From Siphonodentalium dalli (taxonomy: Eukaryota > Mollusca > Scaphopoda > Gadilida > Siphonodentaliidae): 64,000 nt of DNA. The notes below the pieces were generated by a model. It made no database searches. It worked only from the letters and a program-made list of their open reading frames with translations, and had not been told where the DNA came from. Both the position numbers and the translations under genes were made by a program. Below are positions 1 through 64,000 of the stretch, piece by piece. How positions within the stretch are numbered: the stretch's first letter is position 1; every line of letters starts with the position of its first letter. The stretch spans positions 3,844,001-3,908,000 of the forward strand of contig CP136061.1 of assembly GCA_032622095.1 (NCBI GenBank), in the 5' to 3' direction.

Positions 1-769
1 CAGCTCAATATTCCTTCTACGTAAGCCAGCTATAGTGAAATCTTGCTATAATCACCGTAATCCAGTTAATTACTTCATTTTGCTGGCTCAACGGCTGTTC
101 TACGTAAAGGTAAACTGTCCTATAATGATTGACTAAGTACAACGAATTAGTATATCTTATACTACAACAGATCTGCAACGTCACTGGTGTTGATTTTGAT
201 GAGATGTTTTTTTTTATTTTCCTATAATATCTTGAGGTACTTTATTAAAAAGACCAAACATACATGTACATGTGTATGGGAAGCCAAATTTAAATTTAAT
301 AAATAATTGAGCTTAAAGGTACTCAATCCGATTCGATGGTCCCCATATCATCTGATTCCAACAACAACAATGTTTTTTTTAAATGCGGCTCCGGTTATCA
401 GAATAGATTAATTGCCCAAAAATAATTCTAACCACAGTCAACAAAATTGCCCAAAACCTGTAATTTTTATCAACATTTTGTTCAACGAAATTTTGCCGGT
501 TTGTCAATTATCCGACACAAAAAAGCCACTTGATTTTAGAGAGACTTACTTAGAGTTATTCATCTTCATTCGCTATTTTGTCCGAGACCGTCTTCCCGTC
601 GACCTTTTACTTGGCCACTAAAAACTATCGGTGGTGAACAATAATAGATTTCAAAAATCGATATCTGATCACTCTGAACTTTGATGGGTTGGTTCCTTGA
701 CTCGATTCAAATATTTTTGACTACCGAAGCCATGGAATAGTAATTTGCGAGCGTTAATTCGGATTATGC

Positions 770-1620
770 ATATTTAAGCGCAATAAGGAATCTCTAATTG
801 CGCTTAAGCGCAATAAGGGAAGATCTAATTTCGCTTAAGCGCAATAGGGGAATATTTAATTGCGCTTAGGCGCCATAATGAATATTTTGAAGGTATATCT
901 TATTGTGCTTAAGCGCAAAAGGAGTCTCTAATTGCACGTAAGCGCAATAAGGAATATTTTTATTGCGCTTAAGTGCGATAAGAGCTAATTGTGCTTAAGT
1001 GCAATTAAAAATCTGCCTTATTGCGCTTAGTTATGTTACCTAAACATTACATAAATGCAAATGGTGTAGTCCATAGTACAATGGGTGGAGTTTATTGGTG
1101 ACCTGGTGACTGTCCACATGTAGGCCAAATCGGATTCTACTATTTGAAGAGGGGTGATCTCATGAGGGATATATTAATTGCGCTTAAGCGCAATAAGCAT
1201 GTAATTGCGCTTGAGTGCAATAAGGAATGTCTCTTTCGCTTAAGCTCCATAAGGAATCCCTAATTGCTATTAAGCGCAATAAGGAATATTCTTATTGCGC
1301 TTTCGCGCAATTAGAGATTCATTATTGCGAGTAAGCTTAGTTATTTATTAAATGTCAATTTGTCTTCCCATACATGTACATTATATACACGAATATTTAT
1401 GAGGTTCATTATCAGGTTTGGCTGGATAATCATCCTACAGACTATTCTATAAGAATTAGGGGGTTTTGTTTCTGATGATCAATAATTGCGCTTAAGCGCA
1501 ATTGAATTTTGATAGTTTTTAATTTCGCTTAAGCGCAATTGCTGCCAACATAATTACGCTTAAGCTCAAATGTATTTCATTTGTGTTCAACTAATTGCGC
1601 TTTATCACACTTCTGTGCGA
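770..1620. repeat. Clusters of the palindrome ATTGCGCTTAAGCGCAAT (copy A)
   Basis: Around fifteen or more perfect or near-perfect copies of an 18-bp self-complementary word, spaced about 30-40 bp, in clusters near 770-1030, 1170-1335 and 1485-1620. Spacers are AT-rich and share words such as AATAAGGAATCTCTAATT, so this is a degenerate tandem repeat with a palindromic core. Changes hit arms and centre. Confidence 0.85.
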
Positions 1621-1977
1621 AAAACTGAAAACTGCTGGACATTTGTGTGTGACTTTGGTAAGTATACCAGGTAAGCAGGTCGATCATCGTTAATGTATCA
1701 ACGTATCTTATCTGATCCCTCATTGTGGGTTCAAATGAACCGCGCCCCATTAAAAGACGCACCGAAATTATAGTAATTCATTATCGTTTTCCACCTTTCA
1801 CTTGAAAGAAAAACAAATGCTCTCCATTATTATTTACATGCTGTAGAAAAGAAAAAAAATTCTCTCTGAGTCAACAATGTATTTATCGCCATATTTTGAT
1901 CCCCAAATCGCGATAAAGGCAAGCAAGCAATTGCTAGCTTTTACTGTAGGTATTTTAAAACTATGAATTATTTTAGA

Positions 1978-2298
1978 GCTTCGTATATATATATAAGAGA
2001 CTAGCTGGTGGGCCCGACTTCGTCCGGGCTGTTTCTCCTCTGCTTTCATCCGTCGAAAGGCACGATTTGACCTTGAATTGACCATTTTGAAGGTCAATGT
2101 CAGGTCGGGGTCACGATTTGACCCGTCGAAAATACTCCCCCGGACAAAAGTATCCCTATGTATCAAATTTCGTCGAATCCGTCCGTTTTACCCGATTTGA
2201 CCTTCAGTTGACTTCGTCCGGCAGTTTTCCCGGCCATTGCTAACAGACAGACAAACAAACAGACAGACAGACAGAAGTTCCAAAATATATATTAGATA
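1978..2298. mobile_element. Dispersed insertion, unclassified, present only in copy A
   Basis: About 320 bp absent from the homologous site near 62215. It starts with a GC-rich GGCCCGACTTCGTCCGGGC motif, holds several TTTGACC/TTGACC words and ends with a (CAGA)n stretch and an AT-rich tail. This looks like the 3' end of a retroposon, but I cannot name the family. Confidence 0.5.
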
Positions 2299-2338
2299 AC
2301 ATTGACCTATCAATATTTACCTTGACCTTAATTTGAGT

Positions 2339-2458
2339 AAGCCTGTTTATTGTCGTATATATGCGAGGCTCACTATATGGGAGACCCGCATATATAATAG
2401 AATGCACTGGTACAGGATCTTTAATGCTGCAGCTTCCGTCATGATAGGGTTAATTGAA
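2339..2458. mobile_element. Palindromic MITE remnant
   Basis: Inverted arms around TATATATGCGAGGCTC / GAGACCCGCATATATA, followed by an end CCGTCATGATAGGGTTAA. Related to 62275-62397 and 18036-18119, and sharing its arm sequence with the TTAA MITEs at 5.8, 34.1 and 34.9 kb. The left end is not defined. Confidence 0.6.
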
Positions 2459-2498
2459 GGACTTTTAACACTATGAATCACTGTAAATATGTACTTAC

Positions 2499-2822
2499 AT
2501 TTAATTTGATCATGTACATTCCTTTGGCGGTTCCACCAGAAGTCCCCAGTTCGAGAGCATGTAGCGTGGTTCCGTACAAGTAACAGACCCTGGTCTTTAC
2601 ATCGAACGTACTTCCAGCGCAATTACTATGATATAGACAGAGTTTGTAGCACCGAAGGATGTTCGGCGCCGATATATTCAGAAAGGTTGTACCAACAGGT
2701 GTGATATCCTTGACAATTTCAGGGTATTTGCTTCCGCATAGGTTTCCACGAACACACAGAACAAAGATTGTAAGTTGCAGTACCCGTGCGCAATCCACCT
2801 TCCTTGTGGGTTCAAACACCAT
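2499..2822 (-). CDS. Exon 1 of a second, tandem paralogue of the PAN-domain gene
   Basis: Nearly identical to 62437-62736, with the same phase-0 GTAAGT donor (first base 2498). The ATG used by the other copy is GTG here, so the first available start is 27 bases upstream, adding MVFEPTRKV before DCARV. About 810 bp that precede exon 1 in the other copy, TATA-like box included, are missing, and the upstream ATG was brought in by that junction. The signal-peptide core and PAN cysteines are intact. It lies 2.3 kb downstream of the stop of the six-exon gene, same strand; its other exons would lie left of the window. Could be a working gene with a longer N-terminus or a decaying copy. Confidence 0.65.
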
Positions 2823-3071
2823 AGGGACTATATTTTTGTGTTAATACTTGTTTCGTGAAGATCTATTTCAAAGAAGAGATGTCAGCCCGAGATTGCATGA
2901 TTTTTTAGACTTTGTTTTACCCGATATCTCAATACACAATGAATTGATTACCCAGGATAAGTTCAATGATTGTAAGCGACGCAAAACAAAATCGGCTCAC
3001 CAAAGTCACCCACATGCATTGTGAAATATATAACTAGCACCTTCACCTATCCTTGAAATATTTTATAAAGT

Positions 3072-3234
3072 TATTATACAATGTTGTATACAGTATGTGT
3101 TTTTTCTTGTATTCGCCCAGGTTGCGGTGACAAGTCATATTGGACGAGAGACGCAGTGTCGTGTCCAATATGACTTTTCACCACAACCTGACGAGTACAA
3201 GAAAAAACACATACTGTACATAACATTGCATAAT
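3072..3234. repeat. Long hairpin (foldback element), copy A
   Basis: Two arms of about 70-75 bp in inverted orientation around a short centre (near GAGACGCAGTGTCG). They share TACAGTATGTG, TTTCTTGTA and CAAGTCATATTGGAC with their complements. Homologous to 63820-63961, where pairing is better. Confidence 0.85.
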
Positions 3235-3650
3235 GACATTTTTATTATCCATCTGTATGTTTATCCAAATTTTGGAAATAAAACTTTTGTGGTTAGTTTT
3301 GGTATTTGTGCGGTGAAGGAGAGCAACACTCGAAATTTCCACCACCCCTGGCGCTACGCGGCCAACTACTCTCTATATGTGAATTCTTTGATGACAGAGA
3401 CTTGTAATTTGTAACATTGTTACTTTGATATATATTAATACTACTAACTTGTCGAAACCATTCATTGTATGTGTATACATGGATGAATGTTATCTTCAAA
3501 TGAGAATTATTCCTAAAATAGACCCTCAATAAAATATGGCAAGTACTTATGGAATTTGGCTAAAAACGATTTCATTTGGCCAAAAATTTGGCAAGAGAAC
3601 ATTTTACAAGGGAGCAATATCCGATCAGTCTGTTGGTGCTTTCATGTCTG
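3235..3650. other. Intergenic, no recognised gene
   Basis: Between the hairpin and small arrays. A GC-richer patch at 3310-3380 has short frames on both strands but no splice sites or motif I can support. Confidence 0.4.
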
Positions 3651-3703
3651 AATAGAATATAATAGAATATAATAGAATATAATAGAATATAATAGAATAT
3701 AAT
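3651..3703. repeat. 10-bp tandem repeat AATAGAATAT
   Basis: Five perfect units plus a partial one. Confidence 0.95.
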
Positions 3704-4045
3704 GTATTGAGCCTCATTGCATACATAAGATTGTTTGCTCATACATGTAGCATAATGTAAGTGAAAATAACACACAAACAAGAACTTAATTAGTGAATAA
3801 TTGCAATAGTGAGGTTTGAAGTAGGGAAGTGACAGAATGAGTGATAGCTTTGCAGAGTTGGTTTAGAGCATCAGAGGTACTTTGAATATTTTTGAGATTT
3901 TCTAATCACTAAATACGTAGAGATAAGATAGGTGCTTGAATAAAAATAAGATAGGTGCTTGAACAAGCACATATATCCGTTGACAAACAAATTCAGAATA
4001 ATTGTGTTCTTATAGTTGCAGCTTGTTATCTTCATCTTTAAGAGA

Positions 4046-4797
4046 AATATCACTGAATCGTAAATCACTGAATCGTAAATCACTGAATCGTCAATCGTAA
4101 ATCACTGAATCGTAAATCACTGAATCGTAAATCACTGAATCGTAAATCACTGAATCGTAAATCGTAAATCACTGAATCGTAAATCGTAAATCACTGAATC
4201 GTAAATCACTGAATCGTAAATCACTGAATCGTAAATCACTGAATCGTAAATCACTGAATCGTAAATCCAAATATCACTGAATCGTAAATCCAAATATCAC
4301 TGAATCGTAAATCCAAATATCACTGAATCGTAAATCCAAATATCACTGAATCGTAAATCCAAATATCACTGAATCGTAAATCACTGAATCGTAAATCACT
4401 GAATCGTAAATCACTGAATCAATAATCACTGAATCAATAATCACTGAATCGTAAATCACTGAATCGTAAATCACTGAATCGTAAATCACTGAATCGTAAA
4501 TCACTGAATCGTAAATCACTGAATCGTAAATCCAAATATCACTGAATCGTAAATCCAAATATCACTGAATCGTAAATCCAAATATCACTGAATCGTGAAT
4601 CCAAATATCACTGAATCGTAAATCACTGAATCGTAAATCACTGAATCTTAAATCACTGAATCTTAAATCACTGAATCTTAAATCACTGAATCGTAAATCA
4701 CTGAATCGTAAATCACTGAATCGTAAATCACTGAATCGTAAATCACTGAATCGTGAATCACTGAATCGTGAATCACTGAATCGTAAATCCAAACATC
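4046..4797. repeat. 15-bp minisatellite (CACTGAATCGTAAAT) with a 23-bp variant
   Basis: About 45 units. The basic 15-mer alternates with blocks of a longer unit containing CCAAATAT before CACTGAATCG, grouped at 4262-4375, 4525-4615 and at the end. Short repeated-peptide frames on the minus strand arise because 15 is a multiple of 3. Confidence 0.95.
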
Positions 4798-5096
4798 AGT
4801 TAATAGTTGAATTGTGTGTCTTGTGTAAATCTGTTGTTTTTTTTATATAAATCTATGTTGCAAACAATTATGTTTGACGATCCAATACTTCGTCATCATC
4901 GACATCCATATTGTGACGAACAGCGGCCACCAGTTCTTCGACAAGCATGCATAGTATCTTCGTATGATTGGATGACACACCATCATGTGACCATTCACGT
5001 AGATCAGAGCATGCATTATTGATTGGTTGATGTGACTCTTATGGTTTCCCAGGTGGTGACCATCTACCATCGACTGCTCAGTCAGCTCCATGAAGC

Positions 5097-5149
5097 TCAT
5101 TGCACATAGATCGTAAACCAGTCGGCGCGCCCCATCGTCTCGAATGGTG
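5097..5149 (-). CDS. Exon 6: C-terminus and stop
   Basis: 53 bases: two bases completing a codon (phase 1), 16 codons and TGA at 5099-5097. Acceptor ATGTTTCAG. It encodes PFETMGRADWFTIYVQ, the closing motif expected from family members I recall (a G-R-A-D-aromatic run just before the stop). No clear AATAAA is visible in the next 300 bases on the minus strand, so the 3' end is undefined. A 15-bp tandem array begins about 300 bp downstream. Confidence 0.75.
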
Positions 5150-8100
5150 CTGAAACATACATGATTTGTACAGTCTCAATAAGTAAGATCACTAACTCGC
5201 GGTGAATCCTCCATTTGGTCTCCGGAGGTCAAAGTTAAGAAGTAGCATCTATTTTAGCATATGGCTCCAGTCTGGGAATTCCCAAAATAAAATGGCAACA
5301 GTTCGCTACCGAATCGCAGGTGCGACAACTTCACAAAACTAATTAAACAATCACCATAAATACATACAATACGTAGGTTTCGCGCAGTAGATGGATTGTT
5401 TTAGCGTTATTTACAGCTGATTATATGGAAATTCTTTGTCTCACATGTGGGGCATTCATACTAGTATTTATAGATGTGGTAGGTATGGACACCCATATAC
5501 GTTCATGAAAAGTGACAACTGCCCATCAATTTGCAATACCTGCGGATGGATGACGTCATAGAATTGTGATTATATCACCATGGTAACGCATGCCATATGT
5601 GAACAGGTTCGTAAATACATTAGAACTCAATATATACTGTAACAGTTAACTTTATTTGCAATATTTCACCACAACAGTATATTGGCCAAATTCACACTCA
5701 AATAGTTAGCATTATATCCATCACGTCGTAATTTTAGCATAATTACGTGGTGATTAAGAATGTAATTAAAATGTGTACAATGAGCATAATGATGAGAAAA
5801 GACCAATAGTATGCACAAGAAGGCGTTATTTAACCCTTTACCCAACAAACCGGCCAAAACCGGCCAAACAAAGCTTCAACAGCCTAAAATATCTTCGGTC
5901 TGTCTCAATAGAACCATACAAATATGGATATCATTGGAACCGGCTCCTTGACCACATTGTGATAGTTACAGTTAGCCCTGTGTCAATGCATTCTCTTATA
6001 TATGCGAGTCGACCATAGGTCGCCTCGCATATATAAGAGAATGCATTGGCCTAAAAAAAATCTTTTTTAACACTTTTTACCATTTTTTCTTACATTCTTT
6101 AACAATTTTATAATTTTTAATGTGTTAAGCCAATGCATTCTCTTATATATGCGAGGCGACCTATGGTCGACTCGCATATATAAGAGAATGCATTGGCACA
6201 GGGCCGTTCTGTTGGGTAAAGGGTTAACTGAAATAGATCATCCCGCATTTAGGCTCACGTGTATTCAACACTGATTATGCTAATGAATTATGGGTAACTT
6301 TCAAAAAACAACTGCCAATGATCTCATTGCGTTCCCAAAATGGTTATGCATTTCAATGTCATGCATACAACATGCACTCGCAGCTATTATTATTGAAGTC
6401 GCAATATTGCGCGGCACAGTCAATTTCGTAACATTGCGTCGAAAATAGGAGACACTAGACGGATACCACAATGAAAATGTCGTTAGAAAGGGCAACAATC
6501 TTCTTTATTTCATAAACGTGTGTTATCGACATGTGTTTGTGATAAACAATAACAAACTAAATCAATCGGTACATGTGTATCTGCTTACAAACACCACACC
6601 TGTCGGCATTGTTCCGTCCACATTTTTGGGAAAACCCAAGGAAATCCCCCAATTAGTAATTGTGACGTCATACATGTGCTGTCTATATTTAGGCCGAGAA
6701 CATCTCATTGTGGCCGTATTTGTCAGGTCAGCGTGATGATATCCAAGTCGCTACCCAATAAAATCATTAGCATATCACCGTAAATATGGTATTATTGTCT
6801 GTTATTCCCAAAAAAATATTCTCTGTCGGATAAAGCGGGCTGCGGTGTTGAAAAAGTTAACTTTGGCTGTCAGACAAAACGTCTAAAGACTGACCAAGCA
6901 GCCAATACGCCAAGGATTTGATAGCAAACAATATGTAATCGGGGTTAACTATTAGATGGCTAGTGGCGTCTAACCACTGTGACCAAGAGATATAGACCCC
7001 TCGCGCTATGATAATCCACTTACTGATAAGCAGTTTAAAGGCCCACTTAATTTTCGAGTCTCCGATTATTATTTTTATAGTGACTTGATATACAGTTTTA
7101 ATAACAATCTATGTCATAAAATATGATTAAAATACTAAACTTCATCACTATTTGAAACATCTGTTTCGTAGAGGATGCCCACAGATAAATAGGAAACTGC
7201 TGAAGACTTCCCCCCTCTTGCATCCAGAATACAACAGAATTCAAACTTTTTCAATGAAAGGGGAATAACTCTATCTTTAATATATAGAGTTATTCCCCAT
7301 GCATTGAAAATAATACTGAATTTTACTTCAATCTTGATAACAAAACGCATTGGCAACTCAACAAAAACAACAATTCTACAGTTTATTACACCGGACAAGT
7401 TGACAATACAATGTTTTGGAGCTTCCTCTTTCAAATGGTATATAATATGGCATATATTTTATATAAAGTAATCTGGGGGTTCGAAAATTAAGTGGGCCTT
7501 TAAGAGAAACATAATTGTCGAAAGAACGCCTAGAACCCTAGAACCCTAGCTCAATAAACCGAAAGTCGTAGCATTCAAGTTTTATTTTCAAAACATGAAA
7601 ACCAGAAACTATACTGAAAGGTGAATTCAACCGAATGTTGCCACTTCGTACGTTGACGTTGTTTCCGCAAAAAACGTATTCACGGTAACATTTTAAATTC
7701 TTTGGGCACGCTTTGATAAATTGGTAGATACAATTGCATATATGCTATACATAAACTGTATTAATAATAAACAGACTAATCAAAGTTATGCGACCTGATA
7801 TACGAAATACTCACGAATGAATTGGTCAGCAGTACTAATTGTGGAGTAAAGGAATTGTGGATGTGTCAGCAAATCATCATACTGACAGTGATGGGTGGAT
7901 TTGAATTCCGAGACCATGATCCAATTAGGGTCGCAGTCGCACGAACACCATTTCTGTACTATGTAGAAATCACGCGGCAGTGTAGCCGTATGGACCCTGA
8001 AATGATTATATTAGTCTGTAGAAATCACGCGGTAGTGTAGACGTATGATCACTGTAATGATTATATTAGTCTGTGGAAATCACGCGGTACTGTAGCCGTA

Positions 8101-11100
8101 TGATCACTGTAATGATTATATTAGTATGCAGAAATCACATGGTAGTGTTGAGCCGTATGATCCCTGTAATTATTATATTCATCTAGTCTGTGCTACATAG
8201 AAACACGCGGCAGTGTAGCCATATGATCCCTGCAATGATTATATTAGTCTGTAGAAACCACGCGGTAGTGTAGCCGTGTGATCCCTGCAATGATTATATT
8301 AGTCTGTAGAAATCACGAGGTAGTGTAGACGTGTGATCCCTGTAATGATTATATTAGTATGCAGAAATCACATGGTAGTGTTGAGCCGTATGATCCCTGT
8401 AATTATTATATTCATCTAGTCTGTGCTACATAGAAACACGCGGCAGTGTAGCCATATGATCCCTGCAATGATTATATTAGTCTGTGGAAATCACACGGCA
8501 GTGTAGCCATATGATCCCTGCAATGATTATATTAGTCTGTGCTATGTGGAAATCACACGGCAGTGTAGCCATATGATCCCTGCAATGATTATATTAGTCT
8601 GTAGAAACCACGCGGCAGTGTAGCCGTATGATCCCTGCAATGATTATATTAATATGTGGAAATCACGCGGTAGAGTAGCCATATGATTCCTGCAATGATT
8701 ATATTAGTCAGTAGAAACCACGCGGTAGTGTAGACGTATGATCCCTGTAATGATTATATTAGTCTGTAGAAATCACACGGTAGTGTAGACGTATGATCCC
8801 TGTAATGATTATATTAGTCAGTAGAAACCACGCGGTAGTGTAGACGTATGATCCCTGTAATGATTATATTAGTCTGTAGAAATCACACGGTAGTGTAGAC
8901 GTATGATCCCTGTAATGATTATATTAGTCAGTAGAAATCACGCGGTACTGTAGCCGTATGATCCCTGCAATTATTATATTAGTCTATGGAAACCACACGG
9001 TAGTGTAGCCGTATGATCCCTGCAATTATTATATTAGTCTATGGAAACCACACGGTAGTGTAGCCGTATGATCCCTGCAATTATTATATTAGTCTATGGA
9101 AACCACACGGTAGTGTAGCCGTATGATCCCTGCAATTATTATATTAGTCTATGGAAATCACGCGGTACTGTAGCCGTATGATCCCTGCAATTATTATATT
9201 AGTCTGTAGAAATCACGCGGTACTGTAGCCGTATGATCCCTGCAATTATTATATTAGTCTATGGAAACCACACGGTAGTGTAGCCGTATGATCCCTGCAA
9301 TTATTATATTAGTCTATGGAAACCACACGGTAGTGTAGCCGTATGATCCCTGCAATTATTATATTAGTCTATGGAAATCACGCGGTACTGTAGCCGTATG
9401 ATCCCTGCAATTATTATATTAGTCTGTAGAAATCACACGGCAGTGTAGCCGTATGATCCCTGCAATTATTATATTAGTCTATGGAAATCACGCGGTACTG
9501 TAGCCGTATGATCCCTGCAATTATTATATTAGTCTGTAGAAATCACACGGCAGTGTAGCTGTATGATCCATGCAATGATTATATTAGTCTATGGAAACCA
9601 CACGGTAGTGTAGCCGTGTGATCCCTGTAATTATTATATTAGTCTATGGAAACCACACGGTAGTGTAGCCGTATGATCCCTACAATGATTATATTAGTCT
9701 GTAGAAATCACACGGTAGTGTAGCCGTGTGATCCCTGCAATGATTATATTAGTCAGTAGAAATCACGCGGTAGTGTAGCCGTGTGATCCCTGTAATTATT
9801 ATATTAGTCTATGGAAATCACGAGGTAGTGTAGCCGTGTGATCCCTGTAATGATTATATTAGTCTATGGAAACCACGCGGTAGTGTAGCCGTGTGATCCC
9901 TGTAATGATTATATTAGTCTGTGGAAATCACACGGCAGTGTAGCTGTATGATCCCTGTAATGATTATATTAGTCTATGGAAACCACGCGGTAGTGTAGCC
10001 GTATGATCCCTGTAATGATTATATTAGTCTGTGGAAATCACACGGCAGTGTAGCTGTATGATCCCTGTAATGATTATATTAGTCTATGGAAATCACGCGG
10101 TACTGTAGCCGTATGATCCCTGCAATTATTATATTAGTCTATGGAAACCACGCGGTAGTGTAGCCGTATGATCCATGCAATGATTATATTAGTCTGTAGA
10201 AACCACACGGTAGTGTAGCCGTATGATCCATGCAATGATTATATTAGTCTGTAGAAACCACACGGTAGTGTAGCCGTATGATCCCTGTAATGATTATATT
10301 AGTCTGTAGAAACCACACGGTAGTGTAGCCGTATGATCCATGCAATGATTATATTAGTCTGTAGAAACCACACGGTAGTGTAGCCGTATGATCCCTGTAA
10401 TGATTATATTAGTCTGTAGAAACCACACGGTAGTGTAGCCGTGTGATCCCTGTAATGATTATATTAGTCTGTAGAAACCACACGGTAGTGTAGCCGTATG
10501 ATCCATGCAATGATTATATTAGTCTGTAGAAACCACACGGTAGTGTAGCCGTGTGATCCCTGTAATGATTATATTAGTCTGTAGAAACCACGCGGTAGTG
10601 TAGCCGTGTGATCCCTGTAATGATTATATTAGTCTGTAGAAATCACACGGTAGTGTAGCCGTGTGATCCCTGTAATGATTATATTAGTCTGTGCTATGTA
10701 GAAATCACACGGTAGTGTAGCCGTATGATCCCTGTAATGATTATATTAGTCTGTAGAAATCACGCGGTAGTGTAGCCGTGTGATACCTCAATGATTATAT
10801 TAATCTGTAGAAATCACACGGTAGTGTAGCCGTATGATCCATGCAATGATTATATTAGTCTGTAGAAATCACGCGGTAGTGTAGCCGTGTGATCCCGTAA
10901 TGATTATATTAGTCTGTGGAAATCACGCGGTAGTGTAGCCGTATGATCCCTGCAATGATTATATTAGTCTGTGGAAATCACACGGTAGTGTAGCCGTATG
11001 ATACCTCAATTATTATATTAGTCTGTAGTAATCACGCGGTAGTGTAGCCGTATGATCCCTCAATGATTATATTAGTCAGTAGAAACCGCACGATATAGTG

Positions 11101-14100
11101 TTGCCGTATGATACCTCAATGATTATATTAATCTGTAAAAACCGCACGATATAGTGTTGCCGTATGATCCATGCAATGGTTATATTAGTCTATGCTATGT
11201 ATAAATAACACGGCAGTGTGGCCATATAGTCCCTGCAATTATTATATTAGTCTGTGGAAATCACGCGGCGGTGTAGCCGTATGCTACCTCAATGATTATA
11301 TTAATCTGTAAAAACCACGCGCTAGTGTTGCCGTATGATCCCTGCAATTATTATATTAGTCTATGGAAATCACGCGGTAATGTATCCGTATGATCCCTGT
11401 AATGATTATATTTGTCTGTTGAAATCACGCGGTAATGTATCCGTATGATCCCTGTAATGATTATATTAGTCTATGGAAATCACGCGGTAATGTATCCGTA
11501 TGATCCCTGTAATGATTATATTTGTCTGTTGAAATCACGCGGTAATGTATCCGTATGATCCCTGTAATGATTATATTAATCTGTTGAAATCACGCGGTAA
11601 TGTATCCGTATGATCCCTGTAATGATTATATTAGTCTGTGGAAATCACGCGGTAATGTATCCGTATGATCCCTGCAATAATTATATTAGTCTGTGCTATA
11701 TGTGGAAATCACACGGTAGTGTAGCCGTATGATCCATGCAATGATTATATTAGTCTGTGCTATGTGGAAATCACGCGGTACTGTAGCCGTATGATCCCTG
11801 TAATAATTATATTAGTCTGTAGACATCACGAGGTAGTGCAGACGTATGATCCCTGCAATTATTATATTAGTCTGTGCTATGTAGAAATAACGCGGTAATG
11901 TCGTATGATTCCTGACTTGTGATGTGGCATGGTGTCGAATGCCTTGGAAAAGTCTAAAATGGCAACATCGACTTTTATTTCTTGTATTGTCGAAGGAATG
12001 TCGTATGTCGTCGGTTGTTACAGCTAGCTGAGTCACACAAGAGTACTTTGATAGGAAGCCATGGTTGAACGATGTTAGAGTTTCGTGCTCATTTAGATGG
12101 TTAATTATATGACTGTATATGATATGTTCCAAGATCTTGTATGGAACGGAGGTCAGCGATATATGGGGCGATAGTTTTCCGCCTTATGTGTATCTCCGTT
12201 ATAGTAGATGCTGAATAAGTTAGCTAGTTTTCCGCCTTATGTGTATCTCCTTTATAGTAGATGCTGGATAAGTTAGCTAGTTTTCCGCCTTATGTGTATC
12301 TCCTTTCTAGTATATGCTGGATAAGTTAGCTAGTTTTCCGCCTTATGTGTATCTCCTTTCTAGTAGATGCTGGATAAGTTAGCTAGTTTTCACCCTTATG
12401 TGTATCTCCTTTATATTAGATGTTGGATAAGTTAGCTAGTTTTCCGCCTTATGTGCATCTCCTTTATATTAGATGTTGGATAAGTTAGCTAGTTTTCCGC
12501 CTTATGTGTATCTCCTTTATATTAGATGCTGGATAAGTTAGCTAGTTTTCCGCCTTATGTGTATGTGTATCTCCTTTATAGTAGATGCTGGATATGTTAG
12601 CTGATCTCCAGTCTAGGGGTAGTGTATCGGTTTTCAGTTAGGTTGTTGAATATTGGATTAGGGGTTAGGAATTAGCATGCTCAGTTGCACATTCTTTTTA
12701 TAACTCGGTTAGGCATATTTTCAGGCCCTGGATCTTGTGTGGTTTTTTGGTAGTAGTCTATCTACCTCTTTCTTTCTCATGATTATGTTTTCTATATTAG
12801 CCGTGGCTTTGGTCTTCAGTGATTGAATTTCTTCTCCGATGGCTCATCGGTGATGACTGATTTTAACTGTTGTAATATCGACTCATTCTTTTTTTCTTGA
12901 CGTAGCTCCAGAAGGGTTTGCTTTATTTTTGTTTAAGCCTTCGGTGTTGTTTTTGTGTGTGTCTCTCCACTCTTCCTGTCTGGTTGTCTATTTACATTCC
13001 TTCTGTATTAATTTATAATATGTCCATTGTCCTGTCATCTTGGCCCGGTTGTAAACTCGCGGCTTCTTCCTCAGCATATGTTTAACTGGGTGGTTAATCC
13101 ACGGTTGGTCTATGTCGTGTGCTTCGGTATTTGATGGTGTTTGTTTTAAGTCAGTTTTATGGCGTCCCAATTGCTTTATTGAAGTTGTAGCATTTCCGTG
13201 GTATTACTGGTTGGTATTGCGGTTTGGTTTCCATGTCTGTCCCCACGATGTTGTGATCCGAGATGCCAGATATTGTGTCGACAGTCATCACTAATGACAA
13301 GGTTGCTCTTCTCTCCGTAGGTTTCATTTGCATTTGAGAGAGATGTTGTTCTGGTGTTTGTGATGTCGACAAAGTTGTTGTACTTCGGTGTCATTGGCAC
13401 TTCTGCTGACGTTTAGTGTTTCCCAATTAATGGATGGGCAATTCAAATCACCCGTAAATAGGATGTTCTTATTCTTGGGGGATCGTATTCAGTAACTCCT
13501 ATAGTTTGTTCATGTCGTGGAGGATTATGTGTGCCATGTAGAAATTTCCAGCATGTCTGTCCGTTTGTGCATTTTTATTTTAACCCACTCTAGTTCGCAA
13601 TCTGGGATCTTTTTCATGGATGTTAAAGAGATTTGAGTCATTTGTACTGGTATCTGATGCCTCTCTCTGCTTCTTGGTATGATACAGAGTGGCTTGTATA
13701 CAGCATATTCATGTGGTGTTTGGCTTGGTTATCCATGACAGTGACATTTCTAAGCATTATTTGTGGTACCAAAAGCTGCACTCATCGCAGCATATGCCGC
13801 TGGTGCTCCGGGTGACAGGGATATCACAGAATCCACATGGGTACATATCTTGTGGTTTTGCGGATGGTCCTGGTGGGGAGTGACATCTCCAGATATTAGC
13901 AAGAGGAGAAGTATGTTTTTCAGTCTTCTACATTTGGTTGGGATGGTTATTGGTCTCCGACCTGTGTGTGACATACTGGTCTGCAGCATATTGTATGTTA
14001 CTTGCTAACTGTATCGTGATTTGATTTGAGATGGCGTTTACAAAGATGATGGTAAGTTTGAGATATTGCACATACTGAAACATTGCAACAAGGGTAGCAC

Positions 14101-16434
14101 AGAAGAACCCGCACACTGACTTGTGCAATGATGCAGTCCCTGACGCAATTCTTCTATTGTTCTTCCCAGCAGTCAGTCTTTATTTGTTCGGTGATTTCCT
14201 TCAACCCGTATTCTGCTAATGTGTTGATGGGATCAATCCCGTCGGTATATAAGTTGAAGTTGTGTTAACCCATGTTCAGTAGGCAGTCCGTTTTTGTTAC
14301 AATTGAGTGTCTTTTTAGATCACTGATGAACTCTGTGGAGTGTCTTCGATTTATTATGTTGTATTCCTTTATTTTCATATTAAGGTAGTATATAGCTTTG
14401 ACCAGTTTCTTATCTTGATCTTCAAATTATGATGGGTTCTCGTGGCCCCTACTCTTGTTGAGTAAGGTGGTAGAGTTGATTGGTACGTCTAATATTGTGG
14501 TTTTATTACCGGTGTGTCTCTTGGTCACGCACGCTATTTTTTAGAGTTTGGATATTGCACTGTGGGCTGCGGAGTTGTCGTATGATGTGAGAGATGCATT
14601 TGCCATTAATTGTGTAAGGACGCAGGTCCTGAGCCATACATAGAGCCACACATAAAGCCATACCGGTCGTTCAGGCGTTTCGCTGTCAGGTTTTACCAAC
14701 ATGTGGGTGTTATTTCTTATACAGGAAGTCGTGCTGGTTTTCCTTCCTTTTTCGCACTTCCAGATGATCTGGTTTGTTCGTACTTGCAAGGGAGTTCCCT
14801 CTTCTAATATCTGCTCTTGCTGTCAGATTGCAGTACCGGTCGGTGTGTATAGTTGTGATCCTTTTGGTGGTTCAGTTTCTTTCCTAATACATTTTCTTAG
14901 TTTTCCAAGCAACATCGGTGCAAGAAAAAAGGTACTGTAAAGTAGTGAAAATAGTTTTGCCTTCACCAGGCGGCCCCGAAAAAGGTTTAAAGTGTTGTCA
15001 AACACTCCGGTAGGAGAATAATCTTGCTCAAAGTAGTACATTTTATAAATATTATATCCAAATTGACAACAAGCACCGTCAGTCTTATATATTAATTAAA
15101 TTCTGGGACTCTCGATGGCGAAATCGTTTTCACTAGTTTATCGCAGATAGTTGCTGCCCGAATCGAGAAGTTCATATTTACAATTGAGCGTAGTTCAGAC
15201 GGTGTTTTCAGATGGTCGATTTCTTTGAGATTTTGGATGATGTTAGTAGAATGCTACATTCTCCCAGTAGACATAACGCCTGGGTACTAACTTATCAGTT
15301 TCACGCAGCGAACAAGTCCATATTATGTCTTTAAATAAATGTGATATTGTGTCCTTTACGTGGGATTCTGTAAAAGTATCGCAGATCGTTGAATTAGATG
15401 ATAACTTATTTCTGAAACGCCGAGATGTTAGAAAAGGCGTCATGTCACTCGCGCATACCATCCAGGCTGTTGTCAATTCCCTGGATCTACATGTTCGTAT
15501 CGTTAACTAGTGACTTACGTTCCGTTTAACATCCACTTCAATTTGGAACCTACGTCTCTGGGCAGGTCAGACCAGCTGGTAGAATTCAGCCTCTCCGGTG
15601 TAAACCATGACATACGATTGGCGCCAACGGTGTCAAACAACAGCCATGCCACTATATCACGCCCAGTGTACAACACGATGGCTGCCTAGGCTACAGAATT
15701 ATTACATGCGTACATTATCGGCGTAACTAGCCCGGATACGATGGTTTCCGAAATACCAGACCTGGGAATGTCAATTACTGATATTTGAATATGTAGGTTT
15801 CATAAATAAAACTAAAAGATCTCCATTTCTCGCAAAAGCTTATAGTACCTCAATAGTGCACAACTTTCGCACAATGAACTATGCACTCATAAATAATATA
15901 ACTAAAGTTTAGTCAAACTGTAACCCAACGTTTAGTCAACTGAATCCGAATAAACGTTGGGTTAGAGCTGTTAACTAAACAAGTTGGGTTAGATACAAGT
16001 AACGGACCATTGGGTTATGGTAAACCAACTTTGTAACCAAACGTTAGGTTAAATTAATAAAACATTGGGTTTGAAGTAACTCAACATGGGGTTAGAGAAA
16101 ACATATGTCAATACATAACTATATTTCATCTCAATGAATGAGTTTTTACCATATTATCTGAGATTCTGATCATTTATTAAGGTTTCTCAAAAATAATTCC
16201 AATGAATGGATTCATTTCGGATCTTAAAATCTTAATAGAGAGCTATTGAATTAAACATGACTTCGAACCTAGTATGTAATATGAAAGTCCGAAACGAGGT
16301 ATTACTTTTACACGGAAAAACAATTCCGATAAAATTTGATAAATGAAACATACGAATGTCTTTCTATACAAAAAATAATATTTGACTAACAACAAAATCA
16401 CACTCCTTACTTGCACGCTCATATATCTATCTCT

Positions 16435-16465
<31 letters not shown>

Positions 16466-19400
16466 CCTCTCTCTCATATGTATGTTCCTTATAACCGTCT
16501 ACATTTCTGCACCGATTGCGATTAAATTTGGCAAGAATATATATTTCGGCATTCCTGGTAACATGGTCTGGGGTCCCGTCTCTCTCATGTGTTGATGTTA
16601 TGACGTCAAATTCCGACCAGTCGATGTTACCTAGAGGGCCGAAATACACGGCCATATCAAATTTCAGTGATCCGCAGAGTATTTTGTAGCCAAACGTTAG
16701 GTTAAATTAATAAAACATTGGGTTTGAAGTAACTCAACATGGGGTTAGAGAAAACATATGTCAATACATAACTATATTTCATCTCAATGAATGAGTTTTT
16801 ACCATATAATCTGAGATTCTGATCATTTATTAAGGTTTCTCAAAAATAATTCCAATGAATGGATTCATTTCGGATCTTAAAATCTTAATAGAGAGATATT
16901 GAATTAAACCTGACTTCGAACCTAGTATGTAATATGAAAGTCCGAAACGAGGTATTACTTTTACACGGATAAACAATTCCGATAAAATTTGATAAATGAA
17001 ACATACGAATGTCTTTCTATACAAAAAATAATATTTGACTAACAACAAAATCACACTCCTTACTTGCACGCTCATATATCTATCTCTCCCTCCCCTCTCT
17101 CTCTCTATCTCTCTCTCTCTCTCTCACTCGTACATATGGTAAATCGTGAATTGGTTTATTCGTGCTATTTTGAGTCCACAATGGTACTAAACTGACTTAA
17201 TTTCAGTTGCCCATTATGCGCCTAAATCAAATATATTATATGTCAATAGCGTGCTCATTCCACATAATAATGCAATGATTATGTGATGTCTGGCGTGGTG
17301 TCGATAGATATCGATAAAATGTGGACATCTCCGGGAATCAGGTCAAGTAAGTTTGCATCTACTTGTTCGACATCCACATTTTTGGAGCAAGAATTGATGT
17401 TATGGAGATTGGAGGCTGTTCATGCAGGAGGATTTTCTGTTCAGCAATACACATGGTCTGTGTATCATGTGACTCTTCATGATAGTGAAATGTTCCTTGT
17501 ATTTTTTTTTCAGGTCTGGCAATTCTGCGGATATAATAAGATCTATCCTGTCAGCATGTAATCTGGCTTTCAAACAAACTAATAGATGCGCGTGAGCCAA
17601 GCACCGCTTCTGCCATTCTATGTTATAAAGAATGGATCTGAAAAATTCTGATTGGACCGAATGTATAACAAAATTTATATTATTTTTTACAATTGCTAAA
17701 AAAAAAGTAAGAAAAAAGTTAACATATTATAAAACAAAATTGATAAAGAATGTAAGAAATATAATAAAAAAAATGAAAATAAATGTTAAAGAATGTAAGG
17801 AAAAATGATAAAAATTGATAAAGAATGTAAAAAAAATTATAAAAATTATAAAATTGTTAAAGAATATAAGACAAAATGATAAAAATAAATGTTATAGAAT
17901 GTAAGAAAAGTTTTTTAAAAATTGATAAAAATTGTTAACGAATGTAAGACAAATGATAAAAAAAAAATGATTAAAAAAATGATACAACTTGTTAAAGAAT
18001 GTAAGATAAATTTATAACAAATGAGAAACAATTGTTAGGCCAATGCATTCTCTTATATATGCGAGGCGACCTCGCATGGTCATTAATGTTGCGACACTGC
18101 AGCTCCCGTCATGAAAGGGTTAACACCGCATCTCTGATGTGTGCATAATTGTCTACACGGAGCCTTTTCTGGTTCAGGTGTATGTAGAGTAGGCGCTCAG
18201 ATTCAACTTTTGCATACATGTCTACGATATATTGATCTCTTTCTGGGTCGGTTCGAGCAATGCTGATGTGATATCCATACTGAAGGGCATCATACGACCT
18301 ATGTGTCTCCGATATTCTGGTCAATGTGTCGTCTGTTCTTTTTAAGAGGATATCCCGCTTGTCACATCGCTGTTTTACATAATGTGAATTAAACCTTCTG
18401 GCATGCATATTCATTGACTGGTGTTTTTTCAGCCGTAATCACTATCCGTTCATACTCTGTGGTAATACTATTTTGGAGGCGTATTTGAAAGAATTCACCA
18501 GGGTATTTATCTCGTGCATGAGCGCTTGCAATTGCTGAATTGTTACTGTGTTCAGACCCGGTATGACTGCATCTATGGTCACACTCACTATCTGTGCTGC
18601 TCATGAAATAAATCTGCCAAGAATTCGGTTCGGAGCTATCAAGAGGGCAGAGCGATCCAATACGACGAAAGACCCGTCCTTGTGTCCAACACGTTGATGC
18701 CCCGCCCGACGACTTGCATTTCTTGAACGCCAAAATAAAGTCATCTGGCAGCAGGAATTGTATTTGCAGATGTTGTCGGTGAAATCTTTGTCTCGTTCCA
18801 AGAGTGATTTGAGTGGTTCTGGTGTTTTTTGAATTTGAGGCAGTTTTACTTGCCACTGGAACAACAAAGGCCATCTGGCTTTCCTATAAATTTGAGGGCT
18901 TTGCAATAATGACACTCACGATCCATTTGTCCAATTGAGAGTAACGTACTTGTTTCATAGTCAGTGCCAGGATTATAACTGATGGTGGTATTATCGCAGT
19001 CGTTCTGGCGTTGTCGGACTATAGATGAGTGTGCTGTTTTGAGCCAGTCTTTCTTCGTGTTGCTCAGAAGTTTCTTCAGCACGAATGCTTGTCGTTCGTT
19101 CCATTTGCCTTGTTTGCGGGAATGCTGTCCTTCCTCCGTCTCTTGACTTAATGCTCTCTCCGACCGCTCTCGTTGGGAATGTTGCTCATCCGTCTCGACT
19201 CAATGCTTTGGTTGCCGGAATTCTGTTCTTCGTCCGCCTCTTTACTTAATGTTCTCGCCGATCGCTCTCTTTGTCTTGCTGTCCTGGAATTCTGTTCCGT
19301 TCATTCTCGTCGAATAAAGTAAACTGAACTGGAACGCAAACTGCGTCGTTGTTGCTCTTCGACAGCTTGTATGTCTCGTGCATGTTGGGAAGGTAGCCCG

Positions 19401-22400
19401 AAGCCTACCCAGTCGATGGTCTGCATCGTCGCTTGATTCACGGGCTCTACATGCTCGCACTTCTCTTCAGTTTTGAGAAATTTGGATACGGCTGTCTGCT
19501 TAAAAATGAAGTTACCTTAGCAACAGTATGTGATTTCTGATAATTCTGGAAAATGATCATATATGAACTATTTTAGTGATAACGGTGGACTTATTGGTGG
19601 ATACAGTTATATAACATTATTTTATACGACGAGCCGTCAGTAGTGATCTCAAGGTTAAAGCTCACTGTGAAAGGTCAAGTTCGTTGAATAAAAATTGTTT
19701 TAATCACTTCATGTCATATTTTTGTCTTTATGAGGAACCTTACTCAATATTGCATCGTATTGATATTTAGTTACATTATGGAGACCATACACTATATGAT
19801 TATTACTTGTGTGAGAGATTTTACGAAATATGTGACCTGGTACTAAAATGAGAATTGCTCTTCCAATAAACGGCCACAACATTAGTGGGGGAATCGGATA
19901 GAGGCAATTTTATAATAAAAGCATCACAGTTGGCACACATGTATATCACATGATTATAAGTCATTTTTGTGTATGATCCGAAGCTTGAAGTTGTACACCG
20001 TTGCCATGACAACCATTTTTATGAAACACACGAATTTCACCAAACTCAACCCATTATGCATTGATAACGCCCAGTAACCTCACGGAAAACTGTTCATTGT
20101 GTATCTAATTATATTGGACATGTATCAGACCATATACTTGTTATAAAATATACATTTTATGTTTGGGTAGATTCAAAAAGCTATCCCCAACAGTATGGTA
20201 ACAGGACGCACGTACACCAATAATAATATATATTTAACAAGGCTGAGAATCGCAGATGGCTTTCGTCGAGTGTTTCTGGTCTAACAGTGAATTTGACAGA
20301 ATTTTTTTTAAATTGTGATTTATTTTCGAGATTGTTGTGGGGCAGGGATCTGTTCAGTTGACATGCTTTAAAGTTATCGCCCTAGATTGCTAAAGTACAA
20401 AATTAGGTAACTCAGGTAAAATATCTGCTTTGCGAAATCGATTGAGATATTGCTATGAAAAATCCATTTATCAACATTGTATCAAATCGGTCGACGTTTG
20501 TTCAAGATATCACGATAACGAAATTACAATTTAAAACAAAAATAGAAATAAGTCTTACTCTGGGCCATAGTTTATGTGTGTAGCTGCCGCATACAGTCGC
20601 AAACCCACATACCATAACTTGTAAAAAATATTGAGATATAAGCCCGCCCACCCGCCCGCACGCACGGTCGTTTGCCCACCGCCGCCCTCCGAAAGGTATA
20701 TTGTTTTGAATAAAAATTCGACTGACTAAAAATTGGGAAATGATGGTTGAGCACCGTTTCAATAGAACACAAAAAGCATATATAAGGCAGACGTGGGGAG
20801 GGATTGAGGTAACAGAGAGTGAAATTCAAGTTAATATAGTTGGAGAATAAGAGCGGGAAGGAAAAGATGTTTCTTAGACCATGCTTCACTATCTGCATGT
20901 GGTGGTTTGATTGTATTATGCAATTATTCTTTATACTCTAAGGAATGTAATATGTTAACCTACATGTAGTTACATTTGTTGCCAGTCTTCTCTTAATGTC
21001 TGTTCTCATTTCATATTCAGTGATTGTGATATGTGAAACTCAATGTTGCTGATCTCTCATGATCCAGAAAAAAATCCTTTAGTTAAAATGTATTGCTGCT
21101 CTGATTTCAGCAAAACATGCGTCTATATCTTAGTGCACTGTATTGTATCAAACAACCATTATCATGCAATGGAATGACCCATCCAAATATTGCAATCCGT
21201 GTGTGTGGGTTTATCATCGAAAATCATCGGATGGTGGGCATGTCAGTCCCATATATGAATTTTGTCTCGGAGAGATCAACATGAAGTTATCGACACGTAT
21301 AACAGCACTGTGGTTCCCCGTCTGCATTTATATCGCCATCACATCTGTAACTGGCTGAACCACTGTGGTTCCCCGTCTTCATTTATATCGCCATCACATC
21401 TGTAACTGGCTGAACCACTGTGGTTCCCCGTCTGCATTTATATCGCCATCACATCTGTAACTGGCTGAACCACTGTGGTTCCCCGTCTTCATTTATATCG
21501 CCATCACATCTGTAACTGGCTGAACCAGTTTATATCGCCATCACATCTGTAACTGGCTGAACCAGTTTATATCGCCATCACATCTGTAACTGGCTGAACC
21601 AGTTTATATCGCCATCACATCTGTAACTGGCTGAACCAGTTTATATCGCCATCACATCTGTAACTGGCTGAACCAGTTTATATCGCCATCACATCTGTAA
21701 CTGGCTGAACCAGTTTATATCGCCATCACATCTGTAACTGGCTGAACCAGTTTATATCGCCATCACATCTGTAACTGGCTGAACCAGTTTATATCGCCAT
21801 CACATCTGTAACTGGCTGAACCAGTTTATATCGCCATCACATCTGTAACTGGCTGAACCAGTTTATATCGCCATCACATCTGTAACTGGCTGAACCAGTT
21901 TATATCGCCATCACATCTGTAACTGGCTGAACCAGTTTATATCGCCATCACATCTGTAACTGGCTGAACCAGTTTATATCGCCATCACATCTGTAACTGG
22001 CTGAACCAGTTTATATCGCCATCACATCTGTAACTGGCTGAACCAGTTTATATCGCCATCACATCTGTAACTGGCTGAACCAGTTTATATCGCCATCACA
22101 TCTGTAACTGGCTGAACCAGTTTATATCGCCATCACATCTGTAACTGGCTGAACCAGTTTATATCGCCATCACATCTGTAACTGGCTGAACCAGTTTATA
22201 TCGCCATCACATCTGTAACTGGCTGAACCAGTTTATATCGCCATCACATCTGTAACTGGCTGAACCAGTTTATATCGCCATCACATCTGTAACTGGCTGA
22301 ACCAGTTTATATCGCCATCACATCTGTAACTGGCTGAACCAGTTTATATCGCCATCACATCTGTAACTGGCTGAACCAGTTTATATCGCCATCACATCTG

Positions 22401-25400
22401 TAACTGGCTGAACCAGTTTATATCGCCATCACATCTGTAACTGGCTGAACCAGTTTATATCGCCATCACATCTGTAACTGGCTGAACCAGTTTATATCGC
22501 CATCACATCTGTAACTGGCTGAACCAGTTTATATCGCCATCACATCTGTAACTGGCTGAACCAGTTTATATCGCCATCACATCTGTAACTGGCTGAACCA
22601 GTTTATATCGCCATCACATCTGTAACTGGCTGAACCAGTTTATATCGCCATCACATCTGTAACTGGCTGAACCAGTTTATATCGCCATCACATCTGTAAC
22701 TGGCTGAACCAGTTTATATCGCCATCACATCTGTAACTGGCTGAACCAGTTTATATCGCCATCACATCTGTAACTGGCTGAACCAGTTTATATCGCCATC
22801 ACATCTGTAACTGGCTGAACCAGTTTATATCGCCATCACATCTGTAACTGGCTGAACCAGTTTATATCGCCATCACATCTGTAACTGGCTGAACCAGTTT
22901 ATATCGCCATCACATCTGTAACTGGCTGAACCAGTTTATATCGCCATCACATCTGTAACTGGCTGAACCAGTTTATATCGCCATCACATCTGTAACTGGC
23001 TGAACCAGTTTATATCGCCATCACATCTGTAACTGGCTGAACCAGTTTATATCGCCATCACATCTGTAACTGGCTGAACCAGTTTATATCGCCATCACAT
23101 CTGTAACTGGCTGAACCAGTTTATATCGCCATCACATCTGTAACTGGCTGAACCAGTTTATATCGCCATCACATCTGTAACTGGCTGAACCAGTTTATAT
23201 CGCCATCACATCTGTAACTGGCTGAACCAGTTTATATCGCCATCACATCTGTAACTGGCTGAACCAGTTTATATCGCCATCACATCTGTAACTGGCTGAA
23301 CCAGTTTATATCGCCATCACATCTGTAACTGGCTGAACCAGTTTATATCGCCATCACATCTGTAACTGGCTGAACCAGTTTATATCGCCATCACATCTGT
23401 AACTGGCTGAACCAGTTTATATCGCCATCACATCTGTAACTGGCTGAACCAGTTTATATCGCCATCACATCTGTAACTGGCTGAACCAGTTTATATCGCC
23501 ATCACATCTGTAACTGGCTGAACCAGTTTATATCGCCATCACATCTGTAACTGGCTGAACCAGTTTATATCGCCATCACATCTGTAACTGGCTGAACCAG
23601 TTTATATCGCCATCACATCTGTAACTGGCTGAACCAGTTTATATCGCCATCACATCTGTAACTGGCTGAACCAGTTTATATCGCCATCACATCTGTAACT
23701 GGCTGAACCAGTTTTCGTTGTTTTCAAAAAAAGAAAACACGTTCAATACTAAGTCCCCGGAAAACTGCTAATTTCTGAAGTCATATATAACAATCCTACC
23801 CCAACATCGTGAATAACCGTTAACGGCTACTCTTTTGGTGGCGATCAGTGATAATGCCATACTGAACACAAAGTACGTAGCGCTGCTGGTGAGGCATCCT
23901 CGCGAGTGAGAGTTTAATCTGATCAACTGACCATCAACAGTGCCTTTGCCGATAGTCCACAGTTATTAATGTGGGGGCAAGTGCATATCTTGTATACTTG
24001 TTAGTAGAAGCAAGCCACTATGATTTTCATAACCTATCCAGTTTGGAGGGATTTTAAAGACTCTATTCCAATGTTAATCCAACCGGAAGTAGAACAGGAT
24101 GAGAGGTGAAAACGGCATGTAAATCACCCTCACTCAACCTTCAAAACGAAAATCTCTAAACAACCCACAATGTCTTTCTTGAGCACATCTGCTGTTTCGA
24201 CTGAACCAGTAAACTGCTAATTTCTGAAGTTGTCATATATAACAATCCTACGCCAACACAAATCTAAACATCGACTGAAACCACACCCGTGCGTACATGA
24301 AGACATAACTACCAGCGATAACACTCGGTACCCAACCAACCCTCATAGTCATACCACCAACAGTCTGGCCTCGGCTGCGTCCTCATCCATCCTCATCTGG
24401 GCATCACAACACAATCAGGTCAACGGGTTCTGAGACTCACACATGAGTGTAAGGCGGGCATTGCACCACCGAGAGTTGGGGAGCCCCGACCGACCTTAAG
24501 TCAACCGGTCGGCATTGCACACCCTTCCTAGAGTTGAGCCCGTAGTATAAGCCCGGAATACAACAGACTAAGGCAACGGAGTTCAAGCATGCACCAACTT
24601 GGACACTAGTTTACAACAAACCACTAAATAAAAAGATATCAACTAAGTTAAACAAACAGAACTCGTACTACAATCAAGGTAAGTCTTCTCGCTGGTCCGC
24701 TTTTGGAACGGGGGGGGGCTTTGCTTCCTGCCAGGGTGGCATGTAACCCATACTCCACAAGCAAGCATCAATGACTAGAAAACACTCACAACCAAACTCA
24801 ACAAACGCTCTTCAGCGGCACTATATCACTCAACCGTGGGTTGTAGGAGAGGGCTTACAGCCCTTTCAAATCTTCCCGGGGGGATCTTCCCAAACCCAAA
24901 CTCCAAACTCAGGCGTGACAATTGTGTCATCAAGACAAAAACATTGGAGGCCAATCTTCGATTTTGTATTAGTCATGCCTCAGTATGGGGTGGACGGGTA
25001 GCAAGTGACACGTTACCGGCTTCTGTTTAAACCGCGATCAGTGGTAATGTCATACTTATCACGCAGTACGTAGCGCTGTTGGTGATGCATCCTCGTGAGT
25101 GAGAGTTTAGTCTGAACAAAAGACCATAGGCATTGCCTTTGTCGACAGTCCACAGTTTTCGCCAGTATAACAAGTCCAGACAGACTGAAGCAATTACTGG
25201 TACGCTATAATTTTTGCTCTATAAAGTGCACGCATCAATCGGACTACGTTCATAACCAATTGTTCTGATATAAGCGTACACAGAGGATAAAGTATCTAAT
25301 ATTTTTTGATTGGGAACATGTACCAAAAATCATCAAATGATCGACCGAGACAAGTGTTTACTTTCGCGAGTGGGTTGACAGGAGCCGAAATAAACATATG

Positions 25401-28400
25401 TCTCAGTCACGATTGAGATATTTATAACATAAAGTTCAACACACACGATCGCATAGAGGTCACCCTGAAGATCCATCTGAAATTTGTTGACGATCAGATG
25501 AGACATGTGATATGTAGGGTGTGCTAACATAAATTGTTGACGGACGGACGGACGACAAGCCATGGCAGATTAGAGATGTGATCTGTAGGGTGTGCTAAGA
25601 TAAATATTTTAACGGACGACAAGCCATGGCAATACCTCAAATTAAGTTGAGCTAAAAAGTTATTGACTGTATTGTTCAAAGTCTTAAACCAGATAATTGA
25701 AGTTGTTTCCGCGGAAACTAGTTTTCCCTCATACATAAATTTTAGTTAGATTTCCTCCACTATTGCTTCACAATCGCGACCGCAATTTTTGCAAAGTTGC
25801 ACAGTTTCATCATTCAGTCCAGTCTGTGAAGATTTAGCGAAATATACTGGCTCGCATTACAGAAAGGGTTCGAAGCGAAGTATGCACATACATTAAACCT
25901 CTACTTGTAGCTAATAGGCAGCATAGAAACTCTGACCTATAACAATGCCTACTTGTGTATAAGTGAATATTTTGAAGAAATAGAAGCAATATAGTGTGTA
26001 CTTATTGCTTGTGTAAGCCTGTTTAGTGCCAGCCAAACAATCACCTGTTGACAAAATACTTATCTTGTTGCACTTGAGTAGTCGGGTGGATCCATAGCAA
26101 CGGTTGTCAAGGAATTTTAAGCTAACTAAAACTTCGTCACAACATAAACAATCTTGCTAGGAGAATATATCATGTGTCGGGAAAGATCGATAATCAACAT
26201 TCGAACAATTTCGCAAAAATAATTCACATTTAGCAAAAAACATTTTCATATGGCACAAGTTTTGGCAAGTCACTTTTTAATTCCTCAAGAAAGTTGAAAC
26301 AATATTGGTCAATCACTACCATTCATTTCGATAAACTCTTACAGTATAATTATATTAGTGGTATTTTATATGGTTTAGGAACAGTTAACAACTCTATTAA
26401 GATGCAGTTAATCTGATAGCATTAATTTAGTATTGAAGGGTAGTGGGATTACCCGTATTTAGTGTGGTGGTGTTTACATAGCTAATCCTCTTATGATGCG
26501 CCCTTCTGATGAAGCAATCCTTCTATCATATTATTGTTCGGTTATTGGTTTATTGCTGTATGATAAACCACAATAGAGTTGTGAGTATAGTTACTAACTA
26601 ACTGCTTTCTTAACGATATCAAAAGTCGTTCAAATCGAGAATTTCGAAACATAAGACTTAAAGTTTGCAAAAAATGATGCTATCAAAGATAGCATTTAGC
26701 AAATTCTAAAATAATGTGGCAAAAAAAAATTTCATTTGCCAAATTATTTGGCAAAAGTCAATTTCGGTCCAACGCGAACCCGTATCACGAACAGTGTCAT
26801 GCACATGAACGTGTTTATTATGTTGCTTAATTTATTATCATTAAACAAGATATTAATATCAGTATTTCTACAAAATTAGGCTATTAATAGAACTCTTTAT
26901 ATGGCACTACCCCAACATTCCCTGGCCTACAGTCAAGTTGCAACATATATATCAGGATCACCGAGTATAGTTTTGTCTAGCCCAATTTATTTTTGAAATA
27001 AAACAATTGAACACAAATTCCACCACATTACATAAATTGGTTTTTGCTTAAAATTGTGGCCATTTTGAATCTATCCATATACAAAAGGTATATGTTCTAA
27101 CAAGTATATGGTCTGATGCATGTCCAATACAAATAGATGCATAGTAAACAGGTTCCCATGAGGTTACTAGGATTAGCAATGCATAATGGCTAGATTTTGG
27201 CAAAAATCCCAGGTGTTTTCACCAAAATGGTTGCCATACCAACGGTGTACTTTTTCAATCTTCGGATCACATTCAAAAACGATGTACATGTGTCAACTTT
27301 GATGCTTTTACCGTGAAATTCACGATTTATGTCCTCTATCCGCCCCACTAATGTGTGGTCATTGTTTATTGAATTTGTCATTTTATGTGTCATGGGTGTA
27401 GGCCCGGTCACATGTTTCGTAAAATCTTTCACACAAGTATTGATCATCCTATGGATCCTATGATCTTCAGAGTGTACCAAAATAATAATATTATGCAACA
27501 AATTGGAGCAGGTTCACCATAAAGACTAATAATTTGACGTAAAGTGATAAAAAAAACAGCATTTTCTTTTACGATGACCTTGACCTTTCAGTGACCTTGA
27601 CCCTTGAGATGAGTGCTGGCGGCCCGTTATGGAGAATATATACATATAAATATTATTATATAACTATATCCACCAAAATGTATACCGTTATCACAAATAT
27701 ACTTCATATATGATAATTTTTCAGAATTCTCAGAAATCACACGCGTTTGCTATGGTAACACCATATTGTAGGCGACTAATCGATAAGAAGCTTGTCAACA
27801 TTGGTTTCCAATGTCTCGATCCAGTATATGGGCTTTACGAACAAAATGTTCCACAAAATCCCCAAAATCTTTTGCGAAAAGCATTTTTTTTTTACAAGCC
27901 ACAGGCAAGATACTATAGAGAATATAGGCTGCTAAACGAAATTGAGCTTACTTGTCAGGTGAAACATAAAGAGCGTTCGCGTCGTTTTGTTCGTTTCTGT
28001 TCGGTATGTGACTGCGCACAGATAAAGAGCGTTTGAGTCGTTGTTTGCCAGATAAGGTAAAGATAAAGAGCATCTTAATGGGGATTTGACGTCATAACGA
28101 CGGGAGACGGGACCCAGACCGTATTACCCGGAGTGCCGAAATACATATCCTTGCCAAATTCCATGGCAATCGGTGCAGAAACGTGGACGGCTACAAGGAA
28201 CACATACACAGAGAGATACACACACCCATTCGCATTTATATATTAGAATATATACACTACCGTTTTCTGTGTGCTTATAACTGCTTACTTTGCCGATCGA
28301 GCCCGGAGTCCGCCAATCGTTAACCACCCTGCTCCTATAGACGTCGGTGCACCGTGGACCCGTGCAGATCATCGATTCGTTATTCCATGCATTGAGAACA

Positions 28401-31400
28401 TGAACTCCCGTTTCTCTGTAAACCCCAAATACCAGCTCCATTCCATTGACTTGAAATTAGACAGGGTGTGTGGTATGACGCAAATCTATATAATTATGAT
28501 AATATATGGTTCGATCTGTATCTATACATTTATTTAACCTGCGAGTTCATGGTTCCCTATTCTGTAAGTGCATGTTTCCCTATTCTGCGAATGCATGGTT
28601 CCCTATTCTGCGAATGCATGGTTCCCTATTCTGCGAGTGCATGGTTCCCTATTCTGTAAGTGCATGGTTCGCTATTCTGCGAATGCATTGCTCCCTATTC
28701 TGCGAGTGCATGGTTCCCTATTATGTAAGTGCATGGTTCCCTATTCTGTGACTGCATGGTTCCCTATTCTGCGTGTGCATGGTTCCCTATTATGTAAGTG
28801 CATGGTTCCCTATTATGCGAGTGCATGGTTCCCTAGTATGTGAGTGCATGGTTCCCTATTCTGTAAGTGCATGGTTCCCTATTATGTAAGTGCATGGTTC
28901 CCTATTCTGTAAGTGTATGGTTCCCTATTATGTGAGTGCATGGTTCCCTATTTATTATGTGAGTGCATGGTTCCCTATTCTGTAAGTGGATGGTTCCCTA
29001 TTCTGCGAATTCATTGTTTCCTATTCTGCGAGTGCATGGTTCCCTATTCTGCGAGTGCATGGTGAAGTGAACAGGCAGCGATCAGATGTTGGCTGTGATA
29101 AATTTGTGAGAATATTTATCGTCGTAAATGGCGAATTTCTTTGGAAACGCGTATAATAATAAGAATATCTAGTATGTTATGAGTGGATACGGACATTTAT
29201 GTCATTCGCGGACGAGACAAATGAAAACGCAATAAACATTTATCTCACTCAATCATGGCATAATTTTCGGTATCCACTCAATAGATATCCTGTGTATATT
29301 ACCAGTGCTTCCTTTCGACGAACACGTGTAACCACCAGGCTTCGTCACACTTCTTGTAATCATTGAATCATCGCCGCAAAGACGAACGTCACTCATATCA
29401 TAATCCTGGTGAAAAAAGATAGAATGTGACATAAACGGCATAGTAGATATACGGACAGAAAAATAAAGTACAACCGAAATAAAAAAAAAACGGAATATCG
29501 TGCTTGGCAATGTACCAGAAACACACTGGGTATATATTCGGGTGGTAAATAGTTTCAGGGCGGTAAATAGTTGCCGTGCGGTAAATAGTTGCAGTTCGGT
29601 AAATAGTTGCACACCGGTAAATAGCTGCAAGCCGACGATAAGCACTTTTCAGTGGGTACATCTAAATATTATGGGTAGAACTCTATTTCTTTGCGTCATG
29701 GAAGGATTATTATTTGTATTGGGCATCTGGTCGAGTTAAGTAATAACCCAGCATGTGAATCGTACGTGTATTATAATGGAGAAATGTACATAGAACACGT
29801 GACTCTCGAAAGTTTTCCCAACATAGCTAGTTTAAATTAATGTTTAGTCCACGAGTAAGCATTCTGTGTTGCATACATATATCGTCCGATATGATTGGTA
29901 TAGTAGCCTGTCATTTGTAAACAAAAAAATGGGTTTCGTAAAAACATTTGGGGAATTTTGGCAACATATTTTTTCTTAAAGCCTATATACTGGAGACATT
30001 GGTTAAAATGCTTCTTGTTGCTTAGTTGCTTATTATTGATATATAAAAAGCAAAACAGGGGTGCTGTGTGGAAAAAATGAGGGAATTGAATCATAATAGA
30101 CATGGACGGTCAATTTCAATCGGAAAATAAGAAGATAGCAATCATTGAACGGACGATAGCGAAATACTGAACCAATATCTGGTCATGTAAAGTTGTAAAC
30201 TTAGACGATTTATACCAGATATTCTCTGAGAAATGGGGCGGCGAGATGAACTATGGCCACTTGAAGCTAATAAACTACCTTACTCGCGAAAGTCGATCCC
30301 ATAAATAACACAAGATACGTTTCTTTGGTGAAAAGGAACCAAGATATATAACAAAAGTAAGCTTTTATAGATACACTCATAACCACATTTGGCAAGGATG
30401 CATCTCCCCACTACGGTCACAACTCTTCATAACACTAATTGACGAAGCTCGTTCCATGTGGAAATCCTTTCCCCATGCTGGCCCAAGCGTGCATCATTGG
30501 TAATTCAAATCCGGAACATGCCAACTGAGATATAGAGTTCAAAGGATGTTACATATGGAGTGACGGCTGGACGGACACACGGATGTACGGAAGTCATTTC
30601 TATGTCCCTACAACACTTCTTCTGTGGGGCATAATTATGTTTTCCCATGGGCACATGGTCGCTGTCCTCTGGAGGATTACAAACAATGTTAAAGCACCAG
30701 GTTTTACACGATTCTTATCAATTTAGTAAAGCGCTCTATTTTTGACAAAATTAAATGGCCACGGTCGTCACAGTCTAACAGAATCATGTATATAACAGCC
30801 CGTAAGTGGTAAATTCCCCAAATAAATACCGAACGTGCGAGGGCTATATTTGCCTATAATTTCCAACTCCATTATGTGAATGACCCACAAAAACGACGGG
30901 CGTGCAGCAAACGGTGCTGTGCCAGTAACTTATATCACTGTGTGTCGCATGTTGCGCGCATTATTTCATTGATAGTTTAGAATAATTTAATAGGCAACCA
31001 GAGACAATACTTGTTAATCAGTCCTGTAACAGAGATTGGCACCTGGAAGAGATTGAGTTCGTGCATGTGTATCCGCTTGAAATCCTAACTTATACATGCA
31101 GTTATCCAAATGCTTTAAATTTGTTATGTGTTTTACTCACATAAAAATTCACACCAAATGCTGTGCCACTTTTCGATTAATATTTGCTGATTATTTTGAT
31201 ATGTGGATGATATAACAGTATAGTTTTAGTTGTCCGATTGGTATCAAATGACATATGGATATCTCATATGATAATATAGGTAACTTTGGGGTCAATTTCT
31301 GGTGGAGTTATCCCTTTTATCGACTTAGAGATTTCTAATTATTTTGATGTCGGGATAATAATAAATAATTCACTGGTCCGATGTAGAATTTATTAATCCT

Positions 31401-34400
31401 GTTCTATCATTTATGACGAAGTCTCCCGGATAATGCGAACTGTTTGTATTTTGCTTCCACGCTGACCAACCCTGCCTAAAAATTATAGTGAATTGTTAAC
31501 TCATAATATACGTCGCCCGAAAGGCGCCATCCATTTGCCGGCGACGTATATATACGTCGTCCAGAACATCTCGTTTAAAACATGCTCTACTTGGCGCAAA
31601 ACTCACAATTTCTATTTTGGTGTACATGCTTAAATCACTGCGGATCACAAGTCACATCTTAGGATCATTTTCATTGGGGGCGGGTGATCTGTTTATACGC
31701 GCATGCGCAGATTCAACTTGTAAACCATGGCGTAGCCGAATATATCTCCGTTCAAACGACGTACGGGTAGCCCCGTACGTTGAGGCATTCAGAAGATAGG
31801 GCCGTCTGAATATAGATGGTGAAAATGGTGTGATTTGTGGGCGTGAATAAAGTCTTGCGGAGTTCAAACTCTCTGAGAGGTCAACGTATACAGCGTCCAT
31901 ATATGTTAATTGGAAATCAATGTTGATTGCGTAAAGGGCGATTACTATCAAGTCGGGCATGCCCTGATCCATCGAACACTTGGTTTAACGCCAAACGACC
32001 GAGGAACGCTGATTTGGACAACGTGCACATTACGTCAATCAAACTATGTACCTTAAGGGGTTCTCCAAATTGCAATGATAAATTACTATATAAAACATTG
32101 TCAATAGATTGTTCTTTAAGATATCGAACTGAAATTTGGTAGTGACTGTGAGGGGTTTGTTGATGAGCTGAATTCGATAGAATTGTCACCGGGTTACTCC
32201 GATGGCCCAAAATGTGTCATTGACGCCGTGCATGTAGTTACGTGTACCACACGAACGGGAAACTAATACATGCCTCACGCACAGCGATAGTACGAATGTT
32301 GTAGGCCTATAGAATGGGAACATTGATTTTCAAATTGTTTTCACTTTTGTCATCTGCTTTTCTAGGAAATCTGTTATTGTAAACGTCATCCCATTTAGAA
32401 AATTCGTTATGTCTCACGTATCACCCCCCCCCCCCCCCCCCCACTCCGATCCTTGCCATAACATAATGCTATGTTATTCCACCAGAAAAATTAATGCCTA
32501 AAACTGCACGGAATAAATTAATTAGATCGCCACATAAAACAACAGATTTGTAATTTCACGCAATCGGTGTTATTTGGAAGTACTCGTTGCCATGGCAACA
32601 CGAAGTTTGGATCTGTGATGACCCTGTAGTACCGGAATTGGACTTTCAAAGAACTTCGTGAGTAGGACCTATAATATCAATTCCTGCTGCCAGTTCGATT
32701 CTTTCCAATATTGAATAATCAATGTAAATATATAGTTAGTGTAAATGATGTCCCCCCCCCCCCCCCAGGAAACCTGGCACACAGCTATCCGTATGTATCC
32801 AGGTAACCTGGCACTGAATGAGTTAAGCAAGATGGAAGTGACTGTACGGAGTCGATGGGTGGGGGTCGTCACTATATATATATGAAAGGTAAATGTTAGT
32901 GACTTGTATCACGAACTATAACACACTTACTAAGTGTACTTTATGTGACAGGATGTCTAACAGCTGCCATTTGGTCACACCAGAACGAAAATATCCAGGT
33001 GTATCCATAATTTTGTACTTTTGATAGAATATACCGAATATTCACAGCTATAGTATGCATGTACATGCACGTGTATATGTTAATACCGGCGCATACGAAC
33101 TTATAATTATCTGAATCACCCACCCCATGTGAATACAGTTACTTCAGCAAAATGTAAATGCATAATTATACATGAAAATAATATATGAAATTTATATTAG
33201 GGGAGAGCATGTTCAGCTATTGTGTCTCTATTATCATATATATTTGGTTTGAGAATAAATTATTTTTATTTTTATTTGAAAAAGCCCCTTTTCGTTTTAC
33301 AATTTTCTAAAATATTGCGATGCGGATCATAACCTTGTGCATGGTTATCTGAATGCTTTCCAACTAGGTTTGTCAATAATATGTACAGTGCATATTGGAA
33401 CTGAAGATTTGTCCAATTATGTTTATCAGTCTTCTTATCTCAATAGAGTCATGTACATGTATATACTATTCCACCGTCGAAATATATGGGTTACATACTT
33501 TTTGTAACAAATTCTAATGTTCACCAATGTTCAACCGGCACACACACAAACGATTTGCATAGTGCACCTAATTCATATCCTTGTCGGTAGATGCGTGCTG
33601 CTCATTTGCATACCAGGGAGTATCTGCAACTGAAACATGACACGTTATCATGCGAGATTACAGTAATAATGTTGGACACAACGATATGTATCCTTTTATG
33701 CATACGTGTCCAAAATACAGATAATCTCGTAGTTAATATAAGTTACGTATATATTTCAACTCACCCAGATATTGAGGCTTTTGATTGGTCGAAAGCTGTG
33801 ACCTGTATGGTGTAGTGTTGTGTTAAATTTGCCACACTATTATACTTGTATATTATCATGCTACATTTATCATTCTACTTAACCAAACTCACATGTAAAT
33901 AGCAATGAACAGAGGCAACAATTTCGAGAACATATATAGATAACTGTGTCCACCAATTTACTGAGGCGTGTCCAAATGAAATTAAAACATTACTGTGAAT
34001 TTTTTTTTTTTAAGTTAACGACGTTGAATTGGCTTTCAAAGAGGCAACATTCGGTTGAATTCACATGTTGGTACAGTTTCTGGTTTCAAAACAAAGCCAA
34101 ATACTGCGCGTTTCGGTTTAGCCCTTTACCCAACAGAAGGGCCCTGTGCCAATGCATTCTCTTATATATGCGAGTCGACCATAGGTCGCCTCGCATATAT
34201 AAGAGAATGCATTGGCTTAACACATTAACAATTATAAAATTGTTAAAGAATGTAAGAAAAAATGGTAAAAAGTGTTAAAAAAAGATTTGTTTTAGGCCAA
34301 TGCATTCTCTTATATATGCGAGGCGACCTATGGTCGACTCGCATATATAAGAAAATGCATTGGCACAGGGCATAACTGTAACTATCACAATGTGGTCAAG

Positions 34401-37400
34401 GAGCCGGTTCCAATGATATCCATATTTGTATGGTTCTATTGAGACAGACCGAAGATATTTTAGGCTGTTGAAGCTTTATTTGGCCGGTTTTGGCCGGTTT
34501 GTTGGGTAAAGGGTTAGTGAACTAGATTTCAACACGTTCTTGTGGCGATTATTTTTCTCCTCAACTGTTTATCGACAAGTGGATAATCATATTTGTTGTC
34601 AGTAAAACGAGTTGTACTTGATTTCTATTAACGTCATATGAAGGGCATTTGAACAGTCCAGCAGTTTGTGTTGGTATGATACGGTTATGTGGTATGCATG
34701 CTACGAATTCGAATTGTTCGGTGAAATATAATAACAAGAGCATGTCTTTAACTACGGGGGTTTTGTGCCCAGTGGGGAGGGGATAGTTCACTCCACATCG
34801 CACCGTGAGCTATACCCACCCCACTGGGCTCTATATATACCCGCATAGTCAACTCCAAGCCATCATAGCGCCATGCTCTATTTATTAAACCTTTACCCAA
34901 CAAACCGGCCAAAAACGGCCAAATAAAGCTGCAACAGCCTAAATTATCTTGGGTCTGTCTCAATAAAACCATACAAATATGGATATCATTGGAACCGGCT
35001 CAGGCCCGTTCCAAACGACGGATTTTTGTCGACTCGAATCTAATACCGGACCCACAATTGTATTAAATGCGTCAAAAATGCGACGTTTGAAACAATTAGA
35101 TCCGTGTCAGACGCATCACAGACGAATCTCCGTCCAATTCAGACGTATCTTCGTCGGTGATGCGTCTGAAATCCGTCTTGGTTTCAAACGACGGATTTTT
35201 GTCGACTCGAATCTAATACATGTGACGAGAAAAGCCGAAAGTTGCCGAAAAACGAATGCAAATGATATGATAATGATATGATAATGGTATAATAATGAGG
35301 GAATTCCCCTTATCTGCGGAAATACCCACATGACGTCATTTTTCGCACGCTCTCTTTGTTATAAAGAAAGATATATCTATAAGAATTGCTTAGGTAACAT
35401 TGTGAAATTTGTAATTATTATGGTAGTTTGATTTCCCAACGAACATGGCATGTCACTGACGCACATCTTATGATGGATATAGTATCAATGATTTATAATA
35501 AGTCATATATACCGGTATAAGGGATATGGGTTGTAGCAACTGATTTATAATAATTCATATAGACCGATATTCCTTATTGTAAGGGATATAGGGGTTGTAG
35601 TCTCTGATGTATAATAATTAACATACACCGGTATTACTTATTATAACGGGTAGGGGGTGGTACCACTGATTTATAATAATTCATATATACCGACATTACT
35701 TGTTATGAGGGGTAATTGGGTGGTAACCTCTTATTTATAATAATTCATATATTCCGGTATTACTTATTATAAGGGGCAGAGTGGTAGCCTATGATTTATA
35801 ATAATTTATACATACCGGTATTACTTAGTATGAGGGGTAGGGATAGTAGCCTATGATTTATAATAATTCATATATACCGGTATTCCTTATTATAAAGGAT
35901 ATAGGGTGGTAGCCTATGATTTATAATAATTAATATATTCCGGTATTCCTTATTATAAGGGGTAGGGGTGGTATAGTCTCTGATTTATAACAATTATTGT
36001 ATACCGGTATTTACATGCATGGTATACACATAGATGGTAATTGGTTGCACGATATATAACATTTATTTGTAGCGCCTATTATAGTATATTATATATCTGT
36101 ATGTACTATATACATCCTCGTATACATGATCACATATATTCGCACTGCGGTTGCGCATATATAAATATATGCCTAATTTATACTGTATTTTAGTATATAT
36201 ATGTATAACATATACCGGTATATATAGGCCTCTATATCTACGCGTGACCATTTTTTTACGGTAACCGGGAATCCACCTTTAAATAAATCGACCGATGTAT
36301 TAGATTCGACGCGACAAAGATGCGTCCGTCTGTAACAAAATCTACCGCAGACGCATCACCGACGGATCTAATACAATTAGATTCGAGTCGACAAAAATCT
36401 GTCGTTTGGAACGGGCCTCATTGACCACATTGTGTTGGTTACAGTTATGCCCTGTGCCAATGCATTATCTTATATATGCGAGTCGACCATGTGTTAATGT
36501 GTTAAGCCAATGCATTCTCTTATATATGCGAGGCGACCCATGGTCGACTCGCATATATAAGAGAATGCATTGGCACAGGGCCGTTCTGTTGGGTAAAGGG
36601 TTAAATATAATACGCTATGCACAGCGCAATATAAATATTTTATTATATGTTTGCGAACATCGAAGTTTGGTTTCAAACAGATGTGCACTGGTGGATATTC
36701 CTACAATAAGGGCGTGGTTTTGTTGTCAGCCAATGTATATTTTTATACATAAAACATATTTATCTTGATTTAACACGATTTATCAGAATTTTTCATTTGT
36801 AAAGGTAGATTCTCCTTTTATATTATAAAACAGTTTTTTAAGTCGGTTAATGGACTCGCATCCAGATCTGGAGTAGCTCGTCCGTTAACCATGACATATT
36901 GAACCCACGGCAAGTGCGACACAATGACAATGGTCCATGACAACCGTGTGTGTTTGGAGAAATGAATATTTGCATTACATATGTGTTTACACTTAAAATT
37001 GATCTAAATAATTGCCGACATTGTCTGTTGTTGTTGTTGTGTCTATTGTAGTGTTGTCTCTGTGGGTGATTACTCGGCACTCAACGATCGGTCATGATTG
37101 TAGCTCCGATGTGCTTGAGTTACATCGATAGGTTACAATGGTACAAATATTTTAGTGTTTACTGTTTTCAGTATAATTCTAAGCTCCTGGATTTTATTAA
37201 ACACTCCAATAGAAATGGAGAATAATCTTGCTCAAAGTGGTTATTTTTACAAATCTTAAATCCAAAGTGACAACACACACCGCCATTATTATATATAAAT
37301 TAAATTCAGTGACTGTCAATGGCGAAATTGTTTTAATTACTTTATCGCCGATAGTTGCGTCCCGAATCGAGAAGTAAATATTTACAATTGAGCGCAGTTC

Positions 37401-40400
37401 AGATGATGTTTTCTATGGAGTGGTAGGGTCGATCTGCCTGAGATTTTGGCGATGTAGTAGAATCCTACATTCCCCCAGTTGTCATACTGCCTGAATACTA
37501 TCTTAAAAGTTTAACGCACCCGAACAAGTCCATAATATGTCTTTAAAGTCTGAAAGATTAAAATTTATGCACAAAAATCAAGTATGTTCAATAAACCATA
37601 ATAAAATCAAGTACATCAAACTGTTGTGCCGATGGCAATTTTATCTATGAAAATGTATATGGAAGGGGTGTGTCATATTTGTATATGAAAAGCACAGACC
37701 ATATATACAGGGGGTGGTGGGAAAAAAAGCTCCTGACACATAGGCTATTTTTTTCAGTTTGACCTATCTTAGCACCCACCACCCCAATATGTATCCACTC
37801 CCTTTTTCGAAGATTTGTGACAAATATCTACTCGATAACATAACCTTACAATTAATCACTTATGCTTCCGTTATTGATACTATACGATGCCTTGTTACAC
37901 AGCTTGAGACACGTGGGTTTTTTATTTTTAAATGTATATTATTTATGTTTTATGTGTTTCGTTTTTATCAACTTGTTCGACACCTTAAAGGCACACCTTT
38001 TTTTTCTTACTGGCCCTGACTGCGAACCTACATTTATAAACATTGAAAATCCAGAAATGTACTGAGGTCACAGTTATTGCACATTTTAAAATGTTCTTAA
38101 TGTCCTCAATTGTCTTACTAAATCGTCAAGTCACACAAAACACATCATTTGAGAACAATAGAATGAAATGTAACACTTGGTTAATATACATTTACACATC
38201 GATACAGCCTTTGATGTGAACTTGGGTGCCCTTGTGTGATCTCCTTCTCTGCATGGTGTGGAACATCATAAATGAAGATGCGGTAGAACATTATATATAC
38301 AAGTTGATAGAATTGATTAAATGAGTCTGTTATTCATATGTCAGTTTCCATTTATATTAACACAATGTGAACATGGTGTACCTAGTTTTATGTTTGTTGT
38401 TATCAATTTTTGTTTTGCAAAGATTTTTTATGATACGTAGCAGATAGTGACAATTTGTGTTCGGGTCACAATCTGGAACAGTGGTGAATTCAATGCATCC
38501 AGCAGAGGGGTTGAGTATGGGTTCTGACGTGATACCCCACTCATATATAACACTATATGTTGACATAGGACATTATATGTGGTATATACTTCAGTATGCG
38601 ATGTTTATTGCCATGAATGGGTCAAAATTGATGATCTATTTTGAAAAACAGGCATGAGGGGAAAATATTGCAGCTTGTGGAAAAATCAGATTTTTGAGTT
38701 GATGGTGATCCACCCACCACCGCCTACGTGTCTGGAACATTTCCACACCACCCCCTGGATTATAGGCTATTAATCAATCAGAGCACAGTTCATTCCGCGA
38801 GTTTCCTCCCGCATCCATTGGGGGGGGGCATATTTACACGACAACTCGCACGATTTGCGACGTGGCTGGAGGTTCTCTGTTGAGTGTGTCTCGAGCTTCC
38901 CAACTGTTGAACAGTTCCAACCTAACACCCCCATATTGTTGGATAATTTCAAACTGATGGCCATATTAGTCCAAACAATATTGACATGAAGTAAGTCAAT
39001 ACTCGAGCTGTGGTTTAAAAAACATAAAAGTTCACATTAAATATTGGTTTGAAACTCACAGCATTGATCAATTTTAACATATATTTGGTCTGAAATTCCA
39101 ACTTTTGGCTAAAGTTGGTGATGAGTGGGACACACACAAACCAACCGTCTCCACGATGTGTCGGTGACATCGCAGAAATCTGACGTGTTAACGCATCAAT
39201 ATCGCCGAACATGCCTGTTTTGCATAATATACGAAACTATCTTCTATCATTCAGTTTTGGGTCCCGATTTTCGTCGCAAATGGTGCGGGTATGTTGTTGT
39301 GATCACCGTGCAACGATGGTTCTATCGGTAAAACAGATCACATTCCATCTTATAATATTAAATATGAATGAAACTACTTATCCAAATTGATTGTGTTGTT
39401 ATTCTAGCACAATGAGACTACTTGCGCGCTATTCTCCCGCAATGCTCGAATTATAATGCATCTATATAATATGCATTATCTTCTTGGAGAGAATCATTGA
39501 CATATCCATGATCCTGGCTTTCGATCGTCTGCAATCCATCTCACACGAGAACTTAACTGCGCTACTTCTAGAAAGTACGACCCTTTGTGAATGCACAAGG
39601 GATTGTTCTAACTCCGAGGAACTGACCTCTAATCCCGCTGTGTTTATTCTATACACGCGTGTAACGCAATGCGCCCCTGACATATGATTCTCTTGCCATT
39701 TGTTGCCATATTTGTGTATATATATTGTATTCCTTATAAATGTATAGTGTATATAATCCCACAAAGGAGGTATTAAAGATATATATAATAGTGGTGAATA
39801 AAAGCTAAGTTGACCCAATGCGGATACGGTATAAATGTGGGATTACAGTCAACTGCATCATATATTTATACCGTATTGATCGTGGTCGTAATAAGTATTT
39901 GGCACACATCAGAACAAAATATCTCTCTTACTATCACGATAAATTATATCAGCTGAAAAAGCAATGTATACAGCAATACACCCATATTTGACAAACCCAC
40001 TGACAATGAATCCCGAAGAAGGACCATGCAGTTTGGCTAACAACATGAATCACGAACATATTGCCTACGATACCAACATAAAGAGATTCATATAAGAACT
40101 ATACAGACCCACTGCACACTATTAAAGTATACCCGTCAATATACGCGCCTGACAACTTTTGAACGTAAAAATTACGGTCATGCTGCAGCATAATTATTCC
40201 ACGATTCAAAACCGTTTTGGGTAACTGTCAGACTGTAATCCGTAACTGCCAGACTGTAATCCGTAACTGTCAGACTGTAATCGGTAACTGTCAGACTGTA
40301 ATCCGTAACTGCCATACTGTAATCCGTAACTGTCAGACTGTAATCGGTAACTGTCATACTGTAATCCGTAACTGTCAGACTGTAATCCGTAACTGTCAGA

Positions 40401-43400
40401 CTGTAATCGGTAACTGTCAGACTGTAATCGGTAACTGTCAGACTGTAATCGGTAACTATCAGACTGTAATCCGTAACTGTCAGACTGTAATCCGTAACTG
40501 TCAGACTGTAATCGGTAACTGTCAGACCGTAGTATTTTGATATCGTTCGGCACACTTTAGGGGAGACGCATGTTTAATAATTAATAATATCACACAACGC
40601 TCCAATCACCAAATAGCTTATTGGCTTGGCTAGTCTTTATTTGTATCCCAACGCTGAGTTAGGTTTTTAGTTGTAATATAACATCATATATCATAATGAA
40701 GAATACATAATTCACAAATATTCTGTCGCATTGAAAACAAATGTTGCTACGCAGTGCATGTGGTCCATTCAAGCAGGGAGCAATCAACTGGACTTGGGCC
40801 ACACACCCATATTTGACAAGACATTGACAATGAATCCCGAACATATATACGATAAGATAAGATACCAATATAAATAGATTCATAAGAACTACAGACTCAC
40901 CACCACAAACTGTTAAACCCGTCAGTGTCAGACCGCGCAACGTGGCTGCCAACTTTTGACCGTAACATTACGGTCAGGCTGTAGCATAATTATTCCATGG
41001 TACAAAACCGTTTGGGTAACTGGCAGACTGTAACCAGTAACTGTCAGACCTTGGTATTTCATTACCGTTCAACACCCCTTAATTAACACAGATACCGTAT
41101 ATATAACTAATAACGGTCAGACTAAAAAATAAAACATTGCGTACCCAGGATATAAATTTAGTACTCTCGAATTTTCCCCTGACTAGCACCCCCCTCCCCC
41201 ACCTGGTCCGGACTGTTCTTCAGCACGGAAACAATAAAGGACGCTCGTTGGAAGTCTGTCACGTATACGATAAACGAGATTGAGAATAGTTGGAAAATTG
41301 GTGACATTTTTTTTTTCAGAGTAAATAAAGTCTTTCGAGTTCCTGATGCTGGTATAGGACACACAGTGATGCGATACTTTTTCTACGGTGTCATTTGTGC
41401 GGTGTTGGGCTAATCTTAGCGATTTGAGCAAATGTCAGTGTCTGTATAATACATGATGATACCCACCCCAGTGTCTGTATAATACATGATGATACCCACC
41501 CCAGTGTCTGTATAATACATGATGATACCCACCCCAGTGTCTGTATAATACGTGATGATACCCACCCCAGTGTCTGTATAATACATGATGATACCCACCC
41601 CAGTGTCTGTATAATACATGATGATACCCACCCCAGTGTCTGTATAATACATGATGATACCCACCCCAGTGTCTGTATAATACATAATGATACCCACCCC
41701 AGTGTCTGTATAATACATGATGATACCCACCCCAGTGTATGTATAATACATGATGATACCCACCCCAGTGTCTGTATAATACATGATGATACCCACCCCA
41801 GTGTATGTATAATACATGATGATACCCACCCCAGTGTCTGTATAATACATGATGATACCCACCCCAGTGTCTGTATAATACATGATGATACCCACCCCAG
41901 TGTATGTATAATACATGATGATACCCACCCCAGTGTCTGTATAATACATGATGATACACACCCCAGTGTATGTATAATACATGATGATACCCACCCCAGT
42001 GTCTGTATAATACATGATGATACCCACCCCAGTGTCTGTATAATACATGATGATACCCACCCCAGTGTCTGTATAATACATGATGATACACACCCCAGTG
42101 TCTGTATAATACATGATGATACCCACCCCAGTGTCTGTATAATACATGATGATACCCACCCCAGTGTCTGTATAATACATGATGATACCCACCCCAGTGT
42201 CTGTATAATACATGAAGATACACACCCCAGTGTCTGTATAATACATGAAGATACCCACCCCAGTGTCTGTATAATACATGATGATACCCACCCCAGTGTC
42301 TGTATAATACATGAAGATACCCACCCCAGTGTCTGTATAATACATGATGATACCCACCCCAGTGTCTGTATAATACATGATGATACCCACCCCAGTGTCT
42401 GTATAATACATGATGATACACACCCCAGTTTCTGTATAATACATGATGATACCCACCCCAGTGTCTGTATAATACATGATGATACCCACCCCAGTGTCTG
42501 TATAATACATGATGATACCCACCCCAGTGTCTGTATAATACATGATGATACCCACCCCAGTGTCTGTATAATACATGATGATACCCATCCCAGTGTCTGT
42601 ATAATACATGATGATACACACCCCAGTGTCTGTATAATACATGATGATACCCACCCCAGTGTCTGTATAATACATGACGATACACACCCCAGTGTCTGTA
42701 TAATACATGATGATACCCACCCCAGTGTCTGTATAATACATGATGATAACCACCCCAGTGTCTGTATAATACATGATGATACCCATCCCAGTGTCTGTAT
42801 AATACATGATGATACACACCCCAGTGTCTGTATAATACATGATGATACCCACCCCAGTGTCTGTATAATACATGATGATACCCACCCCAGTGTCTGTATA
42901 ATACATGATGATACACACCCCAGTGTCTGTATAATACATGATGATACCCACCCCAGTGTCTGTATAATACATGATGATGATACCCACCCCAGTGTCTGTA
43001 TAATAATTGATGATACCCACCCCAGTGTCTGTATAATACATGATGATACCCACCCCAGTGTCTGTATAATACATGATGATACACACCCCAGTGTCTGTAT
43101 AATACATGATGATACCCACCCCAGTGTCTGTATAATACATGATGATACACACCCCAGTGTCTGTATAATACATGATGATACCCACCCCAGTGTCTGTATA
43201 ATACATGATGATACACACCCCAGTGTCTGTATAATACATGATGATACCCACCCCAGTGTCTGTATAATACATGATGATACACACCCCAGTGTCTGTATAA
43301 TACATGATGATACCCATCCCAGTGTCTGTATAATACATGATGATACACACCCCAGTGTCTGTATAATACATGATGATACACACCCCAGTGTCTGTATAAT

Positions 43401-46400
43401 ACATGATGATACACACCCCAGTGTCTGTATAATACATGATGATACACACCCCAGTGTCTGTATAATACATGATGATACACACCCCAGTGTCTGTATAATA
43501 CATGATGATACCCATCCCAGTGTCTGTATAATACATGATGATACACACCCCAGTGTCTGTATAATACATGATGATACCCACCCCAGTGTCTGTATAATAC
43601 ATGATGATACCCACCCCAGTGTCTGTATAATACATGATGATACCCACCCAGTGTCTGTATAATACATGATGATACCCACCCCAGTGTCTGTATAATACAT
43701 GATGATACCCATCCCAGTGTCTGTATAATACATGATGATACCCATCCCAGTGTCTGTATAATACATGATGATACCCATCCCAGTGTCTGTATAATACATG
43801 ATGATACACACCCCAGTGTCTGTATAATACATGATGATACACACCCCAGTGTCTGTATAATACATGATGATACCCATCCCAGTGTCTGTATAATACATGA
43901 TGATACACACCCCAGTGTCTGTATAATACATGATGATACACACCCCAGTGTCTGTATAATACATGATGATACACACCCCAGTGTCTGTATAATACATGAT
44001 GATACACACCCCAGTGTCTGTATAATACATGATGATACACACCCCAGTGTCTGTATAATACATGATGATACCCATCCCAGTGTCTGTATAATACATGATG
44101 ATACACACCCCAGTGTCTGTATAATACATGATGATACACACCCCAGTGTCTGTATAATACATGATGATACCCATCCCAGTGTCTGTATAATACATGATGA
44201 TACACACCCCAGTGTCTGTATAATACATGATGATACACACCCCAGTGTCTGTATAATACATGATGATACCCATCCCAGTGTCTGTATAATACATGATGAT
44301 ACACACCCCAGTGTCTGTATAATACATGATGATACACACCCCAGTGTCTGTATAATACATGATGATACACACCCCAGTGTCTGTATAATACATGATGATA
44401 CACACCCCAGTGTCTGTATAATACATGATGATACCCATCCCAGTGTCTGTATAATACATGATGATACACACCCCAGTGTCTGTATAATACATGATGATAC
44501 CCACCCCAGTGTCTGTATAATACATGATGATACACACCCCAGTGTCTGTATAATACATGATGATACCCACCCCAGTGTCTGTATAATACATGATGATACA
44601 CACCCCAGTGTCTGTATAATACATGATGATACCCACCCCAGTGTCTGTATAATACATGATGATACCCATCCCAGTGTCTGTATAATACATGATGATACCG
44701 ATCCCAGTGTCTGTATAATACATGATGATACACACCCCAGTGTCTGTATAATACATGATGATACCCACCCCAGTGTCTGTATAATACATGATGATACACA
44801 CCCCAGTGTCTGTATAATACATGATGATACCCACCCCAGTGTCTGTATAATACATGATGATACCCACCCCAGTGTCTGTATAATACATGATGATACCCAC
44901 CCCAGTGTCTGTATAATACATGATGATACCCACCCCAGTGTCTGTATAATACATGATGATACCCATCCCAGTGTCTGTATAATACATGATGATACACACC
45001 CCAGTGTCTGTATAATACATGATGATACCCACCCCAGTGTCTGTATAATACATGATGATACCCACCCCAGTGTCTGTATAATACATGATGATACCCACCC
45101 CAGTGTCTGTATAATACATGATGATACCCACCCCAGTGTCTGTATAATACATGATGATACCCACCCCAGTGTCTGTATAATACATGATGATACCCACCCC
45201 AGTGTCTGTATAATACATGATGATACCCACCCCAGTGTCTGTATAATACATGATGATACACACCCCAGTGTCTGTATAATACATGATGATACCCACCCCA
45301 GTGTCTGTATAATACATGATGATACCCACCCCAGTGTCTGTATAATACATGATGACACCCACCCCAGTGTCTGTATAATACATGATGATACCCACCCCAG
45401 TGTCTGTATAATACATGGTGATACCCACCCCAGTGTCTGTATAATACACGATGATACCCACCCCAGTGTCTGTATAATACATGATGATACCCACCCCAGT
45501 GTCTGTATAATACATGATGATACCCACCCCAGTGTCTGTATAATACATAATGATACCCACCCCAGTGTCTGTATAATACATGATGATACCCACCCCAGTG
45601 TCTGTATAATACATGATGACACCCACCCCAGTGTCTGTATAATACATGATGATACCCACCCCAGTGTCTGTATAATACATGATGATACCCACCCCAGTGT
45701 CTGTATAATACATGATGATACACACCCCAGTGTCTGTATAATACATGATGATACACACCCCAGTGTCTGTATAATACATGATGATACCCACCCCAGTGTC
45801 TGTATAATACATGATGATACCCATCCCAGTGTCTGTATAATACATGATGATACCCACCCCAGTGTCTGTATAATACATGATGATACCCATCCCAGTGTCT
45901 GTATAATACATGATGATACACACCCCAGTGTCTGTATAATACATGATGATACCCACCCCAGTGTCTGTATAATACATGATGATACCCACCCCAGTGTCTG
46001 TATAATACATGATGATACCCACCCCAGTGTCTGTATAATACATGATGATACCCACCCCAGTGTCTGTATAATACATGATGATACCCACCCCAGTGTCTGT
46101 ATAATACATGATGATACCCACCCCAGTGTCTGTATAATACATGATGATACCCACCCCAGTGTCTGTATAATACATGATGATACACACCCCAGTGTCTGTA
46201 TAATACATGATGATACCCACCCCAGTGTCTGTATAATACATGATGATACCCACCCCAGTGTCTGTATAATACATGATGACACCCACCCCAGTGTCTGTAT
46301 AATACATGATGATACCCACCCCAGTGTTTGTATAATACATGGTGATACCCACCCCAGTGTCTGTATAATACACGATGATACCCACCCCAGTGTCTGTATA

Positions 46401-49400
46401 ATACATGATGATACCCACCCCAGTGTCTGTATAATACATGATGATACCCACCCCAGTGTCTGTATAATACATAATGATACCCACCCCAGTGTCTGTATAA
46501 TACATGATGATACCCACCCCAGTGTCTGTATAATACATGATGACACCCACCCCAGTGTCTGTATAATACATGATGATACCCACCCCAGTGTCTGTATAAT
46601 ACATGATGATACACACCCCAGTGTCTGTATAATACATGATGATACACACCCCAGTGTCTGTATAATACATGATGATACCCACCCCAGTGTCTGTATAATA
46701 CATGAAGATACCCACCCCAGTGTCTGTATAATACATGACGATACCCACCCCAGTGTCTGTATAATACATGATGATACCCACCCCAGTGTCTGTATAATAC
46801 ATGATGATACCCACCCCAGTGTCTGTATAATACATGATGATACCCACCCCAGTGTCTGTATAATACATGATGATACCCACCCCAGTGTCTGTATAATACA
46901 TGATGATACACACCCCAGTGTCTGTATAATACATGATGATACACACCCCAGTGTCTGTATAATACATGATGATACCCACCCCAGTGTCTGTATAATACAT
47001 GATGATACCCACCCCAGTGTCTGTATAATACATGATGATACCCACCCCAGTGTCTGTATAATACATGATGATACCCATCCCAGTGTCTGTATAATACATG
47101 ATGATACCCATCCCAGTGTCTGTATAATACATGATGATACACACCCCAGTGTCTGTATAATACATGATGATACCCACCCCAGTGTCTGTATAATACATGA
47201 TGATACACACCCCAGTGTCTGTATAATACATGATGATACCCACCCCAGTGTCTGTATAATACATGATGATACCCACCCCAGTGTCTGTATAATACATGAT
47301 GATACCCACCCCAGTGTCTGTATAATACATGATGATACCCACCCCAGTGTCTGTATAATACATGATGATACACACCCCAGTGTCTGTATAATACATGATG
47401 ATACCCACCCCAGTGTCTGTATAATACATGATGATACCCACCCCAGTGTCTGTATAATACATGATGATACCCACCCCAGTGTCTGTATAATACATGATGA
47501 TACCCACCCCAGTGTCTGTATAATACATGATGATACCCACCCCAGTGTCTGTATAATACATGATGATACCCACCCCAGTGTCTGTATAATACATGGTGAT
47601 ACCCACCCCAGTGTCTGTATAATACATGATGATACACACCCCAGTGTCTGTATAATACATGATGATACCCACCCCAGTGTCTGTATAATACATGATGATA
47701 CACACCCCAGTGTCTGTATAATACATGATGATACCCACCCCAGTGTCTGTATAATACATGATGATACCCACCCCAGTGTCTGTATAATACATGATGATAC
47801 CCACCCCAGTGTCTGTATAATACATGATGATACCCACCCCAGTGTCTGTATAATACATGATGATACCCACCCCAGTGTCTGTATAATACATGATGATACC
47901 CACCCCAGTGTCTGTATTATACATGATGATACCCACCCCAGTGTCTGTATAATACATGATGATACCCACCCAGTGTATGTATAATACATGATGAAACCCA
48001 CCCCAGTGTATGTATAATACATGATGATACCCACCCCAGTGTCTGTATAATACATGATGATACCCACCCCAGTGTCTGTATAATACATGATGATACCCAC
48101 CCCAGTGTCTGTATAATACATGATGATACCCACCCCAGTGTCTGTATAATACATGATGATACACACCCCAGTGTCTGTATAATACATGATGATACCCACC
48201 CCAGTGTCTGTATAATACATGATGATACACACCCCAGTGTCTGTATAATACATGATGATACCCACCCCAGTGTCTGTATAATACATGATGATACCCACCC
48301 CAGTGTCTGTATAATACATGATGATACACACCCCAGTGTCTGTATAATACATGATGATACCCACCCCAGTGTCTGTATAATACATGATGACACCCACCCC
48401 AGTGTCTGTATAATACATGATGATACCCACCCCAGTGTCTGTATAATACACGATGATACCCACCCCAGTGTCTGTATAATACATGATGATACCCACCCCA
48501 GTGTCTGTATAATACATGATGATACCCACCCCAGTGTCTGTATAATACATGATGATACCCACCCCAGTGTCTGTATAATACATGATGACACCCACCCCAG
48601 TGTCTGTATAATACATGATGATACCAACCCCAGTGTCTGTATAATACACGATGATACCCACCCAGTGTCTGTATAATACATGATGATACCCACCCCAGTG
48701 TCTGTATAATACATGATGATACCCACCCCAGTGTCTGTATAATACATGATGATACCCACCCCAGTGTCTGTATAATACATGATGATACCCACCCCAGTGT
48801 CTGTATAATACATGATGATACCCACCCCAGTGTCTGTATAATACATGATGATACCCACCCCAGTGTCTGTATAATACATGATGATACCCACCCCAGTGTC
48901 TGTATAATACATGATGATACCCACCCCAGTGTCTGTATAATACATGATGATACCCACCCCAGTGTCTGTATAATACATGATGATACCCACCCCAGTGTCT
49001 GTATAATACATGATGATACCCACCCCAGTGTCTGTATAATACATGATGATACCCACCCCAGTGTCTGTATAATACATGATGATACCCACCCCAGTGTCTG
49101 TATAATACATGATGATACCCACCCCAGTGTCTGTATAATACATGATGATACCCACCCCAGTGTCTGTATAATACATGATGATACCCACCCCAGTGTCTGT
49201 ATAATACATGATGATACCCACCCCAGTGTCTGTATAATACATGATGATACCCACCCCAGTGTCTGTATAATACATAATGATACCCACCCCAGTGTCTGTA
49301 TAATACATTCAAGAATATCAATTAAAATATTGTAATTTTGGTGGCCTGTAATTAAAATATTGTAATTTTAGTGGCGCTGGTGTTTATAAAACGAAAGAAA

Positions 49401-52400
49401 TAGCCGTCTCAATTATGGCCGGTTTACAACAACCAAACAGTTCACAATACACATGTTGTACAATGCTGTACACACATTACATGGCTTTTTCCTTGATTTG
49501 TTCAGAGAAAGGAAATACTTTTTCACCCTGTGTTACCCCCCCCCCCCCTTATATTTCATAGTTCACTGACAGAGGAGCAACTCGGGGCATTCAGTCTAGG
49601 TAACACGACTGTATGCATAAACCCAAATGCTCTACATGGCTGTACGAGAGTATATTATAAACACTGCCATATGTCACTCTCCTAATGGGATGCATTGAAC
49701 ATATATATTTTATATCGCGAAAATAAAGATTTGTCTCGCTCACTCATGACATATTTTTCGGTATCCACTCAAAAACACTAGCTATCCTCTATTTATCCAA
49801 TTCCTGTATCGCTGATCACAACATCGCTTCGAAATGTTTTGTCAATTCCCAATACTAAATTATTCACCAGTTGACATGATCAACTGAATAATTTAGTATA
49901 GTGCGCCATACTAAATTATTCACCTGTTGACATGATCTGATTGTGAATTGATTTGACATTATGGAAACTCGGACAGCATGAATAACGTTCGATAACAGAT
50001 AATAAATACTGACTTTTCAAAAATAGTGGTTCTATGTGGGGGGAATAGTCATCTCCAAGCCGTGCATTATGTATACAATATACGATGGGTAAAACAGTTA
50101 AATCTAAGCGCAAACACAATCAAGGCAACTGGAAGGCATATGATTCCCTTCTGGATTCGATTAAAGTGTGTCATTGTTTCCAGTAAGCTCAGACCTAGAA
50201 TTACGCGTAAAGACTCCATATACATTCACAATTCACTCCTTAAATCCTACCGAACAACTCCAGAAATAAATCACAAATTCACGAACACGCCAGTCGGTCA
50301 CTGCCTTTTGGCTAACTGTGTCATCGTGTCAAGGTTACCCGCTCAGCAAGATCTGCACGTGCGCTTATGTTGTCCCTGATCTAATTTGACAATATGCCAA
50401 AAATAGCAGAAATGAAAACAGGGGCGTGAAGAGGTAGCTTAAATGCGTGTAGTTCTGTGTCGATACATTATATATATCGTGAGCTATTGAAATCAATGCC
50501 AACAGCGACAATGCTAGTGATATTATCTAATCTTAATGCCATGTTTTATATTATCAATCAACTATTTAGGCTCATCTTTATTTTATTAAATTAAAATCAG
50601 AATATTTCGCCAGATATCGAAAATAAGAGATGGTCAGTAAAAGTGCACCAGCTCTGCGGTGTCGCGGAGGGATGTCTGGGCAGATCGGGCCCCGCGCCAC
50701 ACGGTGCATTTGTCTCGTGTGGAGCGGGGTGTGCTCCACCATGGCGCCCGGTGAAGTGGTATGGCATGGTGGTGGGAATGAGGGTGTTACCACAGTGGTT
50801 GGTAGTCGTGGGTGGATTGGAGCTGCATGCATTTTTTGGACTTCCAAGAAATGTGTGCGGCTTTAATATGCACTAGGCTGCCTGTTGCTGTGGGGAAACA
50901 TATTACAACGCACGCGTGTAACCTGTAAATTATATGTATATATGTTAATTGATGTTGTCTAAATGTCATTAATTGATTTACATAGACAATAAACTTGATT
51001 GTTGATTGTTGAATAAGTGCTGGTGCGTAACTGTTCTATTAGTGCATAACATACTGGGGAATAGTAAGCCACTTTCAGATGTGACTCTACTGTTTATTTG
51101 AACCACGGGGACGGTCGTGACATTGAAACAAGACACCGTGCACCATTACCAAGCACATAAATTCACAATCAATAATACGTTTTAGCCACCTGTTATGTCA
51201 TGTTTCCAACTGATAGGTATTTCAGTTCACAATTTCGACCGAAAGTTGAAAATACTGACTGGACTTTTCATTTTGGTAAGAAACATCACAATTTCACACC
51301 AAACACTTGAAAAATCGAACAATTCTAAACTTCCCAACCGATGGCCATAACATTTCAAATCTCTGTCCGAACGTATAAAACTATTTAACTTATTCATTTT
51401 GGTGGAAAAACAAACAAATTCCACACTGGTCACTTGTTGAAAAATCGGCCATTTACTTTACTCATGTGATAATGTCCCTTACAAGTACACGATCATTCCC
51501 TTTTGAAGTTTTGTGATCAACTGTCACCAAAATTTAGCAGATACAACGTGTAGCCAAAATGAATAATCGAATCTTATAACAACGAGCTACCAACGCTATA
51601 CAAGCAGTGGGAGAATGGGATTTGCCTGTGCGGAATTGTGTGTCCATTCATAGCATTACCATATTAGCACATGTTACAGGTTACCAGCATACGTGTATAG
51701 TAAATGTGGCTATTACCACAAGCTATTCAACAAGCAAACCCTAACTAAAGATATGAAATATTCAACATCAGCTCGAGTGTTTTGACTAATTGCCATTCTC
51801 CTTGATAGCATATTATATAAGGATTAACTGTCATGTGGACAGTTTTTATGGAGATGTAACCGTGAGGTAAGTGGTCATAACTTGTGTAAAACCCGAAGGG
51901 TTTTACATACTAATTATGACCACTTACATCACTTACCTCACGATTACATCGCCAGAAAAACAGTCCACATGACAGTTAATCTTTATATTTATATACATGT
52001 ATTTAAATTTATTTAAATCGAAAAGTGTATCGTGACAAAACCAGCCGAAAATATCCCATAGCACCCTTGGCAAAAGTTATCAGAAACAATTTCTCTTTAT
52101 GTTGAAACCCGATGATTTATTAAGTCAATCCTGCGCGAGTCCAAATGCGCCCAAACATTACGCGTTCGTCTTTCCAAACCCAATGACGTGTCGATGTTGT
52201 TATGAGGATGCAGTTATTAGCTGTTGCGCATTCACCGAGAAATAATTGCAACTAGCCACGTGGGCGCCGACCAATCGGAATGCTGGATTTAGTGATGACA
52301 CACTTAGTATGTAAATTTACACATATAACGCCAAGCAGTCTGTCACAGCGCAATCTTGGTTTTCTTTGTTAGTTATTAGCGCGCGCAGCGTGTATACTGT

Positions 52401-55400
52401 TCTGCAAATTGTTGAAAGCTGTGGTCCGATGGGCATTTTATTTATTGATAATTGTTTTTTTCCGGTTTAAAAGTCGAACTGCGCGACCAGGAGGCCGAGT
52501 CCGGTAAAATGTGTAGTTGTGAATTTCATTTCGTTTATTGTCCTTTACATTATTGGGTCAATAATGTTGATTTTTGGTTTGTGACAAGCTTTGTCAATTA
52601 CCAATAAAAGACATTTAAAAGATAATTTGTAAATCTTATATTTCAACTTTTATAGATATGTTTCGTTCTACAGCCCACTGATGGTTGTGGTCGGAGACGA
52701 CCGAGTCGGCCGCCGGTTCATTAATTAGGTGCTGGTTGTTATTGTTATTTTAACGGAATTCTAAGTTGGTCATTCGTGAAACCAATATATTTTATATTCT
52801 ATAATTACAATCATGGGTATATAATATATGATCTTGAGCGCGTTACCATTTCTGACTGTGATTTTCTTGTCGTTGCTGTATCACGATTTTGTTAGTATGA
52901 CTGGCAGAGGAAAGCTCGCTGTCTGATTTCACTTCGAAATGGCTCTGCTGCGCGTAAATACCACTGCATATATAGGTTAAGCCTTTCTCATACTAAATGG
53001 ATTCGCTCAGACCGTTACAATTGTACATCGGAATGGTGTATTATTGATTTCGAGGGATGTTAAGGTGATAAAAGCGGACAACAGATAAATAAACGTGCAG
53101 AAGGAGTCCTAATTATTGAGGGAAATGATTAGAAAATAAGTTCAACAAACTACTCACTAATGGTGCTTTATTATAGAAAGGGTTAGACTTATTATATGAA
53201 CATTTCCTAAGGGATAACTACTCATCAATTATGCTTTAGTATAGAAAGGGTTAGACTTATTATATGAACATTTCCTAAGGGATAACTATTAATCAATTAT
53301 GCTTTAGTATACAACGAAATAAACCACCATCAGAGCATTTCCTTCGGGATCACAACTCATCAATGATGTTTTAGTATAGAAAGGACTTTTTATCTGAACA
53401 TTTCTTAAGGGATCACTACTCATCAATTATTATGCCCGTCGGGTGTATTCTGTTGTAGAAATTATTGTATCGCATGGGTGCATGGGCGTTTTATCCGAGG
53501 TGTTTGTTTATATCGGTGTTTAACATGTTATTTAATATCGTTTAGTGAACTTTTTCATTTAGTTATACGCGACAAATATCGGCATGTTATATTCTAAATG
53601 AATTGGGATGGTTACTCCTTCGTGCTGTTTGTAAATATTGACTTTTCATTTGCTTGTATAAATGCGGAATATATCGGAGATATGAATAGAGATGTTATTA
53701 AGAACAGTTCCAACACTGACCCTTCACATTGGTTGTTTATTATACAATGTGGCCTAATTCTAAACATTATTTTTATTTATGTGTACAGAGGATATATCAT
53801 AATACTATATGAATTGAAGAATGTTCAGAAATTACCCCCTCCCTTCATGTGACCATGTTTTAATTGATACTCATGGGGGAGGGGGCATATGATAATTAGT
53901 CCTCATTAGACCATATTTTAATTGACCCTCGTGTGACTATATTGTATTTCACCCCAGTGGGACCGTAGTTTAATCAACACTGATGACACCATATTTTATT
54001 TTAATTAACCCTCATAATGGGACCGTATATTTATTCTTTAATTAAGTCATGTTACCATATTTTAATTGACCTTAATGGGACCATATTTCAATAAATCCCG
54101 ATGGGTCCATATTTGTATTAACCCTCATGGGACGATATTTTAATTAACAATCAAGGTACAATTTTAATTAACCATCATGGGACCATATTTTTTATTAACC
54201 CTGATTGGACGATATATTAATTAACCATCATGGGAGCATATTTTATTTAACCGTGATGTGACCATACTTTAATTTACCCTCATCGGACCATATTTCAATT
54301 AACCCTCTCTGTGTGTGACGAATTTTAATTTACCCTCATGGAACCATAGATGTATTGTAATTAATCCTTTATGAGAGGTCATATCAGGAGATCATTACCT
54401 GAGGCCATTCTTAGATCAGCACTACGCCCTCATAGGGTGTATATTGGCAAGTATATCTGACCCTGTCGCAGGAGGTGGTGGACTAAATGTGATTAAAACA
54501 TACTCAGTATTTGCGTAATTGGATACCGAGTGTGATTATAAACGTGCTCGTACTTGAACCATGTTACGACGATCGCAAATGATTTCTCTCTCTCTCTCGC
54601 TCTCGTTCGCTCTCTCTCTCCCTCTCTCCCTCTCTCTCTCTCTCACCCTCTCTCTCTCCGTCTCTCTCTGTCTCTCTCTCTCTCTCAAATTTATTCCCAT
54701 TGTAATCGAGGTAGAAACATATATTTCACAATTTTCACTGTCTTGTTGAAAATTTAAATATCAAAACAATCTTATTTTATATTGAGTCTAACCTATGTGT
54801 TGTTTTCAATCATGCTATGACCCACCCTCACATATAACTACGTCACTGTGGGTTGTTAAAGAACGACATTGAACCGTCAATTGAACTAACTGGAGTTCAT
54901 CGACCAAACATATAAATAGTGCCACGATGCATGCATGGTAGTGTTTATACACAATTGCGATAAAGACCCATACAATGCGTATTAAAGACTAAATAATGTG
55001 TTAAATGACTAAAATCTACGTTGACATTGTGCAACTAAGCGTATTATCGTTTTATCATTAATTATTCTCAACCGAAAAACATTTACCCCGTAACGCATCG
55101 AAAAAGATAGCGCCGCTGGGAAAGCTTGCGGGGATAAATACGTTACAAACATGGTGGAATCGAGAAAGGCGATAAACTTAATATAACAATAACATGATTT
55201 TTGAGGGCGTTATGGTTTATTAACGGCCCGGCTGGAATTATTAACAGCCCAAGGGCATATTAGCGGCCCGAGACGAAGTCGAGGGACGCTAATAGGCCCG
55301 AGGGCTGTTAATCATTCCAGAGGGCCGTTAATAAACCATAATGCCCGATGAAATCATGTTATTACTATTATTACCACAGTTTTGGACATTTGACCCATTT

Positions 55401-58400
55401 CAGGATTTAGTGGAATAATGAAGTAGATTAAGAGAGAAATATTTTCAAGAACATTTAAATTTGATACCATTTGACTTGTCAGCTGACACGGACTGACGGA
55501 GTCTCGAAAATAGGACAGGGGAAAACCCAGCATTGCAGACGAGTAACAACAAATGAGAGGTTGACAGCTAAAATTATCAATGCATACTTACGCTTGATAC
55601 AATAATTCAATCATATAGCGTGAATTCCAATCATAAAACCACTATAGTGTCGAGGAAATCGGATACATCTTCCCATTATTTTCTTGAAATAAACACGCCA
55701 CATCGGAAGTTGAAGGGACGTAACTCTCGCGATAATAAACGAGATCTATAGTTTCCGGGCGGCGGGCCGATATTGAACTAGGCTTCTCATTATCGGCCCG
55801 CGGCCCGCTGTTTTGGTAACAATACGCTATTTGGAACGCCCCCAAAAACATTATCAATGGCCTAGAGAACGCCCTATAAAGTGGTAATAATAGATATTAA
55901 TCATGTCTGCATCTTTCAAGCGCACATACACATCGACGGGTTGTAAATTGTCCTATAATGATTGACTAAATACAACGAATTAATATCTTATACTACAACA
56001 TATCTACAACGTCACTGGTGTTGATTTTGATGCGATGTTTTTTTTTCCTATAATATCTTGAGGTACTTTATTAAAAGATCAAACATACATGTACATGTTT
56101 ATGGGAAGCCAAATTGAAATTTAATAAATAATTGAGCTTAAGGGTCAGATGCACGTTTGCCCAAAATATGGCTGAAATAATTGAAAACATCACTGTTGTA
56201 TGAGCCAAAAACAACAATGGAAAAAAGAAAAAATGCATAGAAACCAGATTTCATATAGCTCAGCTTTATACATCGAATGTGTTGGTGAATTATTATAGTA
56301 TGCTGGACATGTGGTTTCCATTTGCACTTTGGTTTGACAAATGTGGGAAATATTTGGGAAAAAATAGCCTGTCTTTATGTACCGAGAACTTTTAAATAAC
56401 TAAAAATATTTGACCAAAGAATTGACCATTGTGTGCTATGGTATCTGGTTTACATGAGAGGAGCCATGTTTTGTTCGTAAAATGAGCAGCTTTGCCATCA
56501 GAGACGGATTCCAAGATGACGACAATCTGCACTGTCAATGGCCGCCATTGAAAACGTAAGTCAAAATTAATTCTGTTCGTTTGCTGACAAAAAAGGCAAA
56601 TATCACAATATGCGTACCCGATCAGCACCCGATCTCCAATGGGTTATCTGTATAACTATCAGGAGAAGTCATATTGACATTACTGACTTCCAATCTAGCT
56701 ACATTTATTGAAAAATAACAAAAAACATTTGATGGAAATTTAAAGTAAAAAATAACATTTCGCCCATCTATCGAAAATAAGCTTGATATCATTGCGACAA
56801 TATTAAAACGATATAATTCATCTCTTAAAAGTATCAAAATTGCACATAGTTAGTAATATTTATGTTTAGTTACATTAGTTTTCCCACATAATACGAAAAT
56901 ATACGTTTTCTGTGTAAAATACGGGGAACTATATATTGCGGCATACTAAAGTGAGTTATGAAACCATTTCCGGTAATTTGGGGAAGTGATAACCGAAACT
57001 TGATTTTCTCTTCAAATTTGTGAAATTACGCATTGCATAATGTACGATCGCTCTCAATAACGACCCATATTTAAGGAAGAGTAACTGGGAACGTGTCAGC
57101 ACTGGTGGTACCAACGATCACATGAATAAATTTCTACTTCGGTGTAAGTTTGATAAATTGTTGACGACTTGTAAAATTTGTTTACAAAATGGCTGACCGA
57201 CTGAATTTCAAACATTCGTATATGTTTTAACAAAAAACGTACAACACACAACGTTTGAAACGCTAGTCATATATGTGTTATTTTTATCATAATAATCATG
57301 GTCGCCATGTATTTTTTCTTGGGCTATTTCTCATTAAAAAAATGAATCATGTTGCCAAGTTCTGGTCACATTCTATTTTGTATTGCTGACCAGAGCGAAC
57401 ATACCACAATTCTTTTCTTTTTTTACAATTTGGAGGCCCAACGTCCAGATATTTTGTCCTATTTTGGTTGTAACCAATTATAATAGTTGATTTTATAATA
57501 CTATCAAGTGCCTAATAATCATGTCGTTACTTTAGTGGTGGGTGGGGTTTAGGCTGAAAGTGAAATCAATAATTATAATATTAATTTAATAGTGTCATGG
57601 CAATTTTACTCTGCCTCAATGCCAAATAATACAAGTGATCATTGGGTATTTTCTCCAAATTAATAATCATGTTGACACTTTTACCAAGCACCCGAATGAC
57701 CTGATAGTAATTCAACTATACTAGTTGAATATGTATATGTATTACGGTTTCATGGATCTTCAAACAAAAACAAGGGAAATAATCCAACAATAAATACCAT
57801 ATATATGTGACTTACTAGATCATGCCATGAATGGCTACGTATGGGCATAGCCAGATTAGAGATTCATGGCATCATCTAACATCACACAAATGTTTCATGC
57901 TGCATGGATCAAATTTCATCTAATGCCTGAGCATTTACTATATTAATATTATTACACTTCAATGTGGCTGCATTTTCAAGGACCTCATAACTTATGCATA
58001 TATGGGAAGAAAACTGGTTCGATATCGTCATATTTAACTATTTATATTTAGTCAAACGTACGATGTGCCAAAACCTGGTTATCACGTTATAGGTATAGGT
58101 ACTCAACTTGTGTACATGATCAACATTTTGGGAACAGGTAGTGTTACTAGTGAAAGGACTACCATTCACTGACTGGTATATACTAGTATAATGCTGGAGT
58201 ATTATGTACCCCCCCCCCCCACAAAACAAATATGGTCCAAACAGTTGGAAATAAATGTATTAAGTCTCACGAAATATTAATAGTTGGAAAAATCACAACA
58301 ATAATATGTAGAAATTGTTCTTATAGTTTTAATTTCGCAACCAGTAATTAGTGGGGAATTTGAAACGTTGAGATAACAAATTAGAAAATTATAACCCAAC

Positions 58401-61400
58401 GTAGAGGGGTGCAAATTTTTTTTTGCAAATTTGGGACTGGGAGGGGGTTAACTTGGTCTGGGTCAAGGGGTGCTGCTTTTGGAAATTTCAGACAGTAGAC
58501 ACCCCACCCTCAACAGAGATCCTCTAGCTGGGTGTACTGGTTACAACTTACATGGTACTAATTAATTAACCCTCAAGCAATATTTTAACTCACTCAGTGT
58601 TATCTTATTTTTCAAAAAATATTTCTCTTGGATTTGTTAACCTGCAAAATGTTTTGTCTTTATTACAGTTGACTGAACACTAACACATTGGATTGACATG
58701 GGGTTGTCCTGTATCCGGTAGAAGAAGTGCAATGAGAGGTTGGGGTTGTCATGTACCTGGTAGGAGAAGGGCAATGATATGTTAATTCCTGATTACCTGT
58801 AACTGTCAATATTTACAGGTAAGTTGAGATAGATAATTTCAATTCATTAAGGCAGCTACCACAATTAGCTGGAAACAAATGTTTTGAACATCCCAATACA
58901 GTTAATAGCATTAAATACAAGTTGCAATTGTGTCCCCCTCTGTGCCTGTAGTATATCTCTGTTATGCTCTCACCAGAGTTAATGAACCACAGGAGTTGTC
59001 ATGTGAACTGGGGTCTTTGTTAAGTTCAATCTAAAATACATGTGTAATATCAAAATATCTTTTGTTTTATTTTATCCTGTCGCCGCCATCCAATAGCAAA
59101 GACACATTCAGGATCTCTGACATTTTATATGAATTTTAAAATAATGAAATTGAGTTGAGCTTGTATGAAAACAAAACCATAGTTATGTGTTAGTTTTTTT
59201 TCCAAATATTTCAATTAGTACCAGTATAGGGCGATTCAGATCAGCATGAAACTATCAAGTAATTAAATGAAACCTCCAACAGTTGCTGGAAACCCATTTG
59301 AGGTGATCGTTAAATCTAATTTGTAGTCCCCCATAAAGCATTTTACAAGGCATTGAGATTGACCACTCAACGCTTCATCTACATACGTTTTACATGAAAA
59401 TAGTTTGTGTTATTTTATTTGTGTAATATCTCGTGTCTAATGCTAATTTACCCTGAGAGAGCTTTTGTTATTTTATTTGTGTAAACGTGGTGTCGGTGGC
59501 AACCCCACATAAATCTAATGTTGTTATACATTGGTGGTGCGAAATTGAAAGTTAAGAAAATTTATATTAAAAATTTTCTGTCTCTTATAGGTGATTGAAA
59601 TAACTTGGAATCAAAGAAATGGAATCCTTGCCATTTGTAGTCATTGACAATGACGACTAACTGTGATGTTGCCCTGCTGATAACAGTGGTGCTACAATGA
59701 GCAGATGAGCAGGTATGTAATTTAATTTAGCGTCAATACTGCACAACATGTATGTGCGATTTATGGTATTACCCATGGTCCATTATATGACAAATACATT
59801 ACCTTACAGAAAGTGACACCTTTGAGGTCAATATAAACTGTATTTCATCAGACTTATCACCAATATTCAATGGCATAGTGACTGAGATTGATTACTTTGA
59901 TATAGTGGGAATACTTTGCATCATTGGGATACCTCAGTCCTGGGATAAAACCACAGAATGTCAGAAGCAAAATTTATGATTTATTCATGTGTATTTATTT
60001 GGTTAGTTCAGTTAAGTATGATATCAATGACAATCTATCATATATTGAGAGATATTATGCATTGAAAAGCTGAATGAGAGTACTATCTTTTGAGAGTTCA
60101 GAATTATTATTTTTTGTATTGAAAATTAAATAATAACTAATAATGAATTATTAAATTAATTATTAATTAATAATAATACATTGATACATATATCATTGTA
60201 TTATTGTATTATGATTGTTTCCATTAATATCCAAATAAACAGGCTTTTTTTACAAGTTCAATTGATTTGTTATTTGTCCATCCTGTCCTCCATACATATC
60301 AAAATAGTCCCAATTGCAAATGTCTGGTTAATTATTGCCATTTTTCAGAATAGGGTACTCATAATTAGTCTTCATTTATAAGAATGGTGTTCCTTCTTCT
60401 GTAGAAAGACGGCTCCTCTCATGGAAAACAGATATGATGATACATCTGTCACCACAGTTTAACGATGAAAGTGGAAGTAGATAAAAGTTCTCGGTACCTA
60501 AAGTGAACTTATTATAAAATGTTACAAATCTCTCTTCATTACTCTTATGATGTTCATATTTCAAAACTTTTAATAAATGGTATGCATTCCTCAATATGTG
60601 TTCTACATCCCTGTGAAGTTCCATTGCATACGGTTGTGGATTTATCAAGATATTGCCAAATTACCTGACCCACCCAAAATTGGAAAAAAAATTGGGCAAA
60701 CGTGCGTCTCCCCTTTAATGTACTCAATCCGATTCGATTGTCCTCATATAGCATCTTATTCGAACAACAACATCAACGTTTTTTTTTAAATGCGTCTCCA
60801 GTTATCAGAATCTATTAATTGCCCAAAAATAATGCTAACCACACAGAACCACAGTCACCTATATATAGTACAAAATTGCCCAAAAACTTTTATTTTTATC
60901 AACAATTCGTCCAATGAAATTTTGCCGGTTTGTCAATTATCTGACACAAAAAATCCACTTGATTTTAGAGAGACTTAGAGTTATTCATCTTCATTCGCTA
61001 TTTTGTCCGAGACCGACTTCTCGTCGACCTTTTACTTGGCCACTAAAAACTATCGGTGGTGAAAAATAATAGATTTCAAACATCGATATCTGATCACTCT
61101 GAACATTGATGGGTGGGTTCCTCGACTCGATTCAAATATTTTTGACTACCGAATCGAAGGAATAGTAATTTGCGAGCGTTAATTCGGTTTATGCATCTTT
61201 AAGCACAATAAGGAATCAGGAATCTCTAATTGCGCTTAAGCGCAATAAGGGAAGATCTAATAGCGCTTAAGCGCAATAAGAAAATATATCATTGCGCTTA
61301 AGCTCCATAATGAATATTTTATTGCGTTAAGCGCAATAGGGAATATCATATTGTGCTTAAGCGCAAAAGGAGTCTCTAATTAATTGCACGTAAGCTCAAT

Positions 61401-62736
61401 AATGAATATTCTTATTGCGCTTAAGTGCAATAAGAGCTAATTGTGCTTAAGTGCAATTACAAATCTTCCTTATTGCGCTTAATCATATTACATAAACATT
61501 ACATAAATTCAAATGGTGCAGTACATAGTACAATGGGTGGAGTTTATCGGTGACTTGGTGACGGTCCACATGTAGACCAAATCGGATTCTACTATTTGAA
61601 GAGGGGTGATCTCATGAGGGGGATATTAATTGCGCTTGATGTAATTTCGCTTAAGTGCAATAAGGAATGTCTTTATTCGCTTAAGTGCAATAAGGTATGT
61701 CTTTTTTCGCTTTTGAATAGCAGTTGAATTGCGCTTAAGCGCAATTGAATTATGATAGTTTTTAATTGCGCTTAAGCGCAATTGCTGCCCATGCACATAA
61801 TGCGAGCGCAATTGTATTTCATTTGTGTACAACTAATTGCGCTTTATCACACTTCTGTGCGATAAACTGAAAACAGCTGGAAATTTGTGGGTGTGTAAGT
61901 TTGTTAGAGTATACCATGTAAGCAGGTAGATCATCGTTGTTGTCAACTTATCTTGTCTTATCATTGTGGGTTCAAATAAACCACGCCCCATTAAAAGACG
62001 CACCGAAATAATAGTAATTCATTATCGTTTTCCGCCTTTGACTTGAAAAGAAAACAAATGCTCTCCATGATTATTTACATGCTGTAGAAAAGAACCTTTG
62101 TTTTTCTTTCTGAGTCAACAATGTATTTATCGCCATATTTTGATCCCCAAAACGCGATAAAGGCAAGTAAGCAATTTCTAGCTTTTATTGTAGGCATTTT
62201 ATAACTATATGAATTATTTTACATCCTCGTCTATATGAGATAACATTGGCCTAACAATATTTACCTGACATTGGTGTAAGCCAGTGCATTCTCGTATATA
62301 TGCGAGGCTCCCCATGGGAGACTCGCATATATAAGAGAATGCACTGGCACATGATATTTAATGCTGCACCAGCGCATCTCCCGTCATTACAGTATTAATT
62401 GGAGGAATTTTAACACTATGAATCACGTGTACTTACATTTAATTTTATAATGTACATTCCTTTGGCGGTTCCACCAGAAGTCCCCAGTTCGAGAGCATGT
62501 AGCGTGGTTCCGTACAAGTAACAGACCCTGGTCTTTACATCGAACGTACTTCCAACGCAATTACTATGATATAGACACAGTTTGTAGCACCGAAGGATGT
62601 TCGGCGCCGATATATTCAGAAAAGGTGTACCAACAGGTGTGATATCCTTGACAATTTCAGGGTATTTGCTTCCACATAGGTTTCCACGGACACACAGAAC
62701 AAAGATTGTGAGTAGCAGTACCCGTGCGCAATCCAT
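5097..62736 (-). CDS. Six-exon gene for a secreted PAN/Apple-like protein with a mollusc-type C-terminal module (join of exons)
   Basis: Join on the minus strand: 62736-62437, 29405-29303, 28449-28289, 15685-15519, 7996-7815, 5149-5097; 966 bases, 321 residues plus TGA. Seen directly: each piece is open, is richer in GC than its surroundings, and is bounded by GT donors and AG acceptors. Intron phases agree at every junction (0, 1, 0, 2, 1). Introns are about 33.0, 0.85, 12.6, 7.5 and 2.7 kb. Residues 1-23 look like a signal peptide, 24-100 a PAN/Apple-like domain, and about 130-321 an aromatic- and cysteine-rich module (AWNN, YRSRVVNDW, SWF, SWSDL, PQFLYS, GRADWF). I recall that module from uncharacterised secreted molluscan proteins but could not search. 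A role in extracellular recognition or adhesion is only inference from PAN. An extra phase-0 exon in the 33-kb intron cannot be excluded. RNA reads would settle the model. Confidence 0.75.
5160..5833. other. Intron 5, unique part
   Basis: AT-rich, no frame, repeat or RNA gene that I can support. Confidence 0.4.
5834..6223. mobile_element. piggyBac-like MITE, 390 bp, TTAA target duplication
   Basis: Termini CCCTTTACCCAACA and its complement TGTTGGGTAAAGGG, flanked on both sides by TTAA (5830-5833, 6224-6227). Inside are two long palindromes (about 5980-6055 and 6131-6197) built from one arm, CAATGCATTCTCTTATATAT GCGAG, separated by an AT-rich spacer. No coding capacity. TTAA duplication and CCC ends are hallmarks of piggyBac. 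Same family at 34122-34513 and 34889-36600. Confidence 0.85.
6228..7034. other. Intron 5, unique part
   Basis: No supported feature. Short frames on both strands (6301-6498, 6518-6736) lack recognisable domains. Confidence 0.4.
7039..7499. mobile_element. TTAA-flanked MITE, 461 bp, second family
   Basis: Perfect terminal inverted repeats AGGCCCACTTAATTTTCGA, flanked by TTAA at 7035-7038 and 7500-7503. Holds an internal hairpin (7260-7298). A 99-codon frame runs on the minus strand but has no recognised domain. Non-autonomous, piggyBac-like by target site. Confidence 0.85.
7260..7298. repeat. Perfect 15-bp hairpin inside the MITE
   Basis: GGGGAATAACTCTAT, a 9-base loop, then the exact complement. 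Probably part of the MITE's own symmetry. Confidence 0.8.
7504..7814. other. Start of intron 5
   Basis: No supported feature beyond the exon 5 donor at 7814. Confidence 0.4.
7815..7996 (-). CDS. Exon 5: cysteine-rich part of the C-terminal module
   Basis: 182 bases: one base completing a codon (phase 2), 60 codons, then one base before donor GTGAGT (first base 7814), phase 1. Acceptor ATCATTTCAG. The peptide contains TATLPRDFY, CSCDCDPNWIMV and HPQFLYS. The acceptor and the first 34 coding bases are the unit that has been amplified about 72 times just upstream (7963-11914), so the functional exon is the terminal unit of a satellite. Two cysteine clusters suggest disulphides in a secreted protein. 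Confidence 0.8.
7963..11914 (-). repeat. 55-bp satellite made of the exon 5 splice acceptor and exon start, about 72 units
   Basis: Each unit, read on the minus strand, holds 21 intron-like bases (AGACTAATATAATCATTACAG, given as 20 plus G; branch-like CTAAT, then AG) and 34 bases matching the start of exon 5 (CATACGGCTACACTACCGCG, then TGATTTCTAC). The array abuts exon 5, whose acceptor is the terminal unit and differs by about one base over the 21 intron bases. A few 60-61-bp units keep extra exon bases (ACATAG) and may be the older form. Dimer patterns occur (8711-8935). The far end is degenerate and butts against the retrotransposon. Confidence 0.9.
11915..13930 (-). pseudogene. Decayed non-LTR retrotransposon: PHD finger, endonuclease, partial reverse transcriptase
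   Basis: Reading 13930 down to 11915 there is, in order: a PHD-type zinc finger (YPCGFC, ICCDEC, WYH near 13850-13755) with an in-frame stop; an APE-like endonuclease (GDLNCPSINWE near 13455-13419, GISDHNIV near 13263-13242); the linker before RT (PWINHPVKHMLRKK, YNRAK near 13105-13035); and RT start (LPLDW, HISLTSVPYKILEHI near 12171-12118, motif A VAILDFSKAFDTMPHH near 11972-11926). Several frameshifts and stops separate these. RT motifs after A, including the YxDD box, are lost at the satellite junction. The order and motifs fit the Jockey/CR1 group; PHD-bearing members are common in lophotrochozoan genomes. Dead element inside intron 4. Confidence 0.85.
12172..12602 (-). repeat. 53-bp tandem array inside the retrotransposon RT region
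   Basis: About eight copies of a 53-bp unit that encodes, on the minus strand, a piece equivalent to SSIYYKGDTHKAENYRP, the segment just before the RT core. It is local amplification of retrotransposon coding sequence; 53 is not a multiple of 3, so it breaks the frame. Confidence 0.9.
13931..14995 (-). other. Probable 5' part of the retrotransposon, unrecognised
   Basis: Base composition matches the adjoining retrotransposon and short minus-strand frames exist (14541-14789), but no zinc knuckle or ORF1 domain can be named. Assigned by position only. Confidence 0.35.
14996..15338. repeat. Dispersed repeat, about 340 bp, copy 1
   Basis: Matches 37195-37547 in direct orientation, sharing AACACTCC, GAGAATAATCTTGCTCAAAG, CCCGAATCGAGAAGT and GAACAAGTCCATAATATGTC-like words. 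It adjoins the 5' side of the retrotransposon, so it may be its 5' UTR or a separate non-autonomous element. No coding potential seen. Confidence 0.75.
15519..15685 (-). CDS. Exon 4: central part of the C-terminal module
   Basis: 167 bases: acceptor CCTAG before 15685, in phase 0, then 55 codons and two bases, ending at a consensus donor GTAAGT (first base 15518), phase 2. An alternative AG four bases further in would be out of phase with exon 3. The peptide contains AIVLYTG, IVAWLLFDT, RMSWF and STSWSDLPRD, which continue the pattern begun in exon 3. No internal stop. Next to it in intron 4 lies a dispersed repeat (14996-15338) and then a decayed retrotransposon. Confidence 0.8.
15900..16090. 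repeat. Degenerate GTTGGGTTA / AACCCAAC repeats
   Basis: Several inverted and direct copies of AACCCAACGTTTAGT-like words on both strands within 190 bp. It runs into the direct duplication that starts at 16035. Confidence 0.6.
16035..16445. repeat. Local direct duplication, copy 1
   Basis: About 410 bp nearly identical to 16689-17100, both starting near GTAACCAAACGTTAGG / GTAGCCAAACGTTAGG and ending at CTCTCCCTCC before a CT microsatellite. Very few differences, so recent. Confidence 0.9.
16431..16475. repeat. (CT)n microsatellite
   Basis: Near-pure CT run at the end of duplication copy 1. Confidence 0.95.
16476..16640 (-). mobile_element. SINE-like dispersed element, copy 1
   Basis: Read on the minus strand it shares GACGTCATAAC, GACGGGACCC, CGAAATA, AATCGGTGCAGAAA and GAC GGCTA-like words with 28095-28240, and both end in a short simple repeat (GA or CA). 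This suggests a retroposed element with a microsatellite tail. Family not named. Confidence 0.65.
16689..17100. repeat. Local direct duplication, copy 2
   Basis: Partner of 16035-16445, about 240 bp further on. The intervening DNA includes the SINE-like element. Confidence 0.9.
17083..17128. repeat. (CT)n microsatellite
   Basis: CT run at the end of duplication copy 2, with CC and AT interruptions. Confidence 0.95.
17286..17405 (-). pseudogene. Helitron helicase fragment
   Basis: Minus-strand translation gives TSILAPKNVDVEQVDANLLD then LIPGDVHILSISIDTTPD, which matches the conserved segment of Helitron helicases with ILAPKN...VN...LLPG...YLS.D. Directly adjacent to the Rep-derived fragment, so the long region between Rep and this motif has been deleted. 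Confidence 0.8.
17400..17650 (-). pseudogene. Helitron Rep fragment with the HUH motif
   Basis: Minus strand encodes NIEWQKRCLAHAHLLVCLK, then DLIISAELPD and MIHRPC. This is the two-histidine (HUH) nuclease block of the Helitron Rep domain, normally QKRGLPHAH. Both histidines remain. Continues the coding order from 18124-19470, with about 110 residues and a MITE between. Confidence 0.85.
17690..18035. repeat. AT-rich degenerate array (AAAGAATGTAAGAAAAATGATAAAA-like)
   Basis: Ten or so loose copies of a 25-35-bp motif. The same motif occurs once in the spacer of the MITEs at 5.8 and 34.2 kb, so this is an expanded MITE interior. Confidence 0.75.
18036..18119. mobile_element. Palindrome-type MITE end inserted in the Helitron
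   Basis: Contains CCAATGCATTCTCTTATATA and TGCGAGG, then CTCCCGTCATGAAAGGG before TTAA at 18120-18123. Same end as 62275-62397. With 17690-18035 it probably forms one element splitting the Helitron gene; its left end is not identified. Confidence 0.65.
18124..19470 (-). pseudogene. Helitron replicase N-terminal region, frameshifted
   Basis: Minus strand, 19470 down to 18124: arginine-rich repeats (RARESSDDADHRL), then CKALKF, GLCCSSGKVKLP, NICKYNSCCQMT, RIGSLCPLDSSEP, WQIYFM, TLTRISETHRSYDALQYGYH, YIVDMYAKVESERLLYI and LRVDNYAHIRDAV. These match in order the Helitron-like N-terminal domain that precedes the Rep nuclease. Frame changes near 18.4 and 18.85 kb and stops make it a pseudogene. 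It is cut at 18123 by the TTAA end of a MITE. Confidence 0.9.
19500..20190 (+). repeat. Dispersed repeat, inverted partner of 27060-27770
   Basis: Its complement shares long stretches with 27060-27770: ATATGATAATTTTTCAGAAT-like, CCGTTATCAC, TATATCCACCAA, CCTTGACCTTT, GCATAATGG and GTATATGGTCTGA words in the same order. Roughly 75% similar by eye. No transposase motif seen. Confidence 0.75.
20191..21280. other. Intron 3, no recognised feature
   Basis: AT-rich with one C-rich patch at 20640-20690. Overlapping minus-strand frames there have no domain I recognise. Confidence 0.4.
21281..21346 (+). CDS. Possible signal-peptide exon beside the 37-bp array
   Basis: Plus strand ATG followed by 22 codons, MKLSTRITALWFPVCIYIAI then TS, ending before GTAACT as a possible donor in phase 0. 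Basic start, hydrophobic core and small residues resemble a signal peptide. It lies in intron 3 of the minus-strand gene and its end is the seed of the tandem array that follows. No downstream exon was found, so this may be chance. Confidence 0.25.
21307..21525. repeat. 55-bp tandem units, parent of the 37-bp array
   Basis: Four units that alternate between CCCCGTCTGC and CCCCGTCTTC, so they duplicated as a dimer. The first unit is continuous with the unique sequence on the left. Deleting 18 bp (around TGTGGTTCCCCGTCT) gives the 37-bp unit. Confidence 0.9.
21526..23714. repeat. 37-bp satellite, about 59 essentially identical units
   Basis: Unit CAGTTTATATCGCCATCACA followed by TCTGTAACTGGCTGAAC. 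I see no variant among the units, unlike all other arrays here, so it is very young or strongly homogenised. True length may be misassembled. Confidence 0.95.
23745..23970. repeat. Direct repeat, copy 1
   Basis: Shares GCGATCAGTG, TAATG.CATACT, AGTACGTAGCGCTG, GCATCCTCG and GTGAGAGTTTA with 25030-25165. A short piece (AACTGCTAATTTCTGAAGT) also recurs at 24209-24250. Confidence 0.75.
24250..25020. other. GC-richer segment of unknown nature
   Basis: Contains inverted words GACCGACC / CCGGTCGG, a G9 run at 24711-24719 and short plus-strand frames (24230-24433, 24771-25030) without domains. Might be a 5' UTR of a mobile element; not assigned. Confidence 0.3.
25030..25165. repeat. Direct repeat, copy 2
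   Basis: Partner of 23745-23970. The 1-kb interval between them is GC-richer and differently composed, as if inserted between or carried with the two copies. Confidence 0.75.
25495..25640. repeat. Two-copy tandem repeat with GACGGACGGAC motif
   Basis: Two units of about 65 bp, each holding TGTGAT.TGTAGGGTGTGCTAA and ACGGACGACAAGCCATGGCA. (GGAC)n motifs are typical of 3' tails of molluscan dispersed repeats; that link is from memory. Confidence 0.7.
25641..27059. other. Intron 3, no recognised gene
   Basis: Only loose clusters of TTTGGCAAA-like words (26210-26280, 26690-26760) that also occur at 3535-3600; perhaps an old MITE family, not delimited. Confidence 0.35.
27060..27770 (-). repeat. 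Dispersed repeat, inverted partner of 19500-20190
   Basis: Second copy of the same family. A 103-codon minus-strand frame (27501-27190) has no recognisable domain and is not conserved as a frame in the other copy. Confidence 0.75.
28095..28240 (+). mobile_element. SINE-like dispersed element, copy 2
   Basis: About 80% similar by eye to the complement of 16476-16640, followed by CACACA/GAGAGATA and an AT-rich end. Lies in intron 3 just downstream of exon 3. Confidence 0.65.
28289..28449 (-). CDS. Exon 3: start of the C-terminal module
   Basis: 161 bases: two bases completing a codon (phase 1), then 53 codons, ending phase 0 before GTAAGC (first base 28288). The acceptor is TTTCAAG with a modest pyrimidine tract. 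The encoded segment carries ELVFGVYRETG, HVLNAWNN, CTGPRC and YRSRVVNDW. Clearly richer in GC than the flanking intron. Fits the family pattern of an aromatic strand, an AW motif, a cysteine pair and a DW motif, which I know from molluscan proteins by memory only. A 23-bp tandem array lies just upstream in intron 2. Confidence 0.75.
28535..29065. repeat. 23-bp minisatellite in intron 2, about 22 units
   Basis: Unit TGCATGGTTCCCTATTCTGC GAG, with CTGTAAG, TATGTAAG and TATGTGAG variants. Fills more than half of the short intron between exons 2 and 3. Frames across it are repeat artefacts. Confidence 0.95.
29225..29290. repeat. Short dispersed motif, copy 1
   Basis: CTCACTCA.GCATA.TTTTCGGTATCCACTCAA, also at 49730-49775. 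Confidence 0.6.
29303..29405 (-). CDS. Exon 2 of the PAN-domain gene
   Basis: 103 bases, 34 codons plus one base. The acceptor is strong: a long pyrimidine tract followed by CACCAG, cut after 29406. It opens in phase 0, as exon 1 requires, and ends in phase 1 at the weaker donor GTAATA (first base 29302). The peptide includes DVRLCGDDS and KPGGYTCSSKGS, a linker with two cysteines before the C-terminal module. The upstream stop-free stretch that also contains this exon has low-complexity content and is intron. Least distinctive of the exons; it rests mainly on splice sites and phase. Confidence 0.65.
29535..29636. repeat. 19-20-bp tandem repeat (GCGGTAAATAGTTGCAGTTC)
   Basis: Five imperfect units just inside intron 1, upstream of exon 2. 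Confidence 0.85.
30380..30645 (+). mobile_element. SINE-like or retroposon tail, unclassified
   Basis: Ends with GACGGCTGGACGGACACACG, then CTATGTCCC...GGGGCATAA. This arrangement, a GGAC-rich tail followed by a CCC/GGG hairpin, recalls dispersed repeats common in bivalve and gastropod genomes; recalled, not searched. Left boundary is a guess. Confidence 0.45.
32424..32442. repeat. Poly-C run
   Basis: Nineteen C in a row. Confidence 0.95.
32752..32766. repeat. Poly-C run
   Basis: About fifteen C in a row. Confidence 0.95.
34122..34513. mobile_element. piggyBac-like MITE, inverted copy, TTAG target duplication
   Basis: Same 390-bp family as 5834-6223 but in the opposite orientation, with both palindromes. 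Ends CCCTTTACCCAACA and TGTTGGGTAAAGGG. Flanks are TTAG on both sides (34118-34121, 34514-34517), not TTAA. Confidence 0.85.
35003..36417. mobile_element. Nested Harbinger-like element, 1415 bp, TCA target duplication
   Basis: Terminal inverted repeats of about 42 bp with one mismatch, starting GGCCCGTTCCAAACGACGGA, flanked by TCA (35000-35002 and 36418-36420). Further direct and inverted copies of the TIR lie inside (35180-35222, 36295-36395), as do GACGCATCAC words. A 3-bp target duplication and GGC start fit PIF/Harbinger, though TCA is not its usual TWA. No transposase frame; the middle is a tandem array. Confidence 0.8.
35455..36010. repeat. 60-62-bp tandem array inside the nested element
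   Basis: About nine degenerate units with TTTATAATAATTCATATATA, CCGGTATT and AGGGGTAGGGGTGGTAGCC. Confidence 0.9.
36605..37194. other. Intron 1, no recognised gene
   Basis: A 77-codon minus-strand frame (37080-36847) has two cysteines but no domain I can name. Confidence 0.35.
37195..37547. repeat. Dispersed repeat, about 350 bp, copy 2
   Basis: Second copy of the element at 14996-15338, here without recognisable retrotransposon sequence beside it. Confidence 0.75.
37548..39970. other. Intron 1, no firm feature
   Basis: Two GC-richer patches hold cysteine-containing frames: 38357-38566 minus (CDPNTNCHYLL) and 39484-39687 on either strand. Neither has convincing splice sites on both sides. 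They could be lost or extra exons. Confidence 0.3.
39973..40215. repeat. Direct duplication, copy A, carrying the expanded 21-bp array
   Basis: Homologous to 40795-41040: shared ACACCCATATTTGACAA, TGACAATGAATCCCGAA, TAGATTCATA.AAGAACTA and GCATAATTATTCCA words. Leads straight into the 21-bp array. Confidence 0.8.
40217..40530. repeat. 21-bp minisatellite (GGTAACTGTCAGACTGTAATC), 15 units
   Basis: Units differ at few sites (GG/CC before GTAACT, GTCAG/GCCAG/GTCAT). Open frames exist on both strands because 21 is a multiple of 3. Stated unit: GGTAACTGTCAGACTGTAAT plus C. Confidence 0.95.
40795..41060. repeat. Direct duplication, copy B, with about two 21-bp units
   Basis: Homologous to 39973 onward; the GTAACTG.CAGACTGTAA unit is present only about twice, at 41013-41052. 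Confidence 0.8.
41435..49306. repeat. 33-bp minisatellite, about 238 units
   Basis: Unit, plus strand: CCCACCCCAGTGTCTGTATA then ATACATGATGATA. Main variants are CACACC, CCCATC, TGTATG, ATGAAG, ATAATG, ACACGATG and GACACCC. One unit has 36 bp (near 42975) and three have 32 bp (near 43649, 47970, 48660). On the minus strand no frame of the unit contains a stop, so frames of over 2000 codons appear in all three frames; not genes. Lies wholly within intron 1. Confidence 0.97.
49317..49374. repeat. Two-copy 30-bp repeat at the satellite edge
   Basis: AATTAAAATATTGTAATTTT followed by GGTGGC or AGTGGC, twice. Confidence 0.85.
49537..49548. repeat. Poly-C run
   Basis: About twelve C. Confidence 0.9.
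49730..49775. repeat. Short dispersed motif, copy 2
   Basis: Shares TTTTCGGTATCCACTCAA with 29225-29290 in direct orientation. Probably a fragment of a dispersed element. Confidence 0.6.
49780..50635. other. Intron 1, no recognised gene
   Basis: A 117-codon plus-strand frame (50026-50379) has no domain I recognise. A repeated ACTAAATTATTCACC.GTTGACATGATC word occurs twice at 49855-49936. Confidence 0.4.
50640..51012 (+). other. GC-rich block followed by an AATAAA-containing tail
   Basis: 50640-50870 is unusually GC-rich for the window and open in several frames; 50985-51012 has ACAATAAACTTGATTGTTGA then TTGTTGA, which looks like a polyadenylation signal and a short-repeat tail. This could be the 3' end of a retrotransposed sequence. 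Not identified. Confidence 0.35.
51013..51820. other. Intron 1, no recognised feature
   Basis: AT-rich; repeated TTTTGGT.GAAA and AAATTTC.CAC words at 51230-51430 hint at old degenerate repeats. Confidence 0.35.
51822..51978. repeat. Foldback element, about 155 bp
   Basis: Arms of about 70 bp: GATTAACTGTCATGTGGACA, GTGAGGTAAGTGGTCATAA and GTAAAACCC pair with their complements around GAA. Classic MITE-like hairpin, no target duplication resolved. Confidence 0.9.
51980..53148. other. Intron 1, no recognised gene
   Basis: A GC-richer stretch at 52130-52510 and an AATAAAAGACATTTAAAAG at 52605 look like pieces of a transcribed unit, but no coding frame supports it. Confidence 0.3.
53150..53432. 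repeat. About 68-bp tandem repeat, four units
   Basis: Each unit holds ACTCATCAATTATGCTTTAG, TATAGAAAGG and GAACATTTCCTAAGGGAT; the third unit is the most diverged. Confidence 0.9.
53840..54365. repeat. Degenerate 26-30-bp array (GGGACCATATTTTAATTAACCCTCAT)
   Basis: About 16-18 loose copies, for example GGACCATATTT and TTAATTAACC with CTCATG. Strongly diverged, so old. Confidence 0.85.
54583..54688. repeat. (CT)n microsatellite
   Basis: Interrupted CT run of about 105 bp. Confidence 0.95.
54690..55185. other. Intron 1, no recognised feature
   Basis: AT-rich; nothing supported. Confidence 0.4.
55186..55352. repeat. Foldback element, about 165 bp
   Basis: Arms of about 75 bp share AATAACATGATTT, GGGC.TTATGGTTTATTAA, CGGCCC and GGCTGTTAAT with their complements around GAGACGAAGTCGAGGGACGC. 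Similar hairpins with GGCCC and CTGTTAAT are widespread in marine invertebrate genomes (recalled). Confidence 0.9.
55353..55945. other. Intron 1, no recognised gene
   Basis: Holds a small GGGCGGCGGGCCGATA / TATCGGCCCGCGGCCCGC inverted pair at 55755-55810 and a GGGCGTT word shared with the foldback element; nothing coding. Confidence 0.4.
56142..60714. mobile_element. 4.57-kb TTAA-flanked insertion with degenerate long TIRs
   Basis: Absent from duplication copy A, where the empty site is GAGCTTAAAGGTACTC (TTAA 313-316). Here TTAA lies at 56138-56141 and 60715-60718. Ends pair as inverted repeats over 23 positions with four mismatches; the shared core is GCACGTTTGCCCAA. Further inverted matches at similar depth (GTACCGAGAACTTTTA at about 56380 and 60483; CATGAGAGGAGCC at about 56452 and 60413) indicate TIRs of some 300 bp. 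No frame exceeds 90 codons, so no intact transposase. piggyBac-like by target site; a captured genomic segment is possible. Confidence 0.8.
58208..58220. repeat. Poly-C run
   Basis: About thirteen C inside the 4.57-kb insertion. Confidence 0.9.
61195..61865. repeat. Clusters of the palindrome ATTGCGCTTAAGCGCAAT (copy B)
   Basis: Same repeat as 770-1620, inside duplication copy B. Unit number and several spacers differ (about 150 bp near 1335-1480 of copy A is missing here), so the array has evolved since the duplication. Confidence 0.85.
62275..62397. mobile_element. Palindromic MITE, copy B
   Basis: CCAGTGCATTCTCGTATATA and its near complement around CTCCCCATGGGAG, then CTCCCGTCATTACAGTATTAA. 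Same position in the duplication as 2339-2458, with better arm pairing. Lies just inside intron 1. Confidence 0.7.
62437..62736 (-). CDS. Exon 1: signal peptide and PAN/Apple-like domain
   Basis: Exactly 100 codons from ATG at 62736 to a consensus donor GTAAGT whose first base is 62436, so the intron is phase 0. Residues 1-23 (MDCARVLLLTIFVLCVRGNL and CGS) form a short basic start, a hydrophobic core and a likely cleavage site. Residues 45-80 have the PAN/Apple pattern: C-x3-C, then NC, an aromatic-x-V stretch and CYLY. A TATA-like box lies about 65-72 bases upstream. The start is preferred because the hydrophobic stretch begins at once. Nearly identical to 2499-2822. Confidence 0.85.
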
Positions 62737-62800
62737 CTTCCTTGTGGATCAGTGCACTATGGATGCGCTATGGCCTGTTGTACCTGATTGTCGCATTGAT

Positions 62801-62808
62801 TATATATA
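62801..62808 (-). promoter_or_regulatory. TATA-like box upstream of exon 1
   Basis: TATATATA on the minus strand, 65-72 bases before the exon 1 ATG, at a plausible distance for a short 5' leader. AT-rich DNA gives such boxes by chance, so this is weak. The corresponding segment is absent from the paralogue at 2.8 kb. Confidence 0.35.
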
Positions 62809-62966
62809 CCTGATATATGGCATTCTGTTCTCATGGGAGGCCCGCCGATATATTGCTGTCGCATACTTACCGTATAGTTCATAGATGTGTGAAGTCACCT
62901 CATTTTGGGATTCATGGACGCTCTCTGTTAGATGTATATTTCAGACAACTATATATATATATGACC

Positions 62967-63268
62967 TAGGCAAATGTGGACATAGGTGTCGCATCGAGAG
63001 GGAATTTATGGGACCTACATTATTGGTTAGAATAAACACTTAACTTTCGGGAACCGTATGTTAGATTTGTCAGATAGGCGGAATTTTTTCTCATCGCGTG
63101 GTGGAGGCACCTGCTAACAAAATGGGTCATTCTTTTAAATAAAGCCGACATATTTGATAGAGCATATTCACACCTTTCAAGAAGAGATATTCGTCAAATT
63201 CGTAACCAAAAATGTAGATCTCATAAATACCCTCTCGAGGCGACACCTATGTCCATATTTGACTGGCC
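62967..63268. mobile_element. Small TIR element, about 300 bp, upstream of exon 1
   Basis: Inverted ends share GGACATAGGTGTCGC, CGAGAGGG and ATTTATG (62976-63011 against 63221-63255), with TA on both sides as a possible target duplication. Non-coding. Falls in the 0.8-kb segment missing from copy A. Confidence 0.8.
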
Positions 63269-63819
63269 TATATCGTTAGAAAATGTGCATTGCATATATA
63301 TAGGTGTATAAATAATTGTTTTGAATTTACTAATACAATGTGCATGCATGGGTACGGTCACGTATACAATTTACTTGGATGTTTTACATAAATATATAAG
63401 TGACAACCTTACAAGACTATCTTGATTGTTTTATCCAATGTTGTTGTGAAAAATGTAGATCGTGCCCTAAATATCTACTATGGCATCGTTCAAAACCAAT
63501 AACTGCATGTTGTTTGGTACCCTGACCTGTTCTGACGGGGAACTTTTATAACAATGAACAAACACCATAGGGACTATATGTTTGAGTTGACACTTGTTCA
63601 TTGAAGATCTATTTCAAAGAAGGGGTGCCAGCCCGAGGTTGGATGATCTTTTAGACTTTTGTTACCCGATATCTCAATACATATTTAACTGGTTACCCAG
63701 GAGAAGTTCAATTGTTGTAAGCCAATCACAACAAAATCGATTTAACAAAGTCATCCACATCGTGAACTCTATAGCTACCTTCACCTAACCTTGAAATATA
63801 GTATAAAGTTAGGACACTA

Positions 63820-63961
63820 TGTTGTGTACAGTATGTGGTTTTCTTGTACTCGTCCAGGTTGTGGTGACAAGTCATATTGGACAAGACCCCAGGGTCTAGT
63901 CCAATATGACTTTTCACCACAACCTGGACGAGTACAAGAAAAACACATACTGTACACAACA
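63820..63961. repeat. Long hairpin (foldback element), copy B
   Basis: Two arms of about 69 bp with roughly three mismatches around GACCCCAGGGTC. Homologous to 3072-3234 and upstream of exon 1 in both copies. Confidence 0.9.
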
Positions 63962-64000
63962 TTGTATAATGACATGTTATTATCCATCTGTGTTTATCTA

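Follow-up and report, generated by a model that had tools for sequence, protein, structure and literature searches.

Exon 5 of a multi-copy gene in the 64,000-nucleotide stretch of Siphonodentalium dalli DNA analyzed here (the window) is preceded by a 55-bp tandem array built from the gene's own 3' splice site, and the real start of the exon is the last unit of that array. The arrangement is probably a minisatellite of the kind called mirages, one that arises by frequent tandem duplication and is tolerated in the intron while exon definition picks the last acceptor. The features are as follows.

7815..7996, minus strand: exon 5, 182 nt, preceded by AG and followed by a GTGAGT donor; its start lies within the terminal unit of the array
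7965..8019, minus strand: terminal unit, with the real branch-like word, the acceptor and the first 32 nt of exon 5 (wraparound alignment)
8020..11901, minus strand: decoy array, 69 full units and 1 partial unit of 55 bp each, some of about 62 bp (TRF, wraparound alignment and AG counts)
11906..12156, minus strand: far-end flank of the array, common to four array loci and holding an open reading frame
15513..15518, minus strand: exon 4 donor GTAAGT, read from the sequence, with the donor at 15518
15519..15685, minus strand: exon 4, 167 nt, the upstream partner of exon 5, with a single acceptor in the window copy

TRF places the array at 7962–11875, with 70.1 copies, 88% matches and a score of 5202. 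A wraparound alignment resolves 70 units, of which the final one, starting at 8019, is the true intron end and exon 5 start. The two analyses confirm the original prediction of a 55-bp array derived from the gene's own 3' splice site, and alignment of the units to the exon 5 boundary bears out its proposal that the last unit is the real exon itself. The dozens of decoys that it described (about 72) are present as 69 full units with one incomplete unit at the far end. Each unit does join an intron end to an exon start, but in the 55-bp units the exon share is 32 nt and not 34 (with 21 of intron). As in a mirage, the tandem units span the exon-intron boundary, and in the window the extra copies are intronic and the authentic boundary is retained in the terminal unit. 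In our reading, the units of about 62 bp indicate that exon homology earlier extended to about 44 nt. When the genome was searched with the unit alone, 85 of 85 matches (these counts being lower bounds) fell inside four gene loci, which excludes a chance origin.

The protein sequence of exon 5 is encoded at 21 places in the genome and that of exon 4 at 40, and an internal stop is found at none of either. A doubt that 7815–7996 is an exon is thus unsupported, to judge from a reading frame that is open and conserved in 21 of 21 places. We read the phase of exon 4 as joining it to exon 5 to give ...NGT-V-HTATLPRDFY. Compared with Pfam, exons 4 and 5 of the window copy matched no family, and those of a sister copy gave DUF1604 at 13.3 bits, below the cut-off of 25 bits.

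The array is present in four gene copies, with TRF copy numbers of 70.1 (window), 318.1, 35.1 and 76.3, so that the length instability typical of mirages is seen here between gene copies; the longest array has about 318 copies and spans 17.6 kb. The window copy and the copy at 17.92 Mb are 96.8% identical across 824 bp of the next intron, yet differ 4.5-fold in copy number. The loci at 3.74 and 1.68 Mb, with 89.6% and 89.2% identity over 316 bp, both carry the array, and at 1.68 Mb 8.5 kb now separates it from the exon. The far-end flank (11906–12156) has identities of 100%, 98.0% and 92.7/87.9% in the three other array loci, and because it is common to all four, the array arose once. Its open reading frame reads FSKAFDTMPHHK, a motif that we take to resemble a LINE reverse transcriptase. 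Units resemble others from their own locus more often than expected from its share, at 0.52 against 0.14, 0.79 against 0.64, 0.28 against 0.07 and 0.38 against 0.16 for the four loci, a pattern as in concerted evolution, and many units are distinct (52 of 70 and 195 of 319 in two arrays). Between the 1.68-Mb and 3.74-Mb copies, 8 of the 44 exon bases covered by the array are different, against only 1 of 138 others (p = 5e-5); in the 17.92-Mb and 3.74-Mb pair there is no such excess (5 of 44 versus 13 of 138). Alteration of exon sequence by the array is therefore a lead, with an excess in one pair and none in the other.

Three sister copies, two of them identical in exons 4 and 5, have a homologous exon 5 start behind an ordinary pyrimidine-rich acceptor without the array. 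Their exon starts match the decoy consensus at 25, 25 and 26 of 32 nt, and no repeat was found in the 400 bp upstream of the exon 5 start in any of the three. The presence of this exon start in copies without the array shows that the exon is the older of the two. What is amplified in these sisters is the exon 4 acceptor, with 4, 4 and 12 decoys. These arrays are independent cases, as is one on the donor side in another relative of exon 5 (L037). That one small gene family gained arrays at two exon boundaries may point to some local factor favoring them.

The array-bearing copies remain under purifying selection, the 1.68-Mb copy apart. Exons 4 and 5 are open in the window, 17.92-Mb and 3.74-Mb copies. 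Over these two exons, a comparison of the 17.92-Mb copy with that at 3.74 Mb shows differences at 15.5 of 74.8 synonymous sites and 14.5 of 270.2 nonsynonymous ones, a dN/dS of 0.23 (Fisher p = 1.1e-4 on rounded counts); the window copy gives 0.26 against the 3.74-Mb copy, and for exon 5 dN/dS is below 1 in the comparisons that have synonymous differences. In the 1.68-Mb copy the reading frame is shifted close to the end of exon 4, and dN/dS against the 3.74-Mb copy is 0.93. This copy is probably decaying, so that not every array-bearing copy remains healthy.

Repeats at a splice boundary also occur in 9 of 40 unrelated phosphatase exons, six of them with clear exon sequence; these exons were hand-picked, not random, from roughly 150 matches listed, and some are from the same gene. 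Two of them, L090 and L102, are related exons that probably represent one event, and in L067, L078 and L089 just a few exon bases are copied. Counted by boundary, the rate is 9 of 80, against 34 of 504 sides of background windows, a difference that is not significant (p = 0.17); being nominally above background, it leaves room for an enrichment at boundaries. The background comprised 252 non-exon windows from 12 family loci, with 17 and 17 repeats at the two sides at a threshold of 20 and 15 and 13 at 28. It replaced an earlier set of 237 positions, of which 63 and 64 had repeats, because that pool was array-rich and included the window.

The splice signal is kept in many but not all units at each of the four loci. 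In the window the AG is retained in 61 of 70 units, eight others reading CAT and one lacking the A, fewer than the "essentially every unit" of the original prediction. At the other three loci it is retained in 291/319, 34/35 and 75/78 units, the count being limited to units of 40 or more aligned columns, which drops one short unit at each locus. Conservation of the AG is nothing special: of 54 positions it comes 32nd in the window units and 20th when 502 units are pooled. The early stop foreseen after splicing to a decoy is there: from all 60 decoy AGs in the window a stop is reached before the exon 5 donor, at codon index 15 in 46 of them. The same holds for every tested decoy AG in the other exon 5 arrays (290/290, 33/33 and 75/75) and in the three exon 4 arrays (4/4, 4/4 and 12/12), and the frame is open through to the exon 5 donor only from the terminal acceptor. 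Real acceptors look locally no better than the decoys, with 8–9 pyrimidines of 17 as against 8 of 17. Codon-like constraint in the exon part of the decoys was also considered, but nothing clear emerged: third positions are slightly less conserved than second positions at all four loci, and in the window the first scores 0.906 and the third 0.931.

An array of this kind might serve as a regulatory decoy that reduces output as copies increase, either by binding splicing factors or through transcripts that carry stops. The stops in both sets of arrays, the local equality of real and decoy acceptors, and the acquisition of arrays by two exons of one family would all fit such a role. The stops, however, are not independent evidence, because the stop of a founder unit passes to its descendants. 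Selection for the titration or expression effect put forward in the original prediction is not seen: the AG is conserved no better than other positions and is lost in 9 of the 70 window units, copy number is erratic among gene copies (about 35 to 318), and boundary repeats are present in the unrelated phosphatase genes too. We consider a regulatory role unlikely, and the sequence gives no sign that the decoys have a function.

The order of events could also have been the reverse, with a satellite present first and an exon capturing its last unit. That the terminal unit belongs to the exon is as expected from such a capture, but the array-less sisters, in which the homologous start follows an ordinary acceptor, largely refute it. 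Moreover, the unit-only matches all lie in the four array loci, and the 127 matches of another search are confined to these and the three sister loci, making a capture very improbable. That the array-bearing genes are dead copies, in which anything is tolerated, finds support in the 1.68-Mb copy with its frameshift and displaced array; the open frames and the dN/dS values of the other three make this a distinctly unlikely account of the arrays, as far as the two exons covered are concerned. Finally, an assembly artefact or misplaced haplotypes might account for part of the copies and lengths, as the identity between the window and 17.92-Mb loci is at a level possible between haplotypes of a polymorphic invertebrate. 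The greater divergence of the 3.74-Mb and 1.68-Mb loci, which have the same array, and the many distinct units within arrays render it extremely unlikely.

The original prediction regarded the arrangement as undescribed, but amphioxus mirages had already been reported (PMC3087553). These are reported for Adh3 and the globins BflGb6 and BflGb9, as well as TnC and PGBD5, as length-variable tandem copies over an exon-intron boundary that reportedly leave regular splicing undisturbed; the BflGb6 mirage has 3 or 6 copies of 150–160 bp, and Adh3 units are of 10–72 bp (PMC3087553, PMC3902484). The arrays described here are likewise minisatellite-like copies that adjoin the true exon on its acceptor or its donor side, but differ in reaching about 318 copies over 17.6 kb and in occurring in a lophotrochozoan. 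A Lox5 motif places the genome in that group; mollusc haemocyanin, used as a taxon marker, matched neither this genome nor any control genome. Splicing in amphioxus was checked by RT-PCR, whereas the present arrays are known from sequence. Somatic instability is a feature of the Adh mirages. The minisatellite of human IFI6 (6-16) (Turri 1995) likewise places many splice-site copies at an exon edge, and its downstream units are used to give variant isoforms (PMC4526556); there, however, the copies are donors and not acceptors, and decoy use here would give stops. The stop behind each tested decoy argues against variant proteins of the IFI6 type. Intron gain by tandem genomic duplication, as in the potato RdRp case (PMC4974935) and as proposed from mirages (PMC3087553), also involves tandemly duplicated splice signals, but the outcome there is a new intron inside a gene, and here the enlargement of one that already exists. 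No comparable array beside an exon appears in the available parts of PMC4039745, PMC2206037 and PMC2812944, and among animals our literature searches found mirages under that name in amphioxus only. The kind is therefore known, and what is new is the scale, the phylum and the apparent prevalence.

A mirage-type origin would begin with a short tandem duplication spanning the acceptor between intron 4 and exon 5 of the multi-copy gene, the intron side of which is not visible for exon 5. The second copy would remain the working exon and the first would become intron, after which unequal exchange or slippage could multiply the intronic copies until there were tens or hundreds of them. By exon definition the spliceosome would take the acceptor nearest the strong exon 5 donor, the decoys being locally as good as the true site but without such a donor nearby; correct splicing to the last acceptor is what the sequence leads us to expect. 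The array would be tolerated because the extra copies are all intronic and exon definition selects the acceptor nearest the donor.

Several times in one genome, then, a working exon has come to stand next to a row of acceptors or donors that are almost identical. The series of about 35, 70, 76 and 318 units in copies of one gene gives a direct way to test a long-standing question, how the spliceosome finds the real acceptor. The pyrimidine counts point to equal local signals, in which case only the downstream donor or the exon body could direct the choice. A more far-reaching view, which we hold to be improbable, is that a considerable fraction of the exons in this lophotrochozoan bear splice-boundary satellites, some of which, including this array, are length-tuned poison arrays. 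If that were true, copy number would set the loss of transcripts to stop-bearing decoy splicing and would be a fast-mutating dial on output. Under the mirage reading, the arrays extend mirages beyond amphioxus and may be a route by which exons change and introns lengthen.

In the window, the 55-bp array forms the final part of the intron between exons 4 and 5:

15519-15685, minus strand: exon 4, upstream of the array-bearing intron
7962-11875, minus strand: 55-bp array, 70.1 copies (TRF)
7815-7996, minus strand: exon 5, directly after the array

Wraparound alignment of the array gives 69 full decoys (intronic copies of the exon 5 acceptor) and the real terminal unit. Each unit comprises a branch-like CTAAT, then (T/G/A)CAG, then nucleotides 1-32 of exon 5. 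In units of ~62 bp the exon homology appears to extend over 44 nucleotides, as far as ACAGA, the point at which the two sequences diverge; relative to these, the 55-bp units appear to be missing 7 bp that lie between two TAC words.

The 62-residue exon 5 protein is encoded at 21 places in the 2.2-Gb genome, and exon 4, searched with a sister copy's version as query, at 40, with internal stops in 0/21 and 0/40, respectively. A search with the unit alone gave at least 85 matches, 85 of 85 within four loci (the window and C1:17.92, 3.74, and 1.67-1.68 Mb), each with an exon 4 place upstream of its array. The arrays have 70.1, 318.1 (17.6 kb), 35.1, and 76.3 copies, respectively (TRF). Because the far-end flank is common to all four (identity 100%, 98.0%, and 92.7/87.9%), the array arose once, before the four copies split. 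The window and the 17.92-Mb locus share 96.8% identity across 824 bp of the next intron and differ in exons 4 and 5 by 0 synonymous and 2 nonsynonymous changes, yet their copy numbers are 4.5-fold apart. These two loci may be recent duplicates or, with lower probability, misplaced haplotypes.

Most pairwise comparisons of exons 4 and 5 indicate constraint, with dN/dS of 0.23 between the 17.92- and 3.74-Mb copies and 0.26 between the window and the 3.74-Mb copy. From these alignments, the gene has remained under constraint while carrying the array, except in the 1.68-Mb copy, which has a dN/dS of 0.93 against the 3.74-Mb copy, a frameshift close to the end of exon 4, and an array-to-exon gap of 8.5 kb. 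In exon 5, the 1.68-Mb copy (C1; L013, L014, L029) and the 3.74-Mb copy disagree at 8 of the 44 array-covered bases and at 1 of the other 138. Much of the variant exon start of the 1.68-Mb copy is also present in a decoy 8.5 kb upstream, a pattern that suggests that array and exon have exchanged sequence.

At three sister loci (3.59, 1.78, and 75.8 Mb, of which the first two do not differ in exons 4 and 5), exon 5 has a homologous start, the intron ends in an ordinary stretch rich in pyrimidines, and the 400 bp upstream contain no repeat. Because these array-less sisters share the exon start, the array was built out of the exon edge. The pyrimidine tract is lost in the array-bearing copies: the real acceptor has 9/17 pyrimidines in the window and 8/17 at 3.74 Mb, and the decoy consensus 8/17, as compared with 9 to 13 of 17 in eight hand-picked family acceptors.

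In the same sisters, as a further and distinct case, it is the exon 4 acceptor, rather than that of exon 5, that is amplified, as 73-bp units, the decoys numbering 4, 4, and 12 in addition to the real exon. The flank retains ...TATTGTTAATAA, the exon ...ACACTGTTGGCG, and the unit junction is ACACTGTTAATAA; a shared TGTT may therefore have served in the initial duplication. Of the places in wider relatives, 20 of the 21 for exon 5 and 27 of the 40 for exon 4 were covered, several of them near-identical copies; acceptor repeats occur at 4 exon 5 and 3 exon 4 places, one event each, and a donor-side repeat in one (L037, C9:201.84 Mb).

As the original prediction held, use of a decoy would lead to an early stop: it precedes the donor for 60/60, 290/290, 33/33, and 75/75 decoy AGs in the four exon 5 arrays, and for 4/4, 4/4, and 12/12 in the exon 4 arrays. 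These stops are not independent evidence of design because they are inherited from the founder unit. AG had been thought to be kept in essentially every unit; the actual figure is 61 of 70 window units, and AG ranks 32nd in conservation among 54 dinucleotide positions in the window and 20th when pooled. AG retention and conservation rank thus give no sign of selection on the decoys.

Boundary repeats were also sought in a small, hand-picked sample of 40 exons of the unrelated phosphatase family PF00102, with boundaries inferred from GT/AG and each compared with its own flanks. Nine exons have them (4 acceptor side, 5 donor side; 8 at a stricter threshold). By reading, a clear exon stretch is copied in six (donor side in L072, L077, and L100; acceptor side in L090, L091, and L102) and few exon bases in the other three. 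Among 252 non-exon windows from 12 family loci, 17 have repeats upstream and 17 downstream, so that the boundary excess is not significant (9/80 boundaries versus 34/504 window sides, p 0.17); a cruder background pool that includes the arrays themselves gives 63 and 64 of 237. Short tandem duplication seems common in this genome, and exon edges seem, in this small hand-picked sample, to be struck at roughly the same rate as other places, or at a somewhat higher one. The donor-side array of L072 (393-753; C3:251.66 Mb) has 66-bp units of 22 open codons, and a downstream decoy donor, if used, would add in-frame repeats.

The window contains other repeats and a further open frame:

2478-2840, minus strand: PAN domain in an open frame (PF00024; 24.6 bits against a cut-off of 21.4)
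21306-23714: 55-bp array (4 copies) continuing as a 37-bp array with 60.1 copies at 100% matches (TRF)
28238-29063: region of a minus-strand 23-bp array, 22.7 copies (TRF)
40221-41060: region of a 21-bp array, 14.8 copies (TRF)
41436-49308: 33-bp array, the window's largest, with 238.6 copies at 97% matches (TRF)

The 55-bp unit at 21306-23714 is readable on the minus strand as SASYRCDGDINADGEPQ. The 23-bp array stops ~100 bp ahead of a stretch with protein-level conservation in the sister loci, which is probably another exon of the array-bearing gene. A short copy related to the 21-bp array, at 40992-41060, resembles the sister loci.

The most likely account of the exon 5 array as a whole is that a tandem duplication across the acceptor would have left one spare copy in the intron, which exchange and slippage would then have expanded. 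The spliceosome would stay with the terminal acceptor, presumably because no other acceptor has a good donor at exon distance. Mirages, in which exon-intron boundaries are repeated in minisatellite-like fashion, are known from the amphioxus Adh3 and globin genes; there are 3 or 6 copies in BflGb6, and splicing is reported to be regular by RT-PCR (PMC3087553). A second report lists mirages for Adh, TnC, and PGBD5 (PMC3902484), and the human IFI6 donor minisatellite is a cousin of the exon 5 array. The present genome is not amphioxus because, at C7:77.88 Mb, NLAKLTGP follows a Hox homeodomain, with KLTGP at positions 64-68; this is the Lox5 signature, which PMC5431905 assigns to lophotrochozoans and flatworms and describes as missing from chordates. 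The literature searched, which covered few subscription papers, contained no description of comparable arrays in a lophotrochozoan. The exon 5 array belongs to a known kind, and what is new in it relative to mirages is the copy number, the phylum, and the apparent commonness.
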